Shown here piece after piece: positions 1 through 64,000 of a DNA stretch of 64,000 nt. This stretch comes from Streptomyces sp. CB02923. Its GTDB lineage: Bacteria; Actinomycetota; Actinomycetes; Streptomycetales; Streptomycetaceae. Location: positions 310,001 through 374,000 of the forward strand of contig NZ_LWKZ01000026.1 of assembly GCF_001905005.1 (NCBI RefSeq), in the 5' to 3' direction. The translations under genes were made by a program, and so were the position numbers. The notes below the pieces were generated by a model. That model saw only the letters and a program-made list of their open reading frames with translations. It did not search any database and was not told where the DNA came from. Position 1 is the stretch's first letter. Every line of letters begins with the position of its first letter.

Positions 1-479
1 TCGACGACCATGGGACAAAGAGCCCACGGTGGCGCAAGGCCCCATTCCTCGAAGAGGCTTTCGAGCCGATTTCTACGTTGCTCGTAGGCAAGCTCAGCCA
101 GGTCTTCACCGGCACGGCACAGAAGATCGAAGGCTACGTAGTGGGCCGGGCTTTGTACGATTTCGTGCCCTACCGTTACCGCCTTACGGTTCAGCAGACG
201 TTGCAGCCGACCAAAATCAAGTCGACCGTCATGCCAGATGACGAGTTCGCCGTCAAAGAGAACTTCCTCGGGAAGGTCGTGTTCCGCAACCGCAGCGATG
301 TCACCGAACGCCGCAGTCAGCGAAGTCCCCCGACACGAATGCAGGTACACCAACCCGCCGGCCGTCCGGCTCAGTAGGCAGCAGAAGCCGTCCCACTTGG
401 CCTCGAATCCGTAAGCACCGATCGCCGGCAGCTCGGCGACAGGCTCGGCCAGCATCGGAGCGACATCGGGCATCGGCAT
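1..479 (-). CDS. ATP-dependent DNA ligase, N-terminal part (cut by window edge)
   Basis: Translating the minus strand from position 479 gives 159 uninterrupted residues that run off the left edge. The motif EAKWDG around residue 28 is the nucleotidyltransferase active site, where the lysine takes AMP from ATP. FDGELVIW further on is the usual motif III. The opening APMLAEPV is typical of actinobacterial stand-alone or LigD-like ligases of about 310-360 residues. Such enzymes seal nicks and act in non-homologous end joining. Two close ATGs are possible (479 and 473); neither has a strong ribosome site. It points away from the rest of the window. The family call is firm; the subgroup cannot be told without the C-terminal half. 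Confidence 0.85.
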   Translation of the reverse strand, partial: MPMPDVAPMLAEPVAELPAIGAYGFEAKWDGFCCLLSRTAGGLVYLHSCRGTSLTAAFGDIAAVAEHDLPEEVLFDGELVIWHDGRLDFGRLQRLLNRKAVTVGHEIVQSPAHYVAFDLLCRAGEDLAELAYEQRRNRLESLFEEWGLAPPWALCPMVV

Positions 480-830
480 ACCCGGACACCTATCACCAGC
501 CCAAGGGAAACAGTGCGGCTCCATGCCGAGTCGACCTCAACTTCACCCGCTCTTCCAGCAGGTCAGGACGCTCCGCACCAAACAGGAACCCGCGCCGTGG
601 AGAGCAGCCGTACCATCACCGCATATGTGCTCTAGACGCCGTCAGGCACGCCTGGGCACTTTCCTTGGGAGAACGACGTTCGCTTACCCTTGACTCACTA
701 CCCGGGAGTTGCACCGAATCGACACACTGGTCCCATTTGGACACCCCTAGGCGACGCTGTGATATGCGCCTCAATTTCCGCAAGCCTACGCTGGACCGCA
801 ATACGCACGCCTTCCGTACTATGCCCAGGG
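480..830. other. Intergenic spacer between ligase and TetR relic
   Basis: This 351-base stretch separates two divergent genes. Short reading frames here have no recognisable family, and I see no gamma-butyrolactone-receptor box, strong promoter or terminator. Confidence 0.4.
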
Positions 831-1467
831 ATGACGAAAGAGACAGTGCAGCCAGTGCAGGAGCGAGCAGTCAAGACGTGCGAGAGGATCCTTCGGTCGG
901 CTTCCGAAGTGTTCGACGAATACGGCTACAGCGGCGCGAGCATCAGCAAGATCATGACCCGGGCCGAAGTCACCCCTGGTGCGCTGTACTTCCATTTTCC
1001 CGCGAAGGAATCCCTGGCCCATGCGGTCATGAACGAGCAAGGTGACGGGCTGGAGCTGCCGCCCGGCGAGGACGGCCTGCAACGCCTGGTCGACTTCACC
1101 CTCTACCTCGCGGGCGAACTGCAGGCCAACTCGCAGCTCCGCGCCGGAGTGCGGCTAGCCGTCGACGGGAGGAATCGGCGCCCCGGACGACACCCCGTAC
1201 CAATATTGGGTCGACCACTTCGCCGCGCAACTGCTCGCCGCCAGGGAAAAGGGCGAACTGCTGCCGGATGTGGACATACGCGAACTGGCCTGGATGCTGG
1301 TCAGCTCCTATTCCGGTACGCAGCTTCTCTCCCAGATCGCCGCCGGCCGCGCCGACCTGCACACTCGCCTGGTCGCACTGTGGCGCTACCTGCTGCCCGG
1401 CATCGCTGATCCCGGCGCAGCATCGCGCGTGACCTTCAGCAGGCAGTGGGACTGCCCAGCGGCGTAA
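831..1467 (+). pseudogene. Gamma-butyrolactone receptor-like TetR regulator, frameshifted
   Basis: The reading frame from ATG 831 encodes a TetR-type HTH very like the ArpA/ScbR receptors: RAVKTCERILRSASEVFDEY, GASISKIMTRAEVTPGALYF, then FHFPAKESLAHAVM. After RAGVRLAVDG, near 1165-1171, the match leaves this frame. It resumes one base on, at GGA 1171, as GIGAPDDTPYQYWVDHF, GELLPDVDIRELAW, then SGTQLLSQIAAGRADLHTRL and LWRYLLPGIA, ending at TAA 1467. The two pieces together give about 212 residues, the normal length for this family. One extra base (or two missing) therefore destroys the ligand-binding domain. It is either a pseudogene or a sequencing error. It converges on the NRPS operon and would once have been a plausible repressor of it. 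Confidence 0.85.
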
Positions 1468-1695
1468 AGGCACCACGCCGGCAAGCTACCGTCAGCACCC
1501 TGGACGCTACGGCCGCAGACCGTGCGCCTGGAGTCGATTGAACACGTCAGAGGCCCGACCACCGTCCGGTCCGACGCAATGCCGGGGAGTTCGCGGACGG
1601 CAGGCCGGCAACCAACTGACCGCGGTGCCGTCCTCGGCGCCGGCGCATCCTCACCTCACCTCTTCAGCCGCACCCGCAACTTGACAGCGCCGCCG

Positions 1696-2895
1696 CTAGG
1701 GTCGCCCCGCCCGGAGCGGCAATGCCCTGAGGCCGGTCATGTCCGGCGACGGCAGGAAGACCGGTGGATCGTCCGGGAGTGTGCGCAGCTCGGGAAACCG
1801 GTCCAGCAGGATGTTCAGCGCGATCCGGCCTTCCAGCCGGGCCAGCGTTGCGCCCAGGCAGAAGTGGATACCGCGGCCGAGCGCGAGGTGCGGATTGGGG
1901 TGCCGGGCCGGGTCGAACACTTCGGGGTCGGCGAACTGGCGCTGGTCCCTGTTCGCCGCCGCGGCCCACACCGCGAGCATGCGGTTCGCGGGAATCCGCT
2001 GTCCGGCGATCTCCACCTCGGTGGTGGTGACCCGGTAGATCAGTGCGGTCGGGGTCAAGAACCGGAGCGATTCCTCGATCGCGGTCGGCACCATCGAACG
2101 GTCGGCGCGCACCCGAGCCGCCTGGTCCGGGTAGCGGTCCAGGCACAGCATCGTGTTGCCGAGCATCATGGTGATGGTGTGGTATCCGGCGATCAGCAGG
2201 ATGCTCGCGAAGTTCATCACCTGGATGTCGGTGAGCCGTTCGCCGTCGACCTTGGCCTCGACGATCTTGGTCAGCAGGTCCTGCCGCGGCTTCCGCCTGC
2301 GTTCGGCGGCGTGTTCGTGGATGTAGTCGTTCAGAACTCGGTTCTGTTCCATCTGGGCCTGGAGGTTGCGTTCCTGCTCCTCCCTGCGGCTGATCAGCGA
2401 GAACTGGTGCATGGTCTCGAAGAGCTTGTCCACCCACTCCTTGAACATCGCGCGGTCACTGCTCGGTACGCCCAGCAGCTCGGCGATGACGGTCACCGGC
2501 AGCGGATACGCGAGATCGGCAATCAACTCGATGCGGTCCTGGCCCGCCACCGCATCGAGCAGCTCGTGAGTGAGCCTGTCGATCCGCGGCGCGAGGTCGG
2601 CGACGGACTTCGGGGTGAACGCGTGGCTGACGATTTTGCGTAGTTTGCCGTGCAGCGGCGGATCCGTCTGCACCATGTTGCCCTCGATGACCGACTCATC
2701 GATCTCGACGGGAAACAGCCGTGCGGTATCGGACGAGAAGGTCTTCGGATCGCTGAGGACTTCGAGCGCCTCTGGATAACCGTAGACCTGCCACGTGCCC
2801 AGTCGCTCGTCGTAATGTACCGGCTGTTCCGGTCGGTGTCCGCGCAGCCAGACATGTTGCGGATGGATGCCCCACTGGTCAGCAAGGATGGACAT
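1696..2895 (-). CDS. Cytochrome P450, tailoring enzyme of the NRPS operon
   Basis: Bacterial P450 of 399 residues. The ExxR motif is at about 275-278 (ESLR) and the heme loop ALGRGIHFCLG has its cysteine ligand near residue 346. The I-helix reads AGYHT (about 236-240) instead of the usual AGxE/DT, so the acidic member of the proton-relay pair is a histidine. The first Phe of the heme loop is Leu. Start ATG 2895 is chosen over an upstream in-frame ATG at 2934 because AAGGGGA lies just before it. It is the last gene of the NRPS-mbtH-P450 series, 168 bases after mbtH, so it probably oxidises the peptide or a carrier-bound residue. Redox partners are not adjacent; the nearest reductase is at 36.1 kb. 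Confidence 0.88.
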   Translation of the reverse strand: MSILADQWGIHPQHVWLRGHRPEQPVHYDERLGTWQVYGYPEALEVLSDPKTFSSDTARLFPVEIDESVIEGNMVQTDPPLHGKLRKIVSHAFTPKSVADLAPRIDRLTHELLDAVAGQDRIELIADLAYPLPVTVIAELLGVPSSDRAMFKEWVDKLFETMHQFSLISRREEQERNLQAQMEQNRVLNDYIHEHAAERRRKPRQDLLTKIVEAKVDGERLTDIQVMNFASILLIAGYHTITMMLGNTMLCLDRYPDQAARVRADRSMVPTAIEESLRFLTPTALIYRVTTTEVEIAGQRIPANRMLAVWAAAANRDQRQFADPEVFDPARHPNPHLALGRGIHFCLGATLARLEGRIALNILLDRFPELRTLPDDPPVFLPSPDMTGLRALPLRAGRP

Positions 2896-3063
2896 CGGAC
2901 TTCCCCTTCCGTGCGGATGATGCGGTGACGCCACTACGGCGCCGATGATGTGGAGGTGGTCCTCGGCGCGACGGACGGCTGTACAGCGGCAGGCGGCGGT
3001 GTCGCTGCCGTGGGCGATGCCGGGGGCGGCGACTGCCTCCCGCCCGGCCGCCCGGGGTCCCGC

Positions 3064-3282
3064 TCAGTGCGGTGGGTTGTCCATGGCGTCGATCAGGCTC
3101 TTGGGGCGCAGATCGGTCCAGTGCTCGTCGATGTAGTGCAGGCATGCTGGGCGGGTGTCGGCGGGATGGGCGACGGTCCACCCGGCGGGCACTTCGATGA
3201 AGGCCGGCCACAGGGAGTGCTGGCCTTCGTCGTTGACCAGGACGAGGTAGGTGCCGTCTTCGTCTTCGAAGGGGTTGGTCAT
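3064..3282 (-). CDS. MbtH-like protein
   Basis: A 72-residue protein with the whole MbtH signature: NPFEDEDG at the start, [14 protein letters not shown], and [17 protein letters not shown] near the end. MbtH-like proteins bind adenylation domains of NRPSs and are often needed for their solubility or activity. It starts four bases after the NRPS stop codon, and its ribosome site GGGAG overlaps the end of the NRPS gene, so the two are probably translationally coupled. This strengthens the case that the partner is the giant synthetase next door. Confidence 0.97.
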
Positions 3283-3286
3283 GGTC

Positions 3287-6200
3287 TCAGCTCCCTGGGG
3301 TGGGACGGTGCCGGTTGGTGCGGTCGAGTGCGGCGGTCAGGATGGGCCCGAGCTGGGCCAGCGCCTCGGGCCGCATCATGCGTTCGTGCCTGCTGGCGAC
3401 GGTGTGGAGGGTGATCCTGCCGTCGACGTACGGCTGCCACAGCTGCGGCGTCAGGCGGACGCCGGGCGGGGCGCTGGGGGACGGCTGGGTGGCGCCGAAC
3501 AGCAGCAGGTCGCCGTCGAACCGGCCAGGGGTGAATCCCCGCTGCAGCCGGATGTTGTTGTTGACAACGGCGGTGAGAGCCGCCAGGGTCCGCTCTTCCA
3601 GGAGTTCCGTCGGTACGGCGCCCTCGCGGCGCAGGATTTCCACCATGCGATCGAGGTCCAGCTCTTGCGCGGGCAGGGTTTCCCCGCCGTAGCCGGCGAT
3701 GTCGAGGAAGGCGGCGAGGATGTTCCGCTCGCTGAGCGAGGGCATCTCCTCGCCGGATTCCAGGCCGGGTGGGTAGGCGTCCAGCAGGGTCAGCAGGGCG
3801 ACCTCCTCGCCCTCGTCTCGGAGCCGGGTGGCCAGGGCATGGGCCGCGACACCGCCGAAGGACCAGCCGAGCAGGTGGTAGGGCCCGGACGGCTGGACCG
3901 TGCGGATCTGCTCCAGGTAGTCGGCGGCCATCTCTTCCAGCGAGGCCGGGAGAGCTTCCGGACCGGCCAGCCCCCGTGCCTGGAGCCCGTAGAGCGGATG
4001 CTCCGGGCCGAGATGACGCATCAGCCCGGCGTAGGGCCAGCTGATCCCCCCGGCCGGATGGACGCAGAACAGCACCGGTCGGCTGCCATGGGGGCGTAGC
4101 GGCAGCAGGACCTCCAGCCCTCGTCCGGACGGGCTGGTGTCCATCGCCTGGGCCAGGCCCGCCGGAGTGGGGGTCTGGAAGAGGGCGCGGACCGGCAACT
4201 CGACGCCGAAGGCCGCCCGTACACGGGCGATCAGGCGGGTGGCCAACAGGGAGTGCCCGCCCAGCTCGAAGAACCCGTCGTCGACACTCACCGCGGGCAG
4301 GCCCAGCACCTCGGCGAAGAACTCGGCGAGCAGCTGCTCCTGTGGTGACCTCGGCGCTCGGCCGGTCCCGGCGGAGCGCGGTGCCGGAGCCGGCAGCGCG
4401 TTGCGGTCCAGTTTTCCGTTGGCGGTCAACGGCAATGCGTCGAGCTTGATGAACGCCGATGGCACAAGGTAGTCGGGCAGCCGCTCGCGGAGGTAGTCGC
4501 GCAACTCGTCGATCAGCGCGCTGCTTTCGCGGAGGGCTGTCGGGTTGTTCGTCCACGATGACAGTGACGTGCCGGCGGTGACGCGTGGCTGGTACAGGTC
4601 GAGGGGAATGGCTGACGGTGTCGGTGCGGTGTCGGCGAAGACGATGTCCACGGTGTCCTCGGAGGCAGCGGACCAGGTGATGCCCGCCCAGTAGCCGCTT
4701 TGCCGCGCGAGGTCGTGGAACGCTTCGGGGTCGACGAGACCGTCGTCGTGCGGGGCGTGCAGCCGATCCAGCAGTTCCGCGAGCGGAGTACCGCCCGCCT
4801 GCAGGGCCTGCGCCAGGCAGGTTTCGCGTACGACGCGGCTGTTCGGCACTCCCGTGATCCGAAGCCGGTTCGGACGCTGCACGGTCAGCACGTCACGTAG
4901 CGCGGGCAGCCCGTCGATCTGCCGGCCCCAGCTGAGCTCGGTCGCCGCGTCGAGTGGCAGCGGGGTGATGGGGTGTTTGTGCAGGGTGATGTCGTAGCGG
5001 TAGCGGGTCAGTTCGTTGTGGTGCTTGCCGCGTTTGGTCTGGAGGGTGACTCCGGCGATGTCGTCGGCCTGGTCCTGGAGCGTGGCGAAGAACTCCGGGT
5101 CGATGAGGAGTTCTTTTTCGCTGAGGAGGGCTTGCTCGACGGCGCGGTGCAGGGTCGGCAGGTCGGTGGTGGGGTCGGCTTTGTGGAGCTGTACTGCGGT
5201 GACCAGTGTCCTGAGGAGTCGGAGATTGCGTACGTCGCCGATGAAGACCGTTCCGCCGGGGGCGAGCAGTCGTAGGGCCTGGGTGAGTACGTCGACGAGA
5301 TAGCCGGTGGTGGGGAAGTACTGGACGACGGAATTGAGGATGACGGTGTCGAACGTGCCGTGGGGCAGGCCGTCGGTGTGATGTGCGGGTCGGGTGTGCA
5401 GTACGACGCGTTCGGCGAGTTCGGGGTCCTGGCTTACCCGGCCGGCCAGCGCGTTGATCGCTGGGGCGGAGAAGTCGGTGGCCCAATAGGTTTCACAGTG
5501 CGGCGCGATCCGGGACAGCAGCAGTCCACTGCCGACGCCGACTTCCAGGACCCGTCGAGGGTCCAGTGCCAGAATCCTTGTCACGGTCTCGTCGCGCCAT
5601 TCGCGCATGTGCTCGACGGGGATCGGATGTCCGTCGTAGCTGCTGTTCCATCCGGCGAAGTCCTCACCGAAGGCCGCTGGGTCGGATGCGGCGGGAAGTG
5701 ACTCGTAGGTCTCCCGCCACTCAGTGACATGTTCTTGTTCCAGCTCCACGTCCCGAACCTGTCGGGAGTCTCCCTTGGCGACCACCACGTAGGCGGTGAG
5801 CCGTGTGTCGTCGTCCCGGTCCTGGCGGGCGACGACTGCCGTCTGGGCGATGTCGGGACGGGTGGCCAGTACCGCCTCGATCTCTCCCGGTTCGATGCGG
5901 AAACCGCGCACCTTGATCTGGTCGTCCACCCGCCCGACGAACTCCAGCTCCCCGTCCGCGCGCCAGCGCACCAGGTCGCCCGTGCGATACATCCGGGACC
6001 CCGTCCGCCCGTACGGGTCGGCCACGAACCGCTGCCCGGTCAAGCCGGGCTGGTTCAGATAGCCGCGCGCCAACCCCGCACCCGCGATATACAGCTCCCC
6101 TGCCGCACCGGCGGGTACGGGTTGGAGTCCCGGGTCGAGCACGTAGACCCGGCTGTTGGTGATGGGCCGGCCGATCGGTGGCGTCTGGAGCGAGGGGGAC

Positions 6201-9200
6201 AGCGGATCGCTCATCGTGGCACACACCGTGGTCTCGGTCGGACCGTAGGCGTTGAACATCCGGCGGCCCGATGACCACCTGGAGACCAACTCCGGTGTGC
6301 ACGCCTCACCCGCCACCACGAGCGTCGACACCGACGGCGACAGCCCGTCCTGCCCCAGCGCCGCCAAGACCGACGGTGGCAACGTCACATGTGTCACGCC
6401 CTGCCCCGGGTCGGCCAACGCCGTCAGCGGAGATCCGCAGGGCGCCAACACCAGCGTCGCGCCGGACAACAACGCCATGCACAGCTCCCAGAATGATGCG
6501 TCGAAACTGGGCGAAGCGAACTGGAGAATCCGGCTGCCGGCCTCGATCCGCAACCGTTCGGCCTGCGCGGCAGCGAGGCTGGCGATGCCGCCATGGCTGA
6601 CCAGCACCCCCTTGGGTCGCCCGGTGGAACCCGAGGTGTAGATCAGGTAGGCCAGATGCTGCGGTGTCACGGGGACGACGGGGGCGGTATCCGGGTACCG
6701 GTCCGTCGCCATGACGGTCTCAGGATCATCGACCAGCAGCGCGGGCCGCGCGTCTTCGAGAGTGAACGCGATCCGGGCCTCCGGATACTCCGGATTCACC
6801 AGCAGATACGCCGCTCCCGCCTTCAGCACCCCAAGGATCGCCACCACCAGCTCAGGTGAACGAGGCAACATCAACGCGACCGTCTGCTCCGGACCCACAC
6901 CCTGGGCGATCAAGGCGTGCGCCATCCGGTTCGCCCGTGTGCGGAGTTCCTTGTAGGTGACCGCGGTGTCCCCGCACACCACTGCTACCGCGTCCGGATG
7001 GGCTCGCACCTGAGCCTCGAACAACGTCGGCAGAGTGGCGACGGGAACCGGGGCCGCGGTGTCGTTCCGGTCGACCAGCAGTCGGTGACGCTCGTCGGCG
7101 GAGAGCACGTCGATGGCGCCGAGCGGCCGGTCAGGGTCGGCTGCTACGGCTTCCAGCAGTCGTGTCCAGCGGGCGATGAGGGTTTCGACGGTGGAGGGGT
7201 CGAACAGGTCGGTGGCGTATTCGACGATCCCGGAGATGCCATGAGGTGTGCCATCCGGGTTGTGCCGTCCGAAGAGGCTGAAGCCCAAGTCGAATTTGGC
7301 GGTACTGGTGGGTGCCGCCAGGACGGACACGTGGAGGCCGGGCAGTTCGAAGGTGCCTGTGGGCGCGTTCTGCAAGGCCAGCATGGACTGGAACAAGGGG
7401 TGGTGGGCCAGGGAGCGGGTGGGGTTGAGGGCCTCGACGAGGCGCTCGAAGGGGATGTCCTGATGGGCGTAGGCGGCGAGGGAGTTCTCCCGTACCCGGG
7501 TGAGCAGTTCGGTGAAGGACGGGTCGCCCGAGGTGTCGGTGCGCAGGACGAAGGTGTTGACGAAGAAGCCGACGAGATCGTCCAGGGCCTGGTCCGCGCG
7601 TCCGGCGATCGGACTGCCGATCGGGATGTCCGTCCCCGCGCCGAGTCGGGTGAACAGCGCCGCAAGTCCCGCCTGGAGCACCATGAACAGACTGGCGCCT
7701 GCCTGGCGTGCCAGGCCGGCCAGCCCGGCGTGGAGCTCGGGAGTCAGCTCGACGGTGAGGTGGTCGCCACGGTAGGACGCCACCGCCGGACGCGGCCGGT
7801 CGGTCGGCAACGAGAGTTGGCCGGGCAGGCCGGACAACGCATCGGTCCAGTACGCGAGTTGCGCGGCCATCAGGCTGTCGGGGTCGTTCTGGTCGCCGAG
7901 GAGGTCACGTTGCCAGAGCGTGTAGTCGGCGTACTGCACCGCCAGCGGGGCCCAGTCAGGTTCCTCGGCGTGGCACCGGGCGGCGTACGCGGTGGTGAGA
8001 TCGCGTGACAACGGGCCCATGGACCAGCCGTCACCGGCGATGTGGTGCACCACGACCAGCAGGACGTGCTCATCCGGCGCGAGCGTCAACAACTGCGCCC
8101 ACACCGGCGGCTCAACGGTGAGATCGAACGGGTGCCGGGCAGCCGCGGCCAGAGCCGCTTCCAGCTCGTCCCGGCTGATCGTGACCGTCTCCAGTGGTGG
8201 ACGGGCGTCGTCCGGGTGGAGCACTTGCTGGCGTGGCACTCCCGCGGTGTCGGGGAATACGGTGCGCAGGCTTTCGTGGCGTCCAACGACGTCGCTCAGT
8301 GCGGTCCGCAGGGCCAGCACGTCCAGTTCACCGGTCAACCGCATGGCCAGGGGGATGTTGTAGGTGGGGGAAGGGCCTTCCAGGTGATGGAGGAACCAGA
8401 GGCGTCGTTGGGCGAAGGACAGCGGCAACGTTCGGGGCCGGGGTGCTGGCGCCAGGGCCGGCCGTGCCGCCGCGGCGCCTTCCAGCTTTCGGGCCAGTCC
8501 GGCCGGCGTGGGGGCGTGGAAGAGGGTGCGTACTTGAAGTTCGACGTTGAAGACGGTGCGGGTCCGGGCGACGAGGCGGGTGGCGAGGAGGGAGTGTCCG
8601 CCCAGGTCGAAGAAGTTGTCGTCGGCCCCGACGGTGGGCAGCTCCAAAACCTGGGCGAACAGACCGCACAGCACGTCCTCGGCCGCTGTACGGGGCCCTC
8701 GCGAGGACAAGGCCGCGCCGACGTCCGGAGCGGGCAGGGCACTGCGGTCGAGTTTGCCGTTGGCTGTCAGGGGCAGGGCGTCCAGGGCCACCACGGCCGC
8801 GGGCACCATGTACTGCGGAAGCCGTTCGGCGGTGAACGCCCGTACCTCGACCGGGTTCAGCGCGACCCCGTTGGCGGGCACGACGTAGCCGATGAGGCGT
8901 TTGTCGCCGGGGGATTCCTCCCGCACCACTACCGCTGCCTGGGCCGCCTGCGGGTGGGCGGCCAGGACGGCCTGGACCTCACCCGGCTCGATGCGGAATC
9001 CGCGGATCTTGACCTGGTCGTCGGCCCGTCCGAGGAATTCCAGCTGTCCGTCCGCGCGCCGGCGCGCGAGGTCGCCCGTGCGGTACATGCGAGCCCCGGC
9101 CGGGCCGAACGGGTCGGCGACGAACCGCTGACCGGTCAGAGCGGGCCGGTTCAGGTAACCATGCGCCAGCCCCGCCCCAGCGATATACAGCTCCCCCGCG

Positions 9201-12200
9201 ATACCCGGAGGCACCGCTCGCAGGGCCGCGTCCAGCACATGGACACGGGTATGTGCAACCGGCCGGCCGATAGGCGGCGCACCGGTCTGCCCGTCGAGGT
9301 CCGCCACGGTCGACCAGATGGTGGTCTCCGTCGGGCCGTACAGGTTGGTCACGTGTCCTGCGACCTGCTGCAGCTCCGCCGACAGGCCGGCCGGCAACGC
9401 TTCCCCGCCGACGAGCAGCCGCACACCGCGTACGGCCTCGCTGTCGGCTGCCAGTAGTGCCTGCCACAGGCTCGGCGTGGCCTGCATGATGGTGGCTCCG
9501 GCCGCCGCGACCAGTTCGGCCAAGGCCGGGGGGTCCTGTACCGACTCCCGTGCGGCGATCACCACGCACGCACCGCTGATCAGCGGCAGATACAGCTCCA
9601 GGGCGGCGATGTCGAACGCTACGGTCGTCACCGCCACCAGCCGGTCGCCTTCTCCCATCGGGAAGTGCTCCCGCATCGCGGCCAGGAAATTCGTCAGGCC
9701 CGCGTGCGGCACGACAACGCCTTTGGGGGTGCCGGTGGAGCCGGAGGTGTAGATCACGTAGGCGGGGTGTGCCGGAGTGGGGAGAGGGGTGCGGCCGAGG
9801 TCGGCCGGGGCGGTTTCGGGGCAGGCAGCCAGCGCTTCGACGGTGGTGGGGGCATCCAGGACCAGGAGGGGAACGGTGGTTCGTGGGAGCCCGCCGGCGA
9901 TCTCACCGGTGGTGATCAGCAGGGCAGGAGCGGCGTCATGGAGCAGGAACGCCAGGCGTTCGTCGGGGTGGGACGGGTCGAGGGGCAGGTAGGCAGCCCC
10001 GGCTTTGAGGACGGCCAGCAGCGCGGTGATCAGTTGCGCCGAGCGGGGCAGCGCCAGCGCCACGACACGTTCCGGCCCTGCTCCGGTGGCGATGAGCCGC
10101 TGGGCCAGACGGTTCGCAAGGGCATCCAACTGCGCGTAAGTCACCCGCTCTTCGCCTGCCCGCACGGCTACCGCGTCCGGAGTACGGGCCACCTGGGCTT
10201 CGAAGAGCTGCGGCAGAGCGGCTGCCGGGATTTCCGGGGCAGTGGTGTTCCAGTCGGCCGGCAGTTGGTGACGTTCTGTGGGGGTGCGGAGATCGATCCG
10301 GCCGATGGGTTGGTGCGGTGTGGTGGCAACGGCGGTCAGGAGGCGTTCCAGCCGGTCGAGGACGGTCTCGATGGTAGTCCGGTCGAAGATCTCGGGTCGG
10401 TGGTCCAGACGCAGATGCAGGTGTGGCCCCGGCACGGCGGTGAGGCTGAGGGGGTAGTGGGTGGCGTCGTGGCCCCGGATGCCGGTGACGTGCAGGCCGG
10501 TGTCGGCCGGCTGGAGGGCAGTGGCGTCGAGGGGGTAGTTCTCGAAGACGAGGAGAGTGTCGAACAGTTCGGGGTGGCCAGTCAGGCGGTGGAGGTCGGT
10601 CAGGCCGAGATGCTGGTGGGCGATCAGTTGGGACTGTTCGTCCTGGAGGCGGGTCAGGAGTGCGGTCAGGGGTTCGGCCGGGTGGAGGCGTACGCGCACC
10701 GGCACCGTGTTGATCAGCAGACCGACCATGGTCTCCACGCCGGGGATCTGCGGATCGCGTCCCGACACGGTGACGCCGAAGACCACGTCATTGTGGCCGG
10801 TCAGGTGGCTGAGCAGGACGGCCCAGGCGCCCTGGAGAAGGGTGTTGAGTGTGAGGCCGTAGGTGCGGGCGGTGGTCTGGAGAGCAGCGGTGAGTTCGGC
10901 GGGCAGCTCGCGGACCATCCGCTGGGGTGGTTGTGAGGTGCGGGCGAGGTCGGCTGCCGGGGCGATGAGGGTGGGTCCGTCCAGGTCCGCCAGCGCCTGC
11001 CGCCAGGCGGCTTCGGCGGCTGTCCGGTCCTGCCCGGCCCGCCAGGCCAGGAAATCCCGGTATCGGGGAGCCGGGCCCAGCCCGGCACCATTTCCACCAG
11101 CAGCATGGAGGGCGAACAGCTCCCGCAGGAGTACCGGCGTCGACCAGCCGTCCAGCAACAAGTGGTGGTTGGTGAGGAGTAGTCGGTGACGGCGGGGGGC
11201 CAGGCGGATGAGCGTCATACGGAGCAGCGGACCGGCGACCAGATCGAACCGGCGGGCCCGGTCGGCGCCCTCCAGCTCGGCCAGTTCGACTCGCTGGGCG
11301 GCCGGGTCCAGCCCGCCCAGGTCGTGCTCCTGCCACGGCAGGGTGGCGCGGCCGGGGATGGTCTGTACCGGCCGGCCCAGTCCCTGGTGGTGGAAACCGG
11401 CCCGCAGGTTGGGGTGCCGCTCCAGCACCCCCTGACCGGCCGCCCGCAACGCCGCCGCGTCCAACGGCCCCTCCAGCTCCAGGACCAGCTGCACGGCGTA
11501 CACGTCCGTGGCCTGCGTGTCGTAGAGGGCGTGGAAGAGCAGCCCCTCCTGCAGCGGAGTCAGCGGCCAGATGTCGGCCAGCCCCGACCCGGCAGCCTGC
11601 GGTTGCCCGTCGTGCTGGGTGCGGGGCGCCTCCAGGTGCTCGATCTGGTCCTGGGTCAGTTGCACCAACGGCACATCCGAGGGAGTCAGCCCGCCCGCGC
11701 CATTGTCGACGCACGTGATGATGGCCTCCAGCACGGCGAACCACGCCTGCGCCAGCTCGGCGACTTCCTGCTCCTCCAGCAGGGCACTCGCCCAGGACCA
11801 GGTGGTCATCAGCTGCGGGCCGGCGGGGCCGTCGTGGGTAAGTGCGTTGACCTCCAGTGGGTGGGGCAGCGGCATTCCCGTATCCCCGTCCTCACCTACT
11901 ACCGCACCCGTCTCGTCGGCCACTGGCGTCCACAGCCTCTGGTCCCCGGGTGTGCCCAGGCGGCCGAGGTAGTTGAATCCCACTTGCGCGGCAGGCAGGT
12001 CGGCCAGCTGAGCTGCGGTCTCGGGGTTGAGGTAGCGCAGCAGCCCGTAGCCCAGGCCATCGCCGGGCACCGCGCGCAGTTGTTCCTTTACGCGTTTGAC
12101 CGCCCGTCCCAGCGCAGCCCTGTCGGCCTTCATCTGCTGCGGGGTCAGCTCCCCGGCTTCCAGCCGGACCGGGTAGCTACTGGTGAGCCAGCCCACCGTG

Positions 12201-15200
12201 CGGGAGAGGTCCACGCCTGCGGCCAGGTGTTCGTGCCGGCCGTGGCTCTCCACATCCACCACCGTCCCGCCCTTCTGACTGCCGTGGCGTCGCCACTGCC
12301 CCAGTGCCACGGCGAGAGCGGCCAGCAGCACGTCCTGGACGCCGGCGTGGAAGGCGGTCGGCACCCGGGTCAGCAGCGCAGCGGTCGGTTCGGTCGGCAG
12401 GGTGAGCGTCAGCTGTGCGGCGGTGCCGGTCACGTTCCGCCCGGTTCCTGGGGCCTGGCCGGAAAACAGAGGCTCGGCGTCTTGCAGGATTCGCCTCCAT
12501 GCCGGCAGTTCGGCTGCCCGTTCAGGGCGGTGGGCCTCGGTGGTGAGCAGGTCGGCCCAGCGGCGTACCGAGGTGCCCACCGGGTGCAGGGGTGCGGGCC
12601 GGCCGGCTGACGCTCCGTGCCAGGCGGCTTGCAGGTCGGGAAGCAGAATCCGCCAGGAGACTCCGTCAACCACCAGATGGTGGATCACCAGCAGCAATCG
12701 GCCAGGCCGGGCCGGCCCCGCATCGCACCACACGGCCTGGAGCATGACCCCCGCCTGCGGGGCCAGCCTCGCACGGGCCTCCGTGAACTGTTCGGCCATC
12801 ACCGCCCGGAGACTGTCGTCGTCCGGTGTGGCCGTCTGCACACGGCGAATCCACCCTTCGGCGGGGGTTGCTCCGGGGGGAGGTACTTCCAGGGCCCAGC
12901 TTCCCTGCGGCCCGATGTTCAGCCGGGACCTGAGCATGTCGTGGTGATCGACCAGGGCCTGCACCGCCCCGGCGAGCCGCTCCAGGCCCGCCCCTGCCGG
13001 CACCTCCACCAGCATCGCCTGGCAGAACCCGTCGACCGGGCCGCCCCACTGCCGCCACCACTCCGCAATCGGCGTCGGCGCGATGTCACCGATTCCCACA
13101 TCCGCGGCTGTCGGAGTCTCGTTGTGGTCCTGTTGCGTAGCCACCGCGGCCAGACCGGCCACCGTCTTGTGGGCGAAGACATCCCGCGGGGTGATCACCA
13201 TGCCTGCCGCTCGTGCCCGCGCCACCACTTGAATCGCCAGGATGCTGTCCCCGCCCAGATCGAAGAAACCCTCCTCGGCCCCGACCGCGGGCAGGCCCAG
13301 AACCTCGGCGAACATGTCGGCGAGCAGTTGTTCCTGTGACGTCCTTGGTGCTCGGCTGGTCCCGGCGGCACCCCGTTCCGGAGCCGGGAGTGCGCTGCGG
13401 TCGAGTTTTCCGTTGGGGGTCAACGGCAACGCGTCCAGGCGGACGAACGTGGCGGGCATCATGTAGTCGGGGAGCCGTGTCCGCAGGTGGTCGTGCAACT
13501 CGTTGATCAGCGCGCTGGTTTCGCGGAGACCCGTCGGGTTGTTCGTCAGCGATGACAACAGCGTCCCGGTGGTACCACCGGGTGGTGGGCACAGGTCGGT
13601 GAGGATGGCTGACGGCATCCGCGTCGTGTCGCCGAGCACGATGTCCACCGTGTCTTCGGTGGTGGAAGACCAGGTGATGCCGGCCCAGTAGCCGCATTGC
13701 TGCGCGAGGCCGTGGAATGCCTCGGGATCGATGAGGTTCTCGTGATCGTCGTTCGTGGCGTGCAGCTGGGCCAGCAGGTCCGCGACCGGGGTGTCGTCGG
13801 CCAGTACTGCCTTTGCCAGAGCGGTTTCTCGTACGACGCGGTGGTTCGGCACTCCGGTGATCCGCAGTCGAGCTGGACGTCGCGTCGTGAGGAACTCACT
13901 CAACTCGCTCAGCCCCTCGACGTGCCGTCCCCAGACAAGCTTGTCCGGTTCCTTGAGAGGAAGCGGAGTGATCGGGTGTTTGTGCAGGGTGACGTCGTAG
14001 CGGTATCGGGAGAGTTCGTTGCGGTGTTTACCGCGTTTGGTCTGGATGGAGACGCCGGCGACGTCGTCACAGTGGGCTTGCAGCGTGGTGAAGAACTCCG
14101 GGGCGATCAGGAGTTCCCTTTCGGACAGGAGGGCCTGCTCCACTGTGCGGCGCAAGGTCGGCAAGTTGGTGGCGGGATCGGCTTTGTGCAGCTGCACGGC
14201 GGTGGTCAGGGCCCGCTGCAGCCGTAGGTTGCGTACGTCACCGATGAACAGGGTGCCGCCAGGGGCGAGTAGCCGGAGTGTCCGGGTGAGTACGTCGACG
14301 AGGTAGTCGGTGGTGGGGAAATACTGGACGACCGAGTTCAGGATGACGGTGTCGAACATGCCGGCCGGCAGTCCGTTGGTGTCGTGTGCGGGTTGTGTGC
14401 GCAGCACGACCCGTTCGGCCAGTTCGGAGTGCTGGTCCACCTGGTCGGCCAAGGTGTTGACGGCCGTGGCAGAGAAATCGGTGGCCCAGTAGGTTGCGCA
14501 GTGCGGTGCGATCCGGGAGAGCAGCAGTCCGCTGCCGACGCCGACTTCCAGTACGTGGTGGGGGCGCAGTGCCAGGATGCGTGCCACGGCCCCGTCGCGC
14601 CATTCCCGCATGTGCTCGACCGGAATCGGGCTGCCGTCGTAACTACTGTTCCATCCGGAGAAATTCTCGCCGAAATCCGCCTGGTTCCAGGTAGCTGGAA
14701 GTGTGTCGTAGATATCCCGCCACTCTCGGACGTGGTCTTGCTCCAGCCGGTTGTCGCGGTGGCGACGGGTGCCGTTCCCGGTCACGAAGTAGGCGACCAG
14801 GCGCTTGTCGTCCGGCCGATCCGGCTGGTCCTGCCGGGCGATCACCGCGACCCGGGTGATTTCGGGGTGGTCGGTGAGCACTGCTTCGATCTCGCCGGGT
14901 TCGATGCGGAATCCGCGTACTTTCACCTGGTCGTCGGTCCGGCCGAGAAACTCCAGCTGTCCGTCCGCCCGTCGGCGCACCAGATCTCCAGTGCGGTACA
15001 TACGCGACCCCGACGGGCCATAAGGGTCAGCGACGAACCGCTGACCGGTCACACCCGGCCGATTCAGATAACCACGCGCCAACCCCGCCCCCGCCACATA
15101 CAACTCCCCCGCCACACCCGAAGGCACCAACCGCAAACCCCCGTCCAAAACATACGCACGGGCATGCGCCACCGGCCGACCAATCGGCGGCACCCGCAGC

Positions 15201-18200
15201 GACGGAGACAACGGACCACTCATCGTCGCGCACACCGTGAACTCCGTCGGACCATAAGCATTGATCATCCGCCGACCCGACGACCACCTGGACACCAACT
15301 CCGGCGAACAGGCATCTCCCCCCACGACCAATGTCACCGAAGGCGGCACGCCGTCCTCCGGCAAGGCCGCCAGCACAGAGGACGGCAACATCGCGTGCGT
15401 CACGCCCGAATCCGGGTCGGCCAATGCCGTCAGCGGAGATCCGGACGGCACCAACATCAGTGTGGCGCCCGACAACAGTGCCGTACACAATTCCGAGAAC
15501 GATACGTCGAAACTGGGGGAGACGAATTGGAGAACGCGGCTGTCGCAGTTGACCCCAAGCCGTTCGACGTGTGCCGCGACCAGGCCGGCGATTCCCGTGT
15601 GGCTCACGACCACCCCCTTGGGGGTGCCGGTGGAACCAGAGGTGTAGATCACGTACGCCGGATGCTGCGAACTCAACGCAACACCTGGGTTCGTCTGCGG
15701 GCCGGCTTCCTCGTTCCTGACGTTCTCCAGTCGGTCAACTACCAGTACCGGTCGAGCGTCGCCGAGCATGAACGCGATCCGGGCAGCCGGATAATCCGGG
15801 TCCACCGGCAGATACGCTGCCCCTGCCTTCAACACCCCAAGGATCGCCGCCACCAGCTCAGGTGAACGAGGCAGCTGCAACGCGACAATCTGCTCCGGAC
15901 CGACACCTTGAGCGATCAAGGCATGCGCGAACTGATTGGCCCAGGCATTCAGCTCGCAATAGGACCAGACGTCACCTGCGGACATCAGCGCTACCGCATC
16001 GGGCGTTTCCGCCACCTGAGCTTCAAACAATGCAGGCAAGGTGGTGACGGGGACCGGGGCCGCGGTGTTGTCGCAGTTCTCCAGCAGTTGGTGACGTTCG
16101 TCGATGGAGAGCAGATTGATTACGCTGATAGGCCGGTCGGGATCGGCGACCACAGCTTCGAGCAGGCGCGTCCAGCGGGCGAGAAGGGTTTCGACGGTGG
16201 AGGGGTCGAACAGGTCGGTGGCGTATTCGATGATCCCGAAGATGCCCTGAGGAGTGCCGTCCGGGTTGTGTCGTTCGGACAGGCCGAAGCCGAGGTCGAA
16301 CTTGGCGGTACGGGTCGGTGCCGGCAGGACGGACAGGTGAAGGCCGGGCAGTTCGAAGGTGCCCGCGGGGGCGTTCTGCAACGCCAGCATGGTTTGGAAC
16401 AAGGGGTGGTGCGACAGTGAGCGGGTCGGGTTGAGGACATCGACAAGATGCTCGAAGGGGATGTCCTGATGGGCGTAGGCGGCCAGCGAGCCCTCCCGCG
16501 CACGGATGAGCAACTCGGTGAAGGTCGGGTCGCCCGAGGTGTCGGTGCGCAGGACGAAGGTGTTGACGAAGAAGCCGACGAGATCATCCAGCGCCTGGTC
16601 GGTGCGCCCGGCGATCGGACTGCCGATCGGGATGTCGGTGCCCGCACCCAACCGGGTGAACAATGCCGCAAGCCCCGCCTGTAGCACCATGAACAGACTG
16701 GCCCCCGACCGACGCGCTACAGCAGTCAGCCCGGCGTGCAACTCCGCAGTCAGCTCGACCGGGATGTGGTCGCCGCGGTAGGACGCCACCGCGGGACGTG
16801 GCCGATCGGTCGGCAGGACGATGCACTCGGGCAGCCCTGCCAAGGTCCTCTTCCAGTAGGCAAGCTGTGTGGCGATCAGGTTGTTGCTGTCGCCCTCGTC
16901 GCCGAGGAGGTCGTGCTGCCACAGGGTGTAGTCGGCATACTGCACCGGCAACGGCACCCAGTCAGGATCCTCGCCTCGGCATCGTGCGGCGTAAGCGGTG
17001 GTGAGGTCGCGCGACAACGGCCTCATCGACCAGCCGTCACCGGCGATGTGATGCACCACGACCAACAGCACATGCTCGTCCGGCGCCAGTGCGAACAACC
17101 GTGCCCAAACCGGTGGTTCGGCTGTCAGGTCGAACTGGTGGCGAGCCGCCACGGTCAACCGATCTGACAGGTCGGCCTCGCGGCTTTCCACGACCGCCAT
17201 CCGGGGGCGGGCCACGTTCGCGTCAAGCACCAGCTGGCACGGCACGCCGGCGGTATCGGGGAAGGTGGTGCGCAACGCCTCGTGCCGCTCGACCACGTCC
17301 CCCAGCGCGTTCCGCAGGGCCTCCACCTCCAACCCGCCGGACAACCGCATCGCCAGGGGGATGTTGTAGGTGGGAGAGGGTCCTTCCAGGTGGTGCAGGA
17401 ACCACAGTCGCCGTTGGGCGAAGGACAGCGGCAGTGTTTCCGGCCGGGGCACCGGGACCAGGGCGGGCCGTGCTACCCCGGCGCCCTCCACTTCCCGGGC
17501 CAGGCCGCCCGGGGTGGGCGTCTGGAAGAGGGTGCGCACCTGCAACTCGACACCGAAGGCCACCCGTACGCGGGCGATCAGACGGGTGGCCAACAACGAA
17601 TGCCCGCCCAGCTCGAAGAAGCTGTCCTCGACCTCCACCGTGGGCAGGCCCAGGACCTGGGCGAACAGGCCGCACAGAATCTCTTCGGCCGCTGTGCGCG
17701 GCCCCTGCGGGACCGAGGCCGCACCGTATTCCGGGGCGGGCAGGGCGTGGCGGTCCAGCTTGCCGTTGGCCGTCAGCGGCAGTGCATTCAGGGGCACTAC
17801 CGCCGCAGGCACCATGTACTGCGGCAAACGCCCGGCGACAAAGGCGCGGACCACGGCCGGCTCCAGCACCGCCCCTTCCGTGGGGACCACATAGCCGACC
17901 AGTCGTTTGCCACCAGGACGGTCCTCGCGCACCACCACGGCTGCCCGGCCCACCTGCGGATGCGCTGCCAGGGCGGTGGCCACCTCGCCGGGTTCGATGC
18001 GGAATCCGCGTACTTTCACCTGGTCGTCGGTCCGGCCGAGAAACTCCAGCTGTCCGTCCGCCCGCCGACGCACCAGATCTCCAGTGCGGTACATACGGGA
18101 CCCCGACGGGCCATAAGGGTCGGCGACGAACCGCTGACCGGTCACACCCGGCTGCTTCAGATAACCACGCGCCAACCCCGCACCCGCCACATACAACTCC

Positions 18201-21200
18201 CCCGCCACACCCGAAGGCACCAACCGCAACCCCCCGTCCAGAACATACGCACGGGCATACGCGACCGGCCGACCAATCGGCGGCACCCGCAGCGACGGAG
18301 ACAACGGACCACTCATCGTCGCGCACACCGTGAACTCCGTCGGACCATAAGCATTGATCATCCGCCGACCCGACGACCACCTGGACACCAACTCCGGCGA
18401 ACACGCCTCACCCGCCACCACGAGCGTCGACACCGACGGCGACAGCCCGTCGTCCTCCAACGCCGCCAACACCGACGCCGGCAGCGTCACATGGGTCACG
18501 CCCACATCTGGGTCGGCCAACGCCGCGAGCAGGGTCGCGGACGGCGCCAGCACCAACGCAGCGCCTGACAGCAGTGCCGTACACAACTCCGAGACCGACG
18601 CGTCGAAACTGGGTGAGGCGAACTGAAGAATCCGGCTGTCGGCCTCGATCCGGAACCGTTCGATCTGCGCGGCGGCAAGGCCGGCGATGCCGCCATGACG
18701 GACCAGCACCCCCTTGGGCCGCCCGGTGGAACCCGAGGTGTAGATCAGGTAGGCGGGGTGCGCCGAGGTGAGGGGGCCGGCGCGGTCGTCATCGTCCGGT
18801 GCGGAGTCCGGGCAGGCGGTCAGGGCTTCGGCGGTGGCCGGGTCGTCCAGGATCAGGTGGGGAACGGTGGTCCGGGGCAGCCTGTCGGCGGTCTCATCGA
18901 GGGTGACCAGCAGGGTGGGGGTGGCCTCGCGCAGCATGAACGCGATGCGTTCCGGTGGGTAGTCAGGGTCGACGGGCAGGAAGGCAGCGCCGGTCTTCAG
19001 GACGGCCAGCGTGGAGGTGATCAGGTGCGCCGAGCGGGGCAGTACCAGCGCCACGATGTGCTCCGGCCCCGCCCCATGAGCGATCAGCAGGTGGGCCAGG
19101 CGGTTGGCCCGGGAGTCCAGTTGCGTGTAGGTGAGCTGTTCGTCCGTTGCCCGGATGGCGATCGCGTCAGGGGTGCGCGCGGCCTGGGCCTCGAACAACT
19201 GAGGCAGCGTGGTCGCGGGCAGTTCGTGGGCGGTGGTGTTCCCCTCAGTCAGGAGTTGGTGGCGCTCGACGGGGGTGAGCAGGTCGATGTCACCGATTCG
19301 TTGCTCAGGAGCCGCAGCGAATGCCGTCAGCAGTCGGTGCAGGCGGTCGAGGACGGTCTCGATGGTCGCCCGGTCGAACAGGTCGGTGTTGTACGCGATC
19401 GTGCCCTCGATGCCGGCCGGTGTCCCATCAGGGGCGGGGCGCTCGGACAGGGAAAAGGCCAGGTCCATCTGGGCGGTGCCGGTCGCCACCGGCACCGTGC
19501 GGGACTGCAGGCCGGGCAGTTCCAGCCCGGTGCTCCCGATGTTCTGCCAGGCGAGCATGGTCTGGATCAGCGGGTGGTGGGCGAGTGAGCGGGGCAGGTC
19601 GAGGGCCTCGATGAGGTGCTCGAAGGGGACGTCCTGGTGGGCATAGGCGTCCAGGCTTCGCTCACGTACTCGCGCGACGAGCTCCCGGACGGTGGGGCGG
19701 CCGGAGGTGTCCACACGCAGCACCAGGGTGTTGACGAAGAAGCCGACGAGGTCGTCCAGCGCCTGGTCGGTGCGCCCGGCGATCGGAACGCCGATGGGGA
19801 TATCGGCGCCTGCCCCCAGGCGGCTCAGCAGCGCAGCCAGCCCGGCGTGCACCACCATGAACACGCTCGCCCGACAGGCCCGAGCCAGCCCGGTCAGTCC
19901 GGCGTGCAGCTCTGGTTCCCACTGAAACGTGAGGTTTTCCCCGTGGTGGGACGCCTGCGGTGGGTGGGGCCGGTCGACCGGCAAGGAGATGCGCTCGGGC
20001 ACTCCCGCCAGTGCCTGTTTCCAGTACGTGAGCTGGGTGGCGAGCAGGCTGTCCGGGGCGTCCGGGGCACCGAGGAGTTGGTGCTGCCACAGGGTGTAGT
20101 CGACGTAGTGCGCCGGCAGCGGATGCCAGGCGGGGGCTTCCCCGAGGCACCTGGCCGCGTACGCGGTGGTGAGATCACGGGACAACGGGCCCATCGACCA
20201 TCCGTCGGCAGCGATGTGGTGCACCACCACCAGCAGCACGTGTTCGTCGGGGCCGAGCGCGAGCAACTGTGCCCGCAAGGGCGGCTCGGCCGCCAGGTCG
20301 AACGGGCGCCGCGCCATTGCCGTCAGCTCCGCCTCCAGGCCGCCCTCGCCGACGCTGACCACCTCCAGCGACGGCCGGGCGCAGCAGGCGTCGAGCAGCT
20401 GCTGGCGCGGTACTCCGGCGGTGTCGGGGAAGAGGGTGCGCAGACTCTCGTGGCGTTCGGTCACGTCCGCCAGTGCGTTCTGGAGCGCCTCCCTGTTCAG
20501 CTGACCGGTCAGGCGCACTGCCAGAGGGATGTTGTAGGTGGGGGAAGGCCCTTCCAGGCGGTGCAGGAACCACAGTCGTTGCTGGGCGAAGGACAAGGGG
20601 AGTGTGTCGGGCCGGGAGACAGGCGCCAGGGCCGGTCGCGCTGCCCCGGCCCCTGGGAGTTCCTGGGTGAGTCCGGCTGGAGTGGGAGCCTGGAAGAAGG
20701 TACGGACCTGGAGCTCGACGCCGAAGGTGGTGCGTACTCGGGCGATGAGACGGGTGGCGAGGAGGGAGTGTCCGCCCCGGTCGAAGAAGTTGTCCTCGGC
20801 CCCGATGGCGGGCAGGCCCAGGACCTCGGCGAACAGGCCGCACAGGATTTCCTCGGCCGCTGTGCGCGGACCTCGTGATACGGAAGCCGCGTCGTAGTCG
20901 GGAGCGGGCAGGGCGCGGCGGTCGAGTTTCCCGTTGACCGTCAGCGGCAGGCTGTCCAGGGGCACTACCGTCGCGGGCACCATGTACTGCGGCAGCCGCT
21001 CACCGACGAAGGCCCGTAGGGCGGATGACTCCAGCTCAGTGACATCGGTGGTGTCAGTGGGGACGACATAGCCGATCAGGCGTTGGTCACCGGGACGGTC
21101 CTCGCGCACCACCACTGCCGCGTGGGTGACCCGGGTATGCGCGGCAAGCGCGGCCTCGATCTCGCCCAGCTCGATCCGGAAGCCACGGATCTTGACCTGC

Positions 21201-24200
21201 TCATCCACGCGTCCCAGAAACTCCAGCTGCCCGTCCGCCCGCCGACATGCCACATCCCCGGTCCGGTACATCCGCCCGCCGGGCGGTCCGAAGGGATCAG
21301 CCACAAACCGCTGCGCGGTCAGGCCGGGCCGGTTCAGATACCCGCGGGCCAACTGCGTGCCCGCCACGTACAGCTCGCCGGGAGCACCCACCGGCACCGG
21401 TCGCAGCCCCGCGTCCAACACGTACACCCGGGTGTTCCACACCGGGCTGCCGATAGGTACCGCTCCGGTGTGACGAGCCGGAAGGACGGTGGAGGCGGTG
21501 ACGTCGATGGTGGTCTCGGTGGGGCCGTAGAGGTTGTACAGATGCGCGTCGAGGGTGGCGCCCACGCGTGTCACAAGGTCCGGTGCCAACTCTTCGCCGC
21601 TGGTGACGACCAGGCGGATGCTCTCGCACCGTGCGGCACTCGCTTCGTCGATGAACACCCGCAGCATCGACGGGACGAAGTGCAGGGCGGTGACGGAGGT
21701 GGCTCGGACGAGTTCAGCGAGGTACTTCGGGTCCTCGTGCCCATGGGGGCGGGCTACGACGAGTGTGGCGCCGACGGACAGGGGCCAGAAGAACTCCCAG
21801 ACGGAGACGTCGAACGTCGCCGGCGTCTTCTGGAGCACACGGTCGTGCTCGGAGAGCGCGTACGTACTCTGCATCCACAGCAAGCGGTTCACCAGGGAGG
21901 CGTGCTCGATGGTGACGCCTTTGGGGGTTCCGGTGGAACCGGAGGTGTAGATCACATAGGCGGGATGACGGGGATGGATGGGCCGGTTCCGGTCGGTGTC
22001 GGTGATGGCGGAGGCCGGGATATCGGCCAGGTCCCCGGTAGCGGGAAGGCACACGGGCACCCCAGCGTCTGGGAGGGCCGGCACGGTTTCCGCATCAGCC
22101 AGGACGCAGAGCGGCTGAGAGTCCTCCAGCATGTGCGTGGTGCGTGCTGGAGGGTGGTCGGGGTCGAGGGGGAGGTAGGCGGCGCCGGTTTTGAGGACGG
22201 CCAGCAGCGCGGTGATGAGTTGCGCCGAGCGGGGCAGTGCCAGCGCCACGATGCGTTCCGGTCCCGCACCTCGTGCGATCAGCCATCGGGCCAGCCGGTT
22301 GGCCCGGGCCTCCAGCTGCGCGTAGCTGAGTTCCTCTTCGCCGCAGATCACCGCGGCGGCCGCGGGCGTGCGGGCGGCTTGGGTCTCGAAAAGCTGCGGC
22401 ACCGTGGTGCGGGGAAGCTCGTGGGCGGTGTCGTTCCAGCCGTTCACGAGTTGGCTGCGCTCGGCGGGGGTGAGGAGATCGATCTGCCCGATGGATTGGT
22501 CCGGGTCGGCTGCGAAGGCGGTCAGAAGACGTTGGAACCGGTCGAGCAGGGTATCGATGGCAACCCGGTCGAAGGTGTCGGGGCGGTAGTCCAGTCGCAG
22601 ATGGAGGCGTGGTCCGGGGACAGCGATGAGGCTGAGGGGGTAGTGGGTGGTGTCGCGGCTCTGGATGCCGGTGACGTGCAGGCCGGTGCCGGCCGGCTGG
22701 AGGGCGGCGGTGTCCAGGGGGTAGTTCTCGAAGACGAGGAGGGTGTCGAACAGTTCGGGGTGGCCGCTCAGGCGGTGGAGGTCGGTCAGGCCGAGATGCT
22801 GGTGGGCGATCAGCTGGGACTGTTCATCCTGGAGGCGGGTCAGGAGTGCGGTCAGGGGTTCGGCCGGGTGGAGGCGTACGCGTACCGGCACCGTGTTGAT
22901 CAGCAGACCGACCATGGTCTCCACGCCGGGAATCTGCGGATCGCGTCCAGACACGGTGGTACCGAAGACGACATCGGTGCGGCCGGTCAGGTGACCGAGC
23001 AGGACGGCCCAGGCGCCCTGGAGGAGCGTGTTGGCTGTCAGGCCATGGGCGCGGGCGGCGACCTGGAGTGTGGTGGTGAGTTCGGCGGGCAGCTCACGGA
23101 TGACACGCCGGGGCTGCTGCGGGACATGGGCAGGGCCGGCTGCGGAGGCGATGCGGGTGGGGCCGTCCAGACCGGCGAGCACCTCTTGCCAGGCGGCCTT
23201 GGCGGCTGCTTGGTCCTGTCCGGCTCGCCAGGCCAGGAACTCCCGGTAGCGGGGAGCCGGGCCCAGCCCGGCCCCCTCTCCACCAGCGGCGTAGAGGGCG
23301 AACAGCTCCCGCAGGAGTACGGGCGTCGACCAGCCGTCCAGCAACAGGTGGTGATTGGTCAGGAGCAATCGAAAGCGACCGGGAGCCAAGCAGACAAGCG
23401 TCATGCGCAGCAGCGGACCGGCGACCAGATCGAACCGGCGGGGCCGGTCGGCGCCCTCCAGCTCAGCCAGTTCGGCTTGCTGGGCGGCCGGCTCCAGCCC
23501 GCTCAGGTCATGCTCCTGCCATGGCAGGGCGACGCGGCGGGGGATGGCCTGCACCGGCCGTTCCAGCCCCTCGTGGTGGAAACCGGCCCGCAGAGTGGCA
23601 TGCCGCTCCAGCAACCCCTGACCAGCCACCCGCAACGTCGCCGCATCCAACGGCCCCTCCAGATCCAAGGCCAGCTGGACGTTGTAGACGTCCGCGACAT
23701 CGGTGTCGTAGAGAGCGTGGAAGAGCAGCCCCTCCTGCAACGGAGTCAACGGCCAGACGTCGGCCAGCCCCGGCCCGGCAGCCTGCGGTTGCCCGTCGTG
23801 CTGGGTGCGGGGCGCCTCCAGGTGCTCGATCTGGTTCTGGGTCAGTTGCACCAGCGGCGTGTCCGAGGGGGTCAGCCCGCCTGCGCCGTTGTCGACGCAC
23901 GTGATGATCGCCTCCAGCACGGCGAACCACGCCTGCGCCAGCTCGGCGACTTCCTGCTCCTCCAGCAGGGCACTCGCCCAAGCCCATTCCGCCACCAACC
24001 GCGGTCCGGCAGGCCTCTCACGGGTGTGCGCATTGACCTCCAGAGCATGCGGCAAGGGCATCCCCGAATCCCCGCCCCCGCCCAGCACCGCGCCCAGCTC
24101 GTCGGCCACCGGCGCCCAGAATTCCCCACCACCGGGTGCGCCCAGGCGGCCCAGGTAGTTGAACCCCACCTGCGGGACGGGCAGATCGGCCAACCGGGGA

Positions 24201-27200
24201 GCGGTCTCGGGATTCAGATGACGCAGCAGCCCGAATCCCAGACCGTCACCGGGCACCGCACGCAACTGCTCCTTGACCCGCTTGACCGCCCGCCCCAGGG
24301 CAGCCCCACCCGCCTCCACCTGCTCCCCGCTCAGCTCTCCCGCATCCAGCCGGACCGGATACAGGCTCGTGAACCAGCCCACCGTGCGCGACAGGTCCAC
24401 ACCCGCAGCCAGTCCCTCATGCCGGCCGTGGCTCTCCACATCCACTACCACCGCACCGGCCGATTCACCACGGCGCCGCCGCCAGTCCCCCATGGCGACA
24501 GCGAGGGCGGCCAGCAGCACGTCCTGGACACCCGCGTGGAAGGCGGCCGGCACCCGAGTCAGCACCGCAGCAGTCGACTCGGCCGACATGGTGAAGGTCA
24601 GACGCCCGGTCCTGTCGGCCCCATCCTGCTCCGCCTCCACCCCCCGTTCCGGCAGCAGCGCCCCGGCGTCCCGCAGGATCTCTCGCCACACCGGCAGCTC
24701 GTCCACCCGCCGCGCACTGCGTGCCTCGGCCGCCAGCAGACCCGCCCAGCACCGCACCGAAGAACCCACCGGCGCCAGCACCACCGGCCCATCAGCCATC
24801 ACCGCATCCCACGCGGCCTGCAGGTCCGGCAGCAGAATCCGCCAGGACACTCCGTCGACCACCAGATGGTGAATGACCAGCAGCAGTCGCCCCGCCCGAG
24901 CCGGCCCCGGGTCGAACCACACCGCCCGCAGCATCACCCCCGTCCGCGGCTCCAACCCCGCCCGAGCCGTCGCGAACTCCTCAGCCACCACCTCCCGCAG
25001 ATGCTCGTCGTCCCACCCGGCCGTCTCCACCCGGCGCACCCACGCACCGGCCCCGGCCGTCCCCGGCGGGGCGACCATCAGCGACCAGCCCCCCTCCGGC
25101 CGGACCACCAGCCGGGACCTCAGCGCGTCGTGGTGATCGACCAGGGCCTGCACCGCCCCGGCGAGCCGCTCCAGACCCGCCCCTGCCGGCACCCCGACCA
25201 GCATCGCCTGACAGAACCCGTCGACCGGACCGCCCCACTGCCGCCACCACTCCGCAATCGGCGTCGGCCCGACCTCGCCAACCCCCTCATCCCCCACCGG
25301 CACCCCGCCCCGGCCCGGGGCATCCCCCACCACAGACACCGCGGCGACGGCCGTCAGCCCAGCCACCGTCTGATGGGCAAAAACATCCCGCGGCGTGATC
25401 ACCAGCCCCGCCGACCGCGCCCGCGCCACCAGCTGAATCGCCAGAATGCTGTCCCCGCCCAGATCGAAGAAGCCCTCCTCGGCCCCGACCGCGGGCAGGC
25501 CCAGCACCTGGGCGAACAGACCGCACAGCACCTCTTCGGCCGGGGTACGCGGCCCCCGCGACGCCACGGAGAGGGCGAGGCCCGGGGCGGGCAGGGCGCG
25601 GCGGTCCAGCTTGCCGTTGGCCGTCAGCGGCAACGCTTCAAGGGGCACCACTGCCGCAGGCATCATGTACTGCGGCAATCGCCCGGCGATGAAGGACCGC
25701 ACCGCGGCCGGATCGACGCCGGCCTCTCCATCGGGCACGACGTAGCCGACGAGCCGCTTGTCGCCGGGGCGGTCCTCGCGTACCACCACCGCCGCCCGGC
25801 CCACCTGCGGGTGGGCCACCAGAGCGGCGATCACCTCACCCGGCTCGATACGGAAACCACGGACCTTGACCTGGTCGTCGGCCCGGCCGAGGAACTCCAG
25901 CCGGCCGTCCGCCCGCCGACGCACCACATCCCCCGTGTGATACATCCGCGCCCCCGCCGGCCCGTACGGATCAGCCACGAACCGCTGCCCGGTCAGACCG
26001 GGCCGGTTCAGATAACCACGCGCCAGCCCCGCACCCGCCACATACAACTGACCGGGCACGCCCACCGGCACCGGCTGCAACCCCGCGTCCAGCACATAGG
26101 CACGCAGATCCGCCAGAGCGGTGCCGATGAGGCTGCCCGCCCCCGCGACCGCATCGTGACGCTCCAGCGTGACGTGGGTGACATGCACCGTGGTCTCGGT
26201 GATGCCGTACATGTTGACCAGCGTGGGAGCCTCGTCGGGGTGACGCGCATACCAGGCAGCCAGGCGGCCGAGCTCCAGGGCTTCACCGCCGAAGACCACC
26301 GTGCGCAAGGCCAACGCCCTTCCCAGCGCCGGGTGATCCAGGTCGGCCTGCATCAGTGCGGAGAACGCCGACGGCGTCTGGCTGAGCACCGTGACCCGCT
26401 CAGCGGCCAGCAGCCGCAGAAACTCCAGCGACGACCGGCTCACCGCATAGGGCACCACCACCAGACGGCCACCGTGCAGCAGCGCCCCCCACATTTCCCA
26501 CACCGAGAAGTCGAACGCATACGAATGAAACAGCGTCCAGGTGTCCTCCGTACCGAAGCGGAACTCTTCCTTGGTGGCACCGAACAACCGCACCACGTTC
26601 TGATGCGTGACCAGCACGCCTTTGGGGGTGCCGGTGGAGCCGGAGGTGTAGATCACGTAGGCGGGGTGAGCTGGGGTGAGGGGGTGGGTGCGGTCGGCGT
26701 CGGCCAGGACGGTACCGGGACGGGCGGCCAGGGCCTGGGCGGTGTTGGGGTCGTCGAGGACGAGGTGGGGAACGGCGGTCGGGGGCAGCCCGCCGACGGT
26801 CTCACCGACCGTGACCAGCAGCGCGGGGGCGGCGTCACCCAGCATGAACGCCAGGCGTTCGGCCGGGTAGTCCGGGTCGAGGGGGAGGTAGGCGGCGCCG
26901 GCTTTGAGGACGGCCAGCACCGCGGTGACCATCTGCACCGAGCGGGGCAGCGCCAGCGCCACCCTGCACTCCGCCCCCGCACCGCGGGCGATCAGCAGAC
27001 GGGCCAGCCGGTTGGCCCGCGCCTCCAACTGTGCGTAGGTGAGCTGCTCCTCGCCTGCCCGCACGGCCACCGCGTCCGGAGTGCGTGCCACCTGGGCTTC
27101 GAACAGCTGGGGCAGCGTGGCTGCGGGCACCCGACAGGCGGTGTCGTGCGGGGCGGACAGCAGCCGGACGCGCTCATCCGGGGCGAGCAGGTCGATGCCG

Positions 27201-28495
27201 CCGATCAGCTGGTCCGGATCCGCGGCGAAAGCCTCCAACAGGAGGGAGAGACGCCGGTGGTGGGCGGCCAGGTCGTCCGCGCTGTACAGGGTGGGGTTCG
27301 CCTCCAGGTCGATCCGCACTCCCCCGCCCGCGGACCAGTCGTACACAGTGATCGAAAGGTCTTCGACCGAGCCGTTGAACAGGTTGTGTGCCGTGGCGCG
27401 ATGTCCGGCGAAGCGCAGGACGTAGTCGAAGGACAGGAAGTTGATCCGCGGACCCAGGAAATCTCTGATGCCGCCGGGCAGGCCGAGGTCCCGAAGCAGG
27501 TCCTCACCCCGGTAGCGCTGGTGCCGCAACAACTGGCGGACCTCTTGCGATACCTGCCGTACCAGCTCGGACACGGGCGTCTGTGCGCGCACCTCCACTC
27601 GCAGCGGCAACACATTGGAGATCATGCCCGGGAGGCTGCGCAGCGCGGCGTCGGTTCGGGCCGTCACCGGCAGGCCGAGGAGGACGTCCTGAGCCCCGGT
27701 CAGGCGGTGCAGGTAGGCGGCCGTCGCCGCGATCACCACGGCGGAGGGGCGCACGTCGGCCCGGCGCGCCGTACCCCGCAGCCGTTCTGCCGCTGTCGGT
27801 GACAGAACGACGGTGTGGCGCAGCACCCGCTGCGGTGGCTGGGCCGGCCGGCCGGCGAGCCTGGCTGGTTCGGGCAGGTCGGCCAAACGCTGTGCCCAGT
27901 AGTGCCGGTCCGCTGCGCACTCGCCGGAGGCGCGGTAGTGCGCGTCCCGCTCCAGCAGCAGTTGCAGGGAGCCGAAGCCGCACGGTCCGGCGGGCAGCCC
28001 GGCGGCTTGTGCGGTGTACAGCTCGGCCACCCTCCGCGCGAACAGTGCCCAGCCGAAGCCGTCCAGCACGATGTGGTGGTAGCCCTGATACCAGATGAAC
28101 GACTCCGGTCCCAGCCGGAACAGGGCATAGGAGAACAGCGGGCCGCGCGCCGGGTCCATCGGCCGGGCCAGCTCTGCCCGCATCCAGACTTCGGCAGCCG
28201 AGCGCGGGTCCGCCTCGTCACTGGTGTCCAGCACCGGGAAGGCCCAGCCGGAGACCGGCTCAAGGACCTGCCCCAGGACGCCGTCGGCCTCAAGGAACCG
28301 CGCGTGCAGCGGTTCGGCCTCCGCGACGGCCTGCCGCAGCGCCGCTTCGAACGCCACCGGATCGACCGGCCCGCCGATTTCCACGTACTCGCCGACCCGG
28401 TAGAGCGCGCTTTCCGGGTCCAGCCGCTGAGCCAGCCAGATCTCGCGCTGGGCAGCCGACACCGGCAGGCGCACACCATGTACGTCAGACACCAT
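3287..28495 (-). CDS. Six-module non-ribosomal peptide synthetase (8,402 residues)
   Basis: One continuous frame holds C-A-PCP-E, C-A-PCP, C-A-PCP, C-A(NMT)-PCP-E, C-A-PCP and C-A(NMT)-PCP-TE. Every condensation and epimerisation domain keeps HHxxxDG. Every carrier keeps its GGDS or GGHS serine, and every adenylation domain keeps NGKLDR. Pocket residues read by eye give Thr, Ser, Tyr, unknown, Gly and Phe. The condensation domains after the two epimerisation domains carry the [13 protein letters not shown] form expected of D-to-L acceptors, which supports the module order. Start ATG 28495 has GAGGAG just upstream. It leads an operon with mbtH and a P450. The inferred product is a hexapeptide, probably N-acylated, possibly cyclised through a Thr or Ser hydroxyl. 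I do not recognise it as a known compound. No transporter or acyl-starter gene lies beside it. Confidence 0.97.
3290..8435 (-). other. NRPS module 6: C-A(Phe)-NMT-PCP-TE
   Basis: LCL-type C domain (HHIAGDG). The pocket reads D-A-W-T-V-A-A-V-C-K, the phenylalanine code. An N-methyltransferase ([10 protein letters not shown]) is inserted at about 4.85-5.73 kb. The final thioesterase shows GWSFGG with the catalytic serine, the acid in LLDAYP and a histidine in SRHERMM. Inferred: N-Me-L-Phe, then release or cyclisation. Confidence 0.85.
8440..11665 (-). other. NRPS module 5: C-A(Gly)-PCP
   Basis: D-to-L type C domain ([16 protein letters not shown]). The pocket reads D-I-L-Q-L-G-L-I-W-K, the usual glycine code. 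The carrier is GGHSLL. Confidence 0.82.
10530..10770. repeat. Near-identical C-domain block, copy in module 5
   Basis: Matches 22716-22956 in module 2 at an offset of 12,186 with only scattered changes. It lies inside the two D-to-L condensation domains and forms part of a wider similarity between the E-C regions of modules 1/2 and 4/5. Confidence 0.85.
11670..17445 (-). other. NRPS module 4: C-A(unknown, aromatic-like)-NMT-PCP-E
   Basis: The pocket reads D-V-S-M-V-G-A-V-C-K, which I cannot assign. The A-V-C-K end is shared with aromatic-specific domains, so an aromatic residue (Trp, Phe or Tyr type) is the best guess. An N-methyltransferase with the SAM motif [10 protein letters not shown] is inserted between the late A-domain motifs (about 13.9-14.75 kb). 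The carrier is GGDSILAI and a second E domain follows. Inferred unit: a D-configured N-methyl amino acid. Confidence 0.75.
14891..15310. repeat. Near-identical A-domain block, copy in module 4
   Basis: This 420-base block matches 17984-18403 in module 3 at a constant offset of 3,093 with few mismatches. It covers the last pocket positions (A322, V330, C331) and the A5-A8 motifs. The flanks on both sides diverge more, which points to recent gene conversion. Confidence 0.9.
17450..20635 (-). other. NRPS module 3: C-A(Tyr)-PCP
   Basis: LCL-type C domain ([21 protein letters not shown]). The pocket reads D-A-S-T-V-A-A-V-C-K, the code I know for tyrosine or beta-hydroxytyrosine in glycopeptide synthetases. 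The C-terminal half of this A domain is nearly identical in DNA to that of module 4. Confidence 0.8.
17984..18403. repeat. Near-identical A-domain block, copy in module 3
   Basis: Partner of 14891-15310, same orientation. Confidence 0.9.
20640..23855 (-). other. NRPS module 2: C-A(Ser)-PCP
   Basis: The C domain starts with [13 protein letters not shown], the form that accepts a D-residue donor, and has HHLLLDG. The pocket reads D-V-W-H-V-S-L-I-D-K, a standard serine code. The carrier is GGHSLL. No epimerase, so L-Ser is inferred. Confidence 0.85.
22716..22956. repeat. Near-identical C-domain block, copy in module 2
   Basis: Partner of 10530-10770, same orientation. Confidence 0.85.
23860..28495 (-). 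other. NRPS module 1: C-A(Thr)-PCP-E
   Basis: The first C domain (HHIVLDG near 28070) opens the protein with no loading module before it, so it may take an acyl group from a free or CoA-bound donor. A-domain pocket residues read D-F-W-S-V-G-M-V-H-K, from FDFSVW, the S before QTPSAF, VFG, NMYG and TVH. This is one or two steps from the standard threonine code. The carrier is of the GGDSILAI type seen before epimerisation domains. An E domain with HHLVVDG follows. Inferred unit: D-Thr, N-acylated. Confidence 0.82.
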
Positions 28496-29059
28496 CGCTC
28501 CTCAACCCCTCCGAAGAATTCGGCGCCACCCGCCAGGAAGCTCGTCAAATAAAAATTTGAACAATTCCGCATTGTCCCTGCGTGGAATGGTGGATGTAAA
28601 TAGCACACACACGTCACGAAGGCAGCAAAAAGAGCTACTCGGCGGCACGAGCGAAGCGCACGCCGGAGCGTACGCAGGAACACGAACCCCCTCATTCGAA
28701 AAGAGCGAACGTCCGACAATCCTCTAATGGTTTTGAACGCCATGCGGGCTCTTCGCGAGAAAAGTCATTCATGGACTCGCCAGCCCTCCTGGCAAAGGTG
28801 CGGACGGTGACGTTTTGACGAAGAGAGGGGGAGCAAGCGGCGAGGATTTCCCCGTACTTCGAGTGCGCAATCACCCGCTCCACGGCGGCGCGGAGCTTGC
28901 CGACGCCCTGGCGCGTCTTGAACCGCGAGCAAACACGCCATATGCGTCAACGCGTGCGCCGACCACGGCGAAACAGCCTTGCGCCCGCTGCAAGAAGGAC
29001 GGGCGGACCCCTGGGGCTCGGAGCGCCGCCCCGTCCCCCGAGCCGGCCCGCCCGTTCAC
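28496..29059. other. Upstream region of the NRPS operon
   Basis: About 560 bases without a convincing gene. The part from 28540 to 28610 is clearly AT-richer than its surroundings. It contains a short imperfect inverted repeat, ATTCC at 28564-28568 and GGAAT at 28584-28588. The NRPS promoter is most likely here, but I cannot place -35 and -10 boxes with confidence. Confidence 0.4.
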
Positions 29060-29490
29060 CGGGCGACTGGCCCCGCACGAGGCCGCGACCATCCGCACCA
29101 TGGTCCGGCGCCGCCTCAACTGCCCCGCGCCTCCAGCGCCGGCCGCCTCTTCGACGCCGCGGCCGCCCTCCTCGGGCTCGCCCGCGACATCTCCTACGAG
29201 GGCAGGCCGCTGTGGCCCTGGAGAACGCCGCCGGCACCGCGCGCCGCCCCGCCCTGTCCTGGCGCCTGGTACGTGACGACGGCCTGTGGAACTACGACCC
29301 GGCGCCACCCCTGGCCGTCTTGCTCGACCAGCTCGGAGGCGCACGCCCGTACCGCTGCTGGCTGCCGCCTTCCACACGACGATCGCCGAGGTGACCACCA
29401 CCCTCACCGAGCGGGCCGTGGCCGGGGCGCCCCGCGCACCATCTGCCTGGCAGGCGGATACTTCGTCAACCGCCGCCCGCCGAAGAACAC
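29060..29490 (+). pseudogene. hypF: hypF relic (carbamoyltransferase maturation factor, C-terminal part)
   Basis: No single frame is open, but successive frames give consecutive pieces of the C-terminal domain of HypF, which supplies the carbamoyl group for NiFe-hydrogenase cyanide ligands. They read, in order: HEAATIRTMVRRRLNCP (to about 29130), then SAGRLFDAAAALLGL and SYEG (to about 29203). QAAVALENAAG and WNYDPAPPLAVLLDQL follow (to about 29350). The last pieces are PLLAAAFHTTIAEVTTTL (to about 29430) and TICLAGGYFVNRR (to about 29480). At least four frame changes are needed. The N-terminal half and all other hyp or hydrogenase genes are absent. This is a decayed remnant, not a coding gene. 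Confidence 0.78.
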
Positions 29491-29643
29491 ACCGAGGAGA
29501 CTCGCGCCCCACCGCTTTCATCACATGGTCCCCATGGCCATCGTGCTGGCGGCCATGTGTCTGGCCTGGTACGTCAACTCACCCCAGAGCGGAGGGGACT
29601 GTTTTCCTGGCAGACTGTCAGTGGCTGCACATAACCTGCCGAC

Positions 29644-30885
29644 ATGCCCTCGACTCTCGGTGAGCTCCGCCAAGTCATGCTCGGTTCGATCTTCAAGCCC
29701 GAGGTTCCCCTGGGGCCGACCCGGGACATCCTCATCACCTGCCACGCCTCTGCAACGGGTAAAGGCAAGCTCCACGGAAGCCCCGAGTGCCGCATACTGC
29801 GGTCAGCCTCTTCTGTGAACCAGATCGACACCCCATTCGGCGAAGCCATCGAGCGGCTCTGCGCGAACTGCCGGTGGCCTCTGCCCACGGACAGCCCCAT
29901 CCTGGCGCTCGGCGCAGCGGTGAGCGATGTGGATTCTCTCACCATCTGGCTCGACAGGGATCCCGAAGACGCGGAGGACGTCGAGGCCGAGCATGACGCC
30001 GCCATCGCCCTCTCCACTGGCGACTACCCACCCCACACCAATGACGTCGGCGCGGAAGATGAAGACGACGAGACTGGGCATGACGAGGAATGGGAGCGCT
30101 ACGACCGCGCCCGTAACTTCCGCTCCGGACGCCACTCACACTGGCGCCGACTGCACTCCTACCTGACACGCAGCAACGAAGCAGTAGCCGACTACCCGTT
30201 CCTCGCTCCATGGGCCGACGGGCTGCAGAGTCGCCTCACCGCCGTCCTCGATGCCGAGCGTCGTGCCTTCGCGGCCCTCGTCCAGCCTGCCCATCTACTC
30301 GAGGCTGCGGCCGTACGCGTCCTACCCACGCCACAGTTCTCCGGCGATCCCGGCTTCGCCGGATTGGGAGCGGAGGCAGAGAAGACCTTCCGGCGAGCGT
30401 GGTACGAGTGGAGTCACCGAGCCACCTGGTCCTGGCAACGCCTGGAAGATCAGGACTTCTCGGTGTACACCGTCGTCAGCGACGCCTTCGGGCGCCGCCG
30501 CAAGGGGAAGCCCGAGGCCCACGCCGCCTTCCGTCAGCTCACCGCCGACTGGATCCGCCAGGCACGCGAAGAAGCCGACCGCCCCGCCACCGCGCCCTGG
30601 CAGTTGGTGGCAGTCAAGGCACCCGCCCTCCCCCGAACCCGCCACAGCGAGCCGGAACGCGACCCCCTCACCCCATGGGAGGCATCCGTCATCGCCACCT
30701 ACCAGGTGGCCTTCAACCGAAAGGCCGGCACCGCAGCCCTGCTCGTTCCCCGCCTCGTCGCCGAGCAACTGCTCGCATGCGCCTCCCACGACATGCCAGT
30801 CCAGCGCCTAGCCCCCGACGGCAGCGCGCTGCCCGCGGAGGCGCTGTTGGAGCAGTGGGACCACGAGAGCCTCACCCGCACATGA
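29644..30885 (+). CDS. Unrecognised 413-residue protein
   Basis: I do not recognise a family. The N-terminal 90 residues hold a possible metal-binding set (CHAS, SPEC, then LCANC). An acidic low-complexity stretch (EDEDDETGHDEEWERYD) follows at about 135-160. The rest is a mostly helical, Trp-rich domain (AWYEWSHRATWSWQRLED). No signal peptide or membrane segment is visible. ATG 29644 has no clear ribosome site, so the start is uncertain. Coding-type codon bias runs throughout, and it sits among accessory genes next to a pseudogene, so it may be a transferred gene. Confidence 0.6.
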   Translation: MPSTLGELRQVMLGSIFKPEVPLGPTRDILITCHASATGKGKLHGSPECRILRSASSVNQIDTPFGEAIERLCANCRWPLPTDSPILALGAAVSDVDSLTIWLDRDPEDAEDVEAEHDAAIALSTGDYPPHTNDVGAEDEDDETGHDEEWERYDRARNFRSGRHSHWRRLHSYLTRSNEAVADYPFLAPWADGLQSRLTAVLDAERRAFAALVQPAHLLEAAAVRVLPTPQFSGDPGFAGLGAEAEKTFRRAWYEWSHRATWSWQRLEDQDFSVYTVVSDAFGRRRKGKPEAHAAFRQLTADWIRQAREEADRPATAPWQLVAVKAPALPRTRHSEPERDPLTPWEASVIATYQVAFNRKAGTAALLVPRLVAEQLLACASHDMPVQRLAPDGSALPAEALLEQWDHESLTRT

Positions 30886-30948
30886 CCTCGCGCTTTCAGG
30901 TCACTAGTCGATCACCGACTGCGACGATCTAGGGAGAAACCGCGCGAT

Positions 30949-31155
30949 TCACAGCCCCGAGGTTACTGCGGTGAGGGCCGCGGTGAAGGCGGTGGCGAGG
31001 GTGAGAGTAGCCGCGAAGACGATCCCAGCGCGAGTGAGAGCGGCGGGATAGGTGGCGCCGTCGAGACGCGCCGGCTTCCCCGCTACTGCGGCGGCCAAGA
31101 CCGCGACGACGACCACCAAGGCGGTAACGAGCAGGATGAGGGCGAGCGTGGGCAC
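30949..31155 (-). CDS. Small two-helix membrane protein
   Basis: A 68-residue product. It has one hydrophobic segment at about 4-25 (LALILLVTALVVVVAVLAAAV) and a second at about 44-66, joined by a short polar loop with GKPARLDGATYP. It starts at GTG 31155 behind AAGGAGAA, a very good ribosome site. It is divergent from the large NTPase gene, 120 bases away. Function unknown; small paired membrane proteins next to an HTH regulator are common in Streptomyces. Confidence 0.65.
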   Translation of the reverse strand: MPTLALILLVTALVVVVAVLAAAVAGKPARLDGATYPAALTRAGIVFAATLTLATAFTAALTAVTSGL

Positions 31156-31275
31156 GGTGTTCTCCTTCGGTCACGAGCAGCGGGTGCTGTCGCGGCCCCA
31201 AGGTCTCGAAAATGATGGTCGCTGGGGTTCGGCCGGACGATGATGAACACCGACGAACACTGAGGGGGCGGGAGC

Positions 31276-34116
31276 ATGGCGGGCGAGGACACCGGCGACC
31301 GGGAGGAGGCGCTCACAAAACTGCGGGAGCTGCTGGCCGATGAACTGGCCAATGCCCGTCTGGCCAAAGCTCAGCTCGCGATCCGAGCGAGTTTGGGGCG
31401 TACTACGGTCTCCGAGGCATACCAGGTGGGCGGGCCGGTGCCGTCGGCGGTCACCGTGGCGGCGCTGGCGCGTGCTCTCAAGCTCCCGAACCAAAAGCGG
31501 GACTTGCTGCTGGCGCTGCGGCGCCGTGCTGCCGGCGAAGGCGGTGACGGTCCGATCGTGCGTGGCGGGCCGGGAAGGCCGGTCGAGGAGTGGGATCCCC
31601 ACGACCTTGAAGTGCATCCCGCCGGCACCGAGCCCGGGGCCGGAGTACGGGCGACGCGCGCTTTGTCGGGGTATGCGCGACGCAGGCACGACGAGGTGCT
31701 CGGCGAGGTGGTGAGCACCGCAGTGGCCGGGCGTAGTGGGATGGTGGTGTTGGTCGGGTCATCGTCGACGGGGAAGACACGGGCGTGTTGGGAGGCGATA
31801 CAAGCGCTGGCCGGGACGGGGTGGCGGCTGTGGCATCCCTTCGAACCGACCCGCGCGGACGCCGCACTCGCGCATCTGGAGAAGGTCGGGCCTCGGACGG
31901 TGGTGTGGCTGAACGAAGCTCAGCACTACCTCGGCGACCCCAACACCGGCGAGCGTGTCGCCGCCGCCCTGCACTCGTTGCTGACTGCCCCGGAGCGGGC
32001 GCCGGTGGTGGTGTTTGGGACACTATGGCCGGAGTACGTCGAGAAGTACACCGCCTTGCCGCCGCCCGGTGCGCCGGACACCCATAGCCGGCTCCGGGAA
32101 TTGCTGAGCGGGCGGACCGTGATCGTCCCGGAAGCGTTCGACGAGGCAGCCCTGGATACCGCACGGGACCTCGCTGCCGCTGGTGACGAGCTGCTGAGGG
32201 ACGCGCTCGGCCGCGTAGAAGGGCACGGTCGGCTCGCGCAGGATCTCGCCGGTGGCCCAGAGCTCCTGCGGCGGTATCAGCAAGGCACGCCCTCGGCACG
32301 AGCCCTGTTGGAAGCGGCTATGGACGCCCGCCGGCTCGGCGTCGGCCTCCACCTCCCCCAAGCCTTCCTCATCGACGCCGCCGAGGACTACTTCACCGAC
32401 CACGACTACAACTACCGCAGCCCCGACTGGGCCGAAGCCGCCTTCGCCGCCCTCGCCGAACCCGTCCACGGCAAACAAGCACCCCTCACCCAAACTGCCA
32501 CTCGACCCGCACGGCGCCCTCCGGGCGGGCCGGTACCCGCCGAAGTGGCGGCGTCGGTGGGTAGGGGCACAGTGTTCCGGCTGGCGGACTACCTCGAACA
32601 ACACGGCCGCGCGGAACGCTGGTACCTGTGTCCCCCGGCATCGTTCTGGCACGCGGCCCATACCCACCTCACCCACGCCGAAGACCTCACCAACCTCTCC
32701 CTCGCCGCGCAACAACGGTGGCGTCGGCAATGGGCCCACCATCTCCGCCAGAGAGCCCTCGCAACCGACACCTCCAACAGCGGACCCCGCCTGATCCGCA
32801 TGGCGGAGGTGTGGGAGGAGAGCGGGGACAGGGAGATCGCCGAGGCCCTCGCCCGCGAAGCCGCCGCGGATGGAAGCCCGTACTACCTGACCTCCTTGGC
32901 GAAGGCACGGGCGAAGGCCGGGGATCGCAAGGGCGCCGAAGCCCTCCTCCTCGAAGCCTCCGCAGCCGGGGACTTCGACTCCCTGACATTCTTGCTGGAT
33001 CTGTGGGAGAAGGGTGAAGGCCCCGGCAGAGCCGAGACCTTCCTCCGCGAGGTGGCCGACGCAGGCAACGCCGACGCCCTGATTCACCTGGCTTCCCTTC
33101 GGGAAAGGGCCGGGGACCTCGAGGCCGCTGAGGCCTTCCTTCGCGAAGCCGCCGACGCCGGAAGAACCCACGCCCTGCTCCGCTTGTCGTACCTGCGGAT
33201 GGAGGTCGGAGACCACGAGGGAGCCGAAACCCTCGCCCACCAAGCAGCCGCTGCCGGCGACTCCATGGCACTGAGCCTCTTGGCCGAGCTGCGGGAAGCG
33301 GCCGGGGACCGTGAGGGAGCCGAAGCCCTCGCCCGCGAAGCAGCCGCTGCCGGCGACTCAACGGCTGCGTCTCGGGTTGTGGAGCGGCGAGAGAACGCAG
33401 GCGCCCACGAAGAAGCCGAAACCCTCGCCCTCAGAACAGCCAACGCGGGTAGCCCAGAAGCCCTAGACCTCCTGCTGGAACTGCGGGAAGAGGCTGGAAA
33501 CCGCGAGGGAGCCGAAACCCTCGCCTTCAGAGCAGCTGGCGCCGGGCATGCTTGGGCCCTGCACCTCCTTGCGGAGATCCGGCATTCTGAGGGGGACCAC
33601 AAGGGAGCCGAACTCCTCGCACGCGAAGCCGCCGATGCCAACGACCCCTTCGCCTTGGCCATGCTGGCCCAGATACGGGAGGACACGGGCGATTACGAAG
33701 AAGCCGAAACGCTCGCCTTCAGAGCGGCTGGCGCCGGAAACGTCTTCGCGCTGCCTCGCCTGGGGCTGCAGCGGGAGCGATCTGGCAACCATGAGGGCGC
33801 AGATGCCTTCGCTCGTAAAGTGTCCGACGCCGGGTACACCATGCTCTTGGCCAGCCTGGCCCAGATGCGAGCACAGGCTGGGGACCGCGAAAGCGCCGAA
33901 ATCCTCGCCCACGAGGCGGCCAGCGCCAGAGACCCAGACGCTCTGGTCCTTCTTGGGGAACTATGCGAGGAAGCGGGTAACCACGAGCGAGCTGAGGTCC
34001 TCTTCCGAGCAGCCGCAAACACGGGGGAAGCCAAGTCGCTCAGAGCCTTCGCACGGTGGCCGCACGGCCTGGAACCGGACGGTTCACCGACGCCGCCCTG
34101 GTTTAGGGATCTCTGA
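31276..34116 (+). CDS. HTH / P-loop NTPase protein with thirteen 32-residue repeats
   Basis: 946 residues in three parts. Residues 1-80 look like an XRE-type HTH (LRELLADELANARLAKAQL, RTTVSEAY, ALARALKLPNQKR). Next comes an NTPase with Walker A GSSSTGKT at about 160 and a Walker-B-like strand RTVVWLNEAQ at about 211. From residue 517 (nt 32824) to 932 there are thirteen helical TPR/Sel1-like repeats, each exactly 32 residues, with consensus GDxEGAExLAREAAAAGDxxALxxLAELREEA. The layout is that of STAND-type signalling NTPases, in which repeats sense a ligand and the NTPase oligomerises; several such proteins are antiphage sensors. No effector domain other than the HTH is visible, so a regulatory role is equally possible. 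Confidence 0.8.
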   Translation: MAGEDTGDREEALTKLRELLADELANARLAKAQLAIRASLGRTTVSEAYQVGGPVPSAVTVAALARALKLPNQKRDLLLALRRRAAGEGGDGPIVRGGPGRPVEEWDPHDLEVHPAGTEPGAGVRATRALSGYARRRHDEVLGEVVSTAVAGRSGMVVLVGSSSTGKTRACWEAIQALAGTGWRLWHPFEPTRADAALAHLEKVGPRTVVWLNEAQHYLGDPNTGERVAAALHSLLTAPERAPVVVFGTLWPEYVEKYTALPPPGAPDTHSRLRELLSGRTVIVPEAFDEAALDTARDLAAAGDELLRDALGRVEGHGRLAQDLAGGPELLRRYQQGTPSARALLEAAMDARRLGVGLHLPQAFLIDAAEDYFTDHDYNYRSPDWAEAAFAALAEPVHGKQAPLTQTATRPARRPPGGPVPAEVAASVGRGTVFRLADYLEQHGRAERWYLCPPASFWHAAHTHLTHAEDLTNLSLAAQQRWRRQWAHHLRQRALATDTSNSGPRLIRMAEVWEESGDREIAEALAREAAADGSPYYLTSLAKARAKAGDRKGAEALLLEASAAGDFDSLTFLLDLWEKGEGPGRAETFLREVADAGNADALIHLASLRERAGDLEAAEAFLREAADAGRTHALLRLSYLRMEVGDHEGAETLAHQAAAAGDSMALSLLAELREAAGDREGAEALAREAAAAGDSTAASRVVERRENAGAHEEAETLALRTANAGSPEALDLLLELREEAGNREGAETLAFRAAGAGHAWALHLLAEIRHSEGDHKGAELLAREAADANDPFALAMLAQIREDTGDYEEAETLAFRAAGAGNVFALPRLGLQRERSGNHEGADAFARKVSDAGYTMLLASLAQMRAQAGDRESAEILAHEAASARDPDALVLLGELCEEAGNHERAEVLFRAAANTGEAKSLRAFARWPHGLEPDGSPTPPWFRDL

Positions 34117-35007
34117 GCCGGGCCTCCCGGCCGACGGTGACGGCCCAGGAGACCTCGCCGTCCCGGTCGTCGGTCCCTGGAGAGGCCAGTCCCGAGCGAC
34201 TAGGACAACCCACTGCAGCCGCAGCATGACGCGAACCAGCGCCAGCACACCAAGATCCGGACCATTTCCGGACCAGCCCACGCCAAGCGTCCCTGCCAAC
34301 TCCCGTTTCCGCTGATCAGTATGGGGGCGACTGCTGTACCACCAGCAGACGAAGAATCTGCAAGTAGGTTTGCCCTCTTTCGCCCGGCCCAGCCACGTCA
34401 CTCAGCGTACTCACCAGAAGCCTCCGGAAGGACTACCCACCCGCGCTTCCGTCCCTCACGGCTAATACCCGCCTGGAGAGAATCTGGGGAGTATGGAGGT
34501 CGCTGGGGAGCGGCTGGGGAGAATCGGCCACATAACGCGGCTCGACCCTGAAAGACACTGAAAGCCCCATTGACGCAGGTCAGAGACGCGCATCACCACA
34601 TACTTGCAGGTCAGTCCGGTGCAGTAGACGACTTCATGACGTACGTACCGAGATCGTCTGCCTTGACGATCCCCGGAAGCGCCCCTCATTCATGCAGAGC
34701 CCACGGCATTGCGGTTCCGCAGCCGAGCGTGCGCCTGCCTACCGACGCGTGAAGGTCGGCAAGCGGGTGCAAGGAACTCGTGAGCGGTCGGCAGTCAATT
34801 CCATCGGATCGCGACTGAGGGAGTCATCCAGGGAGCCGCTTTCGCCCCGCTGACGTCCCCAGACCTAGCTCGAGCCCCCTCGCGACCGACACGGAGCGTA
34901 ACCAGTTTTCATCTGACACCCCATCAGGAAAACCAGCATTGAGTCAGCATCAGTACGACCAAGAGTGACCAGAGATGATCGAACTTGCACGCCCGCCCCG
35001 ACCCACA
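34117..35007. other. Long non-coding stretch with GCAGGTCA words
   Basis: About 890 bases without a convincing gene. It contains several TGGGGAG words at 34478-34522 and the word GCAGGTCA at 34575-34582 and 34606-34613. GCAGGTCA recurs in the inverted repeat at 35008. This could be the worn end of a mobile element or a regulator-binding region; I cannot decide. Confidence 0.4.
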
Positions 35008-35043
35008 CCCCCTGTGACCTGCAAAAATGCAGGTCACAGGGGG
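35008..35043. terminator. Perfect 16-bp inverted repeat, probable terminator
   Basis: The arms CCCCCTGTGACCTGCA (35008-35023) and its exact complement (35028-35043) enclose four A residues. There is no U-tract on either strand, as is common for Streptomyces terminators. It could end transcription from either side, or serve as a protein-binding or recombination site. Confidence 0.6.
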
Positions 35044-35193
35044 GATGATCGACATCACGCACACCTGAGTCGGACGATCCCCCGCGTCGCCCGACTCAGG
35101 CAGCTCGGCCGGAGTCCTGGCCGCGTCGGGGCGGACATCCGGAGACCTGCTGAGTATATTGGCTCTCAGCCAGTCAACGCAGGAGTTAACAGC

Positions 35194-35928
35194 ATGTCCC
35201 CCCGCAGCCCCTCGGTCAATGAAGAGTTGCGGCGGCGTTCCCGGGAGCGCTTGTTGCAGGCGACCGTCGAGCTGGTGGACGAGCGCGGGTACGAGGCGAC
35301 GACGCTCGGGGACATCGCCTGCCGTGCCGGGTCGGCGCGTGGGCTGATCTCGTACTACTTCCCCGGGAAGCGGCAGCTGCTCCAGTCGGCCGTGCACCGG
35401 CTGATGCACCACTCCTTGCAGGCGGCGCTCGAACGGGAGCCGGTGCCGGCGGGTGCGGACGCGGGCCGGGAGCGGCTGGCGCGGGCGATCGACGCGATTC
35501 TGGGGCTGGCGCAGGAACGTCCGCTGCTGATGCGTACGCACATGGCCGGAATCCTGACGGCGGAAGGTTTCATCCAGTGTCCTGAGCAGCAGCGACTGGC
35601 GTTCTTGCTGCGTGACACGGTGGAGCGGTACGGCACCGAGGACGCGGATACGGACTACCGGCTGTTGCGGGCGTTGCTGATGGGATCGGTGGTGGCGGTC
35701 CTGCTGCCGGGGGCGCCGATGCCTGCCGCGCGGCTGCGGGCCGAACTGTTCCAGCGGTACGGGCTGGACTGGGGGCTGGGCACTCCGCCCAGCGAAGGGC
35801 CGGAGCCTCCGCTGGAGGGCCCGCCTCCGCTGCTGGATCCGTCGCCGGTGCAGGAGCCCTCGGCGCAGGAGCCGCCGGTGCACGAGCCTCCGGTGCTGGG
35901 GCGGGAAGGCGCTGCGGCGGAGGGGTAG
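35194..35928 (+). CDS. TetR-family transcriptional regulator
   Basis: 244 residues. The HTH is clear near the N terminus: SRERLLQATVELVDERGYEA, TTLGDIACRAGSARGLISYY, then FPGKRQLL. The ligand-binding domain follows. The last 40 residues are a Pro/Glu-rich tail (PEPPLEG, VQEPSAQEPPVHEPPVL) of no obvious function. ATG 35194 is preceded by AGGAG at 35181, which decides the start; the frame itself is open further upstream through the inverted repeat. It lies 194 bases ahead of the ferredoxin reductase on the same strand and may control it. Ligand unknown. Confidence 0.9.
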   Translation: MSPRSPSVNEELRRRSRERLLQATVELVDERGYEATTLGDIACRAGSARGLISYYFPGKRQLLQSAVHRLMHHSLQAALEREPVPAGADAGRERLARAIDAILGLAQERPLLMRTHMAGILTAEGFIQCPEQQRLAFLLRDTVERYGTEDADTDYRLLRALLMGSVVAVLLPGAPMPAARLRAELFQRYGLDWGLGTPPSEGPEPPLEGPPPLLDPSPVQEPSAQEPPVHEPPVLGREGAAAEG

Positions 35929-36122
35929 GGGCAGAGGGGTAGGGCAGAAAGCAGGCGCAGGGGCGCGGTGAAATTCGCCCGTGTGGGTGAATGCCGGTTC
36001 GTGCGCGACGTTCACCCTTGTCGGCCCGCCGGGGCCGTTCCGTCGGACAACCGCAGCAGCGCACCTCCCGCGCGCCCCACAGCAGTGCGATTCTGGTAGG
36101 ACTCCGCGGAAAGGGGCCTTCC

Positions 36123-37505
36123 GTGCTTCGTGTCGCAGTGATCGGTTCGGGACCCAGTGGCGTCTATACCGCTCAGGCGCTGGTCGGGCAGGAAGCCGTA
36201 CCGGATGTCGAGGTGTATGTGCTCGACCGGTTGCCGTGCCCGTACGGGCTGGTCCGCTACGGCGTCGCGCCCGACCACGAGAAGATCAAGTCGCTGCAGC
36301 ACAACCTCCGTACGGTGCTGGAGCACCCGCGCGTGCACTTCCTCGGCAACGTCGACGTGGGGGCCGGTGGCCTCGGTCCGCGGGAGCTGCGGCGCATGTT
36401 CCACGCGGTGGTGTACTGCGTGGGGGCCGCCACCGACCGCCACCTGGGCATCCCCGGCGAAGAACTGCCCGGCAGCCACTCCGCCACCGACTTCGTCTCC
36501 TGGTACAGCGCGCATCCGGACGCGGCGGACGGCCGCTTTCCGCTGGCCGCGCGGTCGGCGGTGGTGATCGGCGTGGGCAATGTCGCGGTGGACGTGGCGC
36601 GGGTCCTCGCCCGCGGGGCGGACGAGCTGGCGAGCACGGACGTACCGCAGGCGGCGCTTGGCGCGCTCGCGGAGAGCCGGGTGGAGGACGTGTGGCTGGT
36701 GGGGCGGCGGGGGCCGTCACAGGCGAAGTTCACCACCAAAGAGCTGCGCGAGCTGGGTGCGCTGCCTGGCGCCGACGTGGCCGTACGGCCTGAGGAGCTG
36801 GCGCTGGATCCGGCGTACGGCGATCCCGCGGGGCTGCCTGCGGTGAACCGGCGCAATGTGCAGGTACTTCGCGGCTGGGCCGAGGGCGGTGAGGGGGGTG
36901 AGGGGGAAGGAGACGGCGGCGCGCGTCGTGGGCGGCGGCGGATTCACCTGCGGTTCTTCCTCCGGCCGGTCGAGGTGGTCGGTGACGCGAAGTCGGGGGT
37001 GCGCGGGGTGCGGTTCGAGCGGACGGTGCCGGACGGGCTGGGCGGGGCCACGGGCACCGGGCGGTACGAGGAGATTCCGGCGCAGTTGGTTCTGCGTTCG
37101 GTCGGCTACAAGGGGACGCCGCAGCCGGGCCTGCCGTTCGACGCGGCGACCGGGACAGTGCCGCACGTGGAGGGGCGGGTACTGCGGGAGGGTGTGCCCT
37201 GTCCCGGCGAGTACGTGGCGGGGTGGATCAAGCGGGGGCCGACCGGGGTGATCGGCACGAACCGGCCGTGTGCGAAGCAGACCGCGGCCGCGTTGCTGGC
37301 GGACGCGGGCGCGCTGGCGCGCGAGCCGGTGCCGGACGACCCGGTGGAGGCGCTGCGGCGGGCCGGGCAGCGGCCGGTCCGCTGGCAGGGCTGGCTGGGC
37401 ATCGAGGCGGCGGAGGCCGCGCTCGGCCGGGGGCTGGGGCGGACGACCGTGAAGATCGCCGACTGGCCGGAGCTACTGGCGGCGGCCGGGGAGGGGGACC
37501 GCTGA
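36123..37505 (+). CDS. Ferredoxin-NADP+ reductase, FprA/adrenodoxin-reductase type
   Basis: 460 residues. The FAD motif VAVIGSGPSGVY opens the protein. LPCPYGLVRYGVAPDH and SLQHNL are typical of this family. GVGNVAVDVAR is the NADPH site, and AGWIKRGPTGVIGTN near the C terminus is the FprA signature. It moves electrons from NADPH to ferredoxin for cytochromes P450 and is soluble. Start GTG 36123 is chosen because GGAAAGGGG lies just upstream and the FAD motif follows at once. A low-complexity insertion of Gly, Glu and Arg (GEGGEGEGDGGARRGRRR) sits at about residues 255-275. It is a candidate partner for the two P450s in the window, though no ferredoxin gene is visible. Confidence 0.93.
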   Translation: MLRVAVIGSGPSGVYTAQALVGQEAVPDVEVYVLDRLPCPYGLVRYGVAPDHEKIKSLQHNLRTVLEHPRVHFLGNVDVGAGGLGPRELRRMFHAVVYCVGAATDRHLGIPGEELPGSHSATDFVSWYSAHPDAADGRFPLAARSAVVIGVGNVAVDVARVLARGADELASTDVPQAALGALAESRVEDVWLVGRRGPSQAKFTTKELRELGALPGADVAVRPEELALDPAYGDPAGLPAVNRRNVQVLRGWAEGGEGGEGEGDGGARRGRRRIHLRFFLRPVEVVGDAKSGVRGVRFERTVPDGLGGATGTGRYEEIPAQLVLRSVGYKGTPQPGLPFDAATGTVPHVEGRVLREGVPCPGEYVAGWIKRGPTGVIGTNRPCAKQTAAALLADAGALAREPVPDDPVEALRRAGQRPVRWQGWLGIEAAEAALGRGLGRTTVKIADWPELLAAAGEGDR

Positions 37506-37591
37506 GGGATCGGGGCGGGGGGCGGGGGCTGCCGATAGGCGGGAGTCCGGGGCCCGTCCGCCCTGGGGTGTGGTGCGCCCGGGAGCGCGGT

Positions 37592-37963
37592 TCAGCCGTC
37601 GAGGCGTTCGTCCTGGAGGTCCGCCGCTTCCAGGACCCGTTCGATCAGGCCGGGGAACAGTGCGTCGAGGTCCGCGCGGCGCAGCACGTTCATCTTGGCC
37701 GTGCCGCGGTAGATCTGGCTGATGACGCCGTGTTCGCGCAGGACCCGGTAGTGGTGCGTGCAGGTGGACTTGCTGACGGGCAGCTCGATGACCGTACAGG
37801 ACAGTTCTCCCTGGGCGGCCGCGAGACGGCGTACGATCCGCAGCCGCATCGGGTCGGCGAGTGCGTGCAGTACGTCTTCGAGGCGGATCTCCGCAGGGTC
37901 CGGGTGGTCCAGGACGCGGGCACCGGGCCGGTCGGCTGATGTCGTCGTGGTGGTGGTCGTCAT
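37592..37963 (-). CDS. ArsR-family (winged-helix) repressor
   Basis: 123 residues with the helix-turn-helix LPVSKSTCTHHYRVLREHGV and the preceding HALADPMRLRIVRRLA, both typical of ArsR/SmtB proteins. The metal-binding ELCVCDL motif is missing, so it probably senses something other than arsenic or zinc. The product opens with a run of seven Thr. ATG 37963 has CAGGAG upstream. It is convergent with the reductase gene. Confidence 0.9.
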   Translation of the reverse strand: MTTTTTTTSADRPGARVLDHPDPAEIRLEDVLHALADPMRLRIVRRLAAAQGELSCTVIELPVSKSTCTHHYRVLREHGVISQIYRGTAKMNVLRRADLDALFPGLIERVLEAADLQDERLDG

Positions 37964-38018
37964 GGCGGCTCCTGGAAGTCGGCTCCGGGCGGTCGGTTCC
38001 AGCCGGGGATCATCATTG

Positions 38019-38034
38019 TACGAGGAACGTCGTA
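38019..38034. promoter_or_regulatory. Candidate ArsR operator over a promoter
   Basis: TACGA and TCGTA form an inverted repeat with a six-base spacer. On the minus strand its edge overlaps TACAAT, a good -10 box, 52 bases before the ArsR start. This suggests autorepression. Confidence 0.45.
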
Positions 38035-38197
38035 GTTTGACATCCCCGCAGGACGGAGCCGGTCCGCAGGACCACGGCCCGTCGCGCAGGACCACGGCCC
38101 GCCCTCGCCCCGGAGCCGGCGAGACCGACGCCACCTCGGCCACCGGGTCGCTGACATGCACTCAGCCCACCGGGGAACCCGCGACGACGGGGACGGA

Positions 38198-38237
38198 GTG
38201 GCGAAGTGGCGGAGTGGCGGAGTGGCGGAGTGGCGAA
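38198..38237. repeat. 8-bp tandem repeat, five copies
   Basis: GTGGCGGA or GTGGCGAA repeated five times in the spacer before the rhomboid-like gene. A 17-base direct repeat (CGCAGGACCACGGCCCG) lies earlier in the same spacer at about 38054-38102. The rest of the spacer 37964-38411 shows no gene. Confidence 0.85.
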
Positions 38238-38411
38238 TGAGTGAACCGGATCCGACCGGCGAGCCGTGGGAGTCGTGTCGGGAACGAGCGAGGTACGTGT
38301 GAGGTACAAGTGACGAGTGACGTACGCGTGAGGAACGACTGATCACGATCGCCGGACCGCGACCCGGTCGCCGGTTCGTGCCGGAGGCGCGATGAAGAAC
38401 TGGACCGGCCC

Positions 38412-39299
38412 GTGACCGGCGCATGGCGGCCCCTCCCGCGCCGGGAGCGCGACCTGCCGGGCCCGGAGCGGCGCCTCCCCCGACCCGAGCAGCGCTTCTC
38501 CCGCTCGGAGCAGCGCCTCCCCCGCTCCGAGCGATGCCTCCCCCACCCCGAGCGACATCCGCCGGGTCCGGGCCGCTCGGTCGGCGCTCCTCAGGAGTAC
38601 GTGCCCGGCCTGTCGACACGCACCGGGCAGGCTCTCCTGGCGCAGTGGCACCGTGTCGCCGGGCCGACGTGGGCCGCGCTGTGCCGTCGCCGCCTGGCCG
38701 CGGTACCGCTGACAGCGGTCTCCGTGGTCCTCGTGATCGCCTTCCACGCCCTCGCGCTGACGGACGCGGGCGAGCGGTTCGTCTGGTCGCTCGCCGGGGT
38801 GCGGGCCGACGTACCGCCCTGGCTGGTGCTGCTGCGGCTGCCGCTGTCGCTGTTCGCGCGGGCGCCGGGCCTCCCGTGGTGGGGTGCCCTCGCCCAGGTG
38901 ATCGTGATCTTCGGGGCGGCCGAGTGCGTCCTGGGGACGGTACGTACGGCGACGGTGTCCCTGACCGTCACGGCCGCGGCGACGTTCTTCGCCCGCTTCC
39001 TGCTCGCCCTCGGCCCCGGCCATCCGCTGGCGGTCCCACCGGCCGAGGCGACGCTGGCCGACACCGGTCCGTCCGCGGCCGTGGTCGGGCTGCTGATCTG
39101 TACCGGATGGGCCTGCCGGGTTCCCGTACTGGTCGTGGGGACGGCGCTGGCCTTCTCCTTGGAGTGCGTCCTGACCTCCACCCTCTCCAGCCGCGCCCAT
39201 CTGGGCGGCATCGCGGCCGCGCTGCTGTGCGCCGCGGTGGTCTGCCGGCCCCAGGTCCGTACCGCTCCCCTGTCCCCCGTGGCGTCTCCGGAGGGCTAG
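38412..39299 (+). CDS. Rhomboid-like membrane protein
   Basis: 295 residues with about five to six membrane segments after residue 90. Two spots recall rhomboid proteases: GPSAAVVG in place of GxSGAxxG, and SRAHLGGIAAAL with the histidine of the AHxGG motif. The serine remains but the following Gly is Ala, so activity is doubtful; many Streptomyces carry such rhomboid-like proteins. Residues 14-55 are six copies of a seven-residue unit (RLPRPEQ, RLPRSER and variants). GTG 38412 has no strong ribosome site, so the true start may be downstream of the repeats. Confidence 0.65.
   Translation: MTGAWRPLPRRERDLPGPERRLPRPEQRFSRSEQRLPRSERCLPHPERHPPGPGRSVGAPQEYVPGLSTRTGQALLAQWHRVAGPTWAALCRRRLAAVPLTAVSVVLVIAFHALALTDAGERFVWSLAGVRADVPPWLVLLRLPLSLFARAPGLPWWGALAQVIVIFGAAECVLGTVRTATVSLTVTAAATFFARFLLALGPGHPLAVPPAEATLADTGPSAAVVGLLICTGWACRVPVLVVGTALAFSLECVLTSTLSSRAHLGGIAAALLCAAVVCRPQVRTAPLSPVASPEG
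38451..38576. repeat. 21-bp coding tandem repeat, six copies
   Basis: Six consecutive imperfect 21-base units encode the seven-residue units at the start of the rhomboid-like protein. Confidence 0.85.
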
Positions 39300-39309
39300 A
39301 CTCGAACAT

Positions 39310-39639
39310 GTGAGCGAACTGCCCCCGGACCTGCCGCGCCTCCGCATCCTGGAGACGTGGCTGCGCCTGCAGCTCACCGCCGTCCGGGCCCGTATCCAGC
39401 ACCTCGAACAGCAGGAGCGCGACCGCCCCGTACCGGTCCGGCCGCCCCGGCCCGACTGGCTGCTGGAGACCGAACGACGCGGGGGCCGCGACGGGCGCCC
39501 CGTCCGCGTCCACGTCGGCGGGTGCGGCCAGGCCCGCGGCCGGGCCATCAGCCGTGGACAGGCGGTCGACGCCCTGGGGCAGGGCGTCGAGGCGTGCTAC
39601 GGCTGCCGTCCGGACACCGAACTGGGCATCCTCGGCTGA
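39310..39639 (+). CDS. DUF6233-type small protein
   Basis: 109 residues. The C-terminal half VHVGGCGQARG, AISRGQAVDAL and EACYGCRPDTELG matches the DUF6233 proteins of Streptomyces, which are of unknown function and frequent near accessory genes. A leucine/glutamine-rich helix precedes it. Start GTG 39310 lies ten bases after the previous stop with GGAGG at 39290, so the two genes are probably co-transcribed. Confidence 0.8.
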   Translation: MSELPPDLPRLRILETWLRLQLTAVRARIQHLEQQERDRPVPVRPPRPDWLLETERRGGRDGRPVRVHVGGCGQARGRAISRGQAVDALGQGVEACYGCRPDTELGILG

Positions 39640-39687
39640 GGAGCCGCGACAGCGCGATCCTCTGGCCGGTCGCGGTCACCGTCACAG

Positions 39688-41217
39688 TCACGACCGCGGG
39701 CGTACGCGTACGGTCCCCACCAGGGGCACAGCGGGCTGGATGAGTATGCCGATCTGGTGGGGCGCTTCCTCCGGCGTGACCTCCAGGTGGAAGCGCTGCG
39801 CCAGGGTGGCCAGCAGCAGTACCGCCTCCACCTGCGCGAACCGGGCGCCGATACAGGCGCGCGAGCCGCCGCCGAACGGGAACCAGGCGTGGTCGGGGAT
39901 GGCGTCCGGCGCGTCGGCGTCCCAGCGTTCGGGGCGGAACGCCGTCGGGTCGGGGAACCAGCGCGGGTCCCGGTGGGCCGTCCACTGGCTGCACCACACC
40001 GCCGTGCCCGCCGGAACGACGGTGCCGCCCAGGACGGCGCCCTCCCGGGCCACAGCGGCGATCACCCAGGCCGGTGGATAGATCCGCAGGGCCTCCTTGA
40101 CGATCTGCCGGGTCCAGTGGAGCTGTTCGTGGTCGTCGACGGTGGGCGGCCGCCCGCCCAGGACGCGGTCCAGCTCGTCGTCCAGCCGCGCCCGCACCTC
40201 CGGCGACCGCGACAGCAGGCACCAGATCCACGTCAACGCGGTGGAGGTCGTCTCGTGACCGGCCGCCCAGAGCGTCACCGCCTCGTCGCGGACCTCCTTG
40301 GCGGACAGTGGACGCTGTTCCTCGTCGGCGGCTTCGAGGAGCCGCGTCAGCAGATCGTCGTCCCGGCCGCCCTCGCCGTCCTCACCGGCCCCGTCGGTAC
40401 GGGGTTCGATACGGCCTTCGGTACGGCCTTCGGTCCACCGCCGGCCGTCGGCGCCCTCGGCTCCTGCCCCGTCCCGCCGCGCGCCGATCAGCCGGTGCAC
40501 CTCGGCGTCGATGGTGGCGACGGCGTCGAGCAGGCGCCGCCGGGACGGCGTGCGCACCCAGCCCGGCAAGAAGAGGCCGATGCCGCGCAGCTCGGCACCG
40601 ACCACGTGCTCCGCCACCGCCATCGCCTCGCCGAGCGCCTGCGCCCGGTCCCCGAGATCGTTGCCGAACAGCGTACGGAGCACGACGCACTGGGTGAGGA
40701 GCGTCATCTCCCGCCGTACGTCGACCTGTTCGCCCTCGCGCCAGCGGTCGGCCGTCGCGAGCGCGCTGCCGACCATGGTCCGGGCGTAACGGCGCACCTG
40801 GCGCGGGCGGACGGCCGGCTGGACCAGGCCACGCTTGCGGCGCCAGTCGGCGCCCGTGCTGCGGATGACGCTCTCGCCGGTGATCTGCTGGAACGCCCAG
40901 CCGACGTCCAGGAGGTCGTAGGCGTGCTCCCGGGAGGCGAGGAATTCGGCGATGTGCTGCGGGTGGGAGAGGAAGAGGCTGCGCCGCGGGCCGAGGGACC
41001 ACGTCACGGCGTCCCCGTACTCGTCCCGCAGCCGGGCCATGAAGACGAGCGGGTCCTTGCCGAAGGCGGGCAGGTTGCCGAGCCACGGCAGGCCACGGGG
41101 GCCGGGGACGGGGCGGAGCGGGACGGTCTGCACGGAACCGGGAACGGGAACAGGATCGGGATCGGGATCGGGATCGGGATCGGGAACGGAACCGGAATCG
41201 GCGGCGGTCCGGTTCAC
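39688..41217 (-). CDS. Cytochrome P450 (FGGGxRxCxG type)
   Basis: 509 residues. The I-helix is AGHETTSTAL with the normal Glu-Thr pair. The K-helix is KEALRIYPP and the heme loop is FPFGGGSRACIG. The proline-rich start PLRPVPGPRGLPWLGNL is of the kind seen in fatty-acid or terpene-type P450s. GTG 41217 overlaps the TGA of the upstream SDR gene (GTGA), so translation is coupled. Residues 7-20 are a DP repeat coded by a hexanucleotide repeat. A charged low-complexity loop (TEGRTEGRIEPRTDG) interrupts the middle. Substrate unknown; the neighbouring dehydrogenase suggests sequential oxidation of an alcohol. Confidence 0.9.
   Translation of the reverse strand: MNRTAADSGSVPDPDPDPDPDPVPVPGSVQTVPLRPVPGPRGLPWLGNLPAFGKDPLVFMARLRDEYGDAVTWSLGPRRSLFLSHPQHIAEFLASREHAYDLLDVGWAFQQITGESVIRSTGADWRRKRGLVQPAVRPRQVRRYARTMVGSALATADRWREGEQVDVRREMTLLTQCVVLRTLFGNDLGDRAQALGEAMAVAEHVVGAELRGIGLFLPGWVRTPSRRRLLDAVATIDAEVHRLIGARRDGAGAEGADGRRWTEGRTEGRIEPRTDGAGEDGEGGRDDDLLTRLLEAADEEQRPLSAKEVRDEAVTLWAAGHETTSTALTWIWCLLSRSPEVRARLDDELDRVLGGRPPTVDDHEQLHWTRQIVKEALRIYPPAWVIAAVAREGAVLGGTVVPAGTAVWCSQWTAHRDPRWFPDPTAFRPERWDADAPDAIPDHAWFPFGGGSRACIGARFAQVEAVLLLATLAQRFHLEVTPEEAPHQIGILIQPAVPLVGTVRVRPRS
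41153..41185. repeat. Hexanucleotide repeat GGATCG
   Basis: About five and a half copies inside the start of the P450 gene, coding for alternating Asp-Pro. Confidence 0.85.
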
Positions 41218-42038
41218 TGCCGGAGATCCCAGATCGCGGCCTGCTGCCGCTTCACCTCTTCGACGCGGTCCGCCGGGAGGAAATTGCGGAAAAGGCCGGA
41301 GTCCTCCTCGGCGACCTTCACGAAGAGTTCGACGATCTCCTCGGGGTCCTTCTGGCTCTCCCCGGTCATCTCGCCGTAATCGTCGGCGAGCCGGACCTCG
41401 ACGCCGAGATCCGTGGTGAAGTGCTCGGCGCTGAAGGACTTTCCCGCATCGAACCAGACGCGCAGCGCATCGCCCATCCGATCGTTGAAGCCCGTCCGGT
41501 ACGGGCCCGGGTTGATGGTGCACACCTGGACGCCCAGCGGTTTGAGTTCGTCGTGCATGGCCTGGGCGATCGACTCGACGGCGTATTTGGAGGCGCAGTA
41601 CGGACCGAGATACGGATTGGTCGTCAGACCCGCGATGGACGACAGCCAGACGATGCGGCCGCTGCCGCGCTCCGCCATCTGCCGGGCGAATCCCTGGGCC
41701 AGCGCGAGATGCCCGAACACGTTCACCTCGAAAACCCGCCGGAACAATTCCAGGGGGATTTCCGACAGCGGGCCCATTTCTCCGACGGCGGCGTTGTTGA
41801 ACAGTACGTCCACGTCCCAGGTGTGCGCCTGCCGACGATGCAGCGCGTCGGTGACGTCCAGGTTCTCGACCTGGAGGACGACGCCGTGCCGGTCCGCCTC
41901 GTCCATCAGCGCGGTCATCTGCGGGCGGTTCTCGGCCGCCGCGATGACGTGGTGCCCGCGTCCGGCGAGGCGCAGGGCGGCGTCGCGGCCGAAGCCGGAA
42001 CCCGCGCCGGTGATGAGAATACGCTTGCCGCCTGCCAT
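41214..42038 (-). CDS. Short-chain dehydrogenase/reductase
   Basis: 274 residues of classical SDR. TGAGSGFG near the start binds the nucleotide, NNAAVG follows, the catalytic Ser is in WLSSIAG, and Tyr and Lys are in YCASKYA. ATG 42038 has AAGGAG upstream. Its stop overlaps the P450 start, so the two form one operon; a shared oxidation route is inferred. Substrate unknown. Confidence 0.93.
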   Translation of the reverse strand: MAGGKRILITGAGSGFGRDAALRLAGRGHHVIAAAENRPQMTALMDEADRHGVVLQVENLDVTDALHRRQAHTWDVDVLFNNAAVGEMGPLSEIPLELFRRVFEVNVFGHLALAQGFARQMAERGSGRIVWLSSIAGLTTNPYLGPYCASKYAVESIAQAMHDELKPLGVQVCTINPGPYRTGFNDRMGDALRVWFDAGKSFSAEHFTTDLGVEVRLADDYGEMTGESQKDPEEIVELFVKVAEEDSGLFRNFLPADRVEEVKRQQAAIWDLRQ

Positions 42039-42136
42039 GGCAGCTCCTTTCCGCGGGCGAGGGCCGGCTTCAGCGGCGCTAAACTCACCCGTTCGACGAC
42101 ATGCGCAGACAGTAGCCGAATAGCTACTCTTTGCGC

Positions 42137-42502
42137 ATGAACCGAGGGGGCTGCCAGATCCACCGGTCCGTGGCACGGACCGGTGTTCTGGTGCTGATCG
42201 CGGTGCTGATCGCCCTGTGCGGTTCGGCGCCCGCGGCCCTCGAACCGGCCGCGGGGCCTTCCGAGGTCGCCGCCGCCATGTCGGGCGAACCGGCGGCCGA
42301 CGACAGCTTCACCCAGGTTGCCGCGTCCCGGGCGCCCCGGGCGGGGCGGATTGACCGCTCCCCCACGGCGCAGGCCGTCACGCCGTCGTTGCCCTGCCGC
42401 ACCGGCCGCCTCAGCCGTCTCCTCGCCCGCTGGGCCGACCTCCGGCCGGGTGTACGCAACGCCGCCGGCGACCGCGCGCGCCACACCGTCCTGCGCTGCT
42501 GA
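42137..42502 (+). CDS. Small protein with N-terminal membrane or signal segment
   Basis: 121 residues. A hydrophobic stretch VLVLIAVLIALCGSAPAA follows MNRGGCQIHRSVARTG, which looks like a signal peptide or anchor. The rest is Ala/Arg-rich without a known domain. It is divergent from the SDR gene. No clear ribosome site precedes ATG 42137; TTG 42131 is an alternative. Confidence 0.45.
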   Translation: MNRGGCQIHRSVARTGVLVLIAVLIALCGSAPAALEPAAGPSEVAAAMSGEPAADDSFTQVAASRAPRAGRIDRSPTAQAVTPSLPCRTGRLSRLLARWADLRPGVRNAAGDRARHTVLRC

Positions 42503-42573
42503 CCGGGCCCGCGCTCCCGCACCTGCGGGGCGCTCCCGCATCAGGCAGCAGCGATCAGCAGGAGAGGTGCGTC

Positions 42574-42903
42574 ATGCCCATCGATCCCCAACGCGCGCTG
42601 GCAGGCTATCTGCGCGCCCTGAGCTACTCCTCGCACGAGCCCGCCCACGAGCCCACCCCCGAAGCCGCACAGTCCAAGGGGCCCGAAGCCGCACACTCCG
42701 AGGACTTCGAACCCACGGACTCCAAGGGACCCGAATCCGCGCGGCCCCAGCCCCCCACTCCCGCCTACACTCCGGCCCCCGTTCCCGCTCCCACCGCGGC
42801 ACCGGAGCCTGCCGCCGCGGGCCGGCCCCGCCTTCTCTACCGGCTGCGGCTGCTGTCCCTGCGCCGCGGCCCGGCGACCGCCGAGGAGGCGCACCGGCTC
42901 TGA
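42574..42903 (+). CDS. Small Pro/Glu/Ala-rich hypothetical protein
   Basis: 109 residues, ATG 42574 behind AGGAGAGG, a strong ribosome site. The N terminus IDPQRALAGYLRAL is helical. The middle is low complexity with repeats of SKGPEAAHSED type, and the end LLYRLRLLSLRRG is basic. No function can be given. Confidence 0.5.
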   Translation: MPIDPQRALAGYLRALSYSSHEPAHEPTPEAAQSKGPEAAHSEDFEPTDSKGPESARPQPPTPAYTPAPVPAPTAAPEPAAAGRPRLLYRLRLLSLRRGPATAEEAHRL

Positions 42904-43267
42904 GCCGCAGCGGCACCGGCGACCCGGCCGCCGCTGGTGCCAGGCTGTCGGGTGCCGGGCAGCGGTCGCGCGCCGGCCCGGTGTGCGCGTGCTTCCCGGT
43001 ACGTGTCGGCTACGTGTCGACGTGCCCGCCGCGCTCTCCGGCGCGGGCCGGAACGCCGGAACCGGTGCGTGCCGCAACGCCGGTACGGGTACGGGTACAG
43101 CACCGGGTCAGCGCCGGTTTCGGCGCAGGCGCCGGTGACCGTGCAGGTACTGACGCCCGTGCCGGTACCGGTGCCCCTACAGGTACCTGTGCCCGTGCCG
43201 GTAGTGATGCCCGGACTGATGCCCGTACAGGTGCCTTCCCTCGTCGGAACGTCATGGGCGGCGGCCT
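42904..43267. repeat. Spacer with degenerate GGTACGGGTAC-type repeats
   Basis: About 360 bases without a convincing gene. Between 43075 and 43230 the sequence is built of degenerate units such as CGGTACGGGTACGGG and GTGCCCGTGCCGGTA. Confidence 0.5.
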
Positions 43268-43477
43268 TCAGCCGTTCCCGGCCGTCTCCCTCGTAGTCCG
43301 GGCCTGTGCGCGGCGCCGGTGGCCGTACACCACGGCGCCGGTCAGCAGGAGCACGACGATCACGCCCGCGATGAGCGGGCCGATGCCGATGGCCAGGTGG
43401 AAGGCGGCCATCGGCGCTTCGACCGGCAGGGGCGCGGCCGTCAGAGGCACGGCCGTCAGGGGCGCGTCGGGAGACAT
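43268..43477 (-). CDS. DUF6479-like small membrane protein
   Basis: 69 residues with one membrane helix, IGPLIAGVIVVLLLTGAVVY, followed by a basic tail GHRRRAQARTT. This matches the DUF6479 proteins of Streptomyces; their role is unknown. The start at ATG 43477 has a weak ribosome site. Confidence 0.65.
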   Translation of the reverse strand: MSPDAPLTAVPLTAAPLPVEAPMAAFHLAIGIGPLIAGVIVVLLLTGAVVYGHRRRAQARTTRETAGNG

Positions 43478-43553
43478 GGGGGCTGACTACCCGTTGGCCC
43501 CGGTTTGCCACCAAAGGCGCCTCCGAACGAGTGGAGGGGCCGCCGCCCGCGCC

Positions 43554-44036
43554 TCACTGCTCCGCGGCGTGTGCCGTGCGGACCGCGGCGAGGTCGATCT
43601 TCTTCATGCGGTACATCGCCTCGGTGGCCCGTTTCGCCGCCTCCGGGTCGGAGTCGGTGACCAGTTGGAGGAGTTCCGTGGGGAAGACCTGCCAGGACAC
43701 GCCGTACTTGTCCTTCAGCCAGCCGCAGGGGCCTTCCTCGCCCCCGTCCACGAGCTTGTCCCAGTAGTAGTCCACTTCTTCCTGGTCGGCGCAGCGGACC
43801 TGGAACGACACGGCTTCGCTGAACGTGAACTGCGGGCCTCCGTTGAGCCCCATGAACTTCTGGCCGTTGAGGACGAACTCGACCGCCATCACCTCGCCGG
43901 GCGTCCCCGGCCCGGCCTCGTTGTAGCGGGCGATGGCGCCGAGCTGGGAGTTCTTGAAGATGGACAGGTAGTGGTGCGCCGCTTCCTCGGCCTGTCCGTC
44001 GAACCACAGGCATGTCGTGAAACCGTCGATGGTCAT
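43554..44036 (-). CDS. VOC-superfamily protein (PhnB/3-demethylubiquinone methyltransferase-like fold)
   Basis: 160 residues. TTCLWFDGQAEEAAHHYLSI at the start, then AVEFVLNGQKFMGLNGGPQF and the end YGVSWQVFPTELLQL are typical of the PhnB-like VOC group. Proteins of this group have a metal-binding glyoxalase fold and mostly unknown substrates. Start ATG 44036 is chosen over an upstream one because GGGAGG lies eleven bases before it. Confidence 0.9.
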   Translation of the reverse strand: MTIDGFTTCLWFDGQAEEAAHHYLSIFKNSQLGAIARYNEAGPGTPGEVMAVEFVLNGQKFMGLNGGPQFTFSEAVSFQVRCADQEEVDYYWDKLVDGGEEGPCGWLKDKYGVSWQVFPTELLQLVTDSDPEAAKRATEAMYRMKKIDLAAVRTAHAAEQ

Positions 44037-44227
44037 CGGGTGCCTCCCGTCGTCTGGGTCCGTGTATACCGGCCCGGCCGGGGACACGCCATAACCGAAC
44101 CCAAGTTCGAAGCGGGGTTCACGGAGTATTACGGCTGTGCGCCCACGCCTCGTACACCATCGTGCCTACGGTCCGGCGCTGCCCGCAGTCCGTCGGCGGG
44201 AGGGGCCGGCTGCCGCCGCGTCGCGGA

Positions 44228-45049
44228 TCAGGCCGCGGCGCGGACGTCGTCGGCCGCTGCCGGGGCGACCTCGGCGCGGATGCGGGCCAGGGACCGGCTG
44301 AGCAGCCGGGAGACGTGCATCTGGGACAGGCCGGTCTCGGCCGCGATGGCGCTCTGTGTCATGTCGTCGAAGAACCGCAGGTAGAGGATGTGGCGTTCGC
44401 GTTCCGGCAGGCGGGCCAGCGCGGGTTTGACCGCCTCGCGCCGGTCGATCCGCGCGAAGCCGGTCTCGGTGCTGCCCAGGATGTCCTTGAGGGTGTGGTC
44501 GTCGCTGTCGCCGTCCGGGCCGAGCGCCGCGTCCAGCGACAGGGAGCGGTAGGTCTCCAGGGCGTCCAGCCCGAGCAGGACGTCCTCCTGGCCCAGCCCG
44601 GTGCGCTCGGCCAGCTGGGCGACGGTCGGCGAGCGGCCGTCGAGGGTGGTGCTCAGTTCCCGTACGGCCGTACGGACCTTGGTGCGTGCCTCCTGGGCGC
44701 GGCGCGGCACATGGACGTCCCAGGTGCAGTCGCGGAAGTGCTTCTTCAGCTCCCCGGTGATGGTGGGGACGGCGAAGGCCTCGAAGGCGTCGGCGCGTCG
44801 GGGGTCGTAGCGGTCGACGGCCTTGACCAGGCCGAGAGCGGCGACCTGCCGCAGGTCGTCGAGGCTCTCGCCGCGGTCGCGCAGCCGGTGCGCGAGGCGG
44901 TGGGCCATCGGCAGCCAGGTGGCGATCACCCGCCGTCGCACGCGGGTCCGGCGCGCTCCGTCGGGCAGTCCGGCCAGGAGGCGGAGGTCCTCGGCGGTGT
45001 CCGGGTCGGTGTGACGGCGCTTGCGGCGTGCGGGTGCGGTGGTGGCCAT
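44228..45049 (-). CDS. RNA polymerase sigma factor, SigB/SigF/SigG group
   Basis: 273 residues. Region 2 reads DLRQVAALGLVKAVDRYDP and FEAFAVPTITGELKKHFRD, and WDVHVPRRAQE is diagnostic of the SigB/F group. Region 4 is LPERERHILYLRFFDDMTQS followed by SQMHVSRLLSRSL. In Streptomyces these sigma factors serve stress and sporulation programmes and are held by anti-sigma factors; none is adjacent here. ATG 45049 has GAGGAGGG upstream. Confidence 0.94.
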   Translation of the reverse strand: MATTAPARRKRRHTDPDTAEDLRLLAGLPDGARRTRVRRRVIATWLPMAHRLAHRLRDRGESLDDLRQVAALGLVKAVDRYDPRRADAFEAFAVPTITGELKKHFRDCTWDVHVPRRAQEARTKVRTAVRELSTTLDGRSPTVAQLAERTGLGQEDVLLGLDALETYRSLSLDAALGPDGDSDDHTLKDILGSTETGFARIDRREAVKPALARLPERERHILYLRFFDDMTQSAIAAETGLSQMHVSRLLSRSLARIRAEVAPAAADDVRAAA

Positions 45050-45381
45050 GGCGGGCCCTCCTCAAAACGCTGTGGTGCGTTCGAACGGCTCGCGAGGGCA
45101 CGCGGCGGAAAACGGCAGACGGGTGGCCCCTCGCGGGTGCCTGCGTTTCCGAAGCACTGATGGGGTTCTCCTGTCCACCCGGTGGTGTTCCACACCTCCC
45201 GGCACAGGTCTTTCCGGCCCGGACCCTGTCGTCGGATTCCCGCCTGCCGCAAGGCGTCCGGCACGCGCGCCCGCGCCGAGTTCGGGGTGTGCGGGCGGCG
45301 GACCGTTGATCTACTGGAGGGCATGGGGAGATCCGGCCGCCGCGGGTCCGCGCGGCCGTTCGCCGAGTTGGAGGACGGATC
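45050..45381. other. Divergent spacer between sigma factor and GMC oxidoreductase
   Basis: 332 bases with no gene. Promoters for both neighbours should be here, but I see no convincing boxes. Confidence 0.35.
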
Positions 45382-47661
45382 GTGGCCGAGGCGTCGCCGA
45401 GGAGCGGGGCGGGGCGTCCCGCGCGGGTCGGGGCGCTGGTCGTCGGGTCCGGTTTCGGCGGCTCGGTGGCGGCGTACCGGCTGGCGGAGGCGGGGCTGTC
45501 CGTCGTCGTCCTGGAGCGCGGACGGGCGTATCCGCCGGGGAGTTTCCCCCGTACTCCGGCGGAGCTGGGGCGGGCTCTCTGGGACCCGAGCGAGGGGCTG
45601 TACGGACTGTTCGACGTCTGGCGGTTCCGGGGCTGCGACTCCCTCGTCTCCAGCGGGCTGGGCGGCGGTTCGCTGATCTACGCCAACGTGCTGCTCCGCA
45701 AGGAGGCGCACTGGTTCGTGACACGGGAGGAACTGCCCGGCGGCGGCCACGAGTCCTGGCCGCTGACTCGGGCCGACCTCGATCCGCACTACGACGCGGT
45801 CGAGTCGGTCCTGCGCCCGGTCCCCTACCCGGTGGACGCCGAACCGTACGCCCGTACCCCGAAGACGCGGGCCCTGCGGGAGGCGGCCGGGCGGGCGGGG
45901 CTGCCCTGGTCACCGGCGCCGCTCGCGGTCAGCTTCGCCCCCCGCCCCGGCGCGCCGCCCGCCCCCGGCCTGCCGCTCGCGGACGAGCCGTACGGCAATC
46001 TCCACGGCGTGCCGCGCGGCACCTGCGCGCTCACCGGTGAATGCGATCTGGGCTGCAACAACGGCGCGAAGAACACCCTCGACCACACCTACCTGTCCGC
46101 CGCGCGCCACCGCGGCGCCGATCTGCGGACCGGGCACCAGGCCGTGACGGTGGAGCCGCTGGACAGCGGCTATCGCGTCGGTTACGTCGTGCACGACACG
46201 GACGGCGCCGGGCAGCCTGCGCGCACCGCCGATCTGCCGCGGCAGTACATCGACTGCGACCGCCTGGTGCTGGCGGCGGGCGCGTACGGCACGGTGCACC
46301 TGCTGCTGGCCAACCGGGCGCGGCTGCCCGGCCTGGGCCCGGCGCTGGGCACCCGCTTCTGCGGCAACGGCGACCTGCTGACCTTCCTGTACGGCCGGCG
46401 GGGTACGCCGGTGCCGCGTCCCGACCGGGGGCCGGTGATCACCGGTGTGGTCGGCGAGGCGGACGGTGGTTCCGGGCGTGGGCACATCGTCCAGGACGGC
46501 GGCTACCCCGGCTTCCTGAACTGGCTCGCGGAGGGCGTACGGCTCGCCGGGGGCGCCGGGCGGCTGGCCGCGGTCGCCGCCGGCCTCGCGATGGACCACG
46601 CCCGCGGTTCACCGGACAGCAACCTCTCCGGCGAGATCGCCGCCCTGCTCGGACCCGGCAGGGGTTTCCCCGGGGTGCTGCCGCTGCTGGGCGTGGGCCG
46701 GGACGTACCCGACGGGGTCATGGGGCTGCGCGACGGCCGGCTGGACATCCGGTGGACCACCGCCACGAGCCGGGCGTACTACGAAGGCGTCCGCACCACG
46801 ATGCGGCAGCTCGCCGACGCGATGGGGACCGGGTGCCTGGACAACCCGGCCTGGTGGTGGCGGCGGGTCGTCACCGTCCACCCGGTGGGCGGCGCGCCCC
46901 TCGGCGACCGCCCGGAGGAAGCCGTCTGCGATCCGTACGGCGAGGTGTTCGGCCACCCGCGCCTGTACGTGGCGGACGCGGCGGCGCTGCCGGGGCCGGT
47001 CGGGGTGAACCCGTCGCTGACGATCGCGGCGCTGGCGGACCGGATGTGCACCCGGCTGCTGGAGGACCGGCCGCCCCGGCGGGCGTACCGCCCGGCCCCG
47101 GCGCCCTCCACCGCGCTGACGTTCGCCGAGGTCATGCGCGGCGCGCTGGCCGACGGGCCGGGGCTCGCCCTGCGCCTGACCATCACCCTCGACGACGTGG
47201 ACGCCTTCATCGACTCGCCGGACCACCGGGCCGCCGTGCGCGGTGCGGTGGACTGCGACCCGCTGGGCGGCAGGCTGCCCGTACGGGAGGGCTGGTTCAA
47301 CCTGTTCGTGCCGAGCGGGCTGCCGGGGCGCCGGCGGATGCTCTACCTCCTCCACCTGGACGGGCCGCAGGGCCGCCCGCTGACGCTCACCGGCCGCAAG
47401 GAGGTGGGTGACGATCCGGGGCCCGACCTGTGGGCGGACACGACCACCCTGGCGGTCGAGTTCCACCACGGCCGGCACGCCCCGGGTGAGGAGCCCGCGT
47501 CGGCGCCGCTCTGTTCCGGCGTGGTGCGCGTGGGGCGGCTGGACTTCGTCCGGCAGCTGGCCTCCATGCGCGCGACGGGCGCCGCGCCGCTCGCCGCGCT
47601 CGCCCGGTTCGGGCGGTTCTTCGCCGGGGAGCTGTGGGGCGTGTACGGGCCGGGGCGGTAG
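45382..47661 (+). CDS. GMC-family FAD oxidoreductase, cholesterol-oxidase-like
   Basis: 759 residues. ALVVGSGFGGSVAAYRLAEA binds FAD, and SSGLGGGSLIYANV is the second GMC motif. The C-terminal VHPVGGAPLGD, LYVADAAALPGPVGVNPSLT and IAALADRM carry the catalytic His/Asn region as in sterol oxidases. No Tat signal is visible, so it is probably cytoplasmic. The last 200 residues extend beyond a normal cholesterol oxidase. GTG 45382 has GGAGG upstream. It converges on an alpha/beta hydrolase with a six-base gap; these two families often occur together or fused, which suggests a shared ester or sterol-like substrate. Confidence 0.88.
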   Translation: MAEASPRSGAGRPARVGALVVGSGFGGSVAAYRLAEAGLSVVVLERGRAYPPGSFPRTPAELGRALWDPSEGLYGLFDVWRFRGCDSLVSSGLGGGSLIYANVLLRKEAHWFVTREELPGGGHESWPLTRADLDPHYDAVESVLRPVPYPVDAEPYARTPKTRALREAAGRAGLPWSPAPLAVSFAPRPGAPPAPGLPLADEPYGNLHGVPRGTCALTGECDLGCNNGAKNTLDHTYLSAARHRGADLRTGHQAVTVEPLDSGYRVGYVVHDTDGAGQPARTADLPRQYIDCDRLVLAAGAYGTVHLLLANRARLPGLGPALGTRFCGNGDLLTFLYGRRGTPVPRPDRGPVITGVVGEADGGSGRGHIVQDGGYPGFLNWLAEGVRLAGGAGRLAAVAAGLAMDHARGSPDSNLSGEIAALLGPGRGFPGVLPLLGVGRDVPDGVMGLRDGRLDIRWTTATSRAYYEGVRTTMRQLADAMGTGCLDNPAWWWRRVVTVHPVGGAPLGDRPEEAVCDPYGEVFGHPRLYVADAAALPGPVGVNPSLTIAALADRMCTRLLEDRPPRRAYRPAPAPSTALTFAEVMRGALADGPGLALRLTITLDDVDAFIDSPDHRAAVRGAVDCDPLGGRLPVREGWFNLFVPSGLPGRRRMLYLLHLDGPQGRPLTLTGRKEVGDDPGPDLWADTTTLAVEFHHGRHAPGEEPASAPLCSGVVRVGRLDFVRQLASMRATGAAPLAALARFGRFFAGELWGVYGPGR

Positions 47662-47667
47662 CGCGTC

Positions 47668-48813
47668 TCAGTGCGCGTGCGTGTCCAGGAACGCGGTCAG
47701 GTGCGGGAAGACGTCCCGCGCGCTGTCCTTGCCCATGAAGACGTCCTGGTGGCCGTAGCCCGGGAAGAGGTGCAGCCGGGACACTCCGGGCGCGCGGGCC
47801 GCGAGTTCGCGCTGGCAGGCGGGGTTGGAGTCGGCCATGACGCGGTTGTGGTCGCCGGTGGTCAGCAGGAGCGGGGTGGTCAGGCCGGCCGCCGCCTCCA
47901 GGTAGTCGTCGGGCAGTTCGCGGTACGCCGGGTCGCCGGGCCGGTACTTGACGGCCCGCCCGGCCCGTACGATCGCCCGGATGTGCCGGTAGTAGTGCAC
48001 GCCGGTGGCTCCGAACAGGTCCGCGACGCGGTCGTGGGTGACGGGTGACATCAGCGCGTGGTCGTACAGCGCGGGCCGCCCGGAGCCCCACATCGCGCTC
48101 ACCATGTGGCAGGCGGGGACGCGGCATTCGGGGTGGAAGAGCGAGACCAGGCGGGCGATCATGCGGCCGCGGGTGAAGGCGGCGTCCTGCGGCCAGGCGG
48201 GGTTGAGGTAGGGCAGACCGAGCACGTACTCGGTCAGGCCGGGGACGACGGAGAGCTTGCAGCGGGACCAGCGGGGCGGCCGCAGGACTAGGGCGGAGCT
48301 GTTGACGACCGCGCTGGTGACACCGGTGACGACACCGGCGGCCAGGCTCATGGCGAAGGCCACCCCGCCCAGGCAGTGTGCGATCACGTGCAGCCGGGCC
48401 GCCGGGCCGATGTGGGCCCGGATCTCGGCGAACGCGGCGGGGAAGTCGTGCAGGGCGACGTCGTCGAGGGTGAAGCGGTGCGCGGCCAGGTCGTACGGGA
48501 AGCGGTTGCTCATCCGGTGGTCGAGGGCCCAGACGTCGGGGTAGCCGTGGTCGAGCAGGTAGGTGGTGAGGTCGTCGTGCTCGGGCATGACGAACATGTC
48601 GCTCGACGTGGTGAGGCCGTGCACGAGCAGCACGGCGTCGGCGGGCGCGGGGCGGTCGGCTGCGGGAGCGGCGGCAGGCGCGGGACGGGCGGCCGGTGCG
48701 CGGCGGTAGCGGGTCAGGGTCAGGCCCAGGCCGTCGCCCGCGGCGAAGGGGTGCACGGTGACCTCGGCGTCGCGGACGCCTTCAGTGGTGAACAGGGGGA
48801 TGCGGCGTTGCAT
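47668..48813 (-). CDS. Alpha/beta hydrolase with Cys nucleophile
   Basis: 381 residues. The oxyanion region is AVLLVHGLTTSSDMF. The nucleophile elbow reads VIAHCLGGVAF, with Cys where most members have Ser. The acid is probably in TTGDHNRVMADS and the histidine in FPGYGHQDVFMG, which is close to dienelactone-type or polyester-type hydrolases. The family is often encoded beside GMC oxidoreductases, as here. ATG 48813 is chosen over 48843 because GAGGAGG precedes it. Substrate unknown. Confidence 0.85.
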   Translation of the reverse strand: MQRRIPLFTTEGVRDAEVTVHPFAAGDGLGLTLTRYRRAPAARPAPAAAPAADRPAPADAVLLVHGLTTSSDMFVMPEHDDLTTYLLDHGYPDVWALDHRMSNRFPYDLAAHRFTLDDVALHDFPAAFAEIRAHIGPAARLHVIAHCLGGVAFAMSLAAGVVTGVTSAVVNSSALVLRPPRWSRCKLSVVPGLTEYVLGLPYLNPAWPQDAAFTRGRMIARLVSLFHPECRVPACHMVSAMWGSGRPALYDHALMSPVTHDRVADLFGATGVHYYRHIRAIVRAGRAVKYRPGDPAYRELPDDYLEAAAGLTTPLLLTTGDHNRVMADSNPACQRELAARAPGVSRLHLFPGYGHQDVFMGKDSARDVFPHLTAFLDTHAH

Positions 48814-48960
48814 ACGGCACTGGCCCTCCTCGGCCCCCGCCACCCCGATAAATTGCCCGAATAGTCTCTATAGACCAAAATATTCCATTGGGGCGTCCTC
48901 CGCCGTTCACCCGTTCACCCGTACGTCCGTCCGCCCACCCGACCGAAACCGGCCCGCCCG

Positions 48961-51924
48961 ATGCCCGACAGCTCCGCACCGCTCCACGGCAACCGCGCGC
49001 TCGTCGGCCGTACGGAGGTCGTACGGCTCCTCGGCAAGGAAGCGGAGCGGGCCGCGGCGGGCGAGTTCCGGCTCGTCGAACTGACCGGGGACCCGGGGGC
49101 GGGCAAGACCAGACTGCTCGGCGAGACCGCCGGCGCCGCCCTGCGGCACGGACTGACCGTGCTGCGCGGGCGGGGCACCGAGTACGAGAACGACGTTCCC
49201 CTCTCGCTGGCCGTGGACGCCCTGGACGACCAGGTGGAGAGCCGCGCCGAGCAGGTGCGCGCGGCTCTCGACGCGGAGAGCGCGCGGCTGCTCGCCGACG
49301 TCTTCCCCGCCCTGTCGGCGGACCGGCCGGGGCCGGACCCCGCGGCGGCCCCGAGCACCGGCCTCAACCGCTACCGCGTGCACCGCGCCGTACGCCTCCT
49401 GCTGGAGGCCCTCGCGACTCCCGGCGGCCTCGCGGTCCTGCTGGACGACGTGCACTGGGCCGACGAGGGTTCGGTGGAACTGCTCTCCCACCTCGCCCGG
49501 CACCCGCCGCGCGGTCCCCTCCTGCTCGCCGTCACCTACCGCACCCGCCAGGCGGGGCCCCGGCTCACCGCCGCCCTCGCCGACGCCGCACCGGGCCTGC
49601 GTACCCGGATCGAGGTCGCGCCGCTCACCCTCCGGGAGGCCGGGGAGTTCCTCGGCCCGTCCGTCGGTGCCCGGCGCCGCCGCGCGCTGTACGAGGCCAG
49701 CGGCGGCAATCCGCTGTATTTGGAGGCGCTGGCCCGCTCCGCACCGGCCGCCGCCGCACCCGCCGGGCACCCCGCCGAGAGCGCCGCCCCGGCCGACGAC
49801 GACGGCCTGCTGCCGCACGCGGTACGCGAAGCGCTGGCCGCCGAACTGGCCGCGCTCCCCGACGGCGCGCGGCTGGCCGCCCAGGCCGCCGCCACGCTCG
49901 GCGACGAGTTCGAACCGGGCATGGTGGCCGTGGCAGCGCTGACGACCGAGGCGGAGGCGCTGGCGGCGCTCGACGAGCTGGCGGTACGGGACGTGGTGCG
50001 CTGCGCGCCGGCCCCGGGGCGCTTCCGCTTCCGCCACCCCGTCGTCCGGCACCTCGCGTACGCCTCCTCCGGCGCGGGCTGGCGGGTCGCCGCGCACGCG
50101 CGCGTGGCCGCCGCCCTGGACGAGCGCGACGCGCCCACCGTCACCCGCGCCCGCCACATCGCCCGCTCGGCGCGTTTCGGAGACCTGCTGTCCGTCGGCG
50201 TGCTCGTCGAGGCGGCCCGCGCGACCGCGTACCAGTCCCCCGCGACCGCCGCCCAGTGGCTGCGCACCGCCCTGGACCTGCTCCCCGAGAAACCCGGCGG
50301 CACGGCGGCCGGGCCCGCGCCCGACCGGCTCTCGCTGCTCGTCGAACTGGCCCGGCTCCAGGGCGTCGGGGGGCGGCTCGTCCAGGGCCGCGACACCGCG
50401 CTGGAAGTGCTGCGGCTGCTGCCGCCGGACGCCTGGGCGCAGCGGGCCGGCGCCGCCCGGTTCTGCGCGATCCTGGAGCGGCTGCTCAACCGGCAGGCGC
50501 AGGGCCGGGCCCTGCTCCGCTCCGAGCTGGGCCGGGTCCCGGCGGAGCACGCGGCGGACGCGGTCCCGCTGCACCTCCAGCTGATCGGCGACAGCCTCAT
50601 CCGCGCCGACTTCCCGGCCGCCGCCGAGCAGTTGGACCGGCTGACCGCCGTGCTGTCCCGGCCCGGCGGCGGGGCCGAGGCGGCCGGCGGCGCGCCCGAC
50701 GACTGGGTGCCGCTGGTGACGCTCCGGCTCGGATGCACGTACGGCGCGGGCGCCCTGGACACCGCGCACGACCTCGCCGCCAAGGCCGAGCGGCTGACGG
50801 AAGAGGCCACCGACGCGGAGCTGGCCCCCTGGCTGGAGTCGCTGTCCTTCCTGTGCTGGATCGACGCGATGATGGGCCGGCTGCCGCAGGCCGCCCGTAT
50901 GGTCGAGCGCAGCCTGGCCATCGCCAACGCCACCGGGCAGAGCTATCTGTCGCCCTGGATCCTCACCGCGCAGGCCTTCACGTACGGGCGGACGGGACGG
51001 CTCGCGGAGGCCGTGGACCGGGCCGAGGACGCGGTGGACGCCGCGCGGCTGCTCGGCTCCGACGAGTGCGTGGCCCTGGCGCTGGCCGTGAAGTCGCTCA
51101 TGGTCCGCTGGACGGGCGATCACACCGCGGCGCTGGCGCTCGCCGACGAGGCGATCCGGCACGCGGACGGCCGCCGGGAATGGTGGGCGCGACTCGGCGC
51201 CGTCGGCCGCGGCCTGGCCCTGGTGGGGCTGCAGGAGGTGGACGCGGGCGCGGCTCAGGTGCTGGCCGCCTGCGACGGGTTCGTCTCCCCGCTGCTGGAG
51301 CGCAGCTGCCTGCTGGTGTGCTGCGAGGCGATGGCCGACGCGGAGGCCGAACGGGGGCGGCCGGAAGCGGCGGCGCGCTGGGCGGACCGGACCGAGGCGG
51401 TCCCGGGCGGCGGTGCGGGGTCGGGGCACGGGGCGCTGGCGCGGGCGCACGCGGAGCAGGAGAGCGACCCGGCAGCGGCGGCGCAGGGCGCGGTGCGGGC
51501 CGCGGAGCTGTTCGAGGCGGCGGGCGAGCGGCTGTTCGCCGCGCGGGCCTGGCTGCGGGCCGGGACCGCGCACGCCCGCTGCGGGCAGAAGTCCGCGGCA
51601 CGTACGGAACTGGCGCGGGCGGCGGAGGTGTTCGGCACGTGCGGAGCCCTGGAGTTGCACGCCCGCACCGTACGCGAGCAGCGGAAGCTGGGCGTACGGG
51701 CCAGGCGGGCGGCGGCGCAGCCGGACGGACGGCTCTCGCGGCGGGAGGCCGAAGTGGCCGAGCTGGTCCGGCAGGGCTTCAGCAACCAGCGGATCGCGGA
51801 ACGGCTGTTCCTGAGCCCGCGGACGGTCGAGACACATGTCGCGCACGTCTTCGCGAAACTGGGGGTGTCGTCACGGGCGGCGGTGGCGGGGAAGCTGGCG
51901 GGGGCGCGGGGGCCGGAGTCCTGA
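48961..51924 (+). CDS. LAL-type LuxR transcriptional regulator
   Basis: 987 residues. The AAA-type NTPase at the N terminus has Walker A GDPGAGKT at 43-50 and Walker B LAVLLDDVHWADEG. A long helical middle part follows. The C-terminal LuxR HTH reads LSRREAEVAELVRQGFSNQR, then AERLFLSPRTVETHVAHV. Such regulators usually activate secondary-metabolite or sugar operons. No ribosome site precedes ATG 48961, so it may be leaderless or start elsewhere. The spacer before it (48814-48960) has an AT-rich core with TCTATAGA and AATATT, a likely promoter. Its target is not obvious; the hydrolase or the operon at 56 kb are candidates. Confidence 0.93.
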   Translation: MPDSSAPLHGNRALVGRTEVVRLLGKEAERAAAGEFRLVELTGDPGAGKTRLLGETAGAALRHGLTVLRGRGTEYENDVPLSLAVDALDDQVESRAEQVRAALDAESARLLADVFPALSADRPGPDPAAAPSTGLNRYRVHRAVRLLLEALATPGGLAVLLDDVHWADEGSVELLSHLARHPPRGPLLLAVTYRTRQAGPRLTAALADAAPGLRTRIEVAPLTLREAGEFLGPSVGARRRRALYEASGGNPLYLEALARSAPAAAAPAGHPAESAAPADDDGLLPHAVREALAAELAALPDGARLAAQAAATLGDEFEPGMVAVAALTTEAEALAALDELAVRDVVRCAPAPGRFRFRHPVVRHLAYASSGAGWRVAAHARVAAALDERDAPTVTRARHIARSARFGDLLSVGVLVEAARATAYQSPATAAQWLRTALDLLPEKPGGTAAGPAPDRLSLLVELARLQGVGGRLVQGRDTALEVLRLLPPDAWAQRAGAARFCAILERLLNRQAQGRALLRSELGRVPAEHAADAVPLHLQLIGDSLIRADFPAAAEQLDRLTAVLSRPGGGAEAAGGAPDDWVPLVTLRLGCTYGAGALDTAHDLAAKAERLTEEATDAELAPWLESLSFLCWIDAMMGRLPQAARMVERSLAIANATGQSYLSPWILTAQAFTYGRTGRLAEAVDRAEDAVDAARLLGSDECVALALAVKSLMVRWTGDHTAALALADEAIRHADGRREWWARLGAVGRGLALVGLQEVDAGAAQVLAACDGFVSPLLERSCLLVCCEAMADAEAERGRPEAAARWADRTEAVPGGGAGSGHGALARAHAEQESDPAAAAQGAVRAAELFEAAGERLFAARAWLRAGTAHARCGQKSAARTELARAAEVFGTCGALELHARTVREQRKLGVRARRAAAQPDGRLSRREAEVAELVRQGFSNQRIAERLFLSPRTVETHVAHVFAKLGVSSRAAVAGKLAGARGPES

Positions 51925-52014
51925 GCGTCTACAGAAGGTGACCGTAACGGACGGCGCATCAGTCTTGAGACCGATGAAGGAAGCGCGCCGCGAGAGTGGG
52001 GCGCCGCGCGCCCG

Positions 52015-52398
52015 TCAGGCGTCGAAGCGGCTGCGTGCGTCCTCGATGTGACCGAGGTACTGGTGGGTCCAGCCGCACATGGCGTCGACCGTGGCGCGCA
52101 GGGCCCGGCCCGGCTCGGTGAGGGTGTACTCGACCCGTGGCGGCACGGTGGGGTGCACCTTCCGCACGGCCAACCCGTTGCGCTCCAGCATGCGCAGGTT
52201 CTGGGTGAGCATCTTGTGGCTGATGCCCTCGACCTCGTTGCGCAGCTCGCTGAAGCGCAGGGTGCGCTCGCCGAGCGCCTCGATGATCAGGAACGCCCAC
52301 TTGTTGGCGACGTCCGAGAAGATCTCCCGCGCCAGGGAGTCCGCGCGCCGCAGGTCGGCGTCCGCGGGCAGGCCCTTGAGCACATGCTTGGTCACCAT
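52015..52398 (-). CDS. HxlR-family transcriptional regulator
   Basis: 127 residues with the HxlR winged helix: IFSDVANKWAFLIIEAL, LRFSELRNEVEGISHKMLTQ, NLRMLERNGLAVR, then PPRVEYTLTEPGRAL. It is divergent from the RidA gene and probably controls it. HxlR proteins commonly sense aldehydes or redox stress, but no specific cysteine arrangement is visible here. Confidence 0.93.
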   Translation of the reverse strand: MVTKHVLKGLPADADLRRADSLAREIFSDVANKWAFLIIEALGERTLRFSELRNEVEGISHKMLTQNLRMLERNGLAVRKVHPTVPPRVEYTLTEPGRALRATVDAMCGWTHQYLGHIEDARSRFDA

Positions 52399-52418
52399 CA
52401 GGTCCCCCCGTCACCGAA

Positions 52419-52430
52419 AAGTGCGTACTT
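52419..52430. promoter_or_regulatory. Candidate HxlR operator
   Basis: AAGTGCGTACTT, with palindromic outer halves AAGT and ACTT, lies about 20 bases before the HxlR start in the spacer shared with RidA. Confidence 0.35.
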
Positions 52431-52498
52431 CCAGTTCAGCGGTCACTCTCCTACAGTTCCCGAGTAACCACAAGAGAGCAGGCGGAAAGGCGAGCACC

Positions 52499-52900
52499 AT
52501 GACCGTCATCGATGTCTTCCACCACGGCGTGCCGGCCGAGAGCGACTTCGGTTACGCGCAGGCGATCAAGTCCGGCGAGCTGATCCACGTCTCCGGACAG
52601 CTCTCGCTCGACGCGGCGGGCGAGTTCCTCCACGCGGACGACTTCGCCGCCCAGCTCACGCGGACCCACGCCGACGTGGACCAGGTCCTGGACCACTACG
52701 GAGCCACCCGGAAGCAGGTCGTCTCGCAGGTCCTGTACGTGGTGGACCTGCGGCGGAACGCCGCGGCGACGGCGGAGGGCAACCTGGCGTACTTCGGCGG
52801 CCACCGCCCGGCCAGCACGGTTCTCGGCGTCACGGAACTGACCTTCCCCGGCCAGGTCATCGAAATCAGCTGCGTCGTCGACACGAAACTGCCCGCCTGA
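52499..52900 (+). CDS. RidA/YjgF-family protein
   Basis: 133 residues. GELIHVSGQLSLDAAGEF, VVSQVLYVVDLRRNAA and RPASTVLGVTELTFPGQVIE are the family motifs. Members deaminate reactive enamines and imines; the usual catalytic arginine that follows P-x-R-x-x in RidA proper is not clear, as the site reads RPASTVLG, so this may be another Rid subgroup. ATG 52499 is the first Met after the divergent spacer and follows GGCGGAAAGG. Confidence 0.88.
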   Translation: MTVIDVFHHGVPAESDFGYAQAIKSGELIHVSGQLSLDAAGEFLHADDFAAQLTRTHADVDQVLDHYGATRKQVVSQVLYVVDLRRNAAATAEGNLAYFGGHRPASTVLGVTELTFPGQVIEISCVVDTKLPA

Positions 52901-52979
52901 ACCCGCCCGTCATACCCAAGGTGCGCAGGATCGACCGGTCGCCGGAGTTCCTGGACCTCGATCGACGTTCCAGCTCGGC

Positions 52980-53858
52980 TCAGGCGGCCGGGGTGGCTTC
53001 CTGGTACGTCTGCTGCTCCTCGACACGGCGGAAGGCGAGATGGGCCACGGTGAGCCGGCCCGCACGGCACATCTCACCTTCCAGTGCGAGATGGCGGATC
53101 GTCGCGTCGTGGGCCTGTGCTCCCCAGCGGGCGCTGATGGCCGCACGGGCATCGGTCGCCCGGGAGCGCCACGCCTCCAGTGTCCGTCCCCAGTCCTGCC
53201 GGTGGGCTCGCACCGACAACGGTTCCCACAGCCCCTGCGCGGCAGTGAGGAGATTCGGCAGGGCGGGCGGCATACCGGGAGGCTGCTGCGCCGCCTCCAG
53301 CATGTCTTTTCCCTCCTGCCATGTCGCGGTGTCCAGCCCTTTCGGACCGGTGACGACCGCTTCCAGCGCGAGACCCGCGCCGGGTTTCGTCCACTGATGC
53401 ACCCGCCGGAAGAAGTCCTTCAGGGCACCGATTTCCTCGTCCTGTCCGGGCGACCAGGAGCCGGTGGCGTACTCGATTGCGCTGATGCTGATGACCGCGT
53501 CGAACCGGCGAGCCGGCCGGAAGGCCGCGAAGGGCAGACAGTCGACACTGACACCAGGGGTCGCGCGCCGGCGGATTTCACGGCACGGATATGCACCGGG
53601 TTCAAGGCCGTGGGCGGTTCGTGCCCCGCTGTGCTGGACCAGGTGGTCGAGCATTCCCCCGAAACCGCAGCCCACGTCCAGGACGTCCATGCCAGGCCGC
53701 ACACCCGCCAGTTCGGCGATCCGCCGGAGCTTGCGCCCCTGCGCCTCCTCCAGATCGGCAGCGCCGTCCCACAGAGCGCAGCTGAGGGTGGGCCGGCTGT
53801 CGGCCCAGGCGCGGAGGTAGTCGACATCTTCGTGTGGCGGTGAGGCGGCCTGAGGCAT
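52980..53858 (-). CDS. SAM-dependent methyltransferase (class I)
   Basis: 292 residues. VLDVGCGFGGMLDHLVQ is motif I. The order of features resembles cyclopropane-synthase-like and polyketide C-methyltransferases. ATG 53858 has AAGGAG upstream. It stands alone between RidA and the chitinase, so the substrate cannot be inferred from context. Confidence 0.85.
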   Translation of the reverse strand: MPQAASPPHEDVDYLRAWADSRPTLSCALWDGAADLEEAQGRKLRRIAELAGVRPGMDVLDVGCGFGGMLDHLVQHSGARTAHGLEPGAYPCREIRRRATPGVSVDCLPFAAFRPARRFDAVISISAIEYATGSWSPGQDEEIGALKDFFRRVHQWTKPGAGLALEAVVTGPKGLDTATWQEGKDMLEAAQQPPGMPPALPNLLTAAQGLWEPLSVRAHRQDWGRTLEAWRSRATDARAAISARWGAQAHDATIRHLALEGEMCRAGRLTVAHLAFRRVEEQQTYQEATPAA

Positions 53859-54246
53859 CGGAACTCCTTACGGCCTGGCAGGTGCTGGCCCTTCCAGTCT
53901 TTCCGCACGCCGACCACATACCCGCCGCCCACAGTTTCCCTATCGTCCTATCGCCGGTGTTCCGGCACCCGGCGCCGAAATCCGGCACCGCATCTCCGGA
54001 TGCGTGAACAGGTCAAAGCCGGCTTGTCATGCCGGGGCAGGGGCATGGTCGCGCGAGTCCGATCGCGAGGCGTCGGGTCACGGCAGGAGCGCAGCCGTGA
54101 ACGGACGCCCTCCGGACGGGACCACCGTCTGCCGGTCGGTGCCGGGCGCCGCGCCGCCCGCCCGGTCCGTGGTTCGGGAACGGGCGGGCGGGAGCGGGCG
54201 GTTGGGAACGGGCAGTCAGGCAGACGGGGGTCCATGCGGGAGCTGA
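53859..54246. other. Spacer between chitinase and methyltransferase
   Basis: 388 bases; no gene is supported on either strand. The part 54130-54240 is a G-rich run of GGGCGGGCGGGAGCGG type that could form hairpins ending the chitinase transcript. Confidence 0.4.
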
Positions 54247-55770
54247 TCAGCAGGTGCCGAGGTCCTGCCAGACGCCCCACTCGCCGGTGGTGCCGGGCTC
54301 CTCGCCCGTCGTCCACCACTTGGCCTTCCAGGTGTGGCCCTTGTGCGAGGCCTGCTGGCCGGCGGTGTAGACCGTGCCGGTGGTCCAGGGGGCGGCTGTG
54401 CACTGGCCGCCGCTGCCGCCGGTGACGGTCAGGGTGTAGGACGCCGTGTGGCTGCCGGAGGGGCCGGTGCCGGTGACGGTGATGCGGTGGGTGCCGGACG
54501 GCGTCGCCGCGGTCGTGGAGAGGGTCAGGGTGGAGGAGCCGCCCGCCGTGACGGAGTCCGGGCTGAGTGAGGCGGTGACGCCCGCGGGGGCGCCGCTGAC
54601 GCTCAGGGCCACCTTCTGGGCCTCGCCCGCGGTCACCGCGGTCTTCACCGTGGTGGTGGCCGTGCCGCCGGCGGTCACCGATCCGGCGGCGGGCGCGGCC
54701 GTCACCGAGAAGTCGTTCTGCGGGGTCGTGGAACCGCTGGTGAAAGGAGCGAAGATACGGGTGAAGTCCCAGGTCTGCTGCTCGATGCCGGAGCAGTTGT
54801 CCGCGGCCGGGCCGCCGGGGCAACTGCCGTTGTCGCGCTGGAGCGCCCAGAACGACAGGGTGTTGATCTTCTTGGCGGTGGCCCAGTTGTAGACCTGGCG
54901 GGCGTTGGCCAGGGTGAAGGTCTCGGCCGGGCCGAAGTCGTCGACGCCGGGCATCTCGGTGACGCCGATCATGCTCCAGAGCTGGGCGTCGCTCTTGTCC
55001 GGGTAGAGCCGCGCGAGCTGGTCGCGCAGCCCCTGGGCGGCGGTCTCGGTGTCGTCCGCCATGTTGTGGGTGGCGTTGTCGTAGTAGTCGAACGTCATGA
55101 GGTTGACCACGTCGACCCGGGTGCCGTTGCTCACCGCGTTGCGCAGCAGCGCGACTCCGTTGGCGGCGGGGCCGCGGGTGGTCGTCGGCAGGGTGTAGGA
55201 GATCTCGATCTTACGGCCGTTGGCCGCGGCCCAGTCCTGGACGAGTTTGATGGCCTTGTTGCGCCGGTCGATGCCCGCGGTGTTGTCCAGCGAGTCGACC
55301 TCGATGTCCATGTCGAGCCGGCTGATGTCGTAGGTCGTGATGACCTTCTCGTACGCGGCGGCGATCTGCTTGACGTCGGTGCAGCTGTCGGCGATCTCGG
55401 TGCCGGTGGTGTCCGCGGTGTAACCGCCGAACGAGGGGATGACGTCGCCGCCCCTGGCCTGGATGGTCTTGATGTCGGCGCCGAAGGTGGCCGGGGAGAT
55501 CGGCATGCTCGTACTGCCGTTCCACAGCGGTGTGCAGGAGCCTTTGGAAGCCGTCTGGATGAACGCCATCGTCAGGTGCTTGGCGCCCGATTCGGCGGCC
55601 TTCGCGGCGGGGCTCTCGCCGGTCCATGACTCGAAGTAGGGGGCGAAGACGTGGGCCGGCAAGGGTGTCGCGGCCGACGCGCTGCCCGTGGCGGTCGCCG
55701 TGAGGCCGAGCGCGGCGACCGCGGTGACGGCGGCGGTCAGGGCCGCGCGCAGGGAGGGGATGCGTCTCAT
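54247..55770 (-). CDS. Secreted chitinase, glycoside hydrolase family 18
   Basis: 507 residues. A signal peptide (RRIPSLRAALTAAVTAV ending ASA at about 33) is followed by a GH18 domain. The catalytic motif RLDMDIEVDS contains the acid/base Glu. An Ig-like module (FSVTAAPAAGSVTAGGTATT and so on) follows at about 355-455. The end, PWTTGTVYTAGQQASHKGHT followed by WWTTGEEPG, is a family 5/12 chitin-binding domain. It degrades chitin outside the cell. Start ATG 55770 is the first Met giving a proper signal peptide. A DasR-type site lies upstream, so control by N-acetylglucosamine status is likely. Confidence 0.94.
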   Translation of the reverse strand: MRRIPSLRAALTAAVTAVAALGLTATATGSASAATPLPAHVFAPYFESWTGESPAAKAAESGAKHLTMAFIQTASKGSCTPLWNGSTSMPISPATFGADIKTIQARGGDVIPSFGGYTADTTGTEIADSCTDVKQIAAAYEKVITTYDISRLDMDIEVDSLDNTAGIDRRNKAIKLVQDWAAANGRKIEISYTLPTTTRGPAANGVALLRNAVSNGTRVDVVNLMTFDYYDNATHNMADDTETAAQGLRDQLARLYPDKSDAQLWSMIGVTEMPGVDDFGPAETFTLANARQVYNWATAKKINTLSFWALQRDNGSCPGGPAADNCSGIEQQTWDFTRIFAPFTSGSTTPQNDFSVTAAPAAGSVTAGGTATTTVKTAVTAGEAQKVALSVSGAPAGVTASLSPDSVTAGGSSTLTLSTTAATPSGTHRITVTGTGPSGSHTASYTLTVTGGSGGQCTAAPWTTGTVYTAGQQASHKGHTWKAKWWTTGEEPGTTGEWGVWQDLGTC

Positions 55771-55880
55771 GTCTGTTCCGTCCAGCCGATGAGGGGGATG
55801 TCCACCAAGTCCCGTACGTGACACGGGGGACGGAAAGAAATTCCCCCAAGGACAGGGGCATGTCAATGGCCTGGACCAAA

Positions 55881-55896
55881 ACAGGACTAGACCAAT
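55881..55896. promoter_or_regulatory. Candidate DasR-responsive element
   Basis: Read on the minus strand, ATTGGTCTAGTCCTGT is close to the DasR consensus ACTGGTCTAGACCAGT. A second half-like site, TGGACCA, lies at 55872-55878. The place, 110 bases before the chitinase start, is where such sites sit in Streptomyces chitinase genes. The rest of the spacer 55771-56164 shows no gene. Confidence 0.6.
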
Positions 55897-56164
55897 TACC
55901 ATGATCGTCCCGGCGGCGAACCGGACCGGCGGCCCGAATAGCCGGTCGCCCCTCCGGGCCGGCTCGTCCGAAGGTCCACGTCGGGAGTCCGGGCATACGC
56001 ACTCGGTCAGGTACCCGCACTCAGTAGCGCGGGCCTCCGGGTCCGTAACGGTTCAGTAGTCGGGTTCAGTAGTCGGGCCCGTGTTTTCCCCGATGTGGCG
56101 AGGGGCCGCCGGGGCGCACGGTGAGGGAGTCAACCTTCCCGCCGTCCGGAAAAGAGCCCCCGAG

Positions 56165-58213
56165 ATGCCTGAGCTGATCGAGACCCCCACCCAGGCGGTC
56201 ACCGCCACCGAGCCGGCCGCCCTGACCGGTCCGGCCCCCGCGGCCACCGCCCCGCCGGTCCCGGAGACCACTTCGATCCCGGAAATCACTTCGACACCGG
56301 AAACACCGCTGGCCCCGGAGACACCTTCGACACCTTTGGTCCCGGAGACCCCGGTGATCCCGCAGACCCCGGTCGCCCCCGCGGCCCCGGCCCTGGAACC
56401 GTTCCTGGACCCGTTGCGGATTCCGCCGGTCCTGCGGCCGGAGCCCGACCCGGAGACCGGCCGCGCCGAGCTAACCGTACGGACCCGGACCGTCACCGTT
56501 CCGTTGCACTCGCAACTTCCTCCGTCACCGATGTGGGCGTACGAGGGCCAGGTCCCCGGACCCACGATCGAGGTGGAGCGCGGCACCCGGCTGCGGGTGT
56601 CCTGGGCCAATGGGCTGAGCGACCCTTACCCACTGATCAAGGTGGAGACGCGGGTCCCGGCGAACACCATGCGCCCCGGCTACGACCCTGCGGCGGACAC
56701 CTTCGACCGCAAGGTGGCCGCGCTGCCGCCCTGGACGGTGGTGCACCTGCACGGCGCGCGTACCGGCGGCGTCAACGACGGCTGGACCGACAACGCCGTA
56801 CCGCCGGGCGAGACCCAGCTCTCCGAATACCTCAACGACCAGGCGTCCTGCACCCTCTGGTACCACGACCACGCCATGAACATCACCGCGCTGAACGTGA
56901 TGACGGGCCTGGCCGGCATGTACTGGATCCGGGACGAGGAGGAGGCGGCGCTCGGCCTGCCGGACGGCGCCCGCGAGATCCCGCTCATCCTGTGCGACCG
57001 CAACGTGGACACCGACTGGAAGGGCCGCCCGACCGGCGTGCTGATGCACAAGGTCCTGCGGGACGCCCAGGACGTGCCCCGGCCGTTCTTCGGCCCGTAC
57101 AACGTCGTCAACGGCGTCGTCCAGCCGCACCTGGAGGTGGCGGCCCGCTGGTACCGCTTCCGGATGGTCAACGGCTCCAACGCGCGGTTCTACACCTTGC
57201 GCCTGTGCCACGAGGACGGGACACCGGTGGACCGGGAGCTGGTCTCCCGGGCCTTCCACCAGATCGGTACGGACAGCGGCCTGCTGCCCGAGCCGGAGCC
57301 GCTGCCGGAGCAGGGCCTGACCCTGGCACCCGCGGAACGCGCCGACATCCTGGCCGACTTCTCCGTGCTGCGGGGGATGCGCGTCCACTGGGCCGACACC
57401 GCCACCAACCCGCCCGGCCCGGCGCCCTCGTCCGAGGTGCTGCAGTTCCGGGTCGCGGACGAGGCGGCGGACGACCCGTTCACGCTGCCCGGCCGCATCA
57501 GCCCGTCCTACGTACGGCTGAGCCACGCCACGGCCCCCGACCACGAGCACCGGTGGATCGTGCTGACCCCGCCCGCCGCGACCGGGATGCCGATGATGTG
57601 GGAGATGGAGACCGTCGGGGACGCCTCGTCGGTGGAGATCCCCAGCGACGGCATCGTGCAGGTGCAGCGGCCGGGACAGCCCCTGCTGACGCTGCGCCGG
57701 GTCGCCGAGATGTTCAACGACGCCACCACGATCATGGCGCGCGAAGGCAGCTGGGAGCAGTGGAACGTCCTGAACCTCGGCGGTCCCGTGCACCCCTTCC
57801 ACATCCACCTGATCCGCTTCCAGGAGACCCGGCGGCAGAACTACGACGCCCGCGGTTTCCAGCGGCTGTACAGCGGCGACGGCACGGTGCGCGGACACGG
57901 CACCGTCACCCCCGTCACCTTCACGGGGGAGCTGCCCGTCACCGGCGCCGACCTCGGCTGGAAGGACACCGTACGGGTCGGCGACACCACGCCGGCGCCC
58001 GCCGGGTCCGGCCAGCTGGTGTCCGTACTGGGGCAGTTCGACGGCGGCTCGGGCCGCTACATGTACCACTGCCACATCCTCGAACACGAGGACGAGTCGA
58101 TGATGCGCCCGTTCACCGTCATGCCCGGTCCGGTGATGGACATGCACCCCGGGATGCACGGCGGCGGCCACGGCACCGGAGGCCACGGGGGCCACGGAGG
58201 CCACACGTCATGA
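56165..58213 (+). CDS. Multicopper oxidase, CotA/phenoxazinone-synthase-like
   Basis: 682 residues. All four copper-binding motifs are present: HLHG, WYHDHAM, HPFHIHL and HCHILEHED followed by Met. The overall form resembles bacterial bilirubin oxidase, CotA and phenoxazinone synthase. These oxidise phenols or aminophenols and reduce oxygen to water. No signal peptide is visible; instead the first 75 residues are a Pro/Thr/Glu repeat region (TPETPLAPETPSTPLVPET). The end is His/Gly-rich (HPGMHGGGHGTGGHGGHGG). ATG 56165 is chosen from the frame; the ribosome site is weak. It leads an aromatic biosynthetic operon, so oxidative coupling of a phenolic product is inferred. Confidence 0.88.
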   Translation: MPELIETPTQAVTATEPAALTGPAPAATAPPVPETTSIPEITSTPETPLAPETPSTPLVPETPVIPQTPVAPAAPALEPFLDPLRIPPVLRPEPDPETGRAELTVRTRTVTVPLHSQLPPSPMWAYEGQVPGPTIEVERGTRLRVSWANGLSDPYPLIKVETRVPANTMRPGYDPAADTFDRKVAALPPWTVVHLHGARTGGVNDGWTDNAVPPGETQLSEYLNDQASCTLWYHDHAMNITALNVMTGLAGMYWIRDEEEAALGLPDGAREIPLILCDRNVDTDWKGRPTGVLMHKVLRDAQDVPRPFFGPYNVVNGVVQPHLEVAARWYRFRMVNGSNARFYTLRLCHEDGTPVDRELVSRAFHQIGTDSGLLPEPEPLPEQGLTLAPAERADILADFSVLRGMRVHWADTATNPPGPAPSSEVLQFRVADEAADDPFTLPGRISPSYVRLSHATAPDHEHRWIVLTPPAATGMPMMWEMETVGDASSVEIPSDGIVQVQRPGQPLLTLRRVAEMFNDATTIMAREGSWEQWNVLNLGGPVHPFHIHLIRFQETRRQNYDARGFQRLYSGDGTVRGHGTVTPVTFTGELPVTGADLGWKDTVRVGDTTPAPAGSGQLVSVLGQFDGGSGRYMYHCHILEHEDESMMRPFTVMPGPVMDMHPGMHGGGHGTGGHGGHGGHTS

Positions 58214-58230
58214 CTCCCCGGACCCCCTCC

Positions 58231-58310
58231 CAGCAGGACACCGTCCCGCAGCACACCGCCCCGCAGGACACCGTCCCACAGCACACCGCCCCGCAGGACA
58301 CCGCCCGCCC
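58231..58310. repeat. 30-bp tandem repeat, 2.7 copies
   Basis: Units of CCGCAGGACACCGTCCCGCA type lie between the oxidase and DAHP synthase, in frame with the latter (QQDTVPQHTA, PQDTVPQHTA). Confidence 0.85.
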
Positions 58311-58332
58311 CGCCCCGAAGGAGCGAACCACC

Positions 58333-59556
58333 ATGACCACCCCGACAGAGATCCCGACAGACACCCCGGCACAGACCCCGACAGACACCCCGACCACTCC
58401 CCGCATCCGCCACCGCGACGGACGCCGGGTCCGCCCCACCGGCGGCCAGACCCGCGTCCTCCCGGTGGAGAACCCGGCGCAGCTGTCCGAACGGCTGCCG
58501 CTGACCTACCACGCGGCACACACCGTCATGACCGCCCGGCACGACGTCGTACGGGTCCTCGACGGCCGGGACGACCGGCTGCTCGTCATCGTCGGGCCGT
58601 GCTCCGTGCACGACCGGGCGGCCGCCCTCGACTACGCGTCCCGGCTGCGGGACGCGGCGGCCGGGCTGGCGGACGACCTGCTCGTCGTGATGCGGGTCTA
58701 CGTCGAGAAGCCGCGCTCCTGCCTCGGCTGGCCCGGCCTGGTCGGCGACCCCGGCCTGGACGGCGGCGCCGACCTCGGCCGCGGCCTGGCCGAAGCCCGC
58801 TCCCTGATGCTCGACATCGCCGAGTCCGGGCTGCCGGTGGGCTGCGAATGGGTCAACCCGGCCACCCCGGCGTACCTGTCCGACGTCGTCGCGTGGGGCT
58901 CCATCGGGGCCCGTACGGCGGCGAGCCAGGTGCACCGGGACATGGCCAGCGGCCTGCCGATGCCCGTCGGAATCAAGAACGGCACGGACGGCTCGGTCCA
59001 GGTCGCGGTCGACGCCGTACGGGCCGCGGCCGCACCGCACACCTTCCTCGGCGCGTCCGGCGCCGGGCCGGTGTCCCTGCTGCGCACCAGCGGCAACCCG
59101 GACTGCCACGTCGTCCTGCGCGGCGGCGCCGAAGGCCCCAACTTCGGTGCCGCACACGTCCGCCGGGCCGCGGAGCTGCTCGCCAATGCCGGACTGCCGC
59201 CCCGCGTCCTCGTGGACGCCAGCCACGGCAACAGCGGCAAGCAGCACGAGCGGCAGCACGCGGTCGCCGAAGACCTCGCGGTACGGATCGCCGACGGTGA
59301 CACCACCCTGCGCGGTGTGCTCCTGGAGAGCTTCCTCGTGCCCGGCCGCCAGGACCCCGGCCCCGGCCGTCAGCTGGTCTTCGGACAGAGCGTCACCGAC
59401 GCGTGCATCGGCTGGAGCGGCACCGCCCAGCTGCTGCGGGAGCTGGCCGGCGCGGCACGTGCCCGCCGCCGCACCTCCTGCCCCCACCCCCGCCGGGAAG
59501 CGGCGGACCCCGCGTCCGCCGCCCTCGGCACCGTCCCCCTCATGGAGAGGACCTGA
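58333..59556 (+). CDS. DAHP synthase, type I (AroF/G/H type)
   Basis: 407 residues. VGPCSVHD holds the metal-binding Cys, VYVEKPRS and WGSIGARTAASQVHR the PEP/erythrose-phosphate site, and VDASHGNSGK the metal His. LESFLVPG and SVTDACIGW follow with the remaining ligands, so it should be active. It makes the first shikimate intermediate. Actinobacteria normally use a type II enzyme for housekeeping, so a type I copy here is probably dedicated to the operon. ATG 58333 follows GAAGGAG. ATG 58210, overlapping the oxidase stop as ATGA and with GGAGG before it, is an alternative start that would add 41 repetitive residues. Confidence 0.93.
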   Translation: MTTPTEIPTDTPAQTPTDTPTTPRIRHRDGRRVRPTGGQTRVLPVENPAQLSERLPLTYHAAHTVMTARHDVVRVLDGRDDRLLVIVGPCSVHDRAAALDYASRLRDAAAGLADDLLVVMRVYVEKPRSCLGWPGLVGDPGLDGGADLGRGLAEARSLMLDIAESGLPVGCEWVNPATPAYLSDVVAWGSIGARTAASQVHRDMASGLPMPVGIKNGTDGSVQVAVDAVRAAAAPHTFLGASGAGPVSLLRTSGNPDCHVVLRGGAEGPNFGAAHVRRAAELLANAGLPPRVLVDASHGNSGKQHERQHAVAEDLAVRIADGDTTLRGVLLESFLVPGRQDPGPGRQLVFGQSVTDACIGWSGTAQLLRELAGAARARRRTSCPHPRREAADPASAALGTVPLMERT

Positions 59557-59558
59557 CC

Positions 59559-61025
59559 GTGTTCACCCCACTGCGCTATCCCAGTACCGACCGCCACCTG
59601 CCGGACGGCTGTGCCGGCGCCGATGGCCGGTCCCCGGACCGGCCGGCCCCGCGGCCCTTCGACCTCGGTGACGTCGCCCGGTTCGCCAGCCCGCTGACGC
59701 GGATGCTGCTCGCCAGCGACGGCCTGACCACCACGCTGCTGGAGTCCGCGCTCGCCACGCCGCTGCGGCTGCGCGTGCTGCACCAGGGCACCGCGCCCGC
59801 CGCCGCGCAGGACGCGCTGGCCCGCCGCTGCCTGAGCCTGGGCCGCGACGAACAGGTCCTGGTACGGCGCTCCGCGCTGGCCGACGCCGCGCTGACCCCC
59901 GTATCGCTCAACACCGTCGTGGGGCTCGTCCCCGACGACCCGGCGCTGGCCGCGTGTCTCACCAGCGGCCGTACGCCGATCGGTTACGGCCTGCGGGCCG
60001 CCGGGGCCATGCGCGGCCGGCGGCTGGTGGAGGTCGGCGTGGCCGGGTGGGAACAGGACGGCCGTATCCGGCCGGCGGTGTTCAAGTCGTACGTGGTGCT
60101 CGACGGCGACCGGCCCTGGCTGTTCATCCGTGAGCTGTTCAACCCGCGGCTGGTGCCCGCCGGCCTGGAGAGCGACGGGCGCGAGAACCCGGCGCCCGGC
60201 GGCGGTCCGGCTCCGGTCCGGCCACCGCAGGCCGTCGTCCCGGCGCCGCCGTCGCGACAGCGTCTGCTGGGCCGTCCGCGTCCGCTCACCGAGGAGATCG
60301 GGCGCGCCGGGCCCGCCGTACCGGACGCCCATCCGGCGCTGGCCCCGACGGTGGGCGGCGAGGCGTTCCTGCTGCACCTCGGGCGTCATGCGACCGGAGC
60401 GCTGACGACGGCCGCTTCCGGGCTGGTCCAGCATGTGGCCGGCGTGCCCGTCACCGTCGTCACCGGCGGGCACCCCGCGCCGGGCGTGCTGCCGCGGGAA
60501 GCGCGGTGGATCGCCGAGGAGTACCGGGCGGCGGCCCGCTCCCACGCCTGGCTGGGCGACTTCCCGCAGCTGATGACGTTCCTCGACGCCTGCCCGCCGG
60601 TCGTCGCGGGCCAGGTCCGGTGGACGGCCGACGGTGACCGTGTGCCGCGGCCCGGCGCCGTGGTCGGGCTGTGTCCCCGGCCGGGCTGCCATCCCCGCGA
60701 GGTCGCCGCGCGGTGTGCGGCGCTCAACCCGGGGCGCGTGCCCGGACGGCTCGTGCTGGCCGTACGGCTCGCCCCTGAGCGGATCGTGGCCGAGATGCCC
60801 GCGCTGGTCGAGGCCGTGGCCTCCACCGGCACCCCGGTGACCTGGGTCTGTGCGCCCCGGCCCGGCGGTGCGACGGCGACGGCCGAGGTCGGGACGTTCT
60901 TCGACACCCACTACTCGGTGGGCAGCCGGCCCGGTGGTCTGCTGCTCGACGAGAGCGGCAGCACCGCGGCCGAGGTACTGCGCACGGTCCACGCCGCGGC
61001 GGCCGCCTGGCGGCCCGCGACCTGA
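59559..61025 (+). CDS. Fusion: chorismate-lyase-like domain with degenerate type II DAHP synthase
   Basis: 488 residues. Residues about 40-200 (SPLTRMLLASDGLTTTLLES, LGRDEQVLVRRSAL, SLNTVVGLVPD, PIGYGLRAAG) match UbiC/DUF98 chorismate pyruvate-lyases, which make 4-hydroxybenzoate. From about 260 it aligns with type II DAHP synthases: GGEAFLLHLGRHATG stands for GEAFLLQGGDCAE, VPGRLVLAVRLAPERIVAE for the GRLTLxxRMG region, and TPVTWVCAPRPGG for VxWxCDPMHGN. FFDTHYSVGSRPGGLLLD follows. The metal-binding Cys (GGDCAE) and His (MHGN) are gone and the domain is shortened, so this half is probably catalytically dead and regulatory or structural. GTG 59559 follows GGAGAGG. It starts two bases after the real DAHP synthase. 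Confidence 0.8.
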   Translation: MFTPLRYPSTDRHLPDGCAGADGRSPDRPAPRPFDLGDVARFASPLTRMLLASDGLTTTLLESALATPLRLRVLHQGTAPAAAQDALARRCLSLGRDEQVLVRRSALADAALTPVSLNTVVGLVPDDPALAACLTSGRTPIGYGLRAAGAMRGRRLVEVGVAGWEQDGRIRPAVFKSYVVLDGDRPWLFIRELFNPRLVPAGLESDGRENPAPGGGPAPVRPPQAVVPAPPSRQRLLGRPRPLTEEIGRAGPAVPDAHPALAPTVGGEAFLLHLGRHATGALTTAASGLVQHVAGVPVTVVTGGHPAPGVLPREARWIAEEYRAAARSHAWLGDFPQLMTFLDACPPVVAGQVRWTADGDRVPRPGAVVGLCPRPGCHPREVAARCAALNPGRVPGRLVLAVRLAPERIVAEMPALVEAVASTGTPVTWVCAPRPGGATATAEVGTFFDTHYSVGSRPGGLLLDESGSTAAEVLRTVHAAAAAWRPAT

Positions 61026-61050
61026 TCCGCATGGCCCTCTTCCCTCGTTC

Positions 61051-61120
61051 ACCTTCCGTACGCCCCACTTCGTACGCCCCACTTCGTACGTCCACCTTCC
61101 GTACGTCCACCTTCCGTACG
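61051..61120. repeat. Tandem CTTCCGTACG repeats in the operon spacer
   Basis: Five units of 13-16 bases (ACCTTCCGTACGTCC, ACTTCGTACGCCCC and variants) fill the gap before the acyl ligase gene. Confidence 0.85.
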
Positions 61121-61141
61121 CATGACGAAAGCGAGCCCCTC

Positions 61142-62533
61142 ATGTCCCGCCGCCCCCACCCCGACATCGCCCTCATCGACGAGCGGGGTCCCCTCACCCG
61201 CCGCGCCCTGCGCGCCTCGGTCACCGACCGGGCCGCCGAGCTGGCCGCGGCGGGGCTGCGCCCCGGCGACCGTGCGGTGCTCTGCCGCCCCAACGGCCGC
61301 CAGTGGGTCGTCGACCACCTCGCCCTGGCGGAACTGGGCGCCGTGGGCGTCCCGCTGAACGCCGCATCGGCACCGGACGAGATCCGTCACGCGGCCGCCG
61401 ACAGCGGCGCCGCGCTCATCCTCACGGCTGACGGGGCCGGCACCGCCCGAGGGCCCGGCCCGCCACCGCCACCGCCACCGCCAGGCTCCCGGACTCCGCC
61501 CCTCTCCCCCGCCGCCGGTCTCTCCCCCACCCCCGACCTCTCCGGCATCGCGACCATCGCCTACACCTCCGGCACCACCGGACGCCCCAAAGGAGCGCTC
61601 CAGTCCCGGTGCGCGGTGCGGCTCGGCGGCGAGAACATCGCCCTGCGTCTCGCGCTGGAGCCCGGCGACACGGTGCTCAGTCCGCTGCCGCTGGCCCATA
61701 CGTACGGCACCAACGTCCTGAACGCCGCACTGTCCGCCGGGGCCTCCCTCGTCCTCCTCACCCGCTTCACCGAGGAGGCGGTGGCCGAGGCGCTGCGCCG
61801 CCACCGCCCCACCGTGCTGGCGGGGGTTCCGACGATGTACCGGCGGCTGCTGGCCTGCGCGGGGCTGCCGCTGGAGTCGGTGCGCTGTTCGCTCTCCGCG
61901 GGCCAGCCCGCCGGGGAACAGCTCGCCCGCGCCTGGCAGGAACGGTCCGGCGCCGTCTTCGCCGAGGGCTGGGGCATGACCGAACTGGCCGGCCTGGCCT
62001 CGCTCACGCCCGCCGACGACCCCCACCACCCGGGCACCGCGGGCCCGCCCGTGCCGGACGCCGGAGTCCGTACGGGCGAGGACGGTGAACTGCTGGTACG
62101 CGGCCCCTTCGTCACCCCCGGCTACCTCGGCGCCCCCGAAGCCACCGCGCGGGTCCTGACGCCCGGCGGCGAACTGCGCACCGGAGACGTCGGACGGGTG
62201 GCGGACGACGGGGGCGTCACCGTCCTGGACCGCCTCAAGGACGTGATCCTGTGCGGTGGTTACACCGTCTATCCCGCCGAGGTGGAGCGGGTGATCGCCG
62301 CCCATCCGTCGGTGGCCGCGGTCGCCGTCACCGCCATGCCGGACGCGGTGCGCGGCGAGTCCCCGCAGGCCTGGATCGCCGTCGTCGAAGGCCGGGCGGC
62401 CGACGAGGCGGCGGTCCTCGCCCACTGCCGGGCGCACCTGGCCCCGTACAAGATCCCCCGTCGTACGACGTTCCTGCCCGAACTCCCCACCACCGCGGGC
62501 GGCAAGGTCGCGCGCGGCCGGCTGCCCCGTTAG
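61142..62533 (+). CDS. AMP-forming acyl/aryl ligase (ANL superfamily)
   Basis: 463 residues. IAYTSGTTGRPKG is the P-loop, EGWGMTELAG is motif A5, and LRTGDVGRVADDG and DRLKDVILCGGYTVYP follow. The end TTAGGKVARGRL contains the catalytic Lys. A run of eight Pro lies at about 107-114. It should adenylate a carboxylic acid and load it on CoA or a carrier. Next to a chorismate-lyase-like enzyme, a hydroxybenzoate is the natural candidate. Start ATG 61142 follows a weak ribosome site; the frame is open upstream through the tandem repeats. Confidence 0.9.
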   Translation: MSRRPHPDIALIDERGPLTRRALRASVTDRAAELAAAGLRPGDRAVLCRPNGRQWVVDHLALAELGAVGVPLNAASAPDEIRHAAADSGAALILTADGAGTARGPGPPPPPPPPGSRTPPLSPAAGLSPTPDLSGIATIAYTSGTTGRPKGALQSRCAVRLGGENIALRLALEPGDTVLSPLPLAHTYGTNVLNAALSAGASLVLLTRFTEEAVAEALRRHRPTVLAGVPTMYRRLLACAGLPLESVRCSLSAGQPAGEQLARAWQERSGAVFAEGWGMTELAGLASLTPADDPHHPGTAGPPVPDAGVRTGEDGELLVRGPFVTPGYLGAPEATARVLTPGGELRTGDVGRVADDGGVTVLDRLKDVILCGGYTVYPAEVERVIAAHPSVAAVAVTAMPDAVRGESPQAWIAVVEGRAADEAAVLAHCRAHLAPYKIPRRTTFLPELPTTAGGKVARGRLPR

Positions 62534-62542
62534 GAGGCCGTC

Positions 62543-63715
62543 ATGGACACCACTGCCGCACCACACGTCCTCGTCGCGGGGGCGGGCCCGGTCGGGCTGG
62601 CCACCGCCCTGCTGCTGCGTGCCCGCGGCGCGTCCGTCACCGTCCTGGAGGCGGCGGCGGAGGGCGCACCGCGGCCCGGCAGCCGGGCGATCTTCCTGCA
62701 CCGGCAGTCGCTGGCCACACTCGCCGCCGCCGACCCGGCCCTCGGCGCCGAGCTGGTCGACAACGGGCTGGTCTGGGGCGCGAGATGCACCTCGTTCGCG
62801 GGCCGTGAGGTCCACCGCCGTTCGTACGACCCGCCCCCGGCGGACCGTGCGCCGTTCTCCAGCCTCCCGCAGCCGGTCATGGAGGACCTGCTGCGCGCGG
62901 CCTGCCGCCGCGCCGGAGCGGACATCCGCTGGGACACCCCGGTCACCGGCGTCGTTTCCGCGCCCGACGGCGTGCTGGTGAGCACTCCGGAGGCCGAGCA
63001 CCAGGCCGGGTACGCCGTCGGCTGCGACGGGGCCAGGTCGGCCGTGCGCCGGGCCATCGGCGTACGGCTGCGCGGGCCGCGCTCCCCGCACGCGTTCCTC
63101 GTGCTCGACGTGGCCGACGACCCCGGGCACCCGCTGCCGCGCGAGCGGGCGTTCCACTACCTCGATCCGCGGATGGCCGGGCGCAACGTGCTGACCGTGC
63201 CGTTCCGCGGCGGGCTGCGGGTGGACGTCCAGTGCCGGCCGGACGACGATCCGGAGGCGCTGGCCGGGGCCTCGGCGGACTGGCTGCCCGGCCTGCTGCC
63301 GGACGGGCACGCCTGCGCCGTCACCTGGTCCTCGCACTACCGGTTCCAGCAGGTGGTCGCCGACGCCCTCGCCGACGCGCGGGGCCGTGTGCTGCTCGCC
63401 GGGGAGGCGGGGCACCTCTTCGCCCCCTTCGGGGCGCGGGGCCTGAACTCGGGCATCGCCGACGCCGCGGCGGCCGCGGCCGCCGTGACCACCGGCGACG
63501 TGGACGGCTACGCGGCCGCCCGCCACCGGGCCGCCCTGCTCAACCGCCGGGCGGCCGGGTGCGCCCTGACCCACCTCACCGCGCCCGCCCCCTGGCACCG
63601 CGCCGCCCAGCGTCTGGCCGCCGCCGCGGCGCCCCGCTCGCGCCGCGCCGGACGCTGGCTGGACTCCGCCCCGTACGGCCCGCGCGACGCCGGCATTCCC
63701 GGGAGTCGCTACTGA
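62543..63715 (+). CDS. FAD-dependent aromatic monooxygenase
   Basis: 390 residues. VLVAGAGPVGLATALLLRAR binds FAD. GCDGARSAVRRAIG is the DG motif, and VLLAGEAGHLFAPFGARGLN the second FAD motif. The family hydroxylates phenols (4-hydroxybenzoate, PheA/TfdB, MhpA types). At 390 residues it is of the short, p-hydroxybenzoate-hydroxylase length and lacks the thioredoxin-like tail. GGAGG overlaps the end of the ligase gene, so the two are coupled. An added ring hydroxyl before oxidative coupling fits the operon. Confidence 0.92.
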   Translation: MDTTAAPHVLVAGAGPVGLATALLLRARGASVTVLEAAAEGAPRPGSRAIFLHRQSLATLAAADPALGAELVDNGLVWGARCTSFAGREVHRRSYDPPPADRAPFSSLPQPVMEDLLRAACRRAGADIRWDTPVTGVVSAPDGVLVSTPEAEHQAGYAVGCDGARSAVRRAIGVRLRGPRSPHAFLVLDVADDPGHPLPRERAFHYLDPRMAGRNVLTVPFRGGLRVDVQCRPDDDPEALAGASADWLPGLLPDGHACAVTWSSHYRFQQVVADALADARGRVLLAGEAGHLFAPFGARGLNSGIADAAAAAAAVTTGDVDGYAAARHRAALLNRRAAGCALTHLTAPAPWHRAAQRLAAAAAPRSRRAGRWLDSAPYGPRDAGIPGSRY

Positions 63716-63880
63716 GTACCGGTGCCGCACATTCCTCTCATGTGCGGCGCGGACCGAAGGCGCTGCCGAACATCACCTGCCTCATGCTGCACAGCGGTTT
63801 CCTCTGGTCCCGAACCGTCTTGCGCACGCCGCCGATTACTGCATTCTGGTCACTCGCGACGGTGACCACGAGGGGGCACG

Positions 63881-64000
63881 GTGCAGTCCCGACGTGATCT
63901 GATGATCCGGAAGTTCGTCGGTCAGCGGCTCCTCCGGGCGCACGGTGAGCACACCCGGCACCCGGTCCTGCTGCTGCTCGGCCCCCGCGGCAGCGGCAAG
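63881..64000 (+). CDS. P-loop protein, N-terminal 40 residues (cut by window edge)
   Basis: GTG 63881 follows AGGGGG and opens a frame of 40 codons to the edge. It ends HPVLLLLGPRGSGK, a Walker A motif. It is probably an ATP-binding protein; nothing more can be said from the part visible. Confidence 0.6.
   Translation, partial: MQSRRDLMIRKFVGQRLLRAHGEHTRHPVLLLLGPRGSGK

What the first reader, a model, noticed from the sequence alone, without database searches (positions are those of the whole stretch)
831..1467. Broken gamma-butyrolactone receptor at the end of the NRPS operon
A full-length ArpA/ScbR-like protein can be rebuilt by correcting one base near 1170. If real, the loss of a repressor could have altered control of the peptide operon; no partner synthase gene is seen.
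Basis: seen in the sequence. Interest (0 to 1): 0.55.

Follow-up and report, generated by a model that had tools for sequence, protein, structure and literature searches.

The report
Broken spare butyrolactone-receptor gene
A gene for a hormone-sensing repressor beside a peptide-making gene cluster has lost its reading frame, but three close and intact copies lie elsewhere in the same genome, so this is most likely the recent death of a spare copy rather than the loss of a main switch.

Summary
The core observation holds: at 831-1467 (+) two halves of one ScbR/AvaR1-type autoregulator receptor lie in different frames, each with strong family matches. Three details are wrong. The gene is a net two bases short against its relatives rather than one base too long. 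It is convergent with the NRPS operon, not part of it. The genome does hold AfsA-type synthases, at three loci outside the window.

Three intact paralogs (73-81% identical over the N half) remain. The gene falls in a clade with a resident receptor and with extra copies found near mobilisation genes, a prophage terminase and a cas operon. It lies left of the point where synteny with the two nearest relatives found begins. Coding constraint is visible on both sides of the break, so the break is recent or an artefact. A 25.2-kb unbroken NRPS frame nearby and a truncated neighbouring ligase favour real decay.

No operator-like site was found at the NRPS promoter, but the true operator is unknown. 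An effect on the peptide is unproven. Verdict: probably a recent pseudogene of a redundant member of a well-known family. The extra receptor copies near mobile DNA are the more curious lead.

The parts
831..1175 (+). N-terminal half of the receptor: TetR DNA-binding domain and first part of the ligand domain (start may be 846)
   Evidence: PF00440 1.3e-13; ScbR_bind_reg profile 1-110; AvaR1 15-121
1163..1185 (+). Stretch that holds the frame break, net two bases short against relatives
   Evidence: Alignments
1174..1467 (+). C-terminal half in the other frame, with the stop that ends the normal gene
   Evidence: ScbR_bind_reg profile 116-190; AvaR1 133-216; translation
1176..1409 (+). Out-of-frame tail of the first frame, rich in Arg and Pro, ending at a stop
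   Evidence: Translation
812..822 (+). Upstream motif TTCCGTACTAT, shared in similar form with the C1, C23-type and third copies; possible promoter or operator element
   Evidence: function inferred
1..479 (-). ATP-dependent DNA ligase gene (runs off the window to C26:309717), truncated at its C-terminus
   Evidence: Profile 6-253 of 350, 155.7 bits against a cut-off of 296; only PF01068 found
1696..2895 (-). Cytochrome P450, convergent with the receptor
   Evidence: PF00067 2.1e-33 on the longer frame 1696-2934
3064..3282 (-). MbtH-like protein
   Evidence: PF03621 2.4e-29
3287..28495 (-). Six-module NRPS, 8402 aa, uninterrupted: six A, six C, two E, six carrier domains, two methyltransferases, one thioesterase
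   Evidence: E told from C by motif

Best explanation
This is a recently inactivated spare copy of an AvaR1/ScbR-type autoregulator receptor gene. The intact gene would have made a TetR-family repressor that releases DNA when a diffusible butyrolactone or butenolide hormone binds. A small indel, net two bases short, now separates the DNA-binding half from most of the hormone-binding and dimer-forming half, so no working repressor should be made. The copy belongs to a clade with a resident receptor and with extra copies that lie near mobile DNA, and it sits left of the conserved chromosome part. Three intact close paralogs remain and could cover the same operators. Nothing but adjacency ties it to the peptide operon. 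Shown: broken frame, family, paralogs, convergent layout. Inferred: that it is dead in the living strain, that the loss is covered by paralogs, and that the effect on the peptide is small.
For: Both halves match one family in consecutive ranges. Net two-base loss against relatives. Three own-genome paralogs at 81, 77 and 73% identity over the N half pass the family cut-off of 150 bits with 204, 210 and 212. Pairwise dN/dS of the window gene against nine relatives is 0.07-0.26 before the break and 0.31-0.70 after it, against 0.00-0.23 and 0.05-0.45 for pairs of intact copies, so most of its history was under constraint. The normal stop is kept. Against an error: an uninterrupted 25,209-base NRPS frame in the same window and a truncated ligase next door. 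The P450 of the cluster has no ortholog in G052 or G064 (best 41%).
Against: No reads and no second strain could be examined, so an error is not excluded. dN/dS after the break exceeds the intact range in three of nine comparisons (0.55, 0.61, 0.70), but synonymous sites are near saturation and the numbers are rough. The clade placement is not firm: 96/87 in a 29-row tree, 91/90 in a 37-row tree, and a clade of the window with the C23 group alone is not rejected, p-AU 0.405. The upstream DNA does not resemble that of own C1 (120 of 500 shuffles score as high). Redundancy is inferred from identity alone.
Confidence: 0.72

Rival explanations
1. Sequencing or assembly error: the gene is intact in the living strain and encodes a fourth working receptor of this group.
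For: Coding constraint on both sides of the break and a normal stop. None of the 36 aligned relatives is broken here, though they were chosen by long DNA matches.
Against: A net change of two bases is not the commonest kind of read error (recalled). The same window has a 25,209-base unbroken frame, and the adjacent ligase is truncated too.
Confidence: 0.2
2. One reading: the receptor repressed the peptide operon, and its loss switched on or altered NRPS expression.
For: It lies next to the cluster. Deleting an ArpA-like regulator woke the scl cluster (PMC13307308, start of abstract in the listing). A natural ScbR variant altered cluster regulators (PMC3461410, abstract).
Against: Convergent, with the NRPS start 27 kb away. 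No ARE-like site in the window and the group's upstream motif only in front of the receptor. Intact paralogs with similar DNA-binding halves remain.
Confidence: 0.12
3. The split gene still acts: by ribosomal frameshifting, or as a truncated DNA-binding half that interferes with the paralogs.
For: Heterodimers of AvaR1/AvaR2 and of ScbR/ScbR2 are described (PMC5744401, passages). A GGGAGGA stretch like a ribosome-binding sequence lies at the break.
Against: No stop follows at the break and the first frame runs on for about 230 bases. None of 36 relatives has such a break. The dimer-forming helices of TetR proteins lie in the lost part (recalled).
Confidence: 0.03

Closest known systems
AvaR1, avenolide receptor of Streptomyces avermitilis (PDB 6WP7, 6WP9, 6WPA; PMC5744401)
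   Same: Best solved match of both halves, in consecutive ranges; same family as the intact paralogs
   Different: AvaR1 is intact and acts with neighbouring receptors on known promoters (PMC5744401, passages); the window gene is split and its targets are unknown
ScbR family autoregulator-binding transcription factor (NCBIfam NF041196)
   Same: The two halves together cover profile 1-110 and 116-190 of 191
   Different: Split over two frames; no AfsA gene beside it
Own-genome receptors at C1, C23 and C28
   Same: 81, 77 and 73% identical over the N half; same clade
   Different: Intact, above the family cut-off; C28 is divergent from an AfsA gene, and C23 and C28 lie in loci conserved in G052 and G064
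ScbR-M600, natural ScbR variant of S. coelicolor (PMC3461410)
   Same: A naturally impaired receptor of this family (abstract and outline)
   Different: A single residue change with reduced DNA binding, not a frame break

Membership tests
ScbR/ArpA-type autoregulator receptor | N-terminal TetR helix-turn-helix of the family | tested here: met
ScbR/ArpA-type autoregulator receptor | Family-type ligand-binding half | tested here: met
   Present, but in another frame
ScbR/ArpA-type autoregulator receptor | One open frame that codes for the whole receptor | tested here: not met
   a remnant of a member, not a working member as sequenced
ScbR/ArpA-type autoregulator receptor | Binding of a butyrolactone or butenolide and release of DNA | not testable with these tools
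   Needs protein
ScbR/ArpA-type autoregulator receptor | ARE-like operator near its targets (recalled as typical) | tested here: inconclusive
   No match in the window; two in the own ScbR/AfsA locus; this group's own operator is unknown
Member of the NRPS operon | Same strand and direction as the NRPS genes | tested here: not met
Receptor with a partner synthase beside it | AfsA gene next to the receptor | tested here: not met
   AfsA genes only on C24, C28 and C8

The most novel reading that the evidence does not exclude
A branch of butyrolactone receptors spreads with mobile DNA (near mobilisation genes, at a prophage edge, in a cas locus, in an NRPS island) and plugs such elements into the host's hormone signal. 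In two relatives the copy is divergent from a phage terminase-side gene or from its fused start, so a bacterial hormone could gate a prophage. The window copy would be a member that has just died.
Probability: 0.15. Interest if true: 0.6.

Novelty: new member of a known kind. Interest (0 to 1): 0.25.

Why it matters
Removing a receptor is a known way to wake silent clusters, so it helps to know that this one is probably a dead spare and that the intact paralogs and the three AfsA loci are the better handles on the six-module NRPS. If extra receptors really travel with mobile DNA, it would show how hormone control is moved between clusters and elements.

Tried and rejected
Phage origin: the intact C23 paralog has no match in 50,697 phage records at E 1e-10. 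A scan of viral contigs gave 9 pattern stretches, none confirmed. Plasmids carry the family widely (248 of 72,556 records, best 67.6% identity), which is ordinary.

No ortholog of the whole locus was found. The NRPS itself was not searched as DNA in other genomes.

The published AvaR1 consensus (PMC5744401) had no exact match in the window and none in the seven other loci scanned, the ScbR/AfsA locus included, so it told nothing. A palindrome pattern taken from that locus was used instead.

That the missing end of the ligase survives in another frame was read by eye. It had no family match, and the only other ligases found at E 1e-30 were 32-34% identical, so it is dropped.

Row dropped: of 29 receptor loci extracted, own_C24b proved to be a second extraction of own_C24a and was left out of trees and counts. 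The comparison set was chosen by DNA matches at E 1e-40 in 392 genus genomes (21 with a match, own included) and at E 1e-60 in 394 family genomes (10 with a match, own included), with at most two matches scored per genome, so weaker or broken copies would be missed.

Papers: listings only (25 of 126 shown; 1; 10; 3; 0; 0; 12 of 22). Passages of PMC5744401 and of PMC7357120 (its frameshift is in cmlI, not a receptor). Abstract and outline of PMC3461410. The terms butyrolactone receptor, prophage and Streptomyces gave one paper, a review on antibiotics and resistance; ScbR, pseudogene, receptor and biosynthetic gene cluster gave none. The library lacks most subscription journals.

Full report
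What is there. The window is G000:C26:310001-374000 of a 9.57-Mb genome in 29 contigs. At 831-1467 on the + strand lies one receptor gene split over two frames. The first half, 831-1175, matches the TetR DNA-binding domain and positions 1-110 of NCBIfam ScbR_bind_reg. The second half, about 1174-1464 in the other frame, matches positions 116-190 of the same model. Both halves find AvaR1 as the best solved structure, in consecutive ranges.

The lesion. Alignments with three own-genome paralogs and with two further copies show that the window lacks a net two bases between about 1163 and 1185. From RAGVRLA to the conserved Trp it has 70 bases; of 36 aligned relatives 34 have 24 residues (72 bases), one 23 and one 25. 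Which event happened cannot be told.

Age and reality. Pairwise dN/dS against nine relatives is 0.07-0.26 before the break (36 pairs of intact copies: 0.00-0.23) and 0.31-0.70 after it (intact pairs: 0.05-0.45). The three values above the intact range are against own C28 and its two orthologs; synonymous sites are near saturation, so all this is rough. The normal stop is kept. The gene was under constraint for most of its history, so the break is recent, or it is an error. An error is less likely because the same window holds an uninterrupted 25,209-base NRPS frame and because the neighbouring DNA ligase is truncated as well (profile 6-253 of 350, 155.7 bits against a cut-off of 296). Reads were not available.

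Redundancy. Own-genome receptors at C1, C23 and C28 are 81, 77 and 73% identical to the window's N half and pass the family cut-off. Six AfsA-domain matches fall at three loci, C24, C28 and C8, none in the window. At C28 the receptor and an AfsA gene are divergent neighbours. The gene order around C28 is conserved in relatives G052 and G064, and so is the gene order on one side of C23.

Clade and surroundings. In a 29-row tree the window groups with own C1 and with the third copies of G052 and G064 (96/87). In a 37-row tree that support is 91/90, and the window with the C23 group instead is not rejected (p-AU 0.405); the 7-row clade of all these has 98/94. The 140 bases upstream resemble the third copies most (1 and 0 of 500 mononucleotide shuffles score as high), then own C23 (5 of 500); own C1 shows no such likeness (120 of 500). 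Third-position GC of the window gene (0.80 and 0.81 for the two halves) is close to that of the third copies and C1 (0.70-0.79) and below most values of the resident copies (0.82-0.97).

Where the extra copies lie. Own C1 lies beside a gene for a MmyB-type regulator, about 7-8 kb from genes for a MobC/NikA-like protein and a relaxase. The G052 third copy is divergent from a small gene without Pfam match that precedes a terminase large subunit, with a phage major capsid gene in the same stretch. The G064 third copy is divergent from a gene that begins with the same residues as that small gene (seen by eye) and continues as Cse2, followed by CT1975-type (Cas7) and Cas5 genes. That the small gene is a terminase small subunit is inferred from its position.

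Island. From about 35,010-35,050 rightwards to at least 48,800, where the query ended, the window is syntenic with G052 and G064. To the left, matches are scattered or are other receptors. The P450 of the cluster has at best a 41% match in these two genomes. The NRPS was not searched there as DNA.

Relation to the peptide operon. The P450, MbtH gene and six-module NRPS are on the - strand, convergent with the receptor; the NRPS starts at 28,495. The motif TTYCGTACYAT, seen in similar form upstream of several group members, occurs in the window only at 812-822 with up to one mismatch. An ARE palindrome pattern with up to three mismatches has no match in the window (0.56 expected by chance) but two in the genome's ScbR/AfsA locus. 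The operator of this group is unknown, so this only weakens the regulatory reading.

Conclusion. Most likely a recently broken and probably redundant receptor of a well-known kind, next to an otherwise unbroken NRPS gene. Whether its loss changed peptide production cannot be said from sequence. The more unusual lead, extra copies near mobile DNA, rests on four copies in three genomes, and no phage record or viral contig searched carries the gene.

Noticed in passing
L164:9676-11429 (G064) and L163:7496-10465 (G052): Close receptor copies are divergent from a small gene next to a phage terminase large subunit (G052), and from a fusion of the start of that small gene with Cse2 at the head of a type I-E cas operon (G064).
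   Followed up: partly
L028:9490-19901 (own contig C1): An intact receptor paralog lies beside a MmyB-type regulator gene and about 7-8 kb from MobC/NikA-like and relaxase genes.
   Followed up: partly
L030:10343-10400, with L161 and L162: About 70 bases up to the start of the AfsA-linked receptor are identical in three genomes while the DNA further up diverges: an AT-rich block that may be this group's operator.
   Followed up: no
window 1-479 and C26:309717-310479 (L027:14716-15480): ATP-dependent DNA ligase gene next to the receptor lacks roughly the last quarter of its family profile.
   Followed up: partly
L032:9541-10524 (own contig C8): A third AfsA-type gene lies in what looks like a long biosynthetic gene row, with no receptor among the genes read around it.
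   Followed up: no
L160:2-2412 and L159:150-2171: In G052 and G064 the C23-type receptor lies about 7-8 kb from a gene that looks like a thioesterase-P450 fusion, in G064 preceded by a carrier-protein-like end, so it may also be near a biosynthetic cluster (read by eye, P450 part by weak likeness).
   Followed up: no
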